DNA from: Rhizoclosmatium globosum
Taxonomy: Eukaryota; Chytridiomycota; Chytridiomycetes; Chytridiales; Chytriomycetaceae
DNA: 64,000 nt
Direction of reading: 5' to 3'
NCBI GenBank assembly: GCA_002104985.1
Contig: MCGO01000012.1
Span: 62,001 to 126,000, forward strand
Position numbers and translations under genes: made by a program. Positions 1 to 64,000 of this stretch are shown here, piece after piece. How positions within the stretch are numbered: position 1 is the stretch's first letter; each line of letters opens with the position of its first letter. A model generated the notes under the pieces. That model worked only from the letters and a program-made list of their open reading frames with translations, did no database searches and was not told the DNA's origin.

Positions 1-484
1 ATTAGGATCTAACACAAATATTGCATCGCGCAACTTCTTTGCAAACACGCCTGACACTGGATGCTTCTTTGGTAGTTCAACACGCATAATTGCATGAAGT
101 GAATCTAGCTTGACTGTGACATTCCCATTTTCAGCTTCAATCAGTTGGCGGTAAAGGCTGTCTGCACTTGAATCAAGAGAATCCACCACAGACGGCTCGA
201 ATACTTGTTCCTGGACTGGTTCAGACACAACAGGAGACGGACCAGAGAAAGTGCGATCAGGAGAATCAAACACTTTTAAGTAAATCAATAAACCAGCCCA
301 GGCATCACGAGCTGCATATTCTTGTTGCTCTCTTGACATTCGTGTTTTTGACCAGTCTGAACGTCGAACAGAGTCTGTTTTGTCCAAACAGTAATCAAGC
401 ACAGCAGCAGTACATTTAGCTAGAGATGTGTTTGCGGCTGATACATAGCCCTTTTGCTTACATAACCGAGCAACATCACAGATA
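1..484 (-). CDS. 3'-5' exonuclease (DEDDy, RNase D/WRN-like) C-terminal part, partial
   Basis: The minus strand is open from about 484 to the window edge. It encodes the C-terminal half of a DEDDy 3'-5' exonuclease domain: a helix NICDVARLCKQKGY, then SDWSKTRMSREQQEYAARDA, whose Y-A-A-x-D-A is the last catalytic motif (YxxxD). A linker with many Pro/Ser/Glu follows, then a second conserved-looking block containing LDSLHAIMRVELPKKHPVSG. In related fungal proteins the exonuclease is followed by such a block, often in high-copy families; that is from memory and is inference here. Upstream (above 484) the frame hits a TAA, and a neighbouring frame offers weakly similar sequence, so the N-terminal half with the DxE motif is not resolved: it is spliced, frameshifted or lost. 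The gene runs off the left edge. Confidence 0.6.
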
Positions 485-488
485 TTGA

Positions 489-1188
489 ATGAGCGCCATT
501 AAAAGCCCATCACGAATGCTTCCGCTGCTCCCAACCTTCGTCCTCAGCCTCTTCACTCTTACAACTTCTATGGTGGCATTATATCTGGTTCCGTCTTCTC
601 TACTGTTGCTTCAAACTTTAAGTTTGGCAAGCTCCATCGTTTATACCCTCGAAGTCATTCTTTCAAGGTGCTGGTACTCCTCAACACCCTCTCAAGCTTG
701 GATACGTATGAACACATTTGCAACCATACTCATGAGGCTGTCCCTCACCTTCGGGATGTTCATCGTTGTCAGTCATTGTGGTGATGAAATGAAACTCGTG
801 TCTAAGGGGCACTTGAGCGCAATACCTTTGGCCGAGGAAGTGAAGGCTGTGGCATTGTATTCTCTTAATACCTTGTTAGTGGACACTGTTTGGGCTCTGG
901 TTGAGGAGAAATGCGAGGTGGGTTTGGTTTGTGTTAAAGCTTGGATGCTTGGAATCCATAGACTCATAATACCACTGAAAGGATATTTATTTGACTACAT
1001 TTATGAATCTGGCGTCTCTGGGTGGATACACTTGTGCATTGGCTGTTTGTGTCAACATTCTCACAGGCTTGGAGGTGTTTCTGACATCTAATGGTTTGAT
1101 TGTTGTGATGAAGTATCTGGCAGTGATTACTATTGCGATGATATCCGTTGTGCTATTCTTGGGACTGTATACCCTTTTGAAGGTTTGA
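489..1188 (+). CDS. possible multi-pass membrane protein (weak)
   Basis: A 200-codon ATG frame (489-1091) encodes several hydrophobic stretches: one near residues 10-50, one near 75-95, and a weaker one near 145-165. A second hydrophobic frame (991-1188) overlaps it out of phase and ends in a stop after a clear membrane segment. A short intron near 920-990 could join them, but I could not fix convincing splice sites. No family is recognised. The 5' end abuts the opposite-strand exonuclease fragment, so one of the two models may be wrong. Treat this as a hypothetical call. Confidence 0.3.
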
Positions 1189-1474
1189 TTCCCTCATTCA
1201 CTGTGGTTATTAATTGTGATGCTACGTAGAGAATATATTTTATGATTCGTTTAAGGCAGTCTCTTTCCAGTTCTGGGGAGTTCATTGAAAAAAGGTTGGC
1301 CATATATCAAAAGGGAGCTATTCCATAATAAAAGCTGAAACGGAGGTTAATACAACTGATCAACATTATACATACAATACACTCAGTTTTACCACGAAAA
1401 CTTTTTCACTTTCGTAGACAACCCAGGGCGATTTATATTAGTTTTCTCGAAACTCAAACATCTTACTAAAACCC

Positions 1475-4052
1475 ATGTCAAAAGAAACCAACGAAGAAGT
1501 CGAGGTGTTTTTGGCTAGAACCCGATTCATTCCCACAGAAAACTCATACTTTAATCCAGCGACTCGCTAGAATCTTGCACCAGCATGCGCCAGATATCAG
1601 TAGTGACATCAGTTTGACAGTCGATTCAAACAACCACTCGCCAGCCCCACGAACCTCTGCCATCACAAAACCACTCGACGATCGACGATTTTTGAATAGT
1701 GTAGAAGTAGATTTAGATACCAGGTGATTCGCGTCGTCAAGATTTCGTTTGTCTGCTGATTCTGATTCTCATAAATACAGTTCCACTGCTACAGCGCAAC
1801 TCGAGACGGTATCCAAAATCTTAGAATCTGTTGTTAAAACATGCGCGAAATATACACTTATTCCGAGAAGTGTTGTTTGGGGCGTCATTCGACAAGGGGT
1901 TGTTGCCGGTGTTCAAACAGATGTTGGTGATGATGTTATCGCGTATATGGACGCTATAGAAAAATCGGAGCAGAAAGAGGGTATTGGTCGAAAAAGTGGT
2001 GAGGATTTGGCTGTTCTTGTTGAGGACCTCAAGGTATCTGTTTCACTTTAACCTCTAAATCGTTCTAACTGCGAAGCAGGCACAACTAGAAGCGGAGAAA
2101 AGAAGTCATAAGATATTAAAGCGAGATATTGTCGCGATTGAGTCAAATTACGTGGACGCGCTTGCGAGGATTCGTGAAGACGATGAATGTATACGAGGAT
2201 TAGAAAATCAGGTTTCAAGTCAAACTGCCGTACTGGAAGAAATGGAAGTCCGTATGGCTGCGCTCCAGAACGAACTCGTAAGTCTTCCTGCTGTTGACGT
2301 GAATTTACTTTCCTTTGCCTTAGAGAATATCGAATGAAATGGTAGAACGAGGACGAAAGGAATACAGGCTACTCAATGAGACATTTGAGAAAGTAAACGA
2401 ATCAAACCAGAGGAATATATCTCACTTGAAGAGCTCTCTTGGATTGGTGAGGCTATTCATTTTCACATCTTGTGAGTTACTCAACCAAATCGGATATTCA
2501 GTCATCCTTAGGTCCCACCTCCACACATGCGCGTTCTGCTTCATCATTAGTAAACCAGACTTTCGAAACTCAAATGACAAGCGTGGAATCGACGAACATG
2601 ATTCAACGACTTCAAGCCGAGCTCAAATATAGCAAAGATCGATATGAAGCTGATACCGCAGCGTTCAAGAAATTGAACGAGGAGCTGCAATTGTAAGGCT
2701 TTTGTCGCGTCAATTTATAACACAGCTGATGCTCCTCTCAGACAACTTTCAAAGAGCCTCTCGAACTATGAAGCTCTTGTAGCCGAAGGCCATACTGAGG
2801 AGGAATGGGCTGCTATGTAAGAATTTCTTTCGTGCAAAGTACGCATTGAAGAGATTCGCATTTAGTCAGAAAACTGTTCGTCTCTTGGAAATCAAGAATC
2901 GGGAGGCATCACAAAGAGTTTCAGGAGCTGTAGATACACTCGAGACTACTGCTCACAAGTATACGATATTGGTTAGATCTGAACAATGATGACTATGCCA
3001 AAGCTTATTCTCACATATCCCACAGGCAGAGAATTATGAACAACTGAAACTAGACATGAAGCGCGCCAAAGACAACTACAATCGCTTAAAGTCTATTTTA
3101 CAAGCAAAGGTACGCTCGATTAATTCAAATAAACCACGAAACAAACATTTCAGGACAGGACGCTATTATCGACGACCTCCACCACAAAACCTCCACAATC
3201 CTCGCCGACAACGACGCCCTCAAAACCAAGCTCAAAAAGGCTCTTGCAACCGTAACAATCAAAACAAACATGGTTACCGACTGGAAAACCAAATTCGATG
3301 CCCTCTTGAGTAAAGTCGATCCAATCCGGAAAGAAGCGGAAGAGTCCGAAGCGCTACGGGAAGTCAATAAACGGCTTTTACATGAATGTCGAAATAAGGA
3401 TTTAGTTGTTCAGGAGTTGAAGAGGAAGTACAGTGTGAGTCCAAACCATGGATAGAGTGACCCTGCCACTAACAAGGATTTTACTTCTAGGATATGGAAA
3501 CGACCATAAAACAAATCGCATCCAACACCAACTCTGAATCGCAACTAAAACAAGAGTTGGAAGGCGTGTACAAGGATAAAGTGTATAAACTGCAGAAATC
3601 ACTTATACTTGCAGAATCTCGTTTCGGGAAGCTTGAAACCGCGATTCGAAAATCACTGCAGCAGGTTTTTGCGATGAGGGAGCGCCGTGGGCGTAGTATT
3701 GATGACTTTGGAGTTTTAAGTGGTGGCCAAGAAGAAGGGACTGGGAATGTGGGAATGACTCCGGAGTTGGCGGTTAAAATGAGTCGGTTGTCTAAAGAGG
3801 TTTATTGCCTTATTTATTCCGTATCCCGTTATTATCTAACGGAACCTGGATAGTTCTTCGGTATGGGGTTATATGATGTGATAAAAGGTCCAATACCATC
3901 AAAAGAAGACTTTGCCCATCAGTTGAAAGAAGCGTGAGTTTCCATAACATTCGAGGTTGATTTTGTCTTATCGCTTTGGCTCTAGGTTACAAACAACAGA
4001 TATTGAGAAAAAGTTGCCCAAGCTTGTAACAGAACTTTGCTGTTCTCTGTAA
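1475..4052 (+). CDS. coiled-coil protein, 13 exons, 651 aa
   Basis: Thirteen exons join with consistent phase: 1475-1504, 1560-1723, 1781-2033, 2080-2277, 2324-2446, 2502-2692, 2742-2816, 2866-2971, 3026-3109, 3159-3434, 3491-3799, 3854-3933, 3986-4052. The protein starts MSKETNEEVE and has a short Ser/Pro-rich region, a compact segment (residues about 70-150), then long charged heptad-like helices (EAEKRSHKILKRD, LKLDMKRAKDNYNRLKS, EESEALREVNKRLLHECRNK) through most of the rest. Each intron is about 45-60 nt. I do not recognise the family. The shape (many short exons, continuous coiled coil) resembles centrosomal or ciliary scaffold proteins, but that is only suggestion. An alternative acceptor for exon 10 exists 5 nt upstream at 3153/3154 but breaks the frame. 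The start codon is the first ATG giving a splice-consistent frame. Confidence 0.75.
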
Positions 4053-4149
4053 CCTCACCTTGTAGTTAAAACCCCGCTCACAAACATAAATAGATAAATA
4101 AGATATAACCTCTTCTTTACTTCAAAATAATAAACAGCTATACAATTCC

Positions 4150-6516
4150 CTATGCAACACTCTTCCCCACCCCTTTCCTAACAACATCATACCCCAACAC
4201 CTTCCCTCCCTCAACAACAACCCCTTCCACAAACGAAACAACACCACCAACGACAACCCTCACAACACTTCCCAACGACAAATCCGCCGCACTCACCCCC
4301 TTCACTCTGTCCATACCCCCAAACAGAATAACCGTATACGCAAGGAGAAGCTTCTGCGCGCGTTTCGCTTGTCTCAAGAACCCTTGCGGGTCTTTGATGT
4401 ACCACGCCGCGCAGATCAAGAGCGTGTACACGCATGTCGCGCGGATGCGGCGGAAGAGTTTTGTGAATGCTGTTGGGGTTGTTGGGATGGGGGAACCGTT
4501 TGGGGATGTAGGGTGTTGTTGGGTTGTGTTGGAAGTAGGTGAGTGGGGAGACATTAAGTGGGAGAGGTGGTTTCGTTGCATGATGGAGGCGGGTTGTTTT
4601 TTGATGAGGGAGGCGGTTGGGTGTGAGTTTGAGGGGATTTTGAGGAGTGCTTGTGGGTGGTGTTGGTGTTGCGGGTTTTGGTGGGAAGAGGCGGAGGAGG
4701 AGAAGGAGGTTCGTGGGTTGTTTAAGTGAGTGGTTGCGTTTGAAGGTGATGAAGAGGGGATATATTGGAAGGCGTTTGGTTCAGTTCTGTTAGGGGAATT
4801 GAATATGGAAAAGTTAAGAGCAAAGCGGGATTATGGGATAATAACTTACTCGACTACGTTCAAATATCTCATTGGATCAGCGCCGCTACTATTATACACA
4901 ACATGACGTTGCCCTGTCGCAGCTGCTGATGTCGCGTCCATTACCAAAAGCATTCCATTCTGCTCATTTTCCACAACAACCCAATTCACAGGCTCTTCAG
5001 CGTCAAGATTTTCCGCCGATCCAATGTTTGCAGCATGGTCTGGATTTGAGGGATCACCATACGGTGTTTCACTGTGATACTCAGGATTCAATCTGATTGG
5101 CTGAGGAGTTTGAGAATCATTCACGTATAGCCGACGGAATTTGACATCATCATCTCGGTACTGATTAACTCCATAGGTTGAAGGCAAATTATGCTGAAGA
5201 TGTTGATAATATGCTGTGCTATCTCCGCCATCGCTCGGTGCAACAGTACCACCCATTTCACTGTGATGAGCGGAAGGATGCACGAGTTTAAAGACTCTGC
5301 CATGTTCATCCATGAATAACGGCTCCTGCTGCATCGGTGGGGGGTCATAAAGAAGGTTTCCTTGCGAAGGTTGTTGATATTGCTGATACTGTGGATAAAA
5401 AGGCCGATTTGTGTGCATAGAAGGAGAAGGTTGTGGTTGAGGTGTTGGATACGATGTACTTCGTTGCGAAAGCGCCTCTAAACTCTGATTCCGAAATCGA
5501 GATTCAGGGAGAATACGAGAAGTTGAGGCATACGAATTATTTTGATTATAAGGATCGTGGATATATTGCTGTTGGTTTTGAGGATATTGTATGGAAGGAG
5601 AGATACGTTGCTGTTGGAGTAAATATCGCTGCTGGTCATGGTACGACAGTTGCTGCACAAAATCATTTGAAGATTGTCTATAAGATGGTTGAGGTGCATA
5701 CTGATTTTGAGACGGATATGTTGGAGGACGGAATGAGCTTTCGCTACTGGCTGGTAACCGTTGACGAGGCTCGGATGCAGAGCTTAAGGCGTCATGAGAC
5801 AACAAAACGCGCGACGAGTATTGATCCGAGTTTTGTGGAAGATATTCTGAAGTTTGACGTTTGAGGGAGCTGGATGTGACACTTTGTCAGCACATGGGTG
5901 TTGAAGGGAGAACACAAGGGAGACCTACTTTTGTAAGCGCATTGTTCGAGGGCTCTTTGGCGGAAGTTTCTTTCCCAGTTGATTCGTTGATGGTGGAGCC
6001 GTAGGAGGGGTAGGAAGAGGAAGAGGAGGGGGCTGAGACAGCGGTTGATTCTCTGATTGGGAAGGTTCACGCATGAGCAGCTAAGCCCACCCACCAGGTT
6101 AATAATCTCCTCGTAATCAATCACCAGCCAAAGAGCAAGCGCACCTGAGTTCTAATTCTCGCGTTCCGTTCTTCGAGAAGTCTCTTTGTTTTCAGCGCGT
6201 TGAACTGGGCGGCATCAAGTGCGGCTGCAAAGGCAAACGCGGCGTTGTCGTTCGTTGTTGTTGTTTGTTTATCTTTCTCTTTCTCAGAGAAAGTTGTTGT
6301 TGCGTCGACAAACTCGGCCTCGTCGTTTGCCTCAGAAACATTGTCACTGCCGCACTTGGATGCCGCCACTGCCACTGAGTCGATTGATGCGTACACTGCC
6401 TCTTGCTTCGTCGTGGATTCGACTGCCGCTGTGGCTGTGGCTGTGGCTGTGGCTGTGGCTGTGGCTGTCGGGAATCCGCCAATCAAGAGTGGTGGTGGCT
6501 TTGGTTGGGTGTCCAT
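4150..6516 (-). CDS. 726-aa disordered protein with C-terminal hydrophobic region
   Basis: Four exons join in phase on the minus strand: 6145-6516, 5929-6080, 4850-5869, 4150-4786. The N-terminus has an (Ala-Thr)n tract encoded by a hexanucleotide repeat, then a Thr/Asp-rich stretch and a short helix (ALKTKRLLEERNARIRTQ). The middle is Pro/Gln/Tyr/Ser-rich and low in complexity. Near the C-terminus is an ordered block with TAFTKLFRRIRATCVYTLLI and a second hydrophobic helix ending in LLLAYTVILFGG, followed by a Val/Gly-rich tail. Two membrane or membrane-associated helices separated by a short charged segment are plausible. No family is recognised. The separate frames 4150-4581 and 4846-5805 look like two genes if the intron at 4787-4849 (GTAAGT donor, CTAACAG acceptor) is missed. 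It is divergent from GNL1, with 192 bp between start codons. Confidence 0.7.
6428..6469. repeat. hexanucleotide tandem repeat (GCTGTG)n
   Basis: Seven units of a GCTGTG hexamer, the last slightly changed, lie inside the first exon of the minus-strand 726-aa gene. There they encode an alternating Ala-Thr tract. Length variation would not break the frame because the unit is six bases. Confidence 0.9.
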
Positions 6517-6708
6517 TCCTTGTTCGTTTCAACAATGTTCTTTTTTGGGAACATGTATTAATAACAACCCACAAAACAAATGGATCTACTTGCGTTTCTT
6601 AAAACTGAATTTGATTCTTGTTTCATTGCCTTGTTGATTGGTTATGCTTGCTGCATGCACCTTTCTTTCTTTTTGATTCCTTCGAAAACAAAACAAAACA
6701 CTTTCAAA
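6517..6708. promoter_or_regulatory. divergent promoter region, 726-aa gene / GNL1
   Basis: These 192 bp separate two divergent start codons, so both promoters must lie here or inside the flanking 5' UTRs. No clear TATA box or repeated element was seen. A CAAAACAAAACA stretch precedes the GNL1 ATG. Confidence 0.5.
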
Positions 6709-9111
6709 ATGCCCAAACCATTCTCAGCCAAACAAAAGAAGGCACAGCTCCAGGCCAAGCGCGACCGTCTCCGGCATCGCAACGACGGCCAAAGCACCGA
6801 CGACGACGACTTCAGCAACAACGCGCCGTCGCAGAGCTCAACGTTTGGATTTCGGGAACCAGTTGTTCTCGTGGTGCCGCCAGACGAATCCGTGCGCCGC
6901 CTCGTCGAAAAGACGGGCGCAAACCTTAAACAAACGGAAAAGTTTGTGTCTACGAGAGGCGGTGGTGGCAGCGGTAAAGCTGCGCCGAGGTTGGTTCGTT
7001 GTCTCGTTGGTCGTCACTCTGACTCGCTATGCATTCATCAGCCTCGTTTCTGTCTTTGCAAAACTGTCTGCAAAAGAAATCGACGATCGGAAGCGTGAGA
7101 GCCAGAAGCCTCTCAAACGGGTGCCTCAAGTAACGTGCCTCCTCAAGCTCTTCCTCAAACTCACCCTTTTTTAACTCTGACAGAGCGCACTGGAAATCGG
7201 TTTCGACGATCTCTATGAAAAGAACAAGATCATTTCGTTTCCACAGCGACCGCCATGGTCAAAAGGCGAATCAAAAGAGACAGTGGAAGAACGCGAAGAA
7301 AAGTACTTTCAGGACTGGCTGGACGACATTTATTCTTCCTGGAATCCGGAAGATTTGAGCTACTTTGAGCATAATTTGGAAGTATGGAGACAGCTGTGGC
7401 GTGTCGTTGAGATTTCGTGAGTTGTGTTGTTCGTTCCTCAACAAGTCAACAACACACTAACTACTTCTTGCCAAGGGATATTATCCTCTTTGTCGTAGAT
7501 GCCCGTCACCCAATCCTTCATTTCCCTCCAACCCTCTTCTCCTACGTTGTAACAAAGATGCGCAAAAAGCTTGTTCTGGTTTTCAACAAAATCGACCTCA
7601 TTGACTCTCCAACACTCGCCGCTTGGTCAAAGTACTTTGAATCACATCATCCCGGTCTCCATACGGCATCGTTTTCGGTATACCCGCCAGAAGCATTCTT
7701 ACCTCCTCCCGAAACGATTGACGCTGCTGCTCCTGCAACTCGAACAAAGATCAGTAAACGTGTTCATCGTTACGTGCGTGCTGTCGGCGTTTCCAGTGTC
7801 TTGAAAGCGTGTCGAGATGTGGAGATTTATGATTCAAAGGGAAAACTTGTCGATTGGGAAAGGTTGGTCTTTTTTTCGGCACACATTTTTGGTTGTTCTA
7901 AAGCACGTCTTATTCAGGATGATTGCAGAAGAGGAAGCGGAAAAGGCGCAGAGGGAGTTGGAGGAAGAGTCGCGGCGACTAAAAGATCTTGAGTCAGACC
8001 GTGATGTTGTGGAAATGGGGGACTTGGCTGTATTGGATGACGTGCGTGGAGGTGGTGGGCGAAAACAGCGACACCGTTTAGAACGTGAAAATATGCTTCG
8101 TTCGACAACAACGACGCCTGCAAATGTGACTGCAGAAGGTTTGGACGAGTCTGAGGATGATGAGGAGAACGATGACTTGGAACCGCTGCATGATGACGAG
8201 CGCATTTCTAAAGAGCCTGAGGAGGGACCCATTCCGCGAAATGATTTAATTACAATCGGCTTGATAGGGTGAGCTGAGCCTGTTTTTCGTCAAACTTTAA
8301 ATTTAACTTCAATGTCAGTCACCCAAATGTTGGAAAATCCTCTCTTATCAACGGAATCCTGGGAAAAAAAGTTGTATCAACGTCCGCTACTCCGGGCCAC
8401 ACAAAACACTTTCAAACAATCCATCTCACAAAACTCGTCCGTCTCTGCGACTGTCCAGGCCTTGTGTTCCCTGCAGTCCTTCCCAAACCCGTTCAAATCC
8501 TCAGTGGAATGTACAAAATTGCCCAAGTCCAAGAACCTTACAGCGCTGTGCAATATCTAGCCGAACGTGTGCCAATCGAAAAAGTGTTAAACCTACAACC
8601 ACCAATCGAGAGCGACGGGTCGAGTCTTCAGCAGAAACAAAATCACCAAGACGCTCTTGATTCGTATCAATGGAGTGCATGGGACATTTGTGAAGGTAAT
8701 AATCAACGATTCTGTCTTTGGGTTCCCTAACGTTCAATTGACAAAACAGCTTTCGCACTCCAACGTGGGTTTTTGACACCAAGAGTCGCAAGACCGGATG
8801 TATATCGGGCGGCGAATTTATTGTTGAGGATGGCGAATGATGGGCGTTTGTTACTTGGATTTAAGCCTCCTGGATACTTTTCAGAGCTGCAGCGGAAGTT
8901 ACAGGCGGGTGAATATGAAGGTGGAACAAAGAAATACACGGGATCGAAGAATGTTCCAGTCAAAAGTGTTTTGTTGCGCAAGGGAAAGGAGGAAGTCGAA
9001 TCTGATGATGGTGTTTGGGAGACGGAGCGTGATGATCAACCTCCAGCGGTTACGAATAAGAAGGGAAAAGCGAAAGGAAACGCTTTTGCTTTGTTAGCAA
9101 ATGACGATTAA
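6709..9111 (+). CDS. GNL1: GNL1-like circularly permuted GTPase
   Basis: Seven exons (6709-6989, 7042-7129, 7184-7416, 7476-7862, 7918-8268, 8319-8695, 8750-9111) give 692 aa. The start MPKPFSAKQKKAQLQ and the block YFEHNLEVWRQLWRVVEIS followed by DIILFVVDARHPILHFPPTL match the GNL1/HSR1 branch of YlqF/YawG GTPases. The G motifs are permuted, as expected: G4 NKID near residue 238, G1 GHPNVGKSS near 447, and G3 DCPG near 490. An acidic insert with EEEAEKAQRELEEESRR and LDESEDDEENDDLEP sits between G4 and G1 (about residues 330-440). The C-terminus is basic (NKKGKAKGN). Family members work in ribosome biogenesis or nucleolar/cytoplasmic pre-60S steps. The role of GNL1 itself is less well defined, so the function is family inference. 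All introns are 50-60 nt. The gene is intact. Confidence 0.93.
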
Positions 9112-9183
9112 ATGATTTTGAAACGTTTGTTTACTCCTGTTTATTAACTTTCAAACGAACACTCTTGCACCCTTTTTTCTACT

Positions 9184-10190
9184 TCATCCTTCTCCAAGGC
9201 GAATCCTTTCTCGCATTTTCACATAGATATTAACATCCAAGAATACTGAATCGTAAAAATCGTCGGCTCGTTTCGCTTGATGTCGGACTTGGTCCAGAAT
9301 TGATTTCCAAGACTGTGAATTGATAACCTCATTCTACACTATCGAAATTGGAATCACCTCTATAATCTCTCCAGTTTCAGAACCAAGTTTAGAAAGTCAT
9401 TCTGTATCATTCTGTTCTCTGACTTTGGTTCCCGTTTTGAACACAAAATGCCCAAATTCCAGAATTGGCGGCAGAGCTCATTGTCTGTAAACTTCGAATT
9501 GAAGAAGCTGTCCTGCACCCATCACTGACTCTTGGAAAATGACTCAGAAAAACTTCATCAGCAAATGTTGCTCGAAAAAGAAGGAAATCAGAGACAGAAA
9601 CCTTACCTACCATTCTGAGAATCAAAAAAGGGAAAGATATTCTCTTGCAGTCGCATTGTTTGGGACCTAACGCCGGCCGCATGCTCTTGAAAAAGAATGT
9701 AAAGGCTTTGAAAGGCCACCGAAAGTTCATTGAGAAGATGGCGTTGAAGACTCATGAGACCAATTTCACCAAGCCACCCTATCCAAGAGGCACCGCAAAC
9801 TTCCAGCACTTGGATTTCGCCAACATACTCAGTATTTTGAGGTGTGCATATTTTAATTTGTGCCATATAGACTTAATTTGCTGTTCCTCAGTCTTTGTGT
9901 CGAAGGCATCAATTTTAAGTTTGTGGATACAGTAGTTAGCATCCACAATACTACCGACTTTCAGGTGGCCTGTCCAACGAATGCCTCGCACGCTCTGTCT
10001 AAGGCATAAATCTGTTTTTGATGCTTCTTGGGGCGGATTCCGAGCTTTTCAAGACGTTGGCTGAGATTTCTTCGAAAATCTACTAGACGGTGGAATGGTG
10101 AATTTAAACAGGCTAGCTGGTTCGATAACGCATATGTTTTTGGAAGGTGTCGTTGCTGGTTCCACAATTGAGGATAAAGAGTTTGTCTTC
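9184..10190 (-). CDS. unknown gene, 3' part resolved, frame disrupted upstream
   Basis: Minus-strand coding-like segments run from about 10190 to a stop at 9184. The 3' half resolves into spliced exons: a block ending FFDSQN, an intron with a GTAGGTAAG donor, a block with ELCRQFWNLGILCSKREPKS, a 49-nt intron, then a final block ending YVKMRERIRLGEG. Upstream, blocks with RRNLSQRLEKLGIRPKKH and DTKTEEQQIKSIWHKLK lie in different frames. The shifts fall at GTTGGACAGG and AAGTTTGCGG, where one extra G and one extra T would restore a single frame. No ATG start was found. The tail follows the transcription factor stop by about 10 bp. The family is not recognised. It is either a decaying gene or a good gene with two sequence errors. 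Confidence 0.4.
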
Positions 10191-10198
10191 AATAGAGT

Positions 10199-13100
10199 TT
10201 ATTTCCCCAACCTTTTCCTGGCCAAAACGATGATTCGCTTGAGCCGTTCACAGAAACTTCCACAAACAGGCCAAATAAACGTGATACATGCCAAGACAGG
10301 TAAATCAACAGCCTCTATACTCTTTTCCAACTCCAGCAATACACCACGATTGAAGTCTTCGTTGCTACCACCCATACAAACTGTGATTCCTGAGACAGCA
10401 ACGGTGAAAATGTTGAACGCAATGACAGGATCGCAAAAAACACCAACACTTGTGTCATAGAATATGCTTTGGTCAGAGGGTGCAACATCGGCAGGAGAAT
10501 CTTCCATTACAAGTGTTGAAAGGGGTATACGCGATCGACGCGAGGCTGTTTCAGCTTCACTATGACCAATCATTGCATGAACAGTTTGATCCGCTCGCGA
10601 TGCAAAAGTAGGTTGAATGTCATCTGACTGAGTATTGCCTGTTTTTTCCACAGACGAATCCAAAGCAACCCCATTTCCTGCACTATTTGAAGGCGATAAC
10701 GATACATTCGACTGCGATCTGTTACTAACTTCCTCCCAGGTGCTCCCATGCTTCTTGAAAAATCCAGTCACCAAGAAACTCATTGCTTTTCGAGCAACAA
10801 GAACAACTTCTGCACTTGCAACTCTCTTGCTCTCAAAATTGGAAGCATCTAGTTTGAAGATAGCTCGAGAATCATCTGTTCTCGGCAAATGGAGCATCAC
10901 CAACGCGCATATCAAATTGGTTGTGATGTTCACAAAGTGAACCTGTGTCGGATCAAACGTTTCCGTAAACATGGAATCAGAGCCACTGCTCAAGACTGGA
11001 AAGAAGTGGCTGAACGATTTGAATGGTTTATATTCAGCAGGCAGCGAGTTGTAGAAGTCAACCAAGGCGTTGTGAATCACAACCACGTCTTGCGGAGGAG
11101 GCATCAAACTTTCGACAATAGCTTTTCCTGGATTCCATTCTTGATTTTCAGTTTCCGAATTCTTCCCCGTCCGCCGAGTATAGTTTACCCGAATGACTCT
11201 CCGTAATATAAAGCTCAATTGATTCATAATGACGTTATATAACCCATATCCACATTCTGGTCTTGGTTCGATATGACTTTTGATGATGTTGTAAACTGTG
11301 TCATCGGGAGGATCCTGAATGATATCTCTTAGTAAAGCCATTCCTTGTTCACTTCTGACACGATCATTAACAAGAAGTTGTTTAATCTTTTCGAGTCGGG
11401 CTTTTTCGGTCGAAGAACTGACTCCAACCATCGCAGCTTCCAGGCGGGATTCGGCTTCTAAACTTGTCTCTGAGGGTAGCGAGAGCAAATATCCATATGC
11501 AGTTTCGTAAATAACGAGCGGAAGACCTCCAGCAAGACCAATGCAGGTATCAAAGTAGATACAAAACTCCCATAGCTTTCGTCGAGCGAGAAGCTTCTCT
11601 GGGGAATAGAAGCTGGTTTTGTCAAGCCAAATAGAGAGCGGATTCATGGCAATGTTTGGATCCTCTTGGTCGATTTTCAGCCGAATAGCCATCTGGATTG
11701 CAAGTACTAGAACGAAAGATTTAAGACGATATTGAGTAAAAAGCAATTAAACATACCCATTTTTCGATACGCTTTTAAAGGTTGATTGAAACCATATTCA
11801 ACCAGACATAAGAGCACCATACTCTGGACCACCTCAATGCTGTCAGAGTCCAACTCAGAGAGAGCATCCAGCTTTTCAATCTCTTTGGTACATCGACTCG
11901 CAAAAGAAGCGCACGCATTCCGTGTACTTCCAAACTCTGCAATCATCGGCTGGTTATCCGAAAACAGGCATGTCACTGCACAGATCGCATAAATAAGGTG
12001 AGCTGGGTGCTTGTTGACGGGTCTCAAATCCGCAAGAAAGTAAGGCTCATGGAAGCAATAAATCTTCATACTCAGGTATGCGAAAAAGAGCCGAATCAAG
12101 TTGTCTTCGATGTCAGTCAGTATGTATGATTCAGTAGGTATTACTGGAGGGGCGGCAGTTGGAACCGGTTTTGGTGATGATGGCAAGACCAAAGTTGCGG
12201 CAGGGTTCAAAGAAGGTACAAAAAGTTCTTGGTGAGGTAGTGGGTGAAACAATGAACCCGATGTAATGGTTGGTGATTGAAGGTCGTCCAAAAACCTTGA
12301 GAAACTCTGGTTAGAATCCCAACTCATAGAAGGCATAAATGACTGGCCAATAATTGACTGGAAAGAGTAAAGAGATTCTGTTTTAAAAGATTAGCAAAAG
12401 GATTGAGAAAATTAGGTAATCTGGTCTGTCACCTCCGAAGTCAAACACGAGGTCGGTTTGGTTTGCAGCACTCCCTGCCAATGAGTTCGTGATGCTCGAT
12501 ATTGCATTAGAATTCGAATGAATTCCGAGCGGACTTCCAGAATGATTCGACAACGACGAAATGAACATTGGTTGGACTTGTTCAGGCGTTGCAATAGCCG
12601 GCAACGCTTTCGTCGCCTCCCGAACCAGAAGCTCCATTCCATTCATATTTGATAAATCACTAACAGTGGAGGAGACCGAATCACGTCGTGCCTCATTTGA
12701 ATAATCAACAGCTGATGAGGTTTCTGTTCGTGAACCGCTTCCACCTTCACTCAATACGTGATTCTGAACGATAGCCTCAATAGTTGCCATTCTATTCATC
12801 AGCTCTTTCTGATATCCCTTCTTTGGTCCCCGCTTTTTAGACTCAATGTTGTATGTACAAGTGACGTGCGGGTCGGGTTCTCCTCTAATGCAGTTTCCGC
12901 AGAATGGTTTAGCGCCGTCGCACTTTCTCTTTCGAGTTTTACATCTGTCTGTACTGTTGGATCAGTTCGTGTGATTTGACAGTTTTTCAAGAGCATACCA
13001 CATGCTTGAGTTTGTTTCTTGCGGGTACTATCTTTGGGATAGTACGAAGAAAGGTGACTTGTACTGCTTGAGGAGCCGGTGTGGCTGCCCTTTCCAGAAA

Positions 13101-13236
13101 CACTCGGAAGAGCCAATGGTTCAATCCTAAGATTGCCAGACCCTCCCAACTGACTATTAGGAAAGGAAAGCGGAACTTGATCCACAGATGTTCCCTGAGA
13201 TACAACTTTCTGCCTCTTTGAGCTTGGACTTGACAT
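10199..13236 (-). CDS. Zn2Cys6 fungal-specific transcription factor, 960 aa
   Basis: Four exons join in phase: 12999-13236, 12433-12948, 11757-12377, 10199-11706. The Zn2Cys6 binuclear cluster is split by intron 1 and is only correct with the acceptor after GTACAG: residues about 79-108 read A-C-D-R-C-K-T-R-K-R-K-C-D-G, then F-C-G-N-C and a final Cys (V-T-C-T-Y). A basic linker (SKKRGPKKGYQKEL) follows. A Ser-rich spacer leads to a helical region with ADLRPVNKHPAHLIYAICAV and LLARRKLWEFCIYFDTCIGL, typical of the fungal_trans (middle homology) domain. The start MSSPSSKRQKVVSQ is preferred over an upstream in-frame non-ATG extension. The protein should bind DNA in the nucleus. Target genes cannot be told from sequence, and there is no obvious metabolic cluster beside it. 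Confidence 0.9.
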
Positions 13237-13328
13237 CAACGATGAATCCTTAATGGCGGAAAAATGTGTTCCCAAAACCGGAAAAACCCATGTGGGAATA
13301 GCAGACACCATTTTCATTCCAATCACAA

Positions 13329-13785
13329 CTACAATGCCGCAGCTAATGTCATAATTACAAGAGTAGATCCAACCCATCCCAGACTAGTCACGATTCCAAC
13401 TCCATACCCTCTGGCCGCCTCACTTTCGGCAGTCGACTGGCTTGACTCCAATATCAATGAAAACACTAAAATGCATAAGGATAATCCAATTGCGCCTTTT
13501 CTTTCTCTTCCCACACTCGTCACGAGGTTCCACTGTCTCATCACAGCATATTGAAGACGGTCAACAATTCCCTCCGGTTGCTGCAGAGACTCGTTACCCG
13601 CTGGATTTGGTGCATAATAGTATGAATTGTACTGAGTGTTGCGGAGGGGAGCCCAGTTGGGTGTGTGGTCACGGAAGATGAGTGAAAGTTTCTTTGACGA
13701 CCTCACGTTTCCGGTCTGCTCGAGTTTTGGAGGAAGGCTCCAGTTGTTTGGATAGATGATGCTGATGAAAGAATAAGTCTGTTAG
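13329..13785 (-). CDS. small putative membrane protein (5' end unclear)
   Basis: An open minus-strand frame encodes about 150 residues. It includes DHTPNWAPLRNTQYNSYYY, then two hydrophobic helices (GAIGLSLCILVFSLILESS and a C-terminal one around GWVGSTLVIMTLAAAL). A CTAACAG acceptor near 13786 suggests an upstream first exon, which I could not place; no ATG lies in this exon in frame. The short cytosolic N-terminus and two membrane segments are visible, but no family is recognised. It ends 92 bp upstream of the transcription factor start, in the same direction. Confidence 0.4.
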
Positions 13786-14261
13786 TGAATGATGATTGAC
13801 GTGCTTTGAGTATATCCAATTCTTCGCGTCTATCGCTCTAAACTACGACTAGATTCCTCTATCAACATCATAGAAGTGTAAGAGGATGAGCTAGCGGATT
13901 GACTCTAGTCGTGGGGCTTTAAAGGTCCTTGAACCCAACACCAACTCTCGATTCCAATTAAGCACAGCCTTCCTTACGACTCGTATCTTTACACACATAT
14001 TCTTAGTTCCATGCATCCAAACCATCGCAGAAAGGGGTATGTATGGGCTGCTGAGGTGAAAGGAAAGCTCAGCAACGAGTACCTGCCCATTTCGTTGAAC
14101 TTATTATCCAACATTCACAACAATTCCACAATCAGAAACAACACTCGCACATGTCTTTACTATAGCTTCAATGAAAAGAACAAGGAAATACAACAAGAGA
14201 GAGACAGAAAGCCCTTCTTGACCATCACAAAGAAATGCGGGGGGGAGAGCAGTGTTTGTAT

Positions 14262-15283
14262 TTAGAGGTCCTCCAAAGACTTCAAGGTGGCCTCGAGTTC
14301 AGCCTTGACAGCGTTGTACTTGGCAGTGAGGTCCTCGTATTTCTTCTCAAGGTCAGTCTTCTCAGAGTCGATTTGCTTAGCCTTGCGTTCGTGGTGCTCA
14401 GAGTGAACTTCGAGAGCACGAGCCCTTTTATGATTTTCATATGTTAGAAGTGGTTGTGGGTAACTTCAAGAGGGTATTTCTCACTTGTCAGTCGCCTCTC
14501 TCCATCCCTTCTCCTTCTCCTCCAAAGAGTGCTCAAGCATCTGAACCTTACGGGTAAGAACCTCGATTTGAGACTCCTCCTTGTCACCCTCAGCCTTCTT
14601 GACCTTGACCTGTGAATATACAACCAAACCACATCAGTTTCTTTCCCAAATCAGTCTCTCAATGAAGATGCTTCTCACCTCCTCAACTCTCTTCTCGGTT
14701 CTCTCCAAGTCCATTTGAAGCAACTTGATCTTGTTGTTCAAGTTCTGGACTTCAGTGTCTTTACGGGCAACTTCGGCCTTCAACTCCTTAACATCGGCTT
14801 CAGCCTTCTCAGCACGGGCAAAGTTTCCCTCAGATTCGATACGAAGCTTCTCGAGTTTCTGATTGAAAGGTGGTTTTTCTGGTTAGTCAAGAGCTCAAGA
14901 ACAAGATGGGGGGAAGGTTGGGAAGCGAAAATTGGGGTGGATGTGATGGCTGCTGATTGTGTCCTTCCTTCTCTTACGTCAATCACATTGCAGGTCCTTT
15001 GATGATTTAATAATTGATTGAAGGAGTTTGATGTCTATGTCGTTTTGTTGGATCCAGGCAGGCCTGAGCAGACTCCATGAGTATTGAATTCAAACTCGTT
15101 CTCGCGCTATTCAACCCTTCCTCCTCCAGCTTCAGTATTCGATCTCATCAAGCGCTGCTTATGAACCGCAGCGAGGCATCATCCGTTCTCAGTGGACCAC
15201 GGCAATTAAATTGAGTCAAGTGCTTTGGCCAGCACGTTCGAGCCAATCAAGATGCTGCAACTAACCTCCTTGATCTTGTCCAT
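14262..15283 (-). CDS. tropomyosin (161 aa)
   Basis: Four exons: 15266-15283 (MDKIKE), 14679-14858, 14485-14609, 14262-14424. The total is 486 nt, 161 aa, the same size as yeast Tpm2 and fission yeast Cdc8. The whole protein is one coiled coil with regular heptads (KLEKLRIESEGNFARAEKAE, EVQNLNNKIKLLQMDLERTE, HHERKAKQIDSEKTDLEKKY) and a Leu-rich C-terminus. The start MDKIKE is the conserved fungal N-terminus. Tropomyosin binds along actin filaments, stabilises cables and contractile rings, and modulates formin and myosin activity. Intron 1 is 407 nt, far longer than the 45-70 nt norm here; introns 2 and 3 are 69 and 60 nt. The gene is intact. Confidence 0.95.
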
Positions 15284-15567
15284 TTTGTACGTGAGCTGTC
15301 GATGAGGGGCTCAAGGATTAGATCAACAGTCGAGTATCGGGTGACATCCAACAATGCTCTCACCTTTTCTGTGATGAAAAATCGTTGCAACGTACTAACG
15401 TGATTCCCAATACAGCTCGCTTTATTATCGGCGATATTTACTGAAAAGCTGTGTGTGAAATAAAATAGTCATTGTCGTGGGGAGGAGTGGTAAACAACGC
15501 TTTCCGCCACCTCTGCGCACAACATCAAAACAATTCACACAAAACTATCAAAAAAAACAGTGTCATT

Positions 15568-16922
15568 ATGGCAAACAGCTCTTCCAAACCACAGACTCAA
15601 CAGCCCTCCCACCACGAAGAAGACGTGGGTCTTGAACACGGTGATGTCTCAACAGCGTCAGACTCTTCCAATTCTTCTGCCATGGGCTCTTCTGAATGCT
15701 CCAGTGGTTCATCTGGAAGTCCTACGTCTGCTGCACAGACGCCGCTTGCCAACAAGAATACCAACCCATCAATCAAGAAACAACGTGCAGAAGATCAAAA
15801 GGTAAACACGTGGATTGAACAGTAAAGTAGAATTGTAATGTATGCTTTGTAGATGCGTATTGAAGTCAAGATCGTTCCACCTCAATACAAGGACCGACTT
15901 TCGCTTTACGACCGTCTCCTCGCCAAGCAACCACCCAAGAAGCCCGAATCCACAAACAACTCCAAGACCAGACAGCAACAGCGTCCAGCCTCCGCAATTC
16001 CCATCAAAATCAAGCACGATACGCATAAACAAACAAACCGCCGCGCCACCAACCACCTCGCCCCTTCCACCCCAAACTCAACTCCAACCCCACACAGCAT
16101 GCAATCCGTTCTCCAAAAGCTCGAAAACCTCTCCACAACCACTGCCTCATCTTCAAGCAACCCACGTTCCCGTACATCTTCCGGTTCCTCCTCCAAAAGC
16201 AAGACCCCTTCCACCCACCATCCCCTCCCCGCAACCCTCGAAACCCTCCTCAAATCAACCGCCCCTTCTTCAACCACATCCTCAAAACACCAAACCAACA
16301 ATGAAGAGCCCTCCACAACAGGCCCAGAATCCCTCCTCGACACATCCTCCTCCTCCGAAACCTCCACAGCAGCACCTTCACGAACCCACTCCCGCTCAGA
16401 CTCCTGGCACCAAGTCTCCGTCCCAACTTTCGCACCCCCACTACAACAACATCAACAACAACAACCCGCGTCCAACAACGCAACCAGCAAACTCTCAAAA
16501 CTAACACTCATCATTCCCAAACACGGAATCGCGTTCACACCGCCGATAGACCTGATCGAAACCGCGACTGAGTTCCACCTGTTCGTGGACGTTCCTGGAG
16601 CACATGTGGGAGACGTTGAAGTGCGGATGGAGGAGTGGGGGAAGGTTGTTGTTGTTCGGGCTGGCGTGGAGGATCCTGTTGAGGCTTTTAAGGTGAGCGT
16701 TTTTTTTACTGGATTTATTTTCTTAATTGTTCATTATTATTTTTTCGGTTTGTTTAGGATAAGTTGATTACGAATACGAATAGTATTCATGAACGCAAGG
16801 TTGGAGAGTTTATGAGACGGGTCAAGTTGAGTACGGCTGTTGATGAGAAGGATTGTGAAGCGAGTATGTTGAATGGGTTGTTGCATGTTCGTATGGGTAA
16901 GAAGGGGAAGTCAAGTGGTTGA
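15568..16922 (+). CDS. HSP20/alpha-crystallin protein with long disordered N-terminus
   Basis: Three exons (15568-15801, 15853-16692, 16758-16922) give 412 aa. Residues 1-75 are Ser/Gln/His-rich. A short block MRIEVKIVPPQYKDRLSLYD begins exon 2. Then about 200 residues of Ser/Thr/Pro-rich disorder lead to an alpha-crystallin-like domain near residue 300: IDLIETATEFHLFVDVPGAH, VEVRMEEWGKVVVVRAG, then RKVGEFMRRVKLSTAVDEKD and LNGLLHVRMGKKG. The G-x-L motif (N-G-L-L-H-V) and the F-x-R-x-x-x-L strand are typical of small heat-shock proteins. These act as ATP-independent holdases. Most fungal sHSPs are 150-220 aa, so this one is unusually long. The upstream in-frame extension to 15472 is judged untranslated because ATG 15568 has the better context. 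Confidence 0.85.
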
Positions 16923-17217
16923 AGCAGAGCTTATGAATTTTGAGAAATGTTTCATTGTTTGCTTATGAAGCGTATATTGCTTGTGTCTTGAATACATACG
17001 TTTATGTTTGAAATAGGTACAGATTGTTTTATTGCTGATGCGGGATAAATATAAGGAGGGAAAGTGGTATGATACAGACAATTAATACAGCGAATGGGGG
17101 AAAGAGGGGAATAATATACACAACTGAAAGTAATAAGTATACAAAGTTACGAGTTTGATAAAGAGTCCAAAGTGCTGAGAGGTGGGGGTACAAAGAAGGA
17201 GACGACTAGTGTTGCAG

Positions 17218-18399
17218 TTAATAGCGAGCCAACAAATCTTCCATATCTTTCGCGGCTTGTAGAGAGTTCATGGAAGTCTTTGGAGTCGGGGATAGAATCT
17301 GGGTATCACTGCTGTCGGAGCTATCACGAGAGCCTTCATGCGAATAACGGCAATGGTTCTCAGTATCCGAACCATTGACATGGTCTATGCAGTTTCCAGA
17401 CAAAGTACAAGACGAAGTTGACGCGTCACCCAAGAACCATAGTGTCCGATTTCCTTTCAAGTTTCCATCCCCAACCGTACAACAATCACTCAACGTACGA
17501 AACGGACGACGTGGACGCGTAGAAGCTGAATAAACATTCAATCTTGAAGTGTCCCGCAGGTTCAAGTCGTGTTTCTGCACATGAGTATCCAAACACATGG
17601 TATCCGAATCCATGAGTTTCAATCCACCGTGTTTGCACGCGTACTGCCAATGTCTCAAATCAGCCATACTGTTTGTACGAGAACCGCTGTCAAGGGAGCC
17701 TTCGCCATCGCGGTCTGTGTCGTCCGAGTCATCCGAATGAGTGGTATCCAACAAAAGGCTGTCATGTTTGGACCACGACTCCAACGAGGGAAGTGACTGG
17801 TCATTCACGGTTGCATCATCGGGTACGAGAACGAGGAGGGTGTGGTCTTCATCCAAGTCCAAGTCCAAGTCCATATCGGCATCTGTCTCAGCACACACCG
17901 TCAGGATAGAGTCCAAAGCCGTCAGCGGAGAAGGAAGGACACCGACACTAGTTGATTGGGCCACCTTCAACGGACAAGAGATGTTCAGAGGGAGTTGTTT
18001 CAGTTTCTTTGATGCATTGTGTGTTTGTGTTTTCATTGTCTTTGGTGAAGTTGTCCTCGTCTTTGAGGACCAGGCCGCAACGAGCGCGTCGGCTCTTTCT
18101 TCGAGACGCGCAACAACAGACTCAGAGCAAGATTGAAGTGGCGGCGGTGGTGGTGGTCGGGACACGGGTCGCGGCGATTCAACTTGGTTTCTGAAAAGAG
18201 AATCGGACTTGGTCACCACCGACATTGGAACTCGAACTGGAACTGGATTGGCAACGTGGAACTCGGTCGATGGCGCCATAGTATTCAACAAGTAGTTGAA
18301 GGAGTAGTAGTAGTGGCTGTAGTGCTTCTCTTCGGTGGTGGTGGCTGATGCACAGCGACGCGCAGGTGGTGGTGGCGGAAGTGGAAGAGACGTGGCCAT
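17218..18399 (-). CDS. intronless 393-aa disordered acidic protein
   Basis: A single uninterrupted frame starts with ATG at 18399. The N-terminus is Pro-rich (PLPPPPPARR), followed by a His/Tyr-rich stretch, a Pro run, and a helix SESVVARLEERADALVAAW. Then comes an Asp-rich tract with a DLDLDLDEDH core, a Ser/Asp region (DDSDDTDRDGEGSLDS), and a Cys/His-containing segment (LRHWQYACKHGGLKLMD). The end is Ser-rich (KDMEDLLARY). No membrane segment or signal peptide is evident. No family is recognised. The acidic tracts and lack of order suggest a regulatory or adaptor protein, but this is only inference. Confidence 0.65.
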   Translation of the reverse strand: MATSLPLPPPPPARRCASATTTEEKHYSHYYYSFNYLLNTMAPSTEFHVANPVPVRVPMSVVTKSDSLFRNQVESPRPVSRPPPPPPLQSCSESVVARLEERADALVAAWSSKTRTTSPKTMKTQTHNASKKLKQLPLNISCPLKVAQSTSVGVLPSPLTALDSILTVCAETDADMDLDLDLDEDHTLLVLVPDDATVNDQSLPSLESWSKHDSLLLDTTHSDDSDDTDRDGEGSLDSGSRTNSMADLRHWQYACKHGGLKLMDSDTMCLDTHVQKHDLNLRDTSRLNVYSASTRPRRPFRTLSDCCTVGDGNLKGNRTLWFLGDASTSSCTLSGNCIDHVNGSDTENHCRYSHEGSRDSSDSSDTQILSPTPKTSMNSLQAAKDMEDLLARY

Positions 18400-18903
18400 T
18401 GTTTTGCTTAAGAACTTTTACAACCTGGATTTAAATGGTCAAAAGAATCTACTGGAAAACTCGTGGGATAGATGCTGCTTGGCTTGCTTGGCTCCCCTGG
18501 TTTCCTGCTTCTCCCGATCAGATAAAACAGGGTTTGCCAATTCCGAATCCAGACCACACCCCCATATGCAGTCCATATGACTTCGATCGATCAATCATAA
18601 ATTACACGAGGTATTCATTGAATGTAAAGCGTCATGATGTTTATCACATTCATGGCTCTTGTACAATGCGGGATGTATGGTCTTATGGCTTTGAGGAAAA
18701 AACGAACCTGATATTACCAATTTGAAATTATGCTCAGGATCGGATCGATTACACAAGGGAAAGATAAGAATTAGAGGTGGATCTGACACCAGTGACACAA
18801 ATTAAAGAAATAAACCCATGATATATATATTACGTGTTATAAAACAACAAGAAGGAGGTTATCTTTGAAACAACCCACCAAACAATATCCCCAGGTGAGA
18901 AGG
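18400..18903. other. intergenic, nothing recognised
   Basis: About 500 bp lie between the 393-aa gene start and the 3' end of the Myb/SANT gene. The stretch is AT-rich, with short stop-broken frames only. It should hold the promoter of the 393-aa gene. No repeat or RNA gene was seen. Confidence 0.5.
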
Positions 18904-21538
18904 CTACTCCCCACCACCACCAGCGCCACCTCCAACACTAACGCCATCATCCTCTTTAAGCATTTCAGGATCCTCATCCGAAATCTCTTGATAATCAGGC
19001 CCACCCTTCGACTTGCTTATCGAGTTCTGTAACGATATATTCACAGCATCAATCCGCATGTTCTCTGCTTTTTTCGACAATATGCGATTCCAATGGTCCT
19101 GACACTGCTTCTTGTTACCTAAATACCCCCGACAAGTTAAACTTTTGTCATGAGGAGATATAAGAGAATGAGAAAATTTACTCACGTCCATCTACACTGG
19201 CTTCCACGCGGTCCCACGCGTTTCCAAACATTCTGACGGCGCGTAGTAGCTGGTAGTCTTCCTTTCGCGTCCACATTCTCGCCCTTGGTTTCTTTGGAAC
19301 GATTCCAAATGAAATCGGTGTGGATCCAGCAGAGCTTCCTGCCTCCGCTTTGACGGGTTGTGCGGCAGCTGAAGGCCTCGGTTTCGCCGCCGACTTTTTC
19401 AAAGGTTTCGCGAGTTTGGATAACAGTGCAGCTGACGGCGGTGCACCTTTCCCCGGCGCAACAACATTCATGATCGAGGCTCCACCATTCGCAAGCGACG
19501 CAGTGAGTCGTTTTTGCTGTTCCAACAGCATCCTCAGTTTCGCAGCTTCTTTTTCACTTTCAGAATCGGAATCGGAATCAGACCCGCTTCCACTGCTACT
19601 GCTACTGCTTCCGGATCCACTGCCAGAAGAGCTACTGCTCCCGCTCTCAGACCTCGCCCGTTTCAGTTTCCCGCCTCCAGAACCCACTTTCCCTCCGTTC
19701 ATTGCATACCCTTTCACATGCTTCCCAGCAATCGTGGGTCTAGAAGGAACACTCGGCCTCTCCTCCAACTCATCCACTTCATCACTATCACTGTCACTAT
19801 CCCCATCACCACCTAAGCCACCACCCGTAAGACTACTCCTCCCTGTCCCCCTCGTAGTCTCATCCTCCTCCTCCTCACCCCCACCTGCACCTCCACCTCC
19901 ATCCCCATCCTCCCCATCCCCACCATTCTCAATCTCCCGTTCCCGTAACTGCTGCGAAACCTGTTCCTGAAGCGCAGCCAAAACCCTCTGCTGTTTCCTC
20001 CGTTTCTCAACTCCCCTGCTGCTACCACCACCACCACCTTCCTTCCGTCGCCTCTTCTTCCCTTTCCTCCGTTCCCGGACATCATCTTCATCGCTCACCT
20101 CAAACTCAACACCACCGCGCCTCCCAAAGAGATCGCGCCGTCGGTCGAAGCGCGCGAGGAGTTCACGGAGGCCGACTTCTTCGTCATCGGATTCTGTTTT
20201 TCTCAGGTCTGTGAAGAGGGCGAGGAGGGTGTGTACGGCGGGTCCTTCGTCCCAACAGTTGTTATCGTTTGGGTTCGTGGAGGTTGGTGTTGATTGTGTG
20301 GATTTGTGGCGGGTTGGTGCGCCGGTTGTTGGAAATGGTGTCTGTGGGATGCAATCGAGTTAGGATTATGAATTATTACAGCTTGAAAAATAAAAAGTAG
20401 TTACTGGTTTGGATGGTTTTGCATATGTTTGCGAGGTTGGTTGTAGTGTTGAGGTTGGGGGTTGTGCAGAAGGAAGGGGAAGGATGGGGATGGCGCGTGG
20501 TTGTTTTTGGGGTAGTTTCTGTGATGTAGTTGGATGTGTTGGATATGTTGGAAGTGTTGGAGATGGTTCTTTGATTTGCTGGAGCTGTTGTGGCTGTTGT
20601 GGCTGTTGTTGCTGCTGTTGCTGTTGCTGTTGTTGTTGGTGTTGGTGTTGTTGTTGTTGTTGGGAAGCTTGAGAAGCGAAAAAGAGACGTGGATCAATTT
20701 GAGTAGGTTGAATTTGTTGCTGATGTTGGAGTTGACTTTGGTGTGATTGAAGGATAGAGTTCGTTGCAGGGGAGTGAAGTGAGGGCATTTGCTGGTGCTG
20801 CGGTGTGAGATGTGTTCCGTTGGAGGAGTGCTGCATCGGATTTGATGTCTGTATTGAGAGGGACTGGGGTATTATTTGCTGCTGCTGCTGTTGCTGCTGT
20901 GGGTTATAGGAGTGTTGGCGTTGATGACCATTTTGTGGCTGTGATTGCAGATGTTGTGTGTGTTGAGGGGGCAGGCCACCGGTTGGCGACTGGCCTTGCT
21001 GCAGCGATTGAAGTATCAAGTTGTTTTGTTGTTGCTGCTGCTGCGACTGAAGCGGATGTTGCATCATGGCATTCAAGTTGAGTGAGTTGGTTTGTTGGAG
21101 ATGTTGATTCTGTGCCATGCCGCCTGCGTTCATCTGTGGCATAGAGCGATTCATTCCCATCTGTACCATGGGTGTTTGGACAGGGGGGCCCAATCCGTTA
21201 CGTACAGCTAGGTGCTGAGGGAGTTGGCCCTGCTGCATCTGACCGATCTGTCCCTGAGGAAGATGCTGCTGCTGCTGCTGCTGACTTTGTTGGTTTTGAA
21301 TAGCAAAGAGGGACTGGGGCGGTCGAAAGGACATTTGCACGTGTTGGTGTTGTTGGTGTTGCTGGTTCTGGTTCTGGTTCTGGTTGAGCTGCAACTGGAA
21401 GCCATTCGCCAGCTGTTGTTGCTGTTGTTGTTGCTGTTGCTGTTGTTGTTGGTTCTGCGCACTAGTCGACAGTGGTGGCTGACTCTGGTTCGACGGGTGG
21501 TTCGTGTGGTTGAGTTGCTGCTGGCCGCCGCTGTCCAT
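18904..21538 (-). CDS. polyQ-rich Myb/SANT-domain protein, 834 aa
   Basis: Three exons (20405-21538, 19186-20341, 18904-19118) join in phase. Residues 1-378 are dominated by Gln, His and Asn with several polyQ runs, starting MDSGGQQQLNHTNH. Exon 2 holds a short ordered block (GPAVHTLLALFTDLRKTESD and LRELLARFDRRRDLFG), basic clusters (RKGKKRRRKEGG), Gly/Asp/Glu tracts and a Ser/Asp/Glu stretch. Near residue 740 is a single Myb/SANT repeat: RMWTRKEDYQLLRAVRMFGN with W-x-R-V-E, continued across intron 2 as NKKQCQDHWNRILSKKAEN. The tail is Asp/Glu and Gly-rich. Such proteins act in chromatin or transcription complexes; the exact partner is not evident. Frames 19178-20098 and 20366-21856 would appear separate without the intron at 20342-20404. 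Confidence 0.8.
20590..20666. repeat. CAG/CAA low-complexity polyQ tract
   Basis: Minus-strand CAG/CAA-type repeats encode a run of Gln broken by His in the Myb/SANT protein. A second tract of the same kind lies at about 21412-21460. The mixed codons (CAG with CAA) suggest slower slippage than a pure repeat. Confidence 0.85.
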
Positions 21539-21602
21539 CTTGGTGGCCTTTGCTAACTCAAACTTAACACCAAAAACAACTGCAACAAAAACTACTTCAA
21601 AA
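21539..21602. promoter_or_regulatory. 64-bp divergent promoter, Myb/SANT / P-loop kinase
   Basis: Only 64 bp separate the two divergent ATGs. It contains an A/C-rich stretch with several AACAAAAAC-like words next to the plus-strand ATG. The two transcripts' 5' ends must be very close or overlap. Confidence 0.5.
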
Positions 21603-22339
21603 ATGGAGTTCCTTCCGCAACAAACACTCGTGATTCTCCGTGGCTGCTCTGGCGCCGGCAAGTCCACACTCGCCGCAGAGCTGCTCGAATCAAATCCAAC
21701 GGCCCTCGTCTTCTCAACAGACGACTTCTTCCGCCAAAACGAATCAGGCGAATACAAACACGATCCGTCTCGTCTTTCAGAGGCCCACGCGTGGAACCAG
21801 GCACGCGCTGCCACCGCTATGGCGAACAAGGCCCAAGTAGTCGTCATCGACAACACGAATCTGCAACGATGGGAAGCTAAGCCTTACGTTGAATGCGCTC
21901 TCAAGGAAGGCTACTCGGTTGTCGTGAAAGAGCCAACTACTGATTGGTGGGTTCGCAAGGACGTCAATGAACTCTTCAAAAGAGGAACACATGGCGTTCC
22001 TTACGAAGCTATTGCGAAAATGGTGGAACGTTATGAACCAGATTTTAGTGTGGAGGCTATCATGCAGGTGTGTTTGACTTTGCTGATTATTCTGCGGATT
22101 TGGAAAACTAACACATTCTTACGAAACAGTCTTCACCTCCGGACTTTAGCAGATCAAGGCGTGGTGGATTCAATAATGGTGGACGAGGCAGTTTCAATAG
22201 AGGAGGCTTTAATGGGAACAGAGGGAATTTCAACAACAACAGGGGTGGCCACAGTTTCAACAACAACCAAACTCCACCTCAAACACCACCTGTTGGCGCA
22301 AATGTTCAACCAAACAACAGCACAGGTGGCATCAACTGA
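21603..22339 (+). CDS. N4BP2-like P-loop kinase with RG-rich tail, 224 aa
   Basis: Two exons: 21603-22067 and 22130-22339. The protein starts MEFLPQQTLVILRGCSGAGK; GCSGAGKST is the Walker A motif (residues about 14-22). TDDFF (about 41-45) is the usual aspartate-containing substrate motif, and VVVIDNTNLQRWEAKPYV (about 80) matches the N4BP2L/T4-PNK-like kinase family, with a late QMVERYEP-like helix. These kinases resemble the polynucleotide kinase fold; the substrate here is unknown. Exon 2 adds about 70 residues of Arg/Gly/Asn-rich sequence (RRGGFNNGGRGSFNRGGF), an RGG-like RNA-binding tail. That supports an RNA-linked role, as inference. The gene is intact. Confidence 0.82.
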
Positions 22340-22859
22340 AAGCATTACAATATTCTGGGGTTTACAGTATTACATGTTTCTTATCAAATAAATGTTCAAT
22401 AGTACTTAAGATAATCAAGACAAGCTTTTGAAACGAAGAGGCGTCGAAAAGCCAGAATTATTTTCGCCAAAAATCTCATGAGCAAACTTCCGTTCTCTTC
22501 CTTGGCTTTGGGGTATTCCCATCCTGCATCCAAGCCATCAGAATCAAAGGAGCAATGGACGTATTGGCACATAAAGCGCGCAATTGACCGTAAGCGTTGA
22601 AGATTTTATGTCGCAACTCAAACACTAAGGTTGATGAATAGAATGGTTTGTAGAGCTTGGCAAGTCGGGGAAACTCGACAATGGACCACAGCAGATAGTC
22701 CCAGCATCACATGCCCTCGCCCTGGACCCGATTATGGATTTCGTCTTCTCCAAACCATCACTTGAAAAACTGGATGTGACCTGTTTTAACACCTCAAGAC
22801 TCAAGCTGCCACATCAACCCCCAAAGATTCTATTACCAAAAGAATAAACACACGAGATA
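22340..22859. other. intergenic with a weak minus-strand reading-frame remnant
   Basis: Between the kinase and the ABC transporter 3' end, the minus strand at about 22500-22730 reads as a protein-like frame containing WDYLLWSIVEFPRLAKLY and RHKIFNAYGQLRALCANTS. It has an upstream in-frame stop and no ATG. It may be an old gene fragment or a chance frame. Nothing else is seen. Confidence 0.25.
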
Positions 22860-25800
22860 TCAACTATTATACGCATAGAAAAGCCCAGAAAACACAGAAT
22901 CCTTCCTTTCCGCCAACACCTTGGCGACTCAAACTCAACCGCCAATCCTTGATCCAACACCAACACTTTATCATAATCATCCAACACAGACTCTTGCAAC
23001 CGATGCAACACCGTCAAAAATGTCGTCCCCCTCAACTTCTCCTTCATCAACCTCCTCAACAAATTCTCAGTCTCAGGGTCAACTGAACTCGTCGCTTCAT
23101 CCAACAACACAATCTTCGGCCGACGTAACAGAATCCTCGCAAAGTATAATAACTGACACTGCCCGACAGAAAATGTATCCCATTCTCCTCAATCAATGTG
23201 TCGAGACCGTTTAGACTTGTCAAGAACGGGTGCAAACCAGCTTGGGACACAGAATCCCAGAGTTCCGCGTCGGTGTGGGTGGAAAGCGGGTCTAGCCAGG
23301 TGCGGATTGTTCCTGAGAGGAGGGTCGTGTCTTGTGGTACGACTTCGAATGCGGCGCGGAGAGTGTTTAGGCCTAGCGGTTTATTTCTGTGGGTTTTAAT
23401 GATGAGTTGTTTTTTTCATGACTGAGGAGTTTAGATCATAACGAAGGAATATTACCGTGACCGTCGATAATGATTTCACCAGTGTGCGGACAAATCGAAG
23501 CAAAGTTGCATTAATGTGCTTTTCCCGGATCCAGTCCGTCCAGCAATACATATACGAGATCCAGGCTCAATCATTAGCGAAATGTTCTTCAACGCTGGAA
23601 CATTTGGTGACGAATGGTAAAATGCGGAGACATCACGGAATACAATAGTTCCAGTCTTGGGCCACTCGTCATCAGACGGATCGGATTCCAAAGTGAGAGC
23701 ATCTTCTTTGGTAAACATCGGAATATTCCAAGAGTCGCTCGACACAAACCATCTATGCGCAGCAAAATAAGCGATGAATTCTAATTACACACTTACCTCT
23801 GTTTCCATGGCAATACAATTCTGTAAAATCAAGTTCATGATGACGTTAAGCTGTTTGCATTCAACAGGCGACTCCAAGGTTTTCAACAGAAAATAACGAC
23901 TGTTTCGAGGTTAAAGCAGCGAGTACAAAACGAGGAGAGCTGAAATGAGCTCCAAGCGCAGCAAAATCCAGACCTCTGTAAGAAAAAGATTCAGTATATG
24001 CCTCTGGTGCACTAAGAAAACACCGACCTGCACCGAATTTGAAGAACAAGGGTTGATTGCTCTCTTCAAGCAGGGATTTCATCTTTGTGACCCAATACGC
24101 CTCTCCTCCGGAGGAAACAATTGTAGATACACCTGCAAACATTTCCGAGATATGGGAGTATAAAGGAGACCGTTGAGTCGCTTCGAGACGCTTCAGCTGG
24201 CGGAAAGTTCGCGGAAAGTACCACAATACACCAAGGTAGAGAACACCAAGGGGAATGAAAAATGCTAGATAGAAGTACCGATCTTAATAAACAATCACTA
24301 ATCTTGTGGAACATTTACCTAACAGTACAGGAGTATTGATTGCCAGTATAACCCAAACAGAAACCAACCAACCCACACTTCCAGATAAATTCATCAGCAG
24401 CAGAATCATTTGATTTTCTACAGTTTGAATATCTTTTGTAAACCTATTCATGAGTCTTCCAATCAGCTGCCCTTCCCACCACGACATTGGAGCCGCCAAT
24501 ACCGAAATCAGAGCATTTTCGTGCAAGTTCTTGACGCTCTTCATAACCCAATTTGAATAACAGCGTTATAGCACGTAAATAGGAAAATGCTGATACATCC
24601 AATCACGATGTACCACATAATCCGTGCTGTTGTACCGAGGTCGAGAGTCCCTTTGCACCACCACGTCAACCACTGGTTCATAAGCACCACAGTGGCTTGA
24701 TAAAGCCCGATGAATGCGGCCATAACAATAAAATGCCCCCATCCGCCACTTGCTTTCACATATCCAGCATAAGTTGTCAATTTTACCTTCCCAACCTCCA
24801 TATCCTCTGCAACAACGATATCACTCACTTCCGAGTCCTCGTGGTGACTGGATTTCGTCTTTCGGTCACTCTCTATAGACAAGTTTGCGTTTTGGTAAAC
24901 TGATAATACTCGTCCGACTTTGAAAACTCGGAATATGTGTGTTGCGAGACTTGGCCAGAGTTGTTTATGAAAAGAATTGAGTCTGCGTGTTCGAGGATCT
25001 TGTGATTGTGCGTTGTCATTACGACTGTTTTGTTTTTCAATGCAGTTAGGATTGTTTCTTGTAAAACTGAGTGAGAGACTCTGGCGTCGAGAGGGGCGAG
25101 TGGGTCGTCCAATAGAATAATATCTGAAAGAGTGAGAATCATTGAATGATTTGAGGTTTGCACTCACCAGCATCGCTGTAAATCGCCCGTGCCAATGCAA
25201 TCCGTGCTTCTGACCTCCGCTGAGACGTACACCCTTCTCACCAAGAACAGACATCAATCCGCTGGCATCGATAACAAATCTTGTTCAAAGCACGCGCTCT
25301 TAATCGCCATGTCCATCTTCTCCCATTAAAGGTTCGCCCAAATTGGATGTTATCTTGAATTGTTCCATTGAAAATCCATGGTTTTTGTAAACACAAAGTT
25401 AAGCTTCCTTGAACACGAAGAGATCCTGATGTCTTCTCCAAATCTCCTACAATCGCGCTGAGGAGAGAAGTCTTTCCAGACCCACCCACCAACAATTACA
25501 GTCAAAGAACCAGTTTTAATGGATGCTGACACATCATTTAGGCGCCATATATCCGTTTGTTCCTCCACCTCATCTTTTTTTGTAGAAGTCGGCCATTGAA
25601 ATGTCGCGTGGTCAAAATGAATGGAATCGCCCAACAATTGTTTTTCAGAAACTAAAGTGGTTCGGTCTTCAGCTGCCAGGAATTTCGCGATACGTTTCCA
25701 AGAAACGAGGCCGTTGAAAAGTATGCGAGAACGGCAATGAAATTTATCATGGGAGCAGCGAGCATTTGGAAGAGTGCAAGAGCTGGAAAGATGATTGTGG

Positions 25801-26973
25801 ACGACATGATGTTTCCACGTGCGGCGTACAAGCTGAAAGAAGCCAGAGGCATCATCGCGCTTAATATGTGGGCGATAAGTGATCCGAATATTATAAGTTT
25901 TGTGAACATGTTCAGGAGAGATAATTGTTTGTTTCGGATGGTTGTGATGTTTTTGAACGCAGTTTCGACCAATACTTGACATTTTAGCAGACGAATCCCT
26001 GTGTCAACATAGTTAATGTATTAATGATGAATTGATTGGTTTGTCGAACCTTCAAACGCCTCTCTAATGTGTTTGACGCGCAAGTCACTTGTGTACTCAT
26101 CAATTGAATAGAGCCATAAAACGGAATAAACGCGACAGTCAAGACAACTAAACAAGAAGCTAAAACGCCGATTCCCGCAACGAGAGGAAATCCAATCATT
26201 CTCCAAATCAGACACACCGCCACAACAATTTCAAACAATGTGCCCCAAAGCTCATGCATCTTTGTTACGAATATAACGATATTTTCTGTGTCTACGTTAA
26301 TTAAATTGAGGATCTGGCCCTTTGAGAACTCCCGGACTTCAGTGGCGACACAGTCAACGCTTTCATCGCAACACAGATATAAAAAGGTCCGTAGCTGGAA
26401 TGCAACTCGCTTTACAATCGTATCATGAAGTCGTCCAAACACAGTCGAAGCGATCTTTAATGCAATTAGAATCCCTGCCAGTGTCCAATTTGAAAGGGTG
26501 AACAAGGGAAAGCCATTTGTATCGGGCAGAGGAGTCACAGACCACATTGATTCGGGCACTACGTCTTTGAATGCGACGAGATCAAGGATCTGTTGGAGGA
26601 TCAACGGGACACCGAGTCCAGCTGATAGACTCAATAACATCAATATTCCTGCTACACACATTGTCCCCGCGTACTGTAGCAAGATGTGTGCATAAACCAC
26701 ACGATCTAGCGATTGATGGGGATGTTTGGCCTTATACTGGTCAAATGAGGACAGACAACCGTCAACTGTGTCTGATAATGGCAATGACGGCAGATCAGCT
26801 CCCACTAAGTCCTTCTTGGCTCCAAAGATAACTAATGCGTCCATCCAGGAGACGGTAAGAAAAGACCATGGCGTTAGCTTGATGGGCCTTAAATTGGATG
26901 TTGAGTCTGTTTTGTGGGGTGACATTGCAGCCAAATATTGCGAATCATCAGAGTCTTGCGAATCTTCTGGCAT
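22860..26973 (-). pseudogene. ABCC-type (MRP) ABC transporter, multiply frameshifted
   Basis: All ABCC parts are present in order. N-terminal block MPEDSQDSDDSQYLAAMSPH, TMD1 (25652-26973, with GQILNLINVDTENIVIFVTK), NBD1 with Walker A G-x-G-S-G-K-T-S near 25490, signature LSGGQK near 25210, Walker B IILLDDPLAPLDA near 25110. TMD2 (23900-24800), NBD2 Walker A AGRTGSGKST near 23530, Walker B IVLLDEATSSVDPETE near 23090. Introns with good signals are found (about 25130-25175, 24260-24315, 23400-23460). But at least eight frame breaks occur: near 25715, 25480, 25310, 25265, 25215, 24545, 23505, 23120. Most would be repaired by one extra base in a short homopolymer, for example two G4 runs at Walker A. 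ABCC proteins export conjugates and drugs or act as vacuolar pumps. It is either a young pseudogene or a good gene in a poorly polished stretch. Confidence 0.7.
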
Positions 26974-27759
26974 ATCGCGCGATGAGGCACAAGTTGCTGT
27001 GCATGAGCCAATCTATTATAAATAAGCAATTATTCTGTTTCCAAACATTCCTTATAAATCGACACATTCGCAGGACTGGAGCAACGTCCAAACAAAGGAA
27101 AGTTAGCCTTCAAAACTTGAATCCATTCGAGGATCTATAGACGTTTGACGATGGCAGAAAGCTCTTAAGCTTGATGACAAATCAAATCATCCTCAAAGAT
27201 CTTTCCAAAGTAATTCGAAAAGGTGACCATCCTCGGCTTCAATGGTATTACGTTGCTATCCCAAATGGAGGGATTTCCATGAGAGTCTTTCAGAAGACAT
27301 TTCAAAAGAGAACGCCCCCAGAGACAGGTCGGCACTATTCAAATGATATATACTTGCTGTTCGTGACGGATGGTAGAGCTTGAGAGGTTGTTAACAGGTT
27401 TCGTCGCAACATGCAGCATGGTGCTGACTACAACTGTGCACGGCGACTCCGGATGAAACCGGGAGCAAGGTAATTCCGTCAGAAAATGTTGGGGCTGGTT
27501 AATATCAGCTTGATTTTAAGGGAATGAGAAATGGAAAATGCCGAATCAATTAGTTGAGTCATCCTTATTAATTCAACAGCTCATCATCTGTTGAGTCTGG
27601 AGGAGTAAAAAGAAAAAGCAAATTCAGCTTGCTATTATTCACTTTGAATATTGTTGCAAAGCGGCTGTGTGTTTGGGGGCACCTTGGGGCACACTCAGGC
27701 ACGAAGGGTTCAAGAATTAAACCCAAAAATCCCCTTAAACACAGTGCCCTCTTTCAAAC
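26974..27759. other. divergent intergenic region between the two ABCC genes
   Basis: Nearly 790 bp separate the head-to-head ABCC starts. A 70-codon frame at 27171-27383 (starting from a TTG) has no recognised similarity and no ATG near its start. The rest is AT-rich with no repeat or RNA gene seen. It presumably holds both promoters. Confidence 0.5.
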
Positions 27760-30700
27760 ATGAGGCACACCGCGACTCTCAGCATTGACTTCTGGTCTTT
27801 TTTCTCATACTCATGGATGACTTCAATCATGATGAAGAGCATCAAAACGGAGCTTGACACAAAGGACTTGCCGAAGCTTGGTTGTGCTGACCAGGCGACT
27901 TCTGCCCCAGATTGGCCTCGGATCTTCCTTGACAGATATAAAAAGTATACTGTAACAATGGATGGCCTGCCGCCAACATTGTTTTGGGCGCTTATTGACC
28001 AAACGAAGGTTTATTGGTAGGTTTTGAATGATGCCGGATCATAGCATTTATCTCACTCGTTTCAGGCTCCTTTCTGGTCTACTATACATTCTTAATATTG
28101 CATGTTTGGTTGGAACTCCATTGGTTTTACAACAAGTAATTGACCTTGCAGCGTTCAATGCAACCCTCATTGAACAAAAAGTCCCAGGCTTATCAGCGCC
28201 AACTCCAGTAGAGAGCAACACAATCCAAGAATTCCCCTTGATAACGAATTCCTCCTGGACCATCGCCTTTTTGCTTTTGAGTGTGAAGGTCTCTGGAACG
28301 TTTTTCGGATGTGCCAAGGAATTTATTGTCAAGCGGCTTGCATTCAATATTCGAACAGTGCTGGTTAAGACTGTAGCTGAAAAAACTCTCACTATTTCCG
28401 CATCTAAGGCAAAAGAATTTTCATATGTTCTCAACGTGGTTAACGTTGATGCAGAGTCAATCGCAATTTTTGCGGAACAGGCGCATGAGCTTTGGGCACT
28501 TCCCTTCAGATTATTTTATCATATTGTTATGAATATGATGCTTGGGTCATCCATCGGGGCTGGCATTGCGGCTTTGCTTGTATCAGGGTTGATTGAGTGT
28601 CATCGTCCCAGTTTTATCCTATTTGCTGCCCAAGTACTATAGTGCAAACGACTCAAGGTAAGCTTGTGAAAGAAATGCTGGACAGTATTCTCCTTATCAA
28701 AACAAGGAGTCTGTGTGGTTTCTTTGAGCATAAAATCAAACAAGGAAGACTAAAACAGCTGCACCGGTTGAAAATGGCTCTTTATGCAGTTGTTCCTTCG
28801 TAGTGATTGGTCAGCTTGCGACGTTTTTACCCCAAACAGCAGCATTTACACTTTATGCTCTAAGAAATGGCAGTGATAAGGCGATGCGCGAATTATATTC
28901 CCGTCTGTCGCATTCTTTTCTATCGTCGTGAATCCATTTATCAAGTTTCCTCAAACTATCATGTATGTTCGGACGTTTTAGCTTTTTTTTCTAAAATACC
29001 TTCCTAGGGCTGCGACAAGCGCGATTCCTTCTTGGAAGCGTCTTTATGATTTTTTGGTCTTGCCTGACCGGGATGAGAATTTCAGTCACTTTGCGAAAAC
29101 TGCGGCTGTTTCAATGGAATCTGCCAACTTTGCTTGGCCCGTGAAAAAGCAGCATTCAAAAAAGAATTTACTGTAAAGAAATCGAGCAGTCTCCAATCTC
29201 TTATGTATCGTGCCGTAAGCACTAAATATACCACTGATCCCGTCGCGAAGAATGCTCTTGCCAATATCAATCTCAACATAAGACCTGGGACATTTGTAAC
29301 AATCGTCGGACCTGTAGGTTCTGGGAAATCAGCGTTGTTACTTTCTATCTTGGGAGAATTGAAAAGAACGTCTGGCAAGGTATTCGCCAAAATTATCGTG
29401 TTTGAAACTCACCAATACAATATTTCAGATGGCTGTCAAAGGTTCGATAGCTTACTGTGCTCAACAGCCTTGGATTCAATCAGGCTCAATCGAGAATAAC
29501 GTGACATTTGGTAAACCGTTAGACAAAACGAAGATAGCGCTCGCAATTTCTTGCACTTGTCTTCAATCTGACATCGACAATATGCCATCAGGAATGAATA
29601 CAATCCTAGGAGACAAAGGGACGTCTCTGTCGGGTGGTCAAAAGACGCGTATTGCCTTGGCTAGAGCAGTGTATAGCGACGCAGATATTTTCTTGTTGGA
29701 CGATCCTTTATACAGTCTGGATGTGCAAGTGTCAAGCTCGTTGATCGAAAATTGTTTCAAAAGTACACTCAAGGGCAAAACAATTTTTCTCGTCACTCAA
29801 AACCACGAAATCTTGAAGGAAACCGACCACGTGATATATCTTCGAAAAAATGGTGAAATGCTACAAGGATCTTTTGACGACTTGATGAAGGAGAAAGAAT
29901 TCAGTGACTTTCTTGAACCCGTTCATGAAAGCAAGGGTGGACTTACGCAAACTAAGCGACTGGTTAACAACGGTGTCTCAAGAAACAATTCTATTATCAC
30001 TATAAATCCACCAATGATAATCGCAGACAAAGTCTCTGCTGCGGAAAACGTAAGAATCAATCCCTACAAAACTTTTTTCCGGGCAAGTGGTGGTTGGACC
30101 AAAGTTGCACCTCTTGCAGTTGTTATTCTATTCAAAATTTGCGCTTCAGTTCTGTCAAGCTTCTGGTTGACATGGTGGTGTGACAACTTGGTTCTTGGAA
30201 AGTCACACAATGTGTACTTTTGGACTGGTTGGTATCATGCCATTGTATGGATCGTGATTGTGTTGTCTCTTGTAATGAGCTTCATTGTCCATGCTGCTAT
30301 TATGCAGAGCGTGATTGCTTTGCATGATTCAGCCATCTCAGGCGTTATGAACGCACCTATTTGGTGGTTTGAGTCGCAACAGATTGGACGAATTGTAAGT
30401 TTTTGACTACCTTAATTGATTCTTCGCGGCTCACAATACTGATTATATTTATCAAAGATGAATCGATTTACGAAGGACGTAACACACATTGACTTGCGAC
30501 TCTTCCCAATGTATTCCACTTGATTGCCAATGTCAGTCATCTGTTCTCGATTGTTGCTATTGTCGGCATTAATGTCCCGTATCTTCTTCGTGAGTGAAAT
30601 ATCCGCTTTTAACTTCAGTTAATCTTGTTTTTAGTCGGCGTTGTTCCTTTAACGGGAGTATACTTTGTGATTTCGCGTTATTATTGCATTACAATGCGAC

Positions 30701-31911
30701 AACTTAAGCTACTGGAATCAAGCCAACGTTCTCCTCTTTATTCGCACATTTCTGAATCCATTGATGGAGTTGCAACCATTCGTGCATACAAAAACCAATC
30801 CTTCTTCACCAATACAACCGACGCACTTTTGGACCTTAGTAACAGACCAGTATTCTTGAAGATTGGCGCCGAACTTTGGGTTGTCCTACGTTTGGAACTG
30901 CTGGCAGCTCTACTCGTATTTATTCTTGCATCCCAGTGCACGAATTCTGGATTCATTTCAGCATCCACCATTGGAGTGGCTCTGATTCACACAAATTCGT
31001 TGACAGACATATTGCGTATAGTATTGCAGAGCATTGCGAACATGGAAATGGAGATGGTCAGTGTTGAACGTCTTGAAGAGTATTCGACGGGACTACCAGC
31101 TGAAGGTCCACAAGTGTTTGCGAATGATCCTCCACAACAGCTGTGGCCAAAGAATGGTACCATCGAGTTTAAAGATGTAACAGCTTTCTACAAGTCGAGA
31201 TCAGATGCCCCAGCGTTGAAAAATTTGTCTCTGACAATTAAAAGTGGTGAAAAAGTTTGTGTGGTTGGACGGACTGGATCAGGGAAAAGTACTTTGATCT
31301 CTACATTGATGAGGTTTGTTGAGAAGACGGGAGATATCAAGATTGACGGTCGAGGTGAGGCATTCATTTGTTATGGAAACCTTAATTAATAATAATTATT
31401 CAGAAATTGAAAGTGTTGGGTTTCAAACGCTCCGTGATGCCATTGAAGTTATTCCTCAAGAGATATACTTGTTCAATGGCACAATACGAACAGCGTTAGA
31501 CCACGATGCGAGATTCACTGATGATGAATTGTGGAAAGCGCTTGAATTGGTGGGAATGAAAAACACGGTGTCTAATTTGGAACGAAAGCTTGAAACTCGT
31601 GTTAGAAACGGGGGTGCAAACTTTTCCTTGGGTCAACGACAACTCCTGTATTTCGCTCGAGTAGCATTGAAGAAACCGAAAATCATTCTGATGGATGAAG
31701 CCACTTGTTCAGTGGATTTGGAAACCGAAAGGGAACTTCGAAAAGTGATGAAAAAGGTGTTCATTCAAACAACCATCGTCACTATACAACATCGTTTTCA
31801 GCCCTGCAATTTGCAAGAATTTGACAAGGTGCTGGTTATGGATTCGGGATGCGTTGCTGATATGATAGCCCTCGTGTTTTGTTTGAGAGAGGAGAGGGCT
31901 TGTTTGTGTGA
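27760..31911 (+). pseudogene. second ABCC-type ABC transporter, multiply frameshifted
   Basis: It starts MRHTATLSIDFWSFFSYSWM and follows the ABCC plan: short N-terminus, TMD1 (28050-28960, with SKAKEFSYVLNVVNVDAES and KEMLDSILLIKTRSLCGFFE), NBD1 Walker A GPVGSGKSAL near 29315, signature LSGGQKTRIALARA near 29630, Walker B IFLLDDPLYSLD near 29690. TMD2 (30080-31020), NBD2 Walker A GRTGSGKSTL near 31270, degenerate signature FSLGQRQLL, Walker B IILMDEATCSVD near 31690. The frame breaks near 28590, 28800, 28885, 29130, 30510 and 31862, each by one base, mostly in runs of G, C or T. The two halves otherwise read cleanly across good introns (29380-29428, 30395-30459, 30592-30634). It is a close paralogue of the minus-strand copy in order and motifs. 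The same caution about sequence error applies. Confidence 0.7.
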
Positions 31912-32257
31912 TGACTGGAAGTATCTATTAACTATTTGTAGTATTATCTCAATTTCAAAAATACATACAGAAGTTTTTTGATAGTTTTTGCAAATCAACA
32001 ATCCCTCTGTTGTTGCTCACATTCTTGCAAGCTTTATCGCCGTATTCAGTTGATTCCAAAGTTTTGTTCATGAGAGTAAATTTAGCATTCACACCGATGG
32101 AGATGCACGTGTCCATGACGAAAGGATGCGTGGGGTGCCTTTTGGTTCTGATTTTTTATGCTAACAAAGCTTGAATGTCTGTTGGAGACAGCAGCCAAGA
32201 CGTAGAGGCTTCTTCAACATATTTCTAAACATTTCATTTACAAACTTTTTTATTTGA
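31912..32257. other. intergenic, nothing recognised
   Basis: About 345 bp lie between the convergent 3' ends of the ABCC gene and the small membrane protein gene. Nothing recognised. Confidence 0.5.
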
Positions 32258-32859
32258 TCAATACGTGTATTTGAGGCTGCCTTGTTTGCTGCTTGATGGT
32301 AAGCCCTCATTCAAGTTGGCCATACCTTCTCCAAATTCTTCTCGTATTTCACATTGTTCTTCCAGTTGCTTTCCATTTCGCTCAAGTAGCCAGCGTGCAT
32401 ACTCTCCGTTCGTATATTCTTTTGGGATGCCTTTTGTTTTTCTTGCAAACCGTCCGGTTGTCCAAAACACTGCGATACTCATCAAAACAAATAAGAGGAC
32501 ACCCAGAGAGATACCAAGAGGAATAATAGCGTTATTAGGCGCTAGTGCGCGCCATTTTTCATAATCATAGTCGTGGCCACTGTGTTGGGTTAGACCAGAT
32601 CCCAATTGAGTATTTATCAATAAGAACTCAACTCTTTCCCTTTAAAGCTTAGGATTGTAGTTGTTTGATTCGAGGCTTTAATTTCAGATCCGGGCGGCCA
32701 TGGTATGTTACTCGGCCATCCAGGAGGCATTGGAGCAGCGGGACCAAAGTGAATCGCAGTCGGGTTTACACCATCTCCTGGAAGTGGGAATGGTAATGGT
32801 AACGCCAAATGGACACCTGAAGAAGGAATCAGAGATGTGGGAGAGGTCTGCGTTGCCAT
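32258..32859 (-). CDS. single-pass membrane protein, about 200 aa, one frame break
   Basis: An ATG frame from 32859 reads MATQTSPTSLIPSSG, then a Pro-rich segment (HLALPLPFPLPGDGVNP, GPAAPMPPGWPSNIPWPPGS) and an extracellular-like stretch with an NQT glycosylation site. It stops at 32617. The next frame continues with a clear membrane helix (IIPLGISLGVLLFVLMSIAV) and a basic cytosolic tail (RFARKTKGIPKEYTNGEYAR). No intron with AG acceptor separates them. One extra G in the AAAGGGAAAGAG run near 32645 would join them into one protein. The N-out/C-in type I layout is inference, because no signal peptide is visible. Family not recognised. Confidence 0.45.
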
Positions 32860-33635
32860 TTTGAGTAAGATCTAATGTCCAAGCACAAGCAGTAAGGGTG
32901 TATGGAACAAAACAAGCACTCGAAATTATAACTCAATCTCTTTCCAATACCGTTTCATCAATAAATGAAAGCGAATTATACCGAGGAGAATTGAAGTGTT
33001 CAAGCTGTGTTGACGAGACCCACATCAACACATGTGTCCGCGATTTCCTGAATTCAACACCACCAGCATAAATTCATCTGATACATTACCGATTTCGCGT
33101 CCTTCCTTGATCCTTCCCCTTTCACTTCCCATACAGGATCCTTTCTCTTGGGACGGTGGCATTTTTCAGTGTCGGAGTAAACGAGTGCAACCAAGGACAT
33201 AAGCACGAGGTCAAGGATGATTGGAATGCGCAAAGTTGGAGTGGACTTGCGCAAGGGAGCCAATCATTGTGGAGATAAATTCGGATTTTCAGTTTGTGTG
33301 TAAATGTTATTTATGTTGGTTGATAGCTTTGGCCTAAGTTATGCCAACGGGAAGGCCTGCCGCAGAAGTGGTTAGACCAAAGGTTCCGAAACCGGGGCAC
33401 AATTTGTGCCTGAGAGGACGGTAAGTTCGTGGAGCGATTTGAATTAGGAACAACTAAATGAAGAAAGTGGCGCTTGAGCGCACGACCAATTTGAGCATAC
33501 CGCATATCTCAACTCAATAAATATCCATCATTCAAGTGAGCTTATTTTGCAGTAGATGCACGTTTTTGAGTTTGAAAATTGAAGTGGTAAATGAATTAAA
33601 TTTGGCAAGCAATCAAAAACAGCCCTCCAATTATT
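32860..33635. other. intergenic; holds an orphan copy of the family promoter element
   Basis: No gene is supported in about 775 bp. On the minus strand at 33268-33283 is CGAATTTATCTCCAC, a close match to the core of the promoter element shared by the ten-cysteine family, followed by an ATG but no family coding sequence. It may be the remnant of a lost member. Confidence 0.45.
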
Positions 33636-33652
33636 CCTCAATTTATCTCCAC
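33636..33652 (+). promoter_or_regulatory. family promoter element CCTCAATTTATCTCCAC
   Basis: The sequence lies about 30 bp upstream of the MSFQQ start at 33681. It matches the elements in front of the other family members in its AATTTATCTCCA core. A partial second half (AGCCCTCCAATTATT) lies just upstream at 33621-33635. Confidence 0.55.
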
Positions 33653-33680
33653 GATCCTTAAAGCAGCTCTCCTCAAACGA

Positions 33681-34306
33681 ATGTCCTTCCAACAGATAAC
33701 CGTGTTCAACGGCAGCACGTGCGCCGCCGGGACCGCCAGCTTTTGGAGTAGCCGTGTCGATTCCGATCGCAACCAGCAACAAAGCCACGTGCGCATCTGT
33801 CGTTGGCGGCGGCGTCGCGTGCAAGTCGATTGGCGGCACAATTCCAATCTTGAGCGAGTCGCGTTCGTGCGGCGCCGGCGAATTCGAGCTCGTCCAAGCG
33901 ATCGGCGGCCGCGTGCTCACCGCCACCGTCTACACCGACTCGGACTGCGCGGCACAGCTCGAAGTCGCGGCCGTTGCCCTGGACAAGTGTACTGCGCTTT
34001 CTGTGCCTGGTGCGAGTCAAGCCATCTTTTGACGACCGTATGCTCAGTTGTGAGCAAGAACCAGTCGGTGAGCACTCCTGCAAAGCTTGCTCAGTGCGAG
34101 GCCCAGCCACCGGCAAAGTACGGCGTTTGTACAAAAGTTGTTCCAGAGTGTGTGGCTGCATTTCAGCAAAGTACAGCGGTGTGAGTGTGGGAAGCTTCAA
34201 ATACATGGAAGTTTCTCAAGTCATTACTCCTCCCACTAGCAAGAGCTCGGCTATGACTGTTGGAATCTTTGCTCTTGGTGGCTTAGCTGCCTTCGTTTTC
34301 TTTTGA
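33681..34306 (+). pseudogene. ten-cysteine MSFQQ family member, frameshifted
   Basis: It begins MSFQQITVFNGSTCAAGT like its intact relatives. After SF the frame shifts by one base at a TTTT run (relatives have TTT-GG), and the family sequence continues in another frame (GVAVSIPIATSNKATCASVV, then ACKSIGG, DSDCAAQ, LDKCTAL). It shifts again near 34015 (SVVSKNQSVSTPAKLAQCE) and once more at a CAAAG run near 34168 before the tail SVGSFKYMEVSQ and a hydrophobic end GIFALGGLAAFVFF. Base composition is more GC-rich than in relatives (third-position G/C in the first half). It looks like a divergent copy with at least three frame breaks, true or technical. Confidence 0.7.
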
Positions 34307-34455
34307 AATTCTTGAATCTGACATTCAAGATCTATGATATTTCCATTCAATAAATTCCCTTTTGACGTTTGGAACGAATCGCTTGCTTATATATTTCAAT
34401 AGCCTTAATCTAAACATTGATGACTCGATCAATTATTAACTTTTCCAACATCACA

Positions 34456-36142
34456 TCAATACATAAACCGCTGTACTCCTTCAACACCCTCCCACTTGAA
34501 TCCCTTTGCAACAAAAACCCATATCGTCACAACATTAAAACCCATATAAAGCACCAACTCTCCCATAACCCCAACCCAGCCCGGCGGCTTCACATACACC
34601 CTCGCAATTAAATACGGAACCAAGAAGTATCGAAACTCAAGCAACGGACTCGGAACTAGTGTCAGCGCAACACACACAGCATACAGAAACGTGTGGAGGG
34701 CCGGGGATGCGAGGGACGTGGCGACAAGGTATATGGCGACGAGGTACCCTGGTATTAACGCGTATCGGATGTATGCATTGGTTCGAAAGAGGAGTTTCCA
34801 GAGGTAGAATGTGTAATGTCTGTTGTCGGCGAGGAGGAACGGGTGTTCAATGCTGATTGCGGATGATGTGAGTTTTGAGAGTGTTGGGAACTATAGTAAT
34901 TACGTGAATTTCGAGATGATTATGTATGCGAGGACTGGTAGAGCTGCGAGGGTAACAAATCCAGTGGGTCTGCGTTATTGAAGGTGTTAATAGTAGCTTG
35001 GGGTGACTATGAAATGGACATACGATTTCAAGCTACGCCCAATCAAGGCGCTGAAGTTTTTCAACTTGGCAGGAATATTGATTGTGGGAGCTAAAAAGAA
35101 GGCCGAGAATGCTGAAAAGTAAAACAGTTGGACGACATGGAGTTGAGCAATATGGTTTGTTTTGTCTCCAAGAACGATTCCGCCATTCCAAACGATAAAG
35201 CCAGCAAAGAAGCCTAATGCAGAAATATACGGCCACAGGATTGGAATGAGGTAAATGAGGTGGTTGATTGACAGCATGATCAGAGAGAACAGCGACCTGA
35301 ATGCTAATTAAAAGAATAAGGAAACGACATTTTAAGGCATATAAAATATCGTACACAGTTCTGTGGAGAGCTTCCCTTTGGTGACTGGATTCTTCTTGTC
35401 TGAAAGTACTCTAATCACAGCCGTCCCAGCCCCAAACAGCATCCAAATTACATTCGTCTGTCGGAAAGTCATCGCGACTAAGCTAGCCTGAATCAAATTT
35501 CGTTGAAATGGATGCTCGAACTAGCTTCAAGTATTCAACTCAACTGCAGCACTTCCAATATGCCAGTCCTCAAGCGACCATAGGAAAGCCAGGAGTGTGA
35601 AAAATGTGGATCCAGAGTCCGTATAGTAGAGGAAATGGAAAAAGTAGGATATTGGAAAGAAGCTGATGGTTAGAGCTTCAACCCAATTTTTACGTGTGGA
35701 GTCTTGCTGCGAGCCTCCACGGATCCGATCAATGGTTTTTCCGAGTACAAAGAATGTCCCAATGTGAAAGAGAACGTTTGTGAAGCGGAGGGTTGAAGGG
35801 GAACAAGGGTTTGGCAGTAATTGGCTTAAAGGTTTGAGTAAGGCGACAGAAGCAATGTATCTGCCAAGGGATCAGTTGTCATTTTCGAGGAGAGAAATGA
35901 CAGTTACAATCCAGGCGGGGTAGTCAGTTTTGGATCATAGAAGGACCAGTTTCCGTTGCAGTACCGCTGAGCCTGGGGGATATGAAAGATCTCATCCTTT
36001 TGGGCAGGTAGTCAGGACCAGTCTGAGGATACTAGGAAGCGCAAACCATGTACGGATCTCTGACATTTGCATTTACGAGGGCAGCCACTGCGATGGCCAG
36101 CAAAAGCAGATTTGTCGCAAGGAGAAGACGCGCAACATCCAT
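34456..36142 (-). CDS. ALG10: ALG10 alpha-1,2-glucosyltransferase (DIE2/ALG10)
   Basis: About seven exons on the minus strand. Exon 1 (36047-36142) encodes a signal-anchor start [19 protein letters not shown] ending RDPYM. Exon 2 (35908-35996) continues [20 protein letters not shown] with [10 protein letters not shown], the family's N-terminal signature. Later exons carry [16 protein letters not shown], then [36 protein letters not shown], and [20 protein letters not shown], all classic ALG10 motifs, with many membrane helices to the C-terminus (ending EGVQRFMY). The enzyme adds the last alpha-1,2-glucose to the dolichol-linked N-glycan precursor in the ER membrane. The introns are 50-70 nt. 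Its start codon is 30 bp from that of RPN9. Intact as read, although not every internal splice junction was counted base by base. Confidence 0.92.
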
Positions 36143-36172
36143 CTCAAACCAGAAAACAAAACCAACAACAAA
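36143..36172. promoter_or_regulatory. 30-bp gap between divergent ALG10 and RPN9 start codons
   Basis: Only 30 bp of A/C-rich sequence separate the ATGs. Transcription of each gene must therefore start inside or very near the other's coding region, or both use very short leaders. There is no T-rich or TATA-like element in the gap. Confidence 0.6.
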
Positions 36173-37652
36173 ATGCAAGTTGACCGCGATGTCACAATCT
36201 ATCTGAGCAAGACAAAGGCCTCGGCCCCGGCAGACCTTAAGCCACACTTTGCCGCCTTTGAAGATTTGTATGACCGCAAGTAGGTTCCCTGGTTTACCTA
36301 GGAGGAGTCGCTAGTCACTAAACAGTGCTTTCCCAGGCTCTGGCACCAGCTCACCGTTGCCCTGACAGCCTTTGCCGCGCTGCCCTCTGCCGCCGTGTAC
36401 CTTGTCCCGCTCTACGACGAGTTTGTGAGTGAGTGGGAGAAGCGCATGAACCAGCTCGCACTCGTTCAGTACGCGGCAAAGGCGAGCCGCACAATCAAAG
36501 GTACGTCTTTCTTTTAATTCTCTCTAACATGTCGTGTCACTTAAAGATCCGCCAAATACAGATCCAAAGGCCGCCCTTGCCTTCCTCGAGAAACACGCGG
36601 CCCGTCTTCGCGACAATAAAGATGCAAAGGACGCGTACGTGCTCGCTACTATGGAGGCGGCTCATATGCGTCTTGTGACGGGCGACTTTGTTGGGTGCAA
36701 GGCTGCCATTGACGAGAGCGAAGCAACACTCAACTCATTGCCACACTCGGACACTGTCATTAACGCTGCTTTTTACCGCGTCGCTGCGGACTACTACAAG
36801 GTTGTTTTTTTATAATTTCTTTTCATTTAAATCTCACTGATATCGTTCTATTCAGGCAAAAGCTGCATACCCGCTCTTCTACCACAACGCCCTCCTCTTC
36901 CTCTCCTCTGTCTCCCTCGACGACCTCTCTGCAGCCGAAAAGCACGAACGCGCTTACGATTTGGCTCTTTCAGCCCTTCTTGGAGACGGTCTCTACAACT
37001 TTGGAGAGTTGTTGATGCACCCAGTCTTGGATTCCTTGACAAACTCACCCTCTGCCTGGTTGAGATCTCTTTTGTTTGCATTCAACTCTGGAGATAATGA
37101 CGCTTTCGAAAAGATTAGCAAGTCTGCTGATTTCTTGAAAATGGTGAGTGTTTCGAGAAACCAAAAAAACTGACGACGCGTGTCTCGGTATGGATGCTCC
37201 CGGTGAAACTGAATTCCGCGTCGCTCCAGTCCCCCTTCTTTTACAAATATTCTTTTGAACTAAATAACTTGTCCTTATAGCCACTCCTCGTTTCATCCCT
37301 CCCATTCCTCTCCCAAAAGCTCTGTCTCATGGCTCTCATGGAAACAGTCTTCCGTCGCACAAAAGAAGACCGTGGTCGTCTCCCCTTTGCTGCCGTCGCA
37401 AAGGACACACGCGTGGCCGTCCACGAAGTTGAGCACCTTGTCATGAAGGCTTTGAGTTTGGGGCTCATCAAGGGAAGCATTGACGAAATTGACCAGACTG
37501 TTTCAGTGACATGGGTGCAACCGCGTGTCTTGGAGATGGGTCAGATTAAGGTGATTCGTGACCGGTTGGCTGGATGGAGTGGAACTGTGAAGGAGAAGGT
37601 GTTGAGTTTGGAGCAAGAGGGTGGGGTTGATATTTCTGCTGCTGCTGAGTGA
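36173..37652 (+). CDS. RPN9: 26S proteasome lid subunit RPN9 (PSMD13)
   Basis: Five exons: 36173-36279, 36337-36500, 36547-36800, 36856-37143, 37281-37652, giving 394 aa. The protein starts MQVDRDVTIYLSKTK and is alpha-helical throughout, with TPR-like repeats (ATMEAAHMRLVTGDFVGCKA, FYRVAADYYK, LFYHNALLFLSSVSLDDLSA). A C-terminal PCI domain follows: LMALMETVFRRTKEDRGRL, VAKDTRVAVHEVEHLVMKAL, LGLIKGSIDEIDQTVSVTWV. Length and order fit Rpn9/PSMD13, a non-ATPase lid subunit needed for stable 26S assembly. Exon 3 has two in-frame acceptors (36546 and 36561) that both restore Asp-Pro, differing by five residues. Intact. Confidence 0.93.
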
Positions 37653-37722
37653 AGAGTGAATTGTTGTTTAACTTTATAAAAGAATTTTTAGTTCTTATAT
37701 AGTATTGTAGAATTTATTGGGC

Positions 37723-38592
37723 ATGACTCACTGTCACATACTCACAGTTCCAAGAGAACTACTGGACGAGATCATTCCCTTCCTTGATGCCAATTCCATG
37801 ATGCGTTTCTGCCGCGCTATCTCGCAGCTAAACGACTATGCATCGACAATCTACAAAGCGGGACAGACACTGAAGCAGCACGCATTCATGCTTTGGCCAA
37901 ACTACATCCTTATCAATGATTCATCTTCAACAGCTTTATCCAATCCAGACACTGTCACAGCCCTAACGTCCCTGATTACTCGATTTGGGGGATCAACGGA
38001 CATCTCCGACCGCTTCACACTCACTCAAATCGAACACATCTGCGCACTTTCATCCCGAAACATAAGATTAGCTCTCGAAACCAGTGGACCCGATCTTGCG
38101 AGTGAATGGGCGAGACACATCATCATCCAACAAAAACGAGTCACATTCCTGTCCGTAAACCTCATAAAGCCACATCATAGAGCTGAAATGGTACAAGCCA
38201 TTGCGGCACTGAATCCTGTGAAGCTTGAATGTTACGCTGTTGACAATATTTGTGCAGAGGTTACGGAAGAGTTCAAGGACTTGCGAGCATTGGATCTCAG
38301 ATATCCGTATCTTAGTATGTTCTTTGATGAGCGGAATATGCATGTTGCTCGTTTATCCGAGTTTCTTCCGCGCTTGCAAAGCTTGCGTCACCTGTCAATG
38401 TCACATTGTTCTGCTGTTGTGAAGGATTTGGTCGAGGTACTCCCATGCGTGATGGTATGCAGCATTGAGTTGTCGTATCCGCAATGGGATAATCAAATTG
38501 ATTGTGAGGACGGGTTGAGTAGAGCTGGATTTGTGAAATCGGAAAGATCGTCGGAGAAAAGGATGCTGTGGGTAAGAACCTCAGGCTTCTAA
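37723..38592 (+). CDS. F-box-like protein with LRR-type C-terminus, 289 aa
   Basis: An intronless ATG frame starts MTHCHILTVPRELLDEIIPF. The N-terminus (LTVPRELLDEIIPFLDANSM, then FCRAISQLNDYA) is F-box-like: P-x-E-L-L-x-E-I, then a small hydrophobic helix. The rest has leucine-rich, irregular repeats (FKDLRALDLRYPYL, FLPRLQSLRHLSMSHCSAVV, ELSYPQWDNQ), as in F-box/LRR receptors of SCF ubiquitin ligases. The substrate is unknown. A truncated relative lies just downstream. The first ATG in frame is at 37723. Confidence 0.65.
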   Translation: MTHCHILTVPRELLDEIIPFLDANSMMRFCRAISQLNDYASTIYKAGQTLKQHAFMLWPNYILINDSSSTALSNPDTVTALTSLITRFGGSTDISDRFTLTQIEHICALSSRNIRLALETSGPDLASEWARHIIIQQKRVTFLSVNLIKPHHRAEMVQAIAALNPVKLECYAVDNICAEVTEEFKDLRALDLRYPYLSMFFDERNMHVARLSEFLPRLQSLRHLSMSHCSAVVKDLVEVLPCVMVCSIELSYPQWDNQIDCEDGLSRAGFVKSERSSEKRMLWVRTSGF

Positions 38593-38701
38593 ATTTACTT
38601 GAATTTTTTGGCGTCAGACTTCTTATCAATTTTCTGTTTCGATTTAATTTCTTTGATTTTGATTGCCTTATAAAAAGCCTTGAATTCTTTGATTTGCCAA
38701 T

Positions 38702-38899
38702 GATGACACAAACTGGATGCATGCTAACTCTTCCAAGGGAGTTATCATTCCTTTCATTGACCTCAAGTCTACGATGCTCATTTACGGAGTTATATTTCAC
38801 CTTGCATCTTCGGCCACGGATTATGCATTACGCACAGGTTACATTTGTTTTATGCTTGCTTATAAAAAATATGGTATTAATTGGTTATTATATAATTAA
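38702..38899 (+). pseudogene. truncated duplicate of the upstream F-box gene
   Basis: MTQTGCMLTLPREL at 38702 aligns with MTHCHILTVPREL of the intact gene 1 kb upstream. After a one- or two-base frame change the next frame continues IIPFIDLKSTM, matching IIPFLDANSMM, and goes on with ATDYALRTGYICFMLAYKKY, parallel to DYASTIYKAGQTLKQHAFML. Stops follow at 38899. The rest of the gene is gone. It looks like a tandem duplicate that lost its C-terminal two thirds. Confidence 0.55.
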
Positions 38900-39047
38900 T
38901 TCCAGTTTTAACAGTAAAAGCTGATAACGGTTTCCTTCACAGTTAATTCATAAATGAGAAATTTTTTACAGAAAGAGGTATTTACTGTTGACGCAGGTCT
39001 CAAGAAAAAAACATATCAAGTCGAATAACACACAAACAAAAAACACA

Positions 39048-39491
39048 ATGGTAGCTGTAGTCATAGGAGGAGTAACAACAGGAGCTGCATCTCTTGTTGG
39101 GACTATTGCAAATGGAGTCACTACATCTCTGGTTGGGACTGCTGCAAGTGGAGTCACTGCAAGCTCTGCCGCAGGCTCAGTTGCTGCAGCTGGAGCTGCG
39201 GCAGGTAAAGTTGCTAGTTTTGTTCTGACTTTGCCTTTCGGCAGCTTCGTTCTGGGTGCCTCTGTTGCGGATAATGGCTATTCCTATGACTGCTTTACGA
39301 AGGCATTTGGTGAATCTGAAAAGCACAAGTATCCTAGAGGAATGCCTATGGAAGCTGTATTGGCGCATCCTAATTTTGCTGAATTTGTTGTTTCTGACAA
39401 CAAGCACTACTTGATTACCAAAGATGGCAGATCCTTTGAGTTGTTTTGCTCGTATGATACCAACGGAGACTTTTTGGGACTTCACATTTAG
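39048..39491 (+). CDS. small protein with Gly/Ala/Val/Thr hydrophobic repeats, 147 aa
   Basis: The frame starts MVAVVIGGVTTGAASLVGT. Residues 4-45 contain three imperfect repeats of G-V-T-T/A-x-x-x-L-V-G-T, then an Ala/Gly run and a hydrophobic segment (KVASFVLTLPFGSFVLGAS). The second half is soluble-looking: NGYSYDCFTKAFGESEKHKY, FAEFVVSDNKHYLITKDGRS, ELFCSYDTNGDFLGLHI. A glycine-rich amphiphilic N-terminus followed by a compact domain could insert in membranes, but no family is recognised. The ATG context (AAACACAATG) is good for a fungus. Confidence 0.6.
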   Translation: MVAVVIGGVTTGAASLVGTIANGVTTSLVGTAASGVTASSAAGSVAAAGAAAGKVASFVLTLPFGSFVLGASVADNGYSYDCFTKAFGESEKHKYPRGMPMEAVLAHPNFAEFVVSDNKHYLITKDGRSFELFCSYDTNGDFLGLHI

Positions 39492-39673
39492 ATGTTTGAC
39501 AGAATAAATGTAGATTTGTGTTATACCTTCAAAATTTATATTGCGAAGCTGAACACCGCCTTTATACAACGCAGTGGAAATGGTGGAAGAAGTATGCTGC
39601 CCCATGGCCAAGAAACATGATTCATGTCTGTACTGACTGATTGATACTTGACCGACAGTAATAAATAAGTAAT

Positions 39674-40498
39674 CTATTCTGCATCGGCCCAGTCTAACAA
39701 CCCATCTGCTTTCCGTACCAAATCCAACGACCAAAGGTTTTTTACTCTCTCTCGTCCACCAAACCACGACTTCCAAGTCCTCAAAACAAGTGCTGGATCC
39801 ACGCCCAACTCTTTCACTTTCGCATGAATAGCAGGAATTCCTGTAATAAACAAATGCGCGTCTTGTTTATACCGATTGACAGCCGCATTCAACAGACACA
39901 AATTTGCCACCTCTGTTTTACCCCCATGCGAACGGGGCAGGATATGTTCAATGTCGTAGGCACAAGGCCCGGGAGATTCTGGTTTGTTGTGCCGTTTACA
40001 GACAAGGTTTCCGAGAACGTCTAGACGAAAAGAGGAAGGATTGAATCCGGGAGCGTGAGGAGCTGATTCCCAGATTTCTTTTCGTTGTTGTTTTGTGGGA
40101 GTGAGAGTACAACGGAGGGAGGGGTGTACTTTTTGGAAGGCGGGGGATTTGTGCATAGCGTGGAGGATGGCAAGAGTTTGTTTGTTGCGGTGGAATGGAG
40201 AGGATTTGTACTTGCTGTGCATGATGTGTGGGTCTTTGAGGTGTTGTGTTAGGTGGGCCAATACGTCTGGAGGTATTGGAGTTGACTGTTGTGGAAGAGA
40301 AGGGATAGGATCGTACTTGAGGGAAAGCTGGGATTCGTTGAGTTTGATAGTGAGTGAGCGAGATGAATCCAGCCTAATAGTGTGAGTGTGGGCCGGGTCG
40401 TTGCTGTCAACCACGACCTTCACTCTGTACAACGGAGCCATGGCATTAAGGCCTAGATACTGGCACTTTATGCGGACACTGTTCAACGGTTCCCACAT
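39674..40498 (-). CDS. HNH endonuclease-domain protein, 274 aa
   Basis: Intronless. After a basic N-terminal half (RVKVVVDSNDPAHTHTIRLD, HRNKQTLAILHAMHKSPAF), residues about 165-225 form an HNH nuclease fold: FRLDVLGNLVCKRHNKPESP, YDIEHILPRSHGGKTEVANL, LLNAAVNRYKQD. The pattern E/D-H-I-L-P-R-S-x-G-G then N-L-x-x-L-x-x-x-x-N is the HNH ββα-metal signature (catalytic His, central Asn, terminal Asn). The CxxH-type pair (C-K-R-H) lies before it. The C-terminus (SWFGGRERVKNLWSLDLVRK) is not assigned. Lone HNH proteins occur in mobile introns, phages and fungal nuclease families; the role here is unknown. It is divergent from ThrRS with 39 bp between starts. Confidence 0.75.
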   Translation of the reverse strand: MWEPLNSVRIKCQYLGLNAMAPLYRVKVVVDSNDPAHTHTIRLDSSRSLTIKLNESQLSLKYDPIPSLPQQSTPIPPDVLAHLTQHLKDPHIMHSKYKSSPFHRNKQTLAILHAMHKSPAFQKVHPSLRCTLTPTKQQRKEIWESAPHAPGFNPSSFRLDVLGNLVCKRHNKPESPGPCAYDIEHILPRSHGGKTEVANLCLLNAAVNRYKQDAHLFITGIPAIHAKVKELGVDPALVLRTWKSWFGGRERVKNLWSLDLVRKADGLLDWADAE

Positions 40499-40537
40499 TG
40501 TTCTTTTGTGTTTTTAAAAGAGATCAGAAGCAAGTTG

Positions 40538-42917
40538 ATGCTCCTCGTTTTCCGACGGCATCTTTCGACACTTTCGGCGCAGCACCGGCTTTCGCAGTGG
40601 CAGAAAGCGGCCGAGACGACGCCGCCGAAGCCCGCGTCAAATGCTAATTCAAATGCGATCGAGTGGTCGCTTGCTTCAACAACGGCCGCGCTGACCGACG
40701 TGGCCGATCACAGGCGCGATCTTCTCTTGGACTCGTTCTGGCATTCGAGTGCGCATTTGCTGGTGCGTTGCGTTGCGTTCTTTGGTTTGGGTCTTCGGTG
40801 GTCACTCGCTAAACACTTCCAACCACTCAACTAGGGCTGGGCTATCGAAGAACACTTTGGCGATGACGCTCTTCTCGACGACGGTCCACCAATAAAACCA
40901 ACGGGAAAAGTCGGCGGCGGTTTCTTCTACGACGCGCTACTCATCAAAAACGGAAAACGCTCGGTTCAGGCCCAGCTCGACTGCTGGGCATCAGACAAAG
41001 CAAAGGCATTCGATATGGATCACCTGAAGAACTCGATTGCATCCCTCTCTGGCAGCGTGTATCATGCATCCACCTCTGACCTCGATGCAATTGCAAAACT
41101 CATGAATTCTCTGGCTACATCAAAGTCGAAATTCGAATATATGGCTGTATCTCGTGCCACTGCCATGGATCTATTTGCATACTCTCCATTGAAACTTGCT
41201 CTGTTGGCCCGAATCCCAGATTCAGATACTATCACTCTTTACAAATGTGGCGACTTTATTGATCTTTGTCGGGGACCGCATGTTCCTCATACGGGTTTAT
41301 TAGGCGCTTCTAAACTCTTGCGTACTGCTTCAGCAACTCTCAGTCCTTCACTGCTCACTGCAAATTCATCAACAACTACTGCTTCATCACTCTCTCGAAT
41401 CTACGGAATAACTTTCCCTCGCCCGAAACAACTTACTCAATGGACTGCTGATCAGGAAGACGCGATTCAACGCGATCATCGAACTATTGGTAAACAGCAA
41501 CAATTGTTTGCTTTCCACCCAATGTCTCCTGGAAGCGCATTTATGCTACCGCATGGAACTCGAATCGCTAATCGATTGATTGATCTTGTGCGGCGAGAAT
41601 ACCGACGAGGAGGTTATCATGAAGTTGTTACTCCGTTAGTTTTCAACAAAGAACTTTGGGTCACCAGTGGACATTGGGAAAACTATCGTGAAGACATGTT
41701 TGTGGTTAAGGGTGGAAGTGAGGAAGCGAAACACGTGCATTCAGCTGGATGTGGTCATTCCCATAACCACGATAAAGAAAGCGAAGCCGAAGAAGAACAT
41801 GGTTTGAAACCAATGAACTGTCCCGGACACTGTCTCGTATTTGCCAACAAGAGTTATTCATACCGAGAACTCCCCGTTCGTCTCGCTGAGTTTTCCCCTC
41901 TACACAGGTGAGTTACCGCAAATCTATCCACCTGATTCCCATCCTTAAAACTTACAACACTACTGCCACCTCAGAAACGAATCATCCGGCTCCCTCTCAG
42001 GGCTAACCCGCGTCCGAAAATTCCACCAAGACGACGCCCACATATTCTGCACCCCAGCCCAAATCCAATCCGAAATCTCATCCACCCTCACCCTCATCTC
42101 CAAAATCTACACAGCCCTCCAATTCCCAGACTACACCTTAGCACTCAGTACCCGCCCCGAAAAAGCAATCGGATCCCTCGACCAATGGCACGCCGCCGAA
42201 ACCGCGCTCAAAAACGCCCTCGACGCAACTTCAAAACCATACACCATAAAAGAAGGCGACGGCGCCTTCTACGGGCCCAAGATCGACGTCATGGTCCGCG
42301 ACGCTATGGGCCGAAACCACCAAACCGCGACAATCCAACTCGACTTCCAGCTCCCGCAGCGGTTCGGGCTTCACTACGTTTCCGAAGACGGGTCGCACAA
42401 GACGCCGGTTATGATCCATCGTGCGGCGTTGGGGAGTGTGGAGAGGATGATGGGGATTTTGTGTGAGCATTATGGAGGGCGGTGGCCGTTTTGGATGAGT
42501 CCGAGGCAGGCGGTTGTTGTTCCTGCTGTGCCGGAGGAGGCGGTTGTTGAGTATGCGGAGGCGGTTGGGAAGGCTTTGGCTGGGGCTGGGGTTGGGTGGG
42601 AAGCGGAGGTTGTGAAAGAGCGGATTGGAAAGGGAAAGAAGGGGGAGGAGGTGTTTGATGTTGGAGAGGAGAATGGGTATTTCTATGTTGATGCCAAGTT
42701 GGGGGATGTGGATCAGACGCTTGGGAAGAGGGTGAGAGATGCTTGGGTGGCTCGATACAATTACGTGTTGGTTGTGGGAAAGAAGGAGCTGGAGAATGGT
42801 ACAGTAAATGTACGAGTGAACAGTGGTGGTGTGGGAAAGAAGGATGAGAATCTAGGGGAAATGACGGTTGAACAGGTTGTGAAGCTGTGGAAAGGGTTAT
42901 ATCCAAAAAGTAACTAA
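40538..42917 (+). CDS. threonyl-tRNA synthetase, probably mitochondrial
   Basis: Three exons: 40538-40762, 40835-41907, 41975-42917, giving 746 aa. The start MLLVFRRHLSTLSAQHRLSQ is a plausible mitochondrial presequence (Arg, Ser, no acid). The SAD/editing region follows: DSFWHSSAHLLGWAIEEHFG and YKCGDFIDLCRGPHVPHTG. The class II core has motif 1 (LPHGTRIANRLIDLVRREYR), the Zn site MNCPGHCLVF, motif 2 (RNESSGSLSGLTRVRKFHQD), motif 3 (HRAALGSVERMMGILCEHYG) and the anticodon-binding domain to the end (LYPKSN). It charges tRNA-Thr with threonine. A His/Cys-rich insert (HVHSAGCGHSHNHD) sits just before the Zn motif. No TGS domain is visible. Intact; 39 bp from the divergent HNH gene. Confidence 0.92.
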
Positions 42918-43366
42918 TACAACAGAATATTATCTATTATATTTAATTGAAGGCATATTCAAAGCCATTGCCAAACGGTGGGACAGAGCCAAAATATACA
43001 TCATACTTGTTCAGTACGATCCAATATCCTAGCAGCTTCCAATTTAAGAACTGAGATGCAAAGGGGATAAAATATAAAGTTCTCATTACAAACAAAACAA
43101 ATTAATGGTGGCGTTCACCCTTCAGCCGCCACTCAAATACGACAGGACATTTTCTTAGAAACGATTGTCGAGGCTTCCTGTATGATTAACAGCATCATAG
43201 CGCATGGTTAATGTGATTTTGAGAAGTTTGAGTGTGCTTAGCCTCGATATGCAACCGTAATTCAGTAGCAGCACTGACAGCTGCGGTAGAAAACAAAGAA
43301 ATGCAATCGCAACTGGGTTTAATAAGCGTTCAGCTGGAGTTCTTTGTGAGATTGATTGTCTGCGAA
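42918..43366. other. intergenic; nothing recognised except a short shared word
   Basis: No gene is seen. The 12-mer GACAGCTGCGGT at 43276-43287 recurs at 45194-45205 beside an orphan promoter element, suggesting an old duplication of this upstream region. Confidence 0.4.
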
Positions 43367-43387
43367 GCCCCCCAATTTATCTCCATT
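43367..43387 (+). promoter_or_regulatory. family promoter element with GCCCCCCAATTTATCTCC core
   Basis: This is the best copy of the shared element. It lies 71 bp upstream of the ATG at 43459, followed by a TATA-like TTTAAAAA at 43401. The opposite-strand member at 46094 has an almost identical core, and weaker matches lie before the other family members. Confidence 0.65.
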
Positions 43388-43458
43388 TTTCCATTTCAGC
43401 TTTAAAAACGGTTGACGCTCTGCATCGGAAATACCAATCAATCCTTTCTCACCAAAAA

Positions 43459-44097
43459 ATGTCTTTCCAACAGCTCGCCGTCTTCTCTGGCAGCACTTGT
43501 TCCGTCGGCTCTGCCACTTTCGGTGTCGCTGCGTCTGTACCAGCCCTCACCAACAACCAGGCCAGTTGCTCTTCCCTCGTCGGCTCTGGAGTCCCATGCA
43601 AGGCCGTTGGAACCTTCAGCGAATCCCTCGTCTGCTCCAACGGTGCTCAAGACCTCCTGAATTTAATGTCTGGCTCAGTCTTAACAATCAGTATCTACGC
43701 CGACGCCGCCTGCGGCAGCCCAATTGAAACCGCCGCTACCGTTTTGGACAAGTGTATCTCTCTGTCTTCTTCAGGAAACAATTTCAACGCTATTTTCACC
43801 TCCAAGAATGGTACCTTTGGAGCCACTTTGTACGACGATTCCGCGTGCAAGGTTGTGAGCAAGGATCAGTCGACAAGCACTCCAGCGACTCTTCCTCAGT
43901 GCCAGGGACAGGCGGCGCCAGCTGTTGGTCAGTGTGCAAAGATCCCTGCTGACTGTGTCGCTGCGTTCTCAAGCAAGTACAATGGTATTAGTGTTGGAAG
44001 CTTCAAGTATGACCAAATTGTTGCGACAGCCAAGAGCAGTGCTTTCGCTGTTGGATTTTCATTCGCTGCGGGTGTGGCGGCTCTTTTCTTGTTTTGA
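43459..44097 (+). CDS. ten-cysteine MSFQQ family protein, 212 aa
   Basis: Intronless, starting MSFQQLAVFSGSTCSVGSAT. Ten cysteines are kept in all intact members; they occur in STCSVG, ASCSSL, VPCKAVG, LVCSNGAQDL, AACGSPI, LDKCISL, DSACKVVSKDQS, PQCQGQ, GQCAKI and ADCVAA. A repeated signature follows: NGISVGSFKYDQIV, then a hydrophobic C-terminal tail GFSFAAGVAALFLF that ends at the last residue. There is no N-terminal signal peptide. Even-numbered, fully conserved cysteines suggest disulfides and an oxidising place, while the tail suggests tail-anchoring or a GPI-like signal. Function unknown. Good match to members at 44328, 46094 and 61474. Confidence 0.75.
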   Translation: MSFQQLAVFSGSTCSVGSATFGVAASVPALTNNQASCSSLVGSGVPCKAVGTFSESLVCSNGAQDLLNLMSGSVLTISIYADAACGSPIETAATVLDKCISLSSSGNNFNAIFTSKNGTFGATLYDDSACKVVSKDQSTSTPATLPQCQGQAAPAVGQCAKIPADCVAAFSSKYNGISVGSFKYDQIVATAKSSAFAVGFSFAAGVAALFLF

Positions 44098-44327
44098 TTC
44101 GTGTGTTTAGAAACTATCAATACATCAAGTATACGTTTAGAATTACTTCTTTCTAATGTTTGCATGGACTTGGTAACGTTAAAGCTGTTGGATTTGTAAT
44201 CATGAGCTTAAAGATCAAGTCATAGCCAAAAGTTACTATTCAACAGCCAGTCCAACGTAAGTCTGGCTGCCAACTCCGGGGGGGTGATCCACTGCAGCCT
44301 TCAATTTAAAAATTTCCAATCCAAAAA

Positions 44328-44978
44328 ATGTCTTTCCAACAGTACGCCGCCTACACTTGGGACACCTGCCCTACCGGCAGTGCCGTCTACGGAGTCACTA
44401 CCAGCATTGCAGCCATTCTTGGCACTCAAATCAGCTGCGCTTCGGAAATCAACCACCTCACATGCGCATACGCCGGATCTTTCTATGAATCCGATATATG
44501 CTCCAATGGCGCCAAAGACCTCGTGAATCAAATGACTGGACCAGTTGTCACATTCACACTATACTCCAACGCCGTCTGTGGATCTCCAGTCCAAACTGTT
44601 GCTGCTGTCGTGGACAGGTGTATCTCGTTGGTGGAGACTGTGTTTCTCAAAGTTACTTTCAACGCAAAGTTTACAATCTCTAGCACCGGAAATTTTGGAG
44701 TTACGCTTTATGACGATGGTGGGTGCAAGATTCCAAGCAAGAAACAAACTCCGACATTTCCAAGGGCTTTGCCTGGGTGTAGTGAACAAGAGTCGTCTGT
44801 CATTGGCCAGTGTGGAAAAGTATCTGCGAAATGTATGGTATCTGGTTCAATCTGGTTCAATCATGGTAGCTTGGGAAGCTTTAAGTATCAGCAACTTGTT
44901 ACTCAAGTGGCCAAAAACAGTGCTTTGAGTGTCGGAATCTCATTGTTTACTTTTGTTGCAGCTCTTCTTGTATTTTGA
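44328..44978 (+). CDS. ten-cysteine MSFQQ family protein, 216 aa
   Basis: Intronless, starting MSFQQYAAYTWDTCPTGSAV. It keeps the ten cysteines (DTCPTG, ISCASE, LTCAYA, DICSNGAKDL, AVCGSPV, VDRCISL, GGCKIPSKKQ, PGCSEQ, GQCGKV, AKCMVS) and the signature LGSFKYQQLV. The tail is hydrophobic (GISLFTFVAALLVF). It is more diverged than its neighbour and replaces SAC-KVVS with GGC-KIPS. Its promoter has only a weak version of the shared element (GCCTTCAATTTA near 44292). It lies 230 bp downstream of the previous member, in the same direction, so tandem duplication is likely. Confidence 0.7.
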   Translation: MSFQQYAAYTWDTCPTGSAVYGVTTSIAAILGTQISCASEINHLTCAYAGSFYESDICSNGAKDLVNQMTGPVVTFTLYSNAVCGSPVQTVAAVVDRCISLVETVFLKVTFNAKFTISSTGNFGVTLYDDGGCKIPSKKQTPTFPRALPGCSEQESSVIGQCGKVSAKCMVSGSIWFNHGSLGSFKYQQLVTQVAKNSALSVGISLFTFVAALLVF

Positions 44979-45446
44979 TTGTTTTGTTCTGGAAACTGGA
45001 AAATATACCTTTAGAATTGATTTTTCAACTTGAAGGTTAGCGCCCTTGGTGACAATCTCGGAAGCGCCTCTTCTGTTCACTTAAATACAGTGAAGTTACA
45101 ATTGAAGGCTACCATGCAGTGAATGTTTGGTCTCTTCAGATATCGGGACCTATTTCAACACTTCCACTATATCTCTATGAACGGCATGGAGTAGACAGCT
45201 GCGGTGTTAACAACAGCATCTTTGCCGCTTTACCCCAATTTATTTGAAACCTTTATTCAGTTGCATTTTCATATCATAACTGATTTCCCATGCAACAATC
45301 ACAGCCTCGGTAGATAAAGAGTTGGTCGTGTTAAACATTTTAGATTTCAAAAAAAAAAAAGCGACCTTGGAGTAAGCCACTTAATAGAGAGTTCACTCTA
45401 ATCTGCTGAATATATTTGTTTTCCATAATTAAAACCATAGAAAGAA
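44979..45446. other. intergenic; orphan promoter element and A-tract
   Basis: No gene is supported. An orphan family-type element, TACCCCAATTTATTTG, lies at 45231-45246 with the 12-mer GACAGCTGCGGT just before it, as upstream of the 43459 gene, but no coding copy follows. A run of about twelve A lies at 45349-45360. Confidence 0.5.
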
Positions 45447-46094
45447 TCAAATTAAGAGAAGAGCCGCCACACCAGCAACGAATGAAATTCCAACACCCAA
45501 AGCACTGCTTTTCGTAGCTGGAACAGCAACAACCTGCTCATACTTAAAGCTTCCCAAACTAACACCATTGTACCTGCTCGCAAACGCAGCCATACATTCA
45601 GTAGGGATCTTTGCACACTGACCCAAAGCTGGGGCAACCTGTCCCTCACACTGAGGAAGAGTCGCTGGAGTGTTCGTTGACTGATCCTTGCTTGCAACCT
45701 TACACGCTGAATCGTCATACAAAGTAGAATCGACAGTTCCGTTCTTAGATGTCGTGACAATAGCATTGAAGCTGGTTCCTCCAGCGGAGATGGAGATACA
45801 CTTGTCCAATACGGCGGCGGCGGTTTCGACTGGGGATCCACAGGCAGCGTCGGAGTAGATGTTGATTGTGAAAACTGGGCCTGACATCAGTTTCAGGAGG
45901 TCTTGGGCGCCATTGGAACACGCGACGGTTTCACTGAATGTTCCGACGGATTTACATGCGATGCCAGAGCCGACGAGGGAGGAGCAAGAGGACTTGTTAT
46001 TGGTGAGAGCTGGGACGGAGGCGGTGACTCCAAAGGTGGCAGAGCCGACAGCGCAGGTGTTGCCAGGGAAGATGGTAAATTGTTGGAAAGACAT
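45447..46094 (-). CDS. ten-cysteine MSFQQ family protein, 215 aa
   Basis: Intronless, with ATG at 46094 (MSFQQFTIFPGNTCAVGSAT). The upstream in-frame extension is not used because it runs through the promoter element. All ten cysteines are present (NTCAVG, SSCSSL, IACKSVG, VACSNGAQDL, AACGSPV, LDKCISI, SACKVASKDQS, PQCEGQ, GQCAKI, TECMAA), then VSLGSFKYEQVV and a hydrophobic tail GISFVAGVAALLLI. It is inverted relative to the 43459 and 44328 members. It is most like the 43459 member. Function unknown. Confidence 0.75.
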   Translation of the reverse strand: MSFQQFTIFPGNTCAVGSATFGVTASVPALTNNKSSCSSLVGSGIACKSVGTFSETVACSNGAQDLLKLMSGPVFTINIYSDAACGSPVETAAAVLDKCISISAGGTSFNAIVTTSKNGTVDSTLYDDSACKVASKDQSTNTPATLPQCEGQVAPALGQCAKIPTECMAAFASRYNGVSLGSFKYEQVVAVPATKSSALGVGISFVAGVAALLLI

Positions 46095-46140
46095 TTTTTG
46101 GTGAGATACGTTGGATTGGTTGTGATAAGGAGTATCAAGT

Positions 46141-46173
46141 GTTTTATACCTGAATGGAGATAAATTGGGGGGC
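46141..46173 (-). promoter_or_regulatory. family promoter element plus TATA-like box
   Basis: On the minus strand the element GCCCCCCAATTTATCTCCATT-like core lies at 46153-46173, then a TATA-like GGTATAAAAC at 46141-46150, then the ATG at 46094. Spacing of element, TATA and start is close to that of the 43459 gene (71 and 58 bp from element to ATG). Confidence 0.65.
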
Positions 46174-46578
46174 TGGTGGCGTGTTTTGTCGGACCTTGCC
46201 GCTAATTCTTTGTTGAAAAGCGCAAAGTTCAGTTGAACTTTTGTAATCAAAATGATGCGCACTTGCGGAAAACGTATTGGACTCTCATGGAAACCGGCAA
46301 TTTTCGCCAGCCACAAGCCAGCCACTTTTCAACCTCTCTCCAAATAATCAATGAAAGGGATTAAACAAGTTGAGAAGAAACTATGCGTGGCGATTTTCTT
46401 TTTCTTCTTCTTTCTGCGGTAACCGATTTGGTTCATCCGAGTTATTGCACAGGGTTCAGAAGTCCATACCACAATCACAAAAAAGAATCGGTGCTCAAGT
46501 AATATCAAACTAATTCTAAATAATACAACAAACATTATTTGTTTAAAAATCAAATTCTCTTTAACTAACCAAAAATCC
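46174..46578. other. intergenic, nothing recognised
   Basis: About 400 bp upstream of the family gene and downstream of the ankyrin gene. Only short frames; an AAGAAGAAAGAAAAAG-like purine run near 46405 is the only notable feature. Confidence 0.5.
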
Positions 46579-48323
46579 TTATTCCTGCTTCATATTCGCG
46601 ACATAAACCAATAACTCGTCATCTGTTGCATCCAAATCCCACGTCACCCTTCCAACAAAGCACTCGTGCCGCAATAACTCCCGAGCAACTTCGAATTGCA
46701 ATACAAGACATGTTGTATACACTACTTGCTGTGTAGGCTTTATACGCTTGTCTTCCAATAACGTCTTTACAACATCCATTTTACCACTGTGGCAAGCATA
46801 TGTAAGAGCCCGGCATTCGCCATCAAACGTAAACGGATCCACGCGACTATCTGACAAGAGAAGTTTGATAATTGGTATATTTCCGGCCTCGATGGCGAGG
46901 AGTAATGCTGCCAGGCCCCCGATATGAAGTGTGTGATCATAGTGGTCATTTTCAAGAAATTCCTGCAATCGAGAAGTATCTAATTCAATAACAGATTGAA
47001 GTAATTCAAGGATTGGGTGTGTTGTTGAAGAGTAACGCGTGAGAATGAGATTGATGATGTCTTGACGTCGCTCATCAACAGCGTTGGTGACAACTAGATA
47101 CTCGTGGGATTCAATGTTGACGCGCCCATCTTCAATGAGAAGTTCTACAATATTCCAGTTCCCAAATCTTACACTGTCAATAAGATTTGCGTTGTCAAAA
47201 GCAGTTGGATCTGAAGAGCCTTCCTGAAGGAGGAACTCGACTACCTCCTCTTGACCGTGTTCACAAGCTAAAGCCAGCGCGCTGCTATCACTATCAGATA
47301 ACGTTACGCGCGGATCCTTGGCAAGAAATTGAACAATTTCCAGGTATCCGTTTTGTGCTGCAAGACGAACTGGAGAATTATTGAGTACGGATGGATCAGT
47401 ACGAGGATCTTGAAGGAGTCTTTCGAGGAGAGACAGGTGTCCGTGGTTGCAGCAAACACGGATGGCATTGTTGTTGTTGAATGATGGATCAACTTTGCCT
47501 GTGTTGAGAAGGGCATCCATAATTTCCACGTTCCCAACCGTACAAGTACGAACGAGAGGGTAGTTGTCTGAGCAAGCCGGGTTGACGCGGGGGTCAGCAA
47601 GAAGAAGCTTGACGACTTCCGTGCGGCTAAAGTCACAAGCATATTGCAAAGCGATATCTGACGGCAAGAATGAGTAAATGCATCTTCAATTGTGTGTATT
47701 CTACCATCTTCTGCGGTTGGATCGACCCTTGCATCTGCCAAGAGCAGTTTGACGACTTCTAGTTCCCCAGTTTCACTTGCACACTTGATAGCGTAGTTAT
47801 CGTCGTCGGCAGGATCCACGCCAGGCAATAGCGTCAAACGCTTTACAACATTCAAGTAGCCCGCGCGTGCAGCCCATCTGAATGCTCTGTTCTGCTGCAG
47901 CGTCAAGTCAATGTTGTGATCGAGTAAGACATTGAACGTAATCTCCGCCATTTCCGGATTCATTCTCCACCGTTCAAAGAACATTCTGTTTGTATCGACG
48001 GTGGTGTCATCATCGTCTGCGTGGGGCCAAGGCGGGGCTGCAAGCAGAATGGCAAGGACGGCCGCACGCACCGCCGTCGGAAGATCCCGGAACGCCGACC
48101 CGCGAAGCCCGAGCCCGTCGCACGTGTCCCACACTTTGTCGCCGGTTCCAGGAAGAAGATGCCGCCGAACAAGATCGCAACCACAGCCAAACGACAACAG
48201 CGCCCGCCCAAACACCGCCTTGGACACGCTGGCCAGTGTCCGCAGCTGCTTGGCTTCAAGAGGCATCCATCCGAGGATCTGCTGTATGAGCTCAGGAGGG
48301 AGGTCGTAGATGGTTACTCCCAT
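46579..48323 (-). CDS. F-box-like plus ankyrin-repeat protein, 565 aa
   Basis: Two exons: 47705-48323 and 46579-47657, with a 47-nt intron (GTAGAA donor, GTCAG acceptor). The N-terminus MGVTIYDLPPELIQQILGWM is F-box-like (L-P-P-E-L-x-x-x-I-L). From about residue 145 come ankyrin repeats of about 33 residues with the local form D-N-Y-A-I-K-x-A-S-E-T-G-x-L-E-V-V-K-L-L-L-A-D-x-R-V-D-P (consensus ALAxAxxxGHxEVVxLLL), ten or more in all. The F-box plus ankyrin layout suggests an SCF substrate receptor. Without the intron the frame would appear split at 47304 and 47667. Its start codon is 18 bp from that of the opposite gene. Confidence 0.8.
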
Positions 48324-48341
48324 TTTAATCTATCTTTTTTG
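48324..48341. promoter_or_regulatory. 18-bp gap between divergent start codons
   Basis: Only 18 bp (T-rich on the plus strand) separate the ATGs of the ankyrin gene and the F-box/LRR gene. If both starts are right, the two 5' UTRs overlap the opposite coding regions. Confidence 0.5.
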
Positions 48342-49103
48342 ATGCAATCATCCCTGGCACTCCCTCCAGAACTGCTCAATGCAATCATTGCGTATCTGCC
48401 TCAGGAATCTGTAAAGTGTCTGCGCCTGGTGAATCGCCTGTGGCTTTCGGCTGCAACCACTGCCCTATTCAGATCCTGGCATCCATCAACCATCACCGCA
48501 GTCGAGTCTATGGTCGAGGAACGGCCAAGCCAGCATTTACCCTCTTGGAAACCTGCTTCAGCCGCTATGCCAACATCTGGCACCACTGCTCCTCATTCGC
48601 ATAAACTACATCCGATTGAATGCATAGCTTCCATGAACCTCGCGAGCCTCCAAGGTTTTAAAAGCAAAATCAACGATACCTTCCTTTCCCGTTTCGTAAA
48701 CCAACGGCTCTATTATTCTCAACAACATTTGAGTCAATCTTCGCACACTAGTTTGGTCCGCATCAATTTGACAAATTGTTTTTCCATCTCGGACTCCTCG
48801 TTTCTTGCTCTGATTGATTCAAATACCTTGTTGCGTGAAATTATTATCTGTGGGTGTACTGGATTAACTGATACCTCTTTGATTCGCATCTCCCAAGTCT
48901 GCACAGAGCTTGTACAGCTGGACATAAGTCTCTGTCGGTTCACCACAAATGCAATGAACCATTTACTTGTGCAGTATTCTGAAAGAAAACTGAGCAATAT
49001 TGTGTGTATTGGGATGCCAGTTGTTGACTGGTCACAAATATCATCCTCCAACAAAATCAAGTTGTCAACTCGAGAAGGAACTGAGACGGGCCAGAACGTG
49101 TAA
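48342..49103 (+). CDS. F-box/LRR protein, 253 aa
   Basis: Starts MQSSLALPPELLNAIIAYLP; LALPPELLNAII followed by KCLRLVNRLWLSAATTALFR is a good F-box. Leucine-rich repeats follow (LVRINLTNCFSISDSSFLAL, LREIIICGCTGLTDTSLIRI, LVQLDISLCRFTTNAMNHLL), of the cysteine-containing (AMN1/GRR1-like) type. It should serve as an SCF adaptor. A longer in-frame reading goes upstream to 48021 but lies antisense to the ankyrin gene and is not believed. Intronless. Confidence 0.7.
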   Translation: MQSSLALPPELLNAIIAYLPQESVKCLRLVNRLWLSAATTALFRSWHPSTITAVESMVEERPSQHLPSWKPASAAMPTSGTTAPHSHKLHPIECIASMNLASLQGFKSKINDTFLSRFVNQRLYYSQQHLSQSSHTSLVRINLTNCFSISDSSFLALIDSNTLLREIIICGCTGLTDTSLIRISQVCTELVQLDISLCRFTTNAMNHLLVQYSERKLSNIVCIGMPVVDWSQISSSNKIKLSTREGTETGQNV

Positions 49104-49240
49104 AATAAAGACAAACATTGTAACACATTCAAAAATCGAAAAACAATACCATCCCGCCATTGTTTGTCGCAAACCAACAACATAAAAGGCAATCTCCGAC
49201 GACGCGCTGAAACCTGTCAAAAAGTTTTTCAACTCCGACA

Positions 49241-51168
49241 ATGACTTCTCCTCTCGTCCTCGCGACATGTACACCGGGTACAAGCGGGTCTTTCGTTCTC
49301 ATTCCAACCCCAACCGCGTCTCAGAATGGATGGGGTGTTCCCGTCTTGCTCGCTGCATACCGCCAAGCCAATCCAAAGTATAACTGCTGGCTCTCGGCGA
49401 ATCCATGGCTCAAACCTGTAGACTGGTCCAGTGGAATCATGTGTGGAGCCGTAAACAACGGGACATGTCCATCTAATTCAACTATCGCTGATGATTTGGT
49501 AGGTGGTTTTCATGTGGGGGACGGGTTTCCTGTCAATCCATAACCTCAAAATTATCCTTCACCCTAGACACCCTTTATTTCCTCCTACGGAAAGCCTCTA
49601 ACAATCTCGTTGGACCTTAATACCACAAAAGTCGCGTCATGGGATGGTTTCGGGACGGGCCTTGCGTGGTGGGGTCAGATGGTTGGGAACTCTTCGTTCG
49701 AGGCTTTGCATACGTCCTTGTATTATTCAACTACCCCAACCATCTCGGTTAACGTTGTTCCGACACCAGCCGCTGCGGGATTAGCTGCTCCGGCTGCATA
49801 TACTACGAGTGTTCCTGGACTTGGGTTCAACATTGTGCGCTATAACATCGGAGGTACCGGTGCCAAGACAGATGCTCCTGGAGTGGAGCAATATTCTCAA
49901 AGAAATGCTACCACTGGGGTTGAATCAGCATCTTTCACGCCAGACGAAAAGACGTGGTGGTATTTGACGCCAGGTACGTGGTCTTTCCTTATTGACTTCG
50001 TATGAGCTTAACCGCACAAAATCAAAGGTTTTTGGATCAAGAACGATTCAACGGCGTGGGATTGGTCGCGTGACTTTAACCAGCGGTCGCTTTTGAAATC
50101 CATTTACAACTCCAATATCCCAAATGTGTGGATTGAATTCTTCTCTGGAGCTCCAATGTGGTGGATGACGGATGCCAACAGCAGCTTAGGCGGTAAGCGC
50201 GGTCTTATTTTTATCTCCAACTATGATTCACAATTGAAACAGGCAATCTGTTGCCAAATATGACTTCCCTATTTCCCTACTACGTCGCCAAAGTCGTTAA
50301 TCAATCCATCGCCGACTGGAAAATAAACGTCAGCTCCGTCGAAATCCTGAATGAACCATCAGGCGGCTGGTGGAACTTCCCCAACGCCCAAGAAGGCATG
50401 AACGTCAAGAACTCCACCCTCAGGCTCCAACTCTTGAACAGTCTCCGGAAGAGTCTCAACCAAACCTTTAACCTGAAAAACGTCAATATTTCAGGCTGCG
50501 ATGAAAACAGCCCTGTGTATGCAATCTGGAACGACTTGGAAAATGTGTTGGCGACTGTTGATAAATTCAATATTCACTCGTACAACAATAATGACGCCTT
50601 GCGTGGCCTGTTGAGCAGCAAGGTTCCGCCTACAAAGCCGTTTTGGCAGTCTGAATATGGAGACGGCGACCAGTTGGGTATCACACTTGGTTACACGATC
50701 GCACATGATATCAATATTATGAACATTCGTGCGTGGATGAACTGGCAAGTTGTTGATCAAGGAGGTTGGGGGGCAGTCTTTATTGTTCCTGGTGTGAATA
50801 GTACGGATCCAGGACGTGGACAGATTACCAAAATCAATCCAAAGTATCACATTGTTGGACAGTATTCGAGATATATTCGTCCCAAGGATGTGATTCTTGG
50901 TAGCACTGACTCCTCAAACACTGTTGTTGCATTTGATGGTTCAAAATACAAGATAATTGTAGGAAATTACGCCAGCCAACGTCCTGTTACTCTTAACTTG
51001 ACAAGTATTGCTGTCAAGAGGGGTGTTCCGTACTTAACGGGTCCTTTGTTATACTCATTCACGAGCCCTACCAACGGAAGTTTCTCTGTGACAGGAAGTT
51101 TGAATGTTACAAACAATCTCGTTAATTTCGCTGCAGATGCATTTGCAGTATATTCCGTCATTGTTTGA
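49241..51168 (+). CDS. GH30-like glycoside hydrolase (endo-beta-1,6-galactanase-like), 584 aa
   Basis: Four exons: 49241-49498, 49568-49973, 50028-50192, 50243-51168. Residues 1-86 are a unique N-terminal region (MTSPLVLATCTPGTSGSF). Then comes the GH30-type (beta/alpha)8 domain: WDGFGTGLAWWGQMVGN, VPGLGFNIVRYNIGGTG, SGAPMWWMTD, VEILNEPSGGWWNF (acid/base Glu in ILNEP) and FWQSEYGDGDQLG (nucleophile Glu in WQSEYG). A beta-rich C-terminal region follows (VGQYSRYIRPKDVILGSTD, SSNTVVAFDG), ending AVYSVIV. Such enzymes cut beta-1,6-galactan or related wall glycans. No signal peptide is seen, and no upstream exon was found, so secretion is unproved. It is paralogous to the gene at 53265. Confidence 0.8.
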
Positions 51169-51254
51169 GATGGTTTTTTTTTTCAAAACAAAACGGATCT
51201 CTTTTTATTCTTGAAATAACTCAAATATATCTAATGCCCAAGATCAAATAATCC

Positions 51255-51545
51255 TCAATAGTAAAAATCTTCCTCCATTTTGCTGACTATATTACGGGCC
51301 AAAGCATGCTGAAGCGCAAATAGTATACGACGATAAACAACAGCTACCGACACAGATTCTCGAATAACTTCCCGCTGCATCATCAAGCCACGCAACTTTT
51401 CTAAAAACTGTATAGAGCTCTTGCCTAACCCACCAGTAGTATCCAATACAAAGGGGACAAACTCTAGACCAATAGACTGACAACCCGACAAATACTTTTC
51501 ATTCTTTGATGGTTTTTGTTTCTCAGTTATCCTTCTTTTTAAGGC
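51255..51545 (-). mobile_element. reverse-transcriptase C-terminal remnant
   Basis: A minus-strand frame reads EKYLSGCQSIGLEFVPFVLD, then TTGGLGKSSIQFLEKLRGLM and LFALQHALARNI. The pattern F-x-P-F-V-x-x-T-T-G-G followed by helices is typical of the C-terminal tail of non-LTR retroelement reverse transcriptases (family knowledge, not searched here). No catalytic domain is present. It lies between the GH30 gene and the monooxygenase gene. Confidence 0.4.
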
Positions 51546-51604
51546 AATAAATTACGAAACGAACTTTTATTGCAACTATTTACCGAAATCAAACGATAAT
51601 GATA

Positions 51605-53063
51605 CTACTTCAATTGAATGCCTGGAACAGCGGCACGCACATCATCACGGAAATCATGGAACAAAACCTCATCATCCTTGCCCAAAAACTCCTTAATGTT
51701 GATGACAGTTCTCATCATAAACCTAGCGATAACTTGTTGGGGGTAGCTGGAAACCATCATTCTGGACATTGTCTGTCGCGCAACTGCCGAAGTCATTCGA
51801 GTGCGTGGGATACGAATCTGGTCATATACTTCGAACGCTTTTGTATACTCAGTGTCTTGGAAATGACCCATCAAGTCACCCAAAACTCCGCCATCCTCCA
51901 AAGCCTGGTTCAAACCTTGTCCGTACAAAGGAACTGTTCCGTGCGCGGCATCACCGACAAGAACAACACGTCCCTTGTAAAAAGTCGGCATATCCGCAAG
52001 ATCATACAAGTTGACTGGGTTGATTCTCTTGGCTCTTCTAATTCCTTCAACAACGCCTGGCACTGCTCCCCACGATTGAAGGAGGTCTCCAAGCTTCTCC
52101 GCCTCTTTTGGAAGATCAGTCACTGGACGCCAGTCGTCACCACCCTCCAACGGCTGCGATTTATCCAGAAGGTAGATTTTGACATCTCCCTCTGTCTTTC
52201 CCACACGAGATGTGAAAATGAATCGGTGGTTCAAGGGATCACTGTAGATTCCAGCGTGGTGGTTGAAAAAGCCAATGTCCGTTCCATCTGGGTTAACAAC
52301 GTCGCAGACGGTAGCGTATCCAGTTCCACGAACAACAGCGGAGGGAACTTCTGGGAAAACGAGGCGACGCACTTTGGAGTTGATTCCGTCGGCGCCAACC
52401 ACAAAATCCACGACCGCAACTGTTCCATCCACAAACTCAAGAGTCACGTCCTCGGTAGTTTGGGTTACGGATTGGAGCTTCTTGCCTCCATACACGTTGA
52501 TTCCCATATCGTGTGCCGCCTTCATCAATACAGTCTGAAGCTTTCCACGCATGATGTGAATGGATTGCTCCTTCTCCGCCTTGTGGGTATTACGAGTTAT
52601 ACGGTCCTGATTTGTAATGTCAGTGACCCAATTTAAAACAGTGTCATCAGATGTGCCCCAAGTCCACTCACCGATCCGTCAAACAGCATCAAGTTCAGTT
52701 CCAAGATTGGATCGTTGTGGTTCTCGGCAAAGTAGTCCCACAGGCCGAGGTGCTTGATCACTTTAACGCCGTTGCCTGAGATCGAGAAGCCTCCGCCATC
52801 TTGACTGAACGCAACGGATACGGACTCGTCTCGTTTAATGGCTGCGAGTACATCTTCTACGACGGTGACTTTGTCATAGAGAGTTGGCTGTGGTGAAGGG
52901 GACGTAGTCAGTCTCAGATAAGCGTCAGAAGACGATGCAGTTATGGATTGCTTAAGTTCTTGCAAGGAAGAATGAATCTCACCTCAAAGCCTTGTCTCTT
53001 GAGTGCAATGGCAGTGATGGCTCCCGCTGGTCCAGCTCCAATGACAGCAACTCGCTTTCCCAT
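51605..53063 (-). CDS. FAD-dependent monooxygenase (salicylate hydroxylase-like), 432 aa
   Basis: Three exons: 52983-53063, 52672-52887, 51605-52606. The N-terminus MGKRVAVIGAGPAGAITAIA is a GxGxxG FAD-binding fold. Later come VVGADGINSKVRRLVFP (the DG motif) and RVVLVGDAAHGTVPLYGQGL (GD motif contacting FAD ribose), the three hallmarks of class A flavin monooxygenases (PF01494). It likely hydroxylates an aromatic or similar compound with NAD(P)H; the substrate is unknown. No signal or membrane anchor was noted at the C-terminus. It lies between two GH30 genes, on the opposite strand, close to a retroelement remnant. Intact. Confidence 0.88.
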
Positions 53064-53264
53064 ATTGAATTGGTTTGAAAATTGTGGGGAATGGATGTTT
53101 TGCGTTTTCTTTCCTAATTTATGTAAACGAGGGATCGAGGAGAACAATTGTATTCCTATCGCCGAGTCCAGGTTCATCAACAATCAGAGAAGTAGGTCTC
53201 GGCTCTGACAATATGAAGAAAAATGAGAGATCGTCATTTTGCACCTGTCAAAAATAGCCGCGAC

Positions 53265-55149
53265 ATGACATCTCCGCTCTACCTCAGCTCCTGCTTTACT
53301 GGGTCGAACGGAAACTACACGCTGTCGCCTACACCCAACAATGCGTGGACTTTACCAACTTTGCTGGCCGCGTATCGTCAAGCTAATCCATGGTATAATT
53401 GCTGGTCCTCTATTCAATTTAACGGAACAAGTGTCATCGCGTGCGGTCTCGTAAATGGAGGTTGTCCCAATAACTTTGTTATTGAGAATAGTATGGTGAG
53501 CTTATCGTCATAAAAAACTTGTCATTGACTTCTTAAAAAGTCACCCTTCGTCGCATCCAGCCAACCCCTCACCATCACATTCGACGTGATATCGCCACCA
53601 AAAATCGCGAAATGGGAAGGTTTTGGCACGAGTTTGGCGTGGTGGGCTGTCGCGGTTGGTAAAAATGGGTTGGACCAGCAGTACGCGAACCTCTTTTACA
53701 CGTTGAACGACAGTGTATCTGCGGCGTATGCAAATTCAGGACCTGGATCGTTGCCTGGTCTCGGATTTAGTATCACGCGGTACAATATTGGAGGAACGGG
53801 CATTCCTGAAGATAGTGTACCGCCAAACAACGTCGAAATGTATTATGATGGCGACGGAAGCACAGTTGGGCGAAATACGACGGATAAATCCGCGTGGTAC
53901 AAATTGGTTCCTGGTACGAGTATTGACTTCGTACGTGAATACTGTTTTGAATGCATTTTAATTCAAATAGGGTTCTGGGCTAAGAACGATCCAAATGCAT
54001 GGTTTTGGGGTCGTGATCCCAACCAATGGGCTATATTCGCAGCTATTAGAGCAGCCAATCCGAGCACTCTGGTGGAACTCTTTTCAAATGCTCCAATGTG
54101 GTGGATGACTGATGTGAAAAGCAGTATGGGAGGTGAGTTCATATTCCTCTTAACTTTTTTGATCCTGATTTGTGAGTAGGAAACCTTTTGCCTGAAATGA
54201 ACTCGGTGTTCATATCATATGTTGCAAATGTCACAGCTTACTTTGTAAAAAATCTTACTGTCCCAATTCGTTCAGTCGAAATTTTGAACGAGCCTTCTGC
54301 TGGATGGTGGAACTTCTCAATTACGAGCCAAGAAGGACTGAATGCGAATATTACGCAGCAACAAAGTCTATTGACTGGTTTACGGAACAACTTAACAAAT
54401 GCCTTACCTGATGTATGGGTTTCTGGAACCGACGAAAATAATCCAGATACGGCTAAAACCAATTTGGCTTCTATTTTGCCCCTCGTGCAACAGTATAATG
54501 TGCACAGTTATTGGAATCTAGACCAACGCAGAATTGATCTGAAGGCAAAACTTGGAAACAAACCATTCTGGATGACGGAGTACGGAGGTGAAACGGCTTT
54601 ATCTGTTTACTCAAACTCTATTTTGGCTTGCTCATTTTTAAATCGACAGATGGCGATTCGACCGGCGTCACGCTCGGCTACACCATTGCTCATGACATTA
54701 ACTTGATGAGACCGTCTGCGTGGATCAACTGGCAAGTAATTGATCCTGCGTGGGGTCTGATGACAGTCAATATGGGACAGACGATTACCCGTGGAAAGGT
54801 CAAACAAGTCAACCCAAAATACTATGTCATGGCTCAGTACTCGCGTTTCATTCGACCGAATGATAAAATTCTGAGTAGCTCTGATGTATCAAATACTGTG
54901 GTTGCTTTCGACGGGACTAGTTACAAGATTGTCGTTGGAAACTATGCGTCGCAAAGAAATATTACGTTGGACTTACGTACCATTGCAACTGCGAGGGGCA
55001 AAGCTATTACGGGACCTCTGAATACCACATATACGAGCCCTCTTTTCAACAAATTCTTCCAACCTATGTCATGCAATGTGACTGGAAATACTGTGACGTT
55101 CTCAGCAGACGCGTTTGCCGTATATTCTTTCCAAATTCCACCGTCTTAG
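53265..55149 (+). CDS. GH30-like glycoside hydrolase, 557 aa
   Basis: Five exons: 53265-53495, 53541-53913, 53971-54132, 54180-54587, 54650-55149. The N-terminus MTSPLYLSSCFTGSNGNY parallels the 49241 gene; a possible in-frame ATG 14 codons upstream (53223) is not preferred. Core motifs: WEGFGTSLAWWAVAVGK, LPGLGFSITRYNIGGTG, NAPMWWMTD, VEILNEPSAGWWNF (acid/base), FWMTEYGG (nucleophile). The C-terminal beta-rich part ends AVYSFQIPPS. An extra intron in this copy splits the nucleophile region just after TEYGG. About 50 percent of residues look shared with the paralogue by eye. No signal peptide is visible. Intact. Confidence 0.82.
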
Positions 55150-55241
55150 TTAAACATTATTCCGTATTTTATTCTATTCTAGTTATCTTTGATGAAAAAG
55201 AAACAAAGAGAGACATCTTTTTTCACCGTTTCAGGCTTACT

Positions 55242-56890
55242 TTATTCTTCACTAGAAGCACGCATCTGTTGGATGGCAAGCTCCATTTTCTTTCGTGGAC
55301 CGAGTTGTTTCATGCCTAACTCATTGCGCAAGTCGTTCCCAGTCAACGTTACGAGAACAGAGCCGTCAATCGCTTGATCAACAAACGTTTTAGCGAGTTC
55401 GTCAGATCCTCCCATTGTTAGAACCCATTCAGCGACTTGGTCGACATTCCACGACGTCGGTGAGTTGCTTTTTAATTTGGTTGTTATAGCCTCGGGAAGA
55501 TTTAGAGTTTCGTCGGAAGGTGACGTGGGTTCGTATGACAGAGCGGTGTATTCTGGAGGCGAGTGAATCGTGAGGATTTCGTCTGCATCGGTAAAGTCCA
55601 TGTTTCCGTGTGGAATAGAGGGAGTCAAGGGAAGCGGCGTTGGTGGTGAAACTACAATGTCAGGTACCGGTAAAGATGATGAGTACAATCGAGGAAGGAC
55701 GGTGATTGGGATTTCTTTTACAACTGGAACGAGTGAGTTATTAGAGTAAAACTTTTGAAAAACACTTACTGTTAGGCTCTTGAGCATTGTCGAGAGTCAT
55801 TGTCAGACGCAGGTACGTTTTGCTTATTATCAGAGGCGATTCAAACGTGAGCAGAGCAGTATCTGAATCAACGTTGAGAGAGAATCGCATGGTAGTATTA
55901 AACGACGTTGAAGAATCGTCAAATCTTTCCACGATTTCACTAATAGGACTTGGAAATGTAGCTCGATGGGCAAATCCAGCGTTATTATAATACGCGACTA
56001 TTGGTGTCAATGTAAGGTGGACCTCTCGTAATCGTGTTCCAATCGGCGTGGAATGAATCTGAAGATTCACATTCAATGCATCGCCAACGTAGACAACCAG
56101 TGTTGGAATCGTGAGTGAGTAATATATTCTATCAGTTGTTTCTTGACCCGTATGAGTCAGCTGCCTTAAATGACGTGTCATTTGCAACTTTGCTGAATCG
56201 GGCATGTGAATTCTGACTGGCACAACCAATTCTCTTGATTTGTTGATGAAGGAGAAGCCAGTTGAGAAGGTTAAGGTGCATTTTATGAAGTAATAGATAG
56301 CACCACTAACGGAGTAGAACGAGGGAGGCAGGTCAGTCATTGGTAAGTCAAAGCTGAATGGAATCAATGTGGAAGAGCCACCCTTTTAAAAACGTGTTGT
56401 TAGGCTTGACGAACTATTGTGTTGGCGACTTACCGGACTTGGGTCTAAGACTGCTTCATCAAAGATTACAGCGGCTAGATGATGAAAAGTCCGAACAGCG
56501 TGGGTTATAGGATAGTTTTTGGACGAAGGATGTGATGCCAAACGACTGCGATTGTCCCAATATGTTTCAACGACCCCTTTAAACTCAATCCGAATCTTGG
56601 GAGATAAAAGCCTTTCGTTACTTTGAAGTTCCACTTGTGCCTAATCGTTCAAAAGTTCAAGTCAGTAAGTTGTCATAGATTTTGATTTGAACCTCAAGTG
56701 TGGACTCAGTGCCCCAGCCAGCGTATGCGACAATGTCACCTTCAGATGATAGATTTAAGCCAATTCCTGATAGACTATTGGTTTGTTTAGCGTTAGTGTG
56801 AATGAAGGAGGGCCAGACTGAAAGAAGAGGGCACTGAGAGGCTCTGGAGGCTGAACTCCACAAATCAATCTTAAACTTCCTTCACCACGG
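55242..56890 (-). CDS. arrestin-like protein with C-terminal SAM domain (5' end uncertain)
   Basis: Exons read: a first one above 56693, then 56434-56640, 55770-56382, 55242-55723. Arrestin-type beta strands: GVQPPEPLSALFFQSGPPSF, LSSEGDIVAYAGWGTESTLE, RIEFKGVVETYWDN, SFDLPMTDLPPSFYSVSG, IYYFIKCTLTF. The last exon has a linker with SYEPTSPSD and a SAM domain: SWNVDQVAEWVLTMGGSDEL, FVDQAIDGSVLVTLTGNDLR, GMKQLGPRKKMELAIQQM. Arrestin-related proteins recruit ubiquitin ligases or sort membrane receptors; SAM makes protein-protein contacts. One frame break in the first arrestin exon (near 56770) would be cured by one more G in CAGGA. The first coding exon was not fixed. Confidence 0.75.
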
Positions 56891-57234
56891 TTTTGCTGTT
56901 AATTTCATATGCTAATGCTTACTTGAAAGTCTGTATACTCATGGGGAAAGCCGGTGTATGTTATTGATTGTTTGTTTTTTGGATACCTTTCAATGAAATC
57001 AAGGAAAACGTGGAAACCACGTTGCCTTCGAAAACGTGGACGAAGTGCGCAACAGCTGGAGAGATCTAATATATGAAAAATGCAGTATACGATCTCGGAT
57101 TGAATCTGGAGAACTTCCGTTCATGAAGGAGAAGGCAATGTGACGATCTTGATTAACGGTAGTGTTTAATTGAATACACGCTCTAGTATGCAACTCGTTT
57201 TGATTGGTTTTCACGTTTCGGACTTCAACAAAAA

Positions 57235-59435
57235 ATGTTGACGACAGGACAAGTTGGGTCTGTGGGGTCGCTCAAGGGATCGCCGGTCGCCACGCGTTTA
57301 CGACGAGCACAAAGTATTATTGTTGGAGAGAAGCGCGAGGCACCAAGTAGGGATGAGTCAGAGGAGGACGAGGAGGACGATGGTTCGTAGTTCATTCAAG
57401 TTGTTTGACAGGTTACAGTACCGAATCAAACAAAACCCAAACAGAGTACGGCCTTGTCAACGCGTTAAAGCGAACAAAGATCAGTGCATTAAAAGCCGGT
57501 GCGTGTCCTCAGTCGCAGTGTTTCCTCACGAAACAAACTAACTGAAGCAACTCAGTTCCAGTCGCCCACAAACACCCTCAGACAAAACGCGTCCGCCTCC
57601 AAAAGACCGCCACGGCTCTCGGCGCCGAATCCAGCGACGACGACCTCGACGCCGCATCCGCAAATCAGAAACGACTCGGACGACAAGATTCAAACGCGCC
57701 GGCGAATCACTTTGCCGACGATGCTGCGAGTGACTGTAATTAGACTGCATTCATCACACTTGGTTCTGCTTCTCTGATATTCTTGTTCAGACTGGCCCAG
57801 CGACTCGGACGATAAAACTGCAACTTCACACGCAGCCTCAGCCCTCCGAAGAACTCAAAGAGCACAGGCTGTTGTAACTCGAATGGCTGCATTCTTTTCT
57901 CAGACAATGCCAACTGCCTCCAGAGCCCTGTTTGATCCCTCCTCAGGCCTGCCATTCCATGTTGTGGCGCGGTTGAGGAAGTGGGTTGGACCTGAAGATG
58001 AGGTCGATGAATCTTATGGCTTTGGGAAGCTTGATAATAGGACTCAACCACTTCCAAAGAAGAAGAGCAGATGGAGTGAAAAGGGTCCTGTTGTTCTCAT
58101 GATTTTGCCTTGTTCAGAAGAGAGGCCTTGGGAAGCACGCGTTGTTGCTCATTACACTTTTGGTATTCAAACTGCCGCCGTGAATATGCCAAGTAAGTTT
58201 CGACCTCTTTGTTACCTTGACTTATTCCTTTAACAGTAAGTGACGTTCATGCATCGTATCTCCGCCAACTGACTCCAAAGAAGCTGATCCTTTCTTCGTT
58301 AGGCCAAAACATTCAAGCACATGCAATCATTTCTTCGCAGCCTCGTAGAATCCATGACTTTCTTTCAAATGTATCCCAGCATGATCTCAAAGTGTTGAAG
58401 AATATGCCAAAATCAGGGGACGCTAAACACTCAGAGCTCACTATGGCAGTTGCAGAACGACTGGAAGCCGTAAGTCTCGACGCCAACCAAATGCCTCGCC
58501 GAATTGCCACCATCTCGAAATCTACTCGTGCGGCAGCATCCATAGCCGCTTCCGCCAGCCGTGCGCGTGAATCTAAAAACGAAGACTCTGGAAACGAATC
58601 TAGTGATACCAGTGGACGTGTCACCCCTGAACCGAAATCTGATGCCGCCAAAGGGAAAGGAAGAAAAATGCGTGACCCAGTCGCAATGAACCCTGACTTT
58701 ATTCTCGAATGCAAAAGTACAATAGTTCCCATCAAGGAGGATTCCTCCAGCGTCTTTATGTTTGCGTTTGATCAAAAGAATGGTTCGTTCCTGTTCAAAA
58801 TCAACATTTCTACTTCGTAACCTAATTCCACAATAGACTGTACCGCGTTTACATCCCGCTTCTTGAAAGCCGTGACAGATTACTCTGCCTACCTAACCGA
58901 AAAAAGAACCTCCACATTTGTCACACCTCAACTCGTGAAACGCGTCTTGCTCTCTGGTCAAACCGTCCTCCTCCCAGGATCAACCCTCTGCAGCACATCC
59001 CCTTTTGCTCACGAGCCCCTCCTCGCAAGACAGGTAAACCACTCAAGTTTTACAATCAGTTTTGTTTTTATGAACACATTTCGAAACAAGATTGCAGAAA
59101 CGGGACTCATGTACCTCCCAACACTTACACCCGACAACCAAGTCCAACACCGGTTGGTGTGTACGCATTGTCACGCTGCGTTGGCGGTTTGTACGGCGTC
59201 GACTTGTGCGCCTGGATTTGAAGCTGTGTGTAGCGCGCATGCGGGACATAGCTTTGCGAAGAGGGGTGGAGAGGTTGTTGGGAAAGGGAAGAAGGCTGCT
59301 GTCGCTGATGCGCGTGGGGCTGTGTATTGGTGTGTTTATGCGTTGAAGTGGGTCGGTGCTGGTGGGTCTGGTGGGTTGGAGGGATGTGTTGGGAATATGG
59401 GAAAGAAAGGGTGGGATCTTGTTGTGGTGAATTAG
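57235..59435 (+). CDS. unknown protein, multi-exon, with Cys pairs near the C-terminus
   Basis: Exons 57235-57382, 57556-57729, 57791-58192, 58237-58782, 58837-59033 and a last one after about 59100. It starts MLTTGQVGSVGSLKG with an acidic stretch (DESEEDEEDD). A conserved-looking block follows: VVARLRKWVGPEDEVDESYG, KSRWSEKGPVVLMILPCSEE, RPWEARVVAHYTFGIQTAAV, VHASYLRQLTPKKLILSSLG. Then a helix-rich region with Ala and Ser. The last part has LVCTHCHAALAVC and CSAHAGHSF, a possible metal-binding Cys/His cluster. The final exon needs one extra base at the CAG/GTAAAC junction to stay in frame. Intron 1 is 173 nt, longer than usual. Family not recognised. Confidence 0.6.
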
Positions 59436-59965
59436 AATCATGGAGTGAGGGCAGCTTTTTACTTCTTTATTTTCTTTTTGTCGTTTCTTACTTAATATCA
59501 AGTTCGTTGATACTTCAGAATGGATTTTATTCTGCGGGAAATTGGTGGGTTTTTGAAGTGGTGCCTTGATAGACAGAGGTTATGGAGTCGGGGGTACAGG
59601 ACTAACACGGGATTAGAATATTGGAAAGAAGTTCTTACAAGTTTATTTGGGTATTACTTGAGGGCTCACCGTTACCCAGTGTCTCGGTTGCACAAACTGG
59701 CTTCCCATAGTAGGACCCGTAAGGTTTGTGTGGGATTATTGTCATAAATTTCCTGATAAATTTCCTGTCAAGCAAAGGAGTTAATTTATTTCTTTTCTTC
59801 CAATCAACTCGGAAATTCTGTTAGAAAACTTATGAGCGAATAGAACGTGTATAATGTTGTGTTTCACGTCAAACAAGTCAAATTAAAAGCAAAGCGGTCA
59901 AACAGGAAACCAATGAAAGTCCCATTCTGAGGAAACCGCTCTTTTTATCATTCGCTACGATTTGT
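59436..59965. other. intergenic, holds the detached tail of a family copy
   Basis: No independent gene is supported; a 75-codon plus frame (59520-59747) starts with ATG but has no recognised features. Toward 59880-59960 the minus strand carries SVRSLKYEQIV and a hydrophobic end SLVSCLTALLLI, the tail of the truncated family copy. Confidence 0.4.
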
Positions 59966-60268
59966 TCATACTTCAAGCTTCTGACACTGACTCGATTGAG
60001 TGTGGAGAACTCCACAGGCAACGTCGAAATAGACACTGATGGCGAGAACTGGACCCGTCGTAAGTTTGATTAGGTCGAGGTAGCCGCTGGAGCAGGAGAG
60101 TGATTCACTAAAATTTCCAAAGGCCTTGCAATTTACGCCAGAGCCGACGACGGAGGAACATGTGGACAGACCGTTAGTGAGAGCTGAGATGGACGTGGTC
60201 AGTCCGAACGTGGCGGATCCGGGAGCGCAAGTGGTGCCAGAGTAAAGTGTAAGGTGTTGGAAGGACAT
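59880..60268 (-). pseudogene. ten-cysteine family copy with internal deletion
   Basis: It begins MSFQHLTLYSGTTCAPGSAT and keeps the first five cysteines (TTCAPG, STCSSVV, VNCKAFG, LSCSSG, VACG). After VACG the sequence jumps to VLHTQSSQCQKLEV and a stop at 59966. In another frame the family tail SVRSLKYEQIV and SLVSCLTALLLI remain. The central 70-80 residues with five cysteines are lost. The promoter keeps AGCCCCAATTT and a TATA-like GGTATAAATA. The neighbouring intact copy lies 0.5 kb away in the same direction. Confidence 0.65.
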
Positions 60269-60295
60269 TTTGAGTGCGGTTGAGAGGAAGTGGGT

Positions 60296-60325
60296 GGATA
60301 TTTATACCCGAAATTGGGGCTAAGC
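60296..60325 (-). promoter_or_regulatory. partial family promoter element plus TATA-like box
   Basis: Minus strand reads TAGCCCCAATTT at 60313-60325 followed by CGGGTATAAATA. The ATCTCCA half of the element is missing, matching the decayed gene downstream. Confidence 0.5.
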
Positions 60326-60775
60326 TTTCAGTCATCATGTGCGGCAATGTAGATAAGAAAGAAGAAAAAGGCAGTGACATAGCTCTCAGGTTATAAAGAA
60401 GGCAAATCAAGTCCGGCTATCATTGCGAAAGCAAGCTGGAAGTGAGGGTGTCGGGCGAAAGCGTTCGTTATCTTTTCTTGGCGGAATTTTAAGCTCAATT
60501 ACTTTCGTTGACATAAGTTACACAATTACTGGACGAGTCTGCTTCTTCCTAAATATTTCTTCGTTTCTTCACTGTGGACTCTGGCAGAAATTTGAGCATA
60601 GGTTGGTTCTCGTCGGACTGAACCGCACAATCAATCATTTCCCTCACCATTTACGTTTGGATCGTACGCCTCTAACCGCTGGCACTTAATTGGGTATAGC
60701 ACTTATAAGGTCATGTTTAATATTTCAATGTTATACGAACTTGTACCACGGAACAAATCAAAAACTAAGAACAAA

Positions 60776-61474
60776 TCAAAACAAAAACATTGCGGCCAAG
60801 CCAGAAACCAAAGAAAGTCCAACTGCACTAGCAGAACTGCTCTTAGTAGTCTGGACACCGGTCTGAGCACCCGCAGTTGGTTCCACCGCAGTAATTTGGT
60901 CAACAACTCGATCATACTTGAAGCTCCCCACCATAACGCCGTTGAGCTGGGACGACATTGCAGAAACACATACCGCAGGGATCTTGGCACACTGCCCCAA
61001 AGCAGGAGTAATCTGCCCCTCACATTGAGGGATGGTAAGCGAAGAAGCTGGGGCCTGGTTCTTGCTTACAACCTTGCATGCGCTGTCATCGTACATTGTA
61101 GTACCAACAGTTCCATCTCTCAAAACCGTAAACATAGTGTTAACACCGGCAGAACTGGCTGATCCTGCGATACTAATACACTTATCCAAAACTGCGGCGG
61201 CGGTTTGGAGAGTAGTTCCACAGTTGGTGTCTGTGTAAATGGTAATCGTAAAGGCTGGTCCTGAGATGAGCTTTGTGAGGTCTTGGGCACCGTTAGAGCA
61301 GAGGAGGGATTCGCTGACGGTTCCAAACGCTTTACATCTCACACCAGAACCTACGACGGTGGAACATGTGGACTTGCCGTTGGTGAGGGCTGAGACAGAA
61401 GAGGTAGTTCCAAAGATGGCAGATCCAGGAGCGCATGTGGTGCCAGAGTAAAGTGTAAGTTGTTGGAAAGACAT
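60776..61474 (-). CDS. ten-cysteine MSFQQ family protein, 232 aa
   Basis: Intronless, starting MSFQQLTLYSGTTCAPGSAI. All ten cysteines are present (TTCAPG, STCSTVV, VRCKAFG, LLCSNGAQDL, TNCGTTL, LDKCISI, SACKVVSKNQA, PQCEGQ, GQCAKI, AVCVSA), then VMVGSFKYDRVVDQ. A 15-residue insert (AVEPTAGAQTGVQTTKSSS) precedes the hydrophobic tail VGLSLVSGLAAMFLF, making this the longest member. It is most like the truncated copy at 60268. No signal peptide. Function unknown. Confidence 0.75.
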   Translation of the reverse strand: MSFQQLTLYSGTTCAPGSAIFGTTSSVSALTNGKSTCSTVVGSGVRCKAFGTVSESLLCSNGAQDLTKLISGPAFTITIYTDTNCGTTLQTAAAVLDKCISIAGSASSAGVNTMFTVLRDGTVGTTMYDDSACKVVSKNQAPASSLTIPQCEGQITPALGQCAKIPAVCVSAMSSQLNGVMVGSFKYDRVVDQITAVEPTAGAQTGVQTTKSSSASAVGLSLVSGLAAMFLF

Positions 61475-61540
61475 TTTGAGTGAAGTTGTGAAGATGAGGG
61501 GAAATGGGGTGAGTCAAATTTATAGCTGATTTGTCTGAAA

Positions 61541-61559
61541 GTGGAGATTGATTGGGGCT
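61541..61559 (-). promoter_or_regulatory. family promoter element AGCCCCAATCAATCTCCAC
   Basis: Lies 67-85 bp upstream of the ATG at 61474 on the minus strand, followed by GCTATAAATTTG. It keeps CCCCAAT and ATCTCCA with a two-base change between them. Confidence 0.6.
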
Positions 61560-62154
61560 GAAAGGAATGTCATGCTCCATCACTTATATATGTACTAAGC
61601 AATTTGTAAACTGCAATGTGAACAAGTTTTGGATTAGACGCTATATATGGTTATCGTAGTGGTCGGATCACGCAGAATCCAAAAAATGTGTGCAGTGCGA
61701 AAAGTGCGAAAGTAAGCCCGAAGTGTGCATGCAGTCCGAAAAACAACCATACAGTGCGAGCATGCTTCACATCATTTCTTGGCAGAACTTGCTATCTTCA
61801 GCATACGAAAGATAAAATAAATAAATATTAAAATATTCATGACACCTCATGGTGAATCTAATATCTTCTTAAGATATTCTGGCAGTTCATTTAATGATTA
61901 TAAACCTCTTTAGTTAAATCGCAACCGTTAAATGCCCTCAAAGCTCCAAAATGACACCTGCTTGTTGCCAATCGCTCCGTATTTAAGCTCTCCTTGGTGT
62001 CCACCAACCAAACTGCAAGGTAAGATGACATTGCTGTCGCTTCGACGATGGAATGGAGTGGGCTTGAGGAAAGATACTGTACAGTACAGGATTGGGGATT
62101 TGTCCGAAGTTTCCAACAAGTTTCCTGACCAAACCAAACCAACTCTTCAGCCAG
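61560..62154. other. intergenic; short direct words AGTGCGA
   Basis: No gene is supported. At about 61690-61770 the word AGTGCGA or a near copy recurs (GCAGTGCGAAAAGTGCGAAAG and further on), with a GCATGC palindrome. It could be a small repeat cluster. The rest is AT-rich. Confidence 0.4.
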
Positions 62155-64000
62155 ATGCCTGACTCTGACAGCGACACCGACACAGAAGAGCGTACACGCA
62201 CTTTAAGCGCAAACAAGGCACGGTTGGATGCAATGAGGTTTGGGCTAGGACACACTGGCTTCGTTGATGGGACTAACACCAGCCTCACCTCACCTTAACC
62301 GACCAGGGCCAAGCGAGAGGCGCGGCGGTCCAATTCCAAGCCCAATTCCAAGTCCAAATTGAAGGCGGTGGCGCACGTGGCGGATTCGTCTTCGGCGGAC
62401 GAGGCGGCGCTCGCAAAGACGTCGTGGATCAAACAGAAACAGCCCCGAGAAAAGACTGTTGAATCAGGTCAAAGTGGAGAGACGCGCTCGGAGAACGCCG
62501 AAGCAAAACCAGTGCACTCGAATGCTGCGATGACTCAACCTGCCCACCTGCCTTTGCCCTCGGCCGATGTCTCACTGGATCTCAACGACACTCGAAACTT
62601 TATTGATGCCCTGTTGAAAGGCTCAACTGCGCCACAACCTTCTGCCTCGCAAAACACTCAACCTCTTCAGCCAGAAACTTCTTCTGAACAACAACCAACG
62701 CGCAATACTATCGGCGCTCTTGAAGATGATGAATCCTCTCTTGCACCTGTGCATAATATGTCACAATCGGCGAATCTTGTTCAATCTCAACCTGTCCAAC
62801 CTGCAATCACTCCTCTGGCCACAATACCTCCTGTAACTGATGAATCTCCGATAGATTCTATTATTGAAGATATCGGCTCTGATTATACGTTTGAAAAAGA
62901 CGATGATATTTCTCCATCCACAGCTGTTAAGCCAACCCTGGCTTCATTAGACTGGGATGCAGATCCAACCAATGATTCAGTTTCTTCCTTGGATGCGGCT
63001 CATAATTCTTTGAAAGGAGATACACAAAATCAATCAAAGTCAAATCCCCCTTCTGTCAACCAAACCACAAATCCAAACGCAGAAGTGGATGAATACTCAT
63101 TTGAATTTGATTTGAGTGACGATGATGTTGGTGGTGATGGCAGGAAGACGGGAAAGCCGCATTTAGATGAGGATATTCCTCAGGAGAAGATGAATACTTT
63201 CTTGGAGACGCTATTGAATGAAACAGCAGCATCAACCGTTCATGAGAATGGTAAGCAACGCTTTTCAGATATGAAATGAAGGCTAATGGCATTGTAGACA
63301 AAGTTCAATCGCCTCCTCACCCTAAACCTCCGTCAACGACGGCTCTTTCAAATGAAAGCACGGTAATTGCACTGAAAGCCGATTTATCATCAAATTTGGT
63401 GGGACCATCTGTTACGACTGAAAATATTCCAGTGACAGAACACGAATCAGCAAATATCAATGTGAACACCCTCACCCTCTCAACAACACCAACAAATCCA
63501 TCTCCCCTCAATCCAACAGATAAACCCCCAAACTTGATTTCCCTGGCAGGAAGTATCATCAATGAAGTTGTGACTGGAAAATTAGCAACCCCCAATGACG
63601 TTATATCCCTTGCGACCAAAGTATCTTCTCAATTCCTGAACACATCGCCCGCACTTGAGCCTGCTTCATCAAGACCGCCCACTTTAAATACTGCGTTTCC
63701 TGATCCAGCGAATATTTTAAAGCTGATGACCGAATCAGGAGTTGGTGATCCCAACCTGTCATTGGCTGGATTATCGAAGCCCGAAAACTTGATGAAACTA
63801 GCATCGGACGTAGCTGCTATTGCAACACCTGGGAATAACCATGGTCTGACTGCTGATAACTTGATGAAACTTGCGGGAGATGTGGGGTCTATTCTCTCTA
63901 CGACACCCACCCCGGAATCAAAACAGCGTGGTTTAGAAGTTGGAAAAGTCGAATCGGATACTGGTTCTGTTGCCGCTTCTCCCATTGACTCGTCCTTCTT
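62155..64000 (+). CDS. large disordered protein, start and first three exons, partial
   Basis: Exons 62155-62262, 62314-63250 and from 63298 to the window end. The start MPDSDSDTDTEERTRTLSAN is acidic. Intron 1 uses the acceptor after GGCCAAG (the one at ACCAG breaks the frame). A basic stretch (REARRSNSKPNSKSKLK) and long Ser/Thr/Pro/Gln-rich regions follow, with short acidic motifs (EYSFEFDLSDDDVGGDG). The last exon has two copies of an L-M-K-L-A-x-D-V helix (NLMKLASDVAAIATP, NLMKLAGDVGSILST), a small internal repeat, and a third weaker one (NILKLMTESGV). No family is recognised. It is open at the right edge, so the C-terminus is not seen. Confidence 0.65.

Follow-up and report, generated by a model that had tools for sequence, protein, structure and literature searches.

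Family copies in the window

The window analysed here, a 64-kb stretch of DNA from the aquatic chytrid Rhizoclosmatium globosum, contains six starts of one cysteine-rich protein family, which belong to four intact genes, one shortened, internally deleted copy (60268) and one frameshifted copy (33681). Number and positions agree with the original prediction (Table 1). Copies are named by the position of their start. The start word ATGTCTTTCCARCA was searched for with up to two mismatches and gave 10 matches in the window against 1.57 expected by chance; the six matches with no mismatch or one were the six family starts. The 43459 protein is 98% identical to P0001 of Rhizoclosmatium sp. JEL0117, and the counterpart of the 44328 gene in the other haplotype (C149) is disrupted. 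Compared with its intact C149 counterpart (L013:1103-1756, 217 aa) and with P0005, the 60268 copy lacks an internal stretch. The JEL0117 relative of the 33681 copy, P0006, is intact.

Table 1. Family copies, in-frame stops and upstream motifs in the window
Feature	Position	Strand	Source
Frameshifted family copy	33681..34306	+	Sequence reading
Intact family gene, 212 aa, ten cysteines, hydrophobic tail	43459..44097	+	ORF
Intact family gene, 216 aa	44328..44978	+	ORF
Intact family gene, 215 aa	45447..46094	-	ORF
Internally deleted family copy, ORF 59966-60268	59878..60268	-	Comparison with intact counterparts
Intact family gene, 232 aa	60776..61474	-	ORF
In-frame TAA, 21 nt before the 44328 ATG, no usable AG behind it	44307..44309	+	Start-region test
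In-frame TGA, 42 nt before the 61474 ATG, no usable AG behind it	61514..61516	-	Start-region test
Upstream motif, 1 mismatch to CCCCAATTTATCTCCA	33636..33651	+	Motif search
Upstream motif CCCCAATTTATCTCCA	43370..43385	+	Motif search
Upstream motif, as CCCCAATTTATCTCCA	46155..46170	-	Motif search

Promoter elements had been placed directly upstream of the ATG, and this holds for three of the six window copies only, which share the motif of Table 1 at 29-88 nt before the ATG. A search of 56.9 Mb for CCCCAATTTATCTCCA with up to one mismatch gave 8 places, of which 6 lie upstream of family genes; the reversed motif, used as a control, gave 0. The non-family places (C113:431571 and C360:161139) were considered as possible co-regulated genes and rejected, the ORFs of at least 60 aa there being unrelated by eye.

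Cysteine-rich domain and its relatives

The predicted ten cysteines at the same spacing proved near-fixed. Each of the four intact copies has exactly ten, with seven of the nine gaps identical, one of 9-10 and one of 31-35, and all ten are invariant in alignments of 14 and 18 rows that include relatives of 34-36% identity. The four copies contain no CxxC pairs and have three Y/FxxxxC motifs in common. The motif S-x-G-S-F-K-Y, ascribed to all copies, is present in three of the four intact ones; 61474 reads MVGSFKY. A fixed set of ten cysteines suggests an oxidising compartment. An AlphaFold model built from 18 sequences has a mean pLDDT of 76, rising to about 88 across residues 1-100, and residues 3-10 are modelled as a strand.

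The four window proteins were scanned against Pfam and matched no family at E up to 10. PF11912 was among the matches of 3 of the 11 family proteins scanned, none of them over the gathering cut-off of 28.6 bits; the best of the 11 was P0006 (19.4 bits, E=1.1e-3). The top match of P0006 was DUF4841 (PF16129; 22.8 bits, E=1.2e-4), and three C113-type proteins scored 11.9-14.3 bits against the same entry, all under its cut-off of 25 bits. The earlier statement that no described family is recognisable does not hold in that form: judged from sequence, the window family is remotely related to PF11912 (DUF3430 / CfaA_B_C) and not wholly undescribed, though no scanned member reaches a Pfam cut-off. 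PF11912 includes the Dictyostelium Bad bacteriolytic and counting-factor-associated proteins; like the window family, it has at least eight conserved cysteines (ten, invariant, in the window family), several Y/FxxxxC motifs (three shared by the four intact copies), a mostly strand fold and a multigene organisation. The window family differs by an added C-terminal membrane-type tail. The part of the published account consulted places a signal peptide before every DUF3430 domain published so far, describes the Dictyostelium proteins as secretory and speculates on a Greek-key fold as in MiAMP1 (PMC7886984); a signal peptide of this kind is not visible in the window family. In the open literature, titles and abstract openings among the matches listed held no account of this family or of a leaderless GPI family. 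A viral origin was also considered and rejected: one peptide pattern searched against viral contigs gave three stretches, none of them a relative.

The same genome was found to contain a larger, DUF3430-like transmembrane family, with 50 matches on C212, C27, C414, C159 and two other contigs. Comparison with the window family by hhalign gave a probability of 71.6 (E=3.5e-5) and a score of 41.3, while 60 column shuffles reached at most 25.1 and the reversed control 18.2. One member, L026, scores above the PF11912 cut-off, at 29.2 against 28.6 bits. The two families share a similar module, an arrangement in arrays and, in most of the models examined, the lack of a visible leader, but the domain of the transmembrane family, at about 320 aa, resembles two modules whereas the window family has one. 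In the longest ORFs it is followed by a stalk, a membrane segment, a basic flank and a 57-197-aa tail, while the window family ends in its hydrophobic segment. In the transmembrane family, cysteine density is 4.76 per 100 aa across 14 ectodomains and 0.41 across 12 tails. Of the 14 ORFs listed, 11 carry a net positive charge in the C-flank of their most hydrophobic segment.

Start regions

As predicted, no N-terminal signal peptide was visible in the 18 family proteins as read. The best 10-residue span within residues 1-16 had a hydropathy of -0.32 to 1.34, against 2.27-2.84 for three N-termini from this genome judged by eye to be signal-peptide-like; across residues 1-40 the family values were 0.88-2.07, nearer to those of signal peptides. 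The deposited models begin at the domain (MSFQQ in P0001-P0005, MSFEQ in P0010, MSELV in P0008, MSETI in P0009 and MRITV in P0006). The gene models of the transmembrane family are also mostly devoid of a visible leader, and the missing leader seems to extend to that family too. L040 and an ORF in L044 each have an in-frame ATG farther upstream, together with a hydrophobic stretch (hydropathy 2.50 and 3.09, respectively); the L044-type stretch is broken by a stop in L045, where an upstream AG looks like a genuine acceptor.

The original prediction allowed little room for a hidden first exon. Each start region was checked for an in-frame stop upstream of the ATG with no AG in between that could begin a coding exon in frame. 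AGs that overlap the stop by its last base were counted, and the second C113 gene was included. A hidden signal exon with a canonical acceptor was ruled out in 6 of 22 start regions, representing four loci (44328; 60268 with C149_k; 61474 with C149_l; C113m), which include two intact window genes and come from the family's two deep branches. The in-frame stops of these six lie 21-45 nt 5' of the ATG (36 nt in the 60268 copy). For 44328, the TAA at 44307..44309 without a later usable AG rules out any coding exon joined from upstream by canonical splicing. The other 16 regions, those of 43459 and 46094 among them, have an AG that could begin such an exon.

An upstream exon, with a canonical or else a non-canonical acceptor, might supply a normal signal peptide in most members, the 5' gene models being wrong. 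A short separate first exon can carry a signal peptide in this genome, as judged by eye; usable AGs are also present in 13 of 14 start regions of the transmembrane family, and those of C113n and L045 resemble real acceptors. In the second C113 gene (P0008), TTTCTTACAG, nine nt 5' of the ATG, is acceptor-like in appearance. Canonical splicing is nevertheless ruled out at the four loci on both deep branches and at L035 of the transmembrane family, the deposited models (P0001-P0006, P0008-P0010) begin at the domain, and the upstream motif of three window copies lies close to the ATG. We consider a hidden exon rather unlikely.

Hydrophobic tail

The hydrophobic tail runs to the last residue in the intact window copies. 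Hydropathy of the last 18 residues was 1.68-2.49 in 18 family proteins; 6 of 70 window ORFs of at least 100 aa reached the family minimum of 1.68, and 4 of these 6 were family members. The tail is preceded by a small-residue site (K192 and S193 in at least 90% of alignment A1, S193 in alignment A2) and, in the C113 pair, by a Gly/Ser-rich stalk. This anatomy, a small-residue site and then a hydrophobic run to the end, is GPI-like and favours the option of GPI processing raised in the original prediction. The 46094 tail, PATKSSALGVGISFVAGVAALLLI, resembles PATTKSAAGVAVPFVAAAAALALLVL, the tail of a polysaccharide-deacetylase (PF01522) locus, L065, which is the nearest to the family tail among those listed. 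As in fungal GPI-anchored proteins, of which L065 is taken as an example, T-K-S and small residues precede the hydrophobic run. L065 differs in having an upstream exon, of signal-peptide type by eye, that reads MQLLFALAAFAALARADDKPP, its exons being joined into one gene by eye only. GPI-anchored proteins have an N-terminal signal peptide, whereas none is visible in the 18 family proteins.

Unconventional secretion routes that bypass the ER exist in fungi, and by this precedent proteins with no visible leader could leave the cell in such a way, the tail serving membrane attachment only. The fixed cysteines, which point to an oxidising compartment, and the GPI-signal anatomy of the tail make this quite improbable.

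A single membrane segment at the extreme C-terminus and the lack of a visible leader are also the features of tail-anchored proteins, for which post-translational insertion is the ordinary route (PMC8998515, in the part consulted). The segment would then be inserted by GET, SND or EMC, and the cysteine-rich domain would be cytosolic with its cysteines reduced. Sequons without enrichment agree with this, but as a topology marker N-glycosylation was set aside, since the ratios of seen to expected sequons favour neither reading: 20 against 20.3 in 11 proteins (0.99), 31 against 33.9 in 18 proteins (0.92), and in the transmembrane family 1.01 in 14 ectodomains and 0.62 in 12 tails. Tail anchoring is at odds with ten invariant cysteines lacking CxxC pairs in the intact copies, with the secretory nature of the Dictyostelium DUF3430 proteins (PMC7886984, as far as consulted), with the outward-N-domain charge pattern of the transmembrane family and with the likeness to the tail of L065, a locus with a signal-peptide exon. 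We judge it unlikely.

Copies elsewhere and selection

The Rhizoclosmatium genome holds further family arrays and one diverged pair (C113). The two haplotypes differ in which copies are broken, in keeping with the predicted fast turnover; in the close strain JEL0117, however, a single contig carries five relatives, and selection on the family is purifying. Omega was 0.19-0.46 in nine paralogous pairs, chosen by the analyst. Of seven allelic pairs, six gave 0.07-0.30 and one, in which an allele has a frameshifted end, gave 0.93. Broken copies and haplotype differences might alternatively reflect a decaying family of no defined location, its leader lost in an ancestor and its copies drifting. 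With purifying selection in these pairs and all ten cysteines invariant down to 34-36% identity, this is very improbable.

Proposed targeting and topology

We tentatively favour the reading that the window family belongs to a DUF3430-like superfamily and consists of surface proteins of GPI type, which reach the ER with no N-terminal signal, a topology and route that we infer. The proteins would be small, disulfide-stabilised and mostly beta-strand, related to the DUF3430/CfaA_B_C (Bad) superfamily, and displayed on the outer face of the chytrid plasma membrane or in the wall. They would begin at the first strand of the domain with no signal peptide, as the start-region test shows, for canonical splicing, at four loci; the remaining ones are taken to be leaderless by homology. 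The C-terminal hydrophobic segment would be the sole ER-targeting signal. The cysteine-rich domain would be kept unfolded in the reducing cytosol and then drawn through the translocon, about five disulfides would form in the lumen, and a GPI anchor would replace the tail near the conserved K-S-S site. In the sister family, a similar leaderless domain would be oriented N-out/C-in, being followed by a membrane segment of the ordinary kind and by a tail in the cytosol.

Such a route would be unusual, since large luminal N-domains typically have an N-terminal signal and EMC and GET take short luminal parts only, according to the part of PMC8998515 consulted. Type III (N-out, leaderless) proteins likewise have no cleavable leader and are targeted by their membrane segment, but the same part of that source describes their luminal N-domains as very short, against about 190 aa here and roughly 330 aa for the sister family. 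Both features recur in tail-anchored proteins, but these have a cytosolic N-domain. That two related families, with tens of ORFs including alleles, both enter the ER without a leader, guided by a membrane segment after 190-340 residues, and that one is even GPI-processed, is doubtful. If true, it would represent a leaderless class of surface proteins on a scale unforeseen by current ER-targeting rules.

By analogy with the Dictyostelium relatives, the proteins may serve in surface binding or adhesion, possibly to bacteria or substrate. If the domain is extracellular, DUF3430-like domains, known from the bacteriolytic Bad proteins of Dictyostelium, would reach a chytrid fungus, secretome counts based on signal peptides would overlook the family, and the working rule that large luminal N-domains require an N-terminal signal would be broken. 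The route could then be tested directly by comparing paralogs that have a cytosolic tail with those that lack one.

Copies of the family

All of the copies that the original prediction had proposed were present, namely four intact (43459, 44328, 46094 and 61474, named by window start), one internally deleted (60268) and one frameshifted (33681). A search of the whole 56.9-Mb genome, in which the window is C24:62001-126000, gave 36 matches to the family, which included a second array on the same contig (C24), counterparts on contigs C61 and C149, and a pair on C113. The C61 and C149 counterparts look like the other haplotype, and dS was 0.01-0.11 across seven counterpart pairs. The two haplotypes have different broken copies: the C149 counterpart of 44328, a gene that is intact in the window, is disrupted, and 60268 has its deletion in the window and an intact counterpart on C149. 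Omega was 0.19-0.46 in nine paralogous pairs chosen by hand. All named relatives in the protein database came from Rhizoclosmatium (sp. JEL0117 and R. hyalinum), and the diverged C113 copy corresponds to R. globosum protein P0008 (100% identity). The window genes have no intron, whereas each gene of a diverged tandem pair (locus L014) has one; ORFs resembling Cu/Zn superoxide dismutases by eye flank this pair on both sides. The motif CCCCAATTTATCTCCA occurs at 8 genome places with at most one mismatch, 6 of them upstream of family copies.

Locations of arrays, genes and motifs
Feature	Location	Remark
Upstream motif CCCCAATTTATCTCCA	window 43370-43385, 46155-46170, 33636-33651	
ORF resembling HNH-type endonuclease	window 39674-40498 (-)	by eye
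Second window-family array	C24:18-24 kb	
C61 counterpart of first C24 array gene	L010:6407-7072	end frameshifted, hydrophobic tail missing
Diverged tandem pair of window family	L014:2507-3403 and 4015-4808	Gly/Ser stalk
Transmembrane family arrays	C212 (126-207, 265, 411 kb), C27, C414, C159	two-module DUF3430-like proteins

Cysteines and relation to DUF3430

Ten cysteines were confirmed in each of the four intact copies, with seven of the nine gaps identical. They are invariant in 14- and 18-protein alignments at identities down to 34-36%. All four intact copies also share three Y/FxxxxC motifs, whose final cysteines are Cys 14, Cys 84-85 and Cys 130-133. PF11912 is DUF3430, the domain of Dictyostelium Bad bacteriolytic proteins. 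PMC7886984 describes these domains as having eight or more conserved cysteines and Y/FxxxxC motifs, each one being preceded by a signal peptide.

A Pfam scan of the four window proteins matched no family at E up to 10. P0006, the JEL0117 relative of copy 33681, matched DUF4841 over residues 78-126 (E=1.2e-4) and, more weakly, PF11912 (CfaA_B_C; E=1.1e-3), each below its own cut-off. A profile search gave three PF11912 matches in the genome, one of which, L026, exceeded the cut-off (29.2 vs 28.6). Searching the genome with L026 gave 50 matches, some of them fragments or probable alleles, to a larger family in which a stalk links a domain of about 320 aa to a strong membrane segment, with basic residues and then a tail behind it. 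Window-family residues 3-136 aligned to positions 163-290 of this transmembrane family (E=3.5e-5, probability 71.6, score 41.3); the maximum in 60 column shuffles was 25.1, and the reversed profile scored 18.2. Together with the sub-threshold P0006 match and the L026 score, this alignment shows a remote relation to DUF3430, and the earlier statement that no described family was recognised is not supported in that form. Predicted models of both families are mostly strand (mean pLDDT 76 for the window family, 85 for the transmembrane family). Neither matched solved structures at E<=0.001, which is no proof of a new fold, and the window-family model matched no viral prediction at that threshold.

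Start regions

For 22 window-family start regions, the nearest in-frame upstream stop was located, and any AG able to open an in-frame exon before the ATG was recorded, including AGs overlapping the stop. No usable AG was found in six (w44328, w60268, w61474, the C149 counterparts of the latter two, C149_k and C149_l, and C113m from the C113 pair). These belong to four loci, which between them cover both deep branches of the family. At these loci canonical-acceptor cis- or trans-splicing cannot add coding sequence before the ATG, so a canonical leader exon is absent there. The test left 16 of the 22 regions undecided, 43459 and 46094 among them; nine nt upstream of the ATG of the second C113 gene lies a good-looking acceptor. 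Residues 1-16 are far less hydrophobic than three N-termini in this genome that resemble signal peptides, although hydropathy over residues 1-40 reaches 0.88-2.07. Residues 3-10 form a strand in the predicted model with high confidence.

For the transmembrane family, 22 ORFs in 23 loci were inspected and 14 aligned, with an internal Met, where the domain begins, taken as the start of L027 and L040. Read in this way, all 14 start at the first strand or a few residues ahead of it (e.g. MAAPKLTATIFFSDSSC, MSQLTATILFSDSAC). Hydropathy of residues 1-16 was 2.2-2.3 in two near-identical copies, within the strand itself, and 0.44-1.59 in the others; most members of this family show no visible leader. 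The leaderless claim relies mainly on ORF reading here and is weaker: a hydrophobic stretch precedes the domain in the longer L040 ORF and in an L044 ORF, the L044 counterpart L045 has a plausible acceptor in its start region, and the start-region test decides for one member of 14 (L035). In L045 a stop breaks the pre-domain hydrophobic ORF.

Tail and topology

The last 18 residues have a hydropathy of 1.68-2.49 in 18 window-family proteins. A conserved K-S precedes this tail, as does a Gly/Ser stalk in the C113 pair, an arrangement that appears to be GPI-signal anatomy. Among the tails listed, the most similar to that of 46094 (PATKSSALGVGISFVAGVAALLLI) was PATTKSAAGVAVPFVAAAAALALLVL, close in style, from a polysaccharide-deacetylase locus of the same genome (L065), which also has an exon reading as a signal peptide (exons joined by eye). 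In the transmembrane family, cysteine density is 4.76 per 100 aa across 14 ectodomains and 0.41 across 12 tails, with a net positive charge on the C-flank of 11 of the 14 listed ORFs, as would be expected for N-out/C-in proteins.

For the window family we infer that the domain faces outward with its cysteines oxidised, that the proteins undergo GPI processing and that the C-terminal segment is their sole targeting signal. PMC8998515 describes an N-terminal signal as typical of large luminal N-domains, and N-domains as short in leaderless N-out proteins. Either this rule is broken here, or the domain is cytosolic, in contrast to Dictyostelium, where the same superfamily is secreted, or the gene models do not match the actual transcripts.

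Two loci, L015 and L016 (one on C262, the other on C412), surfaced as weak window-family matches (E about 1e-4) and carry near-identical ORFs with signal-peptide-like starts.
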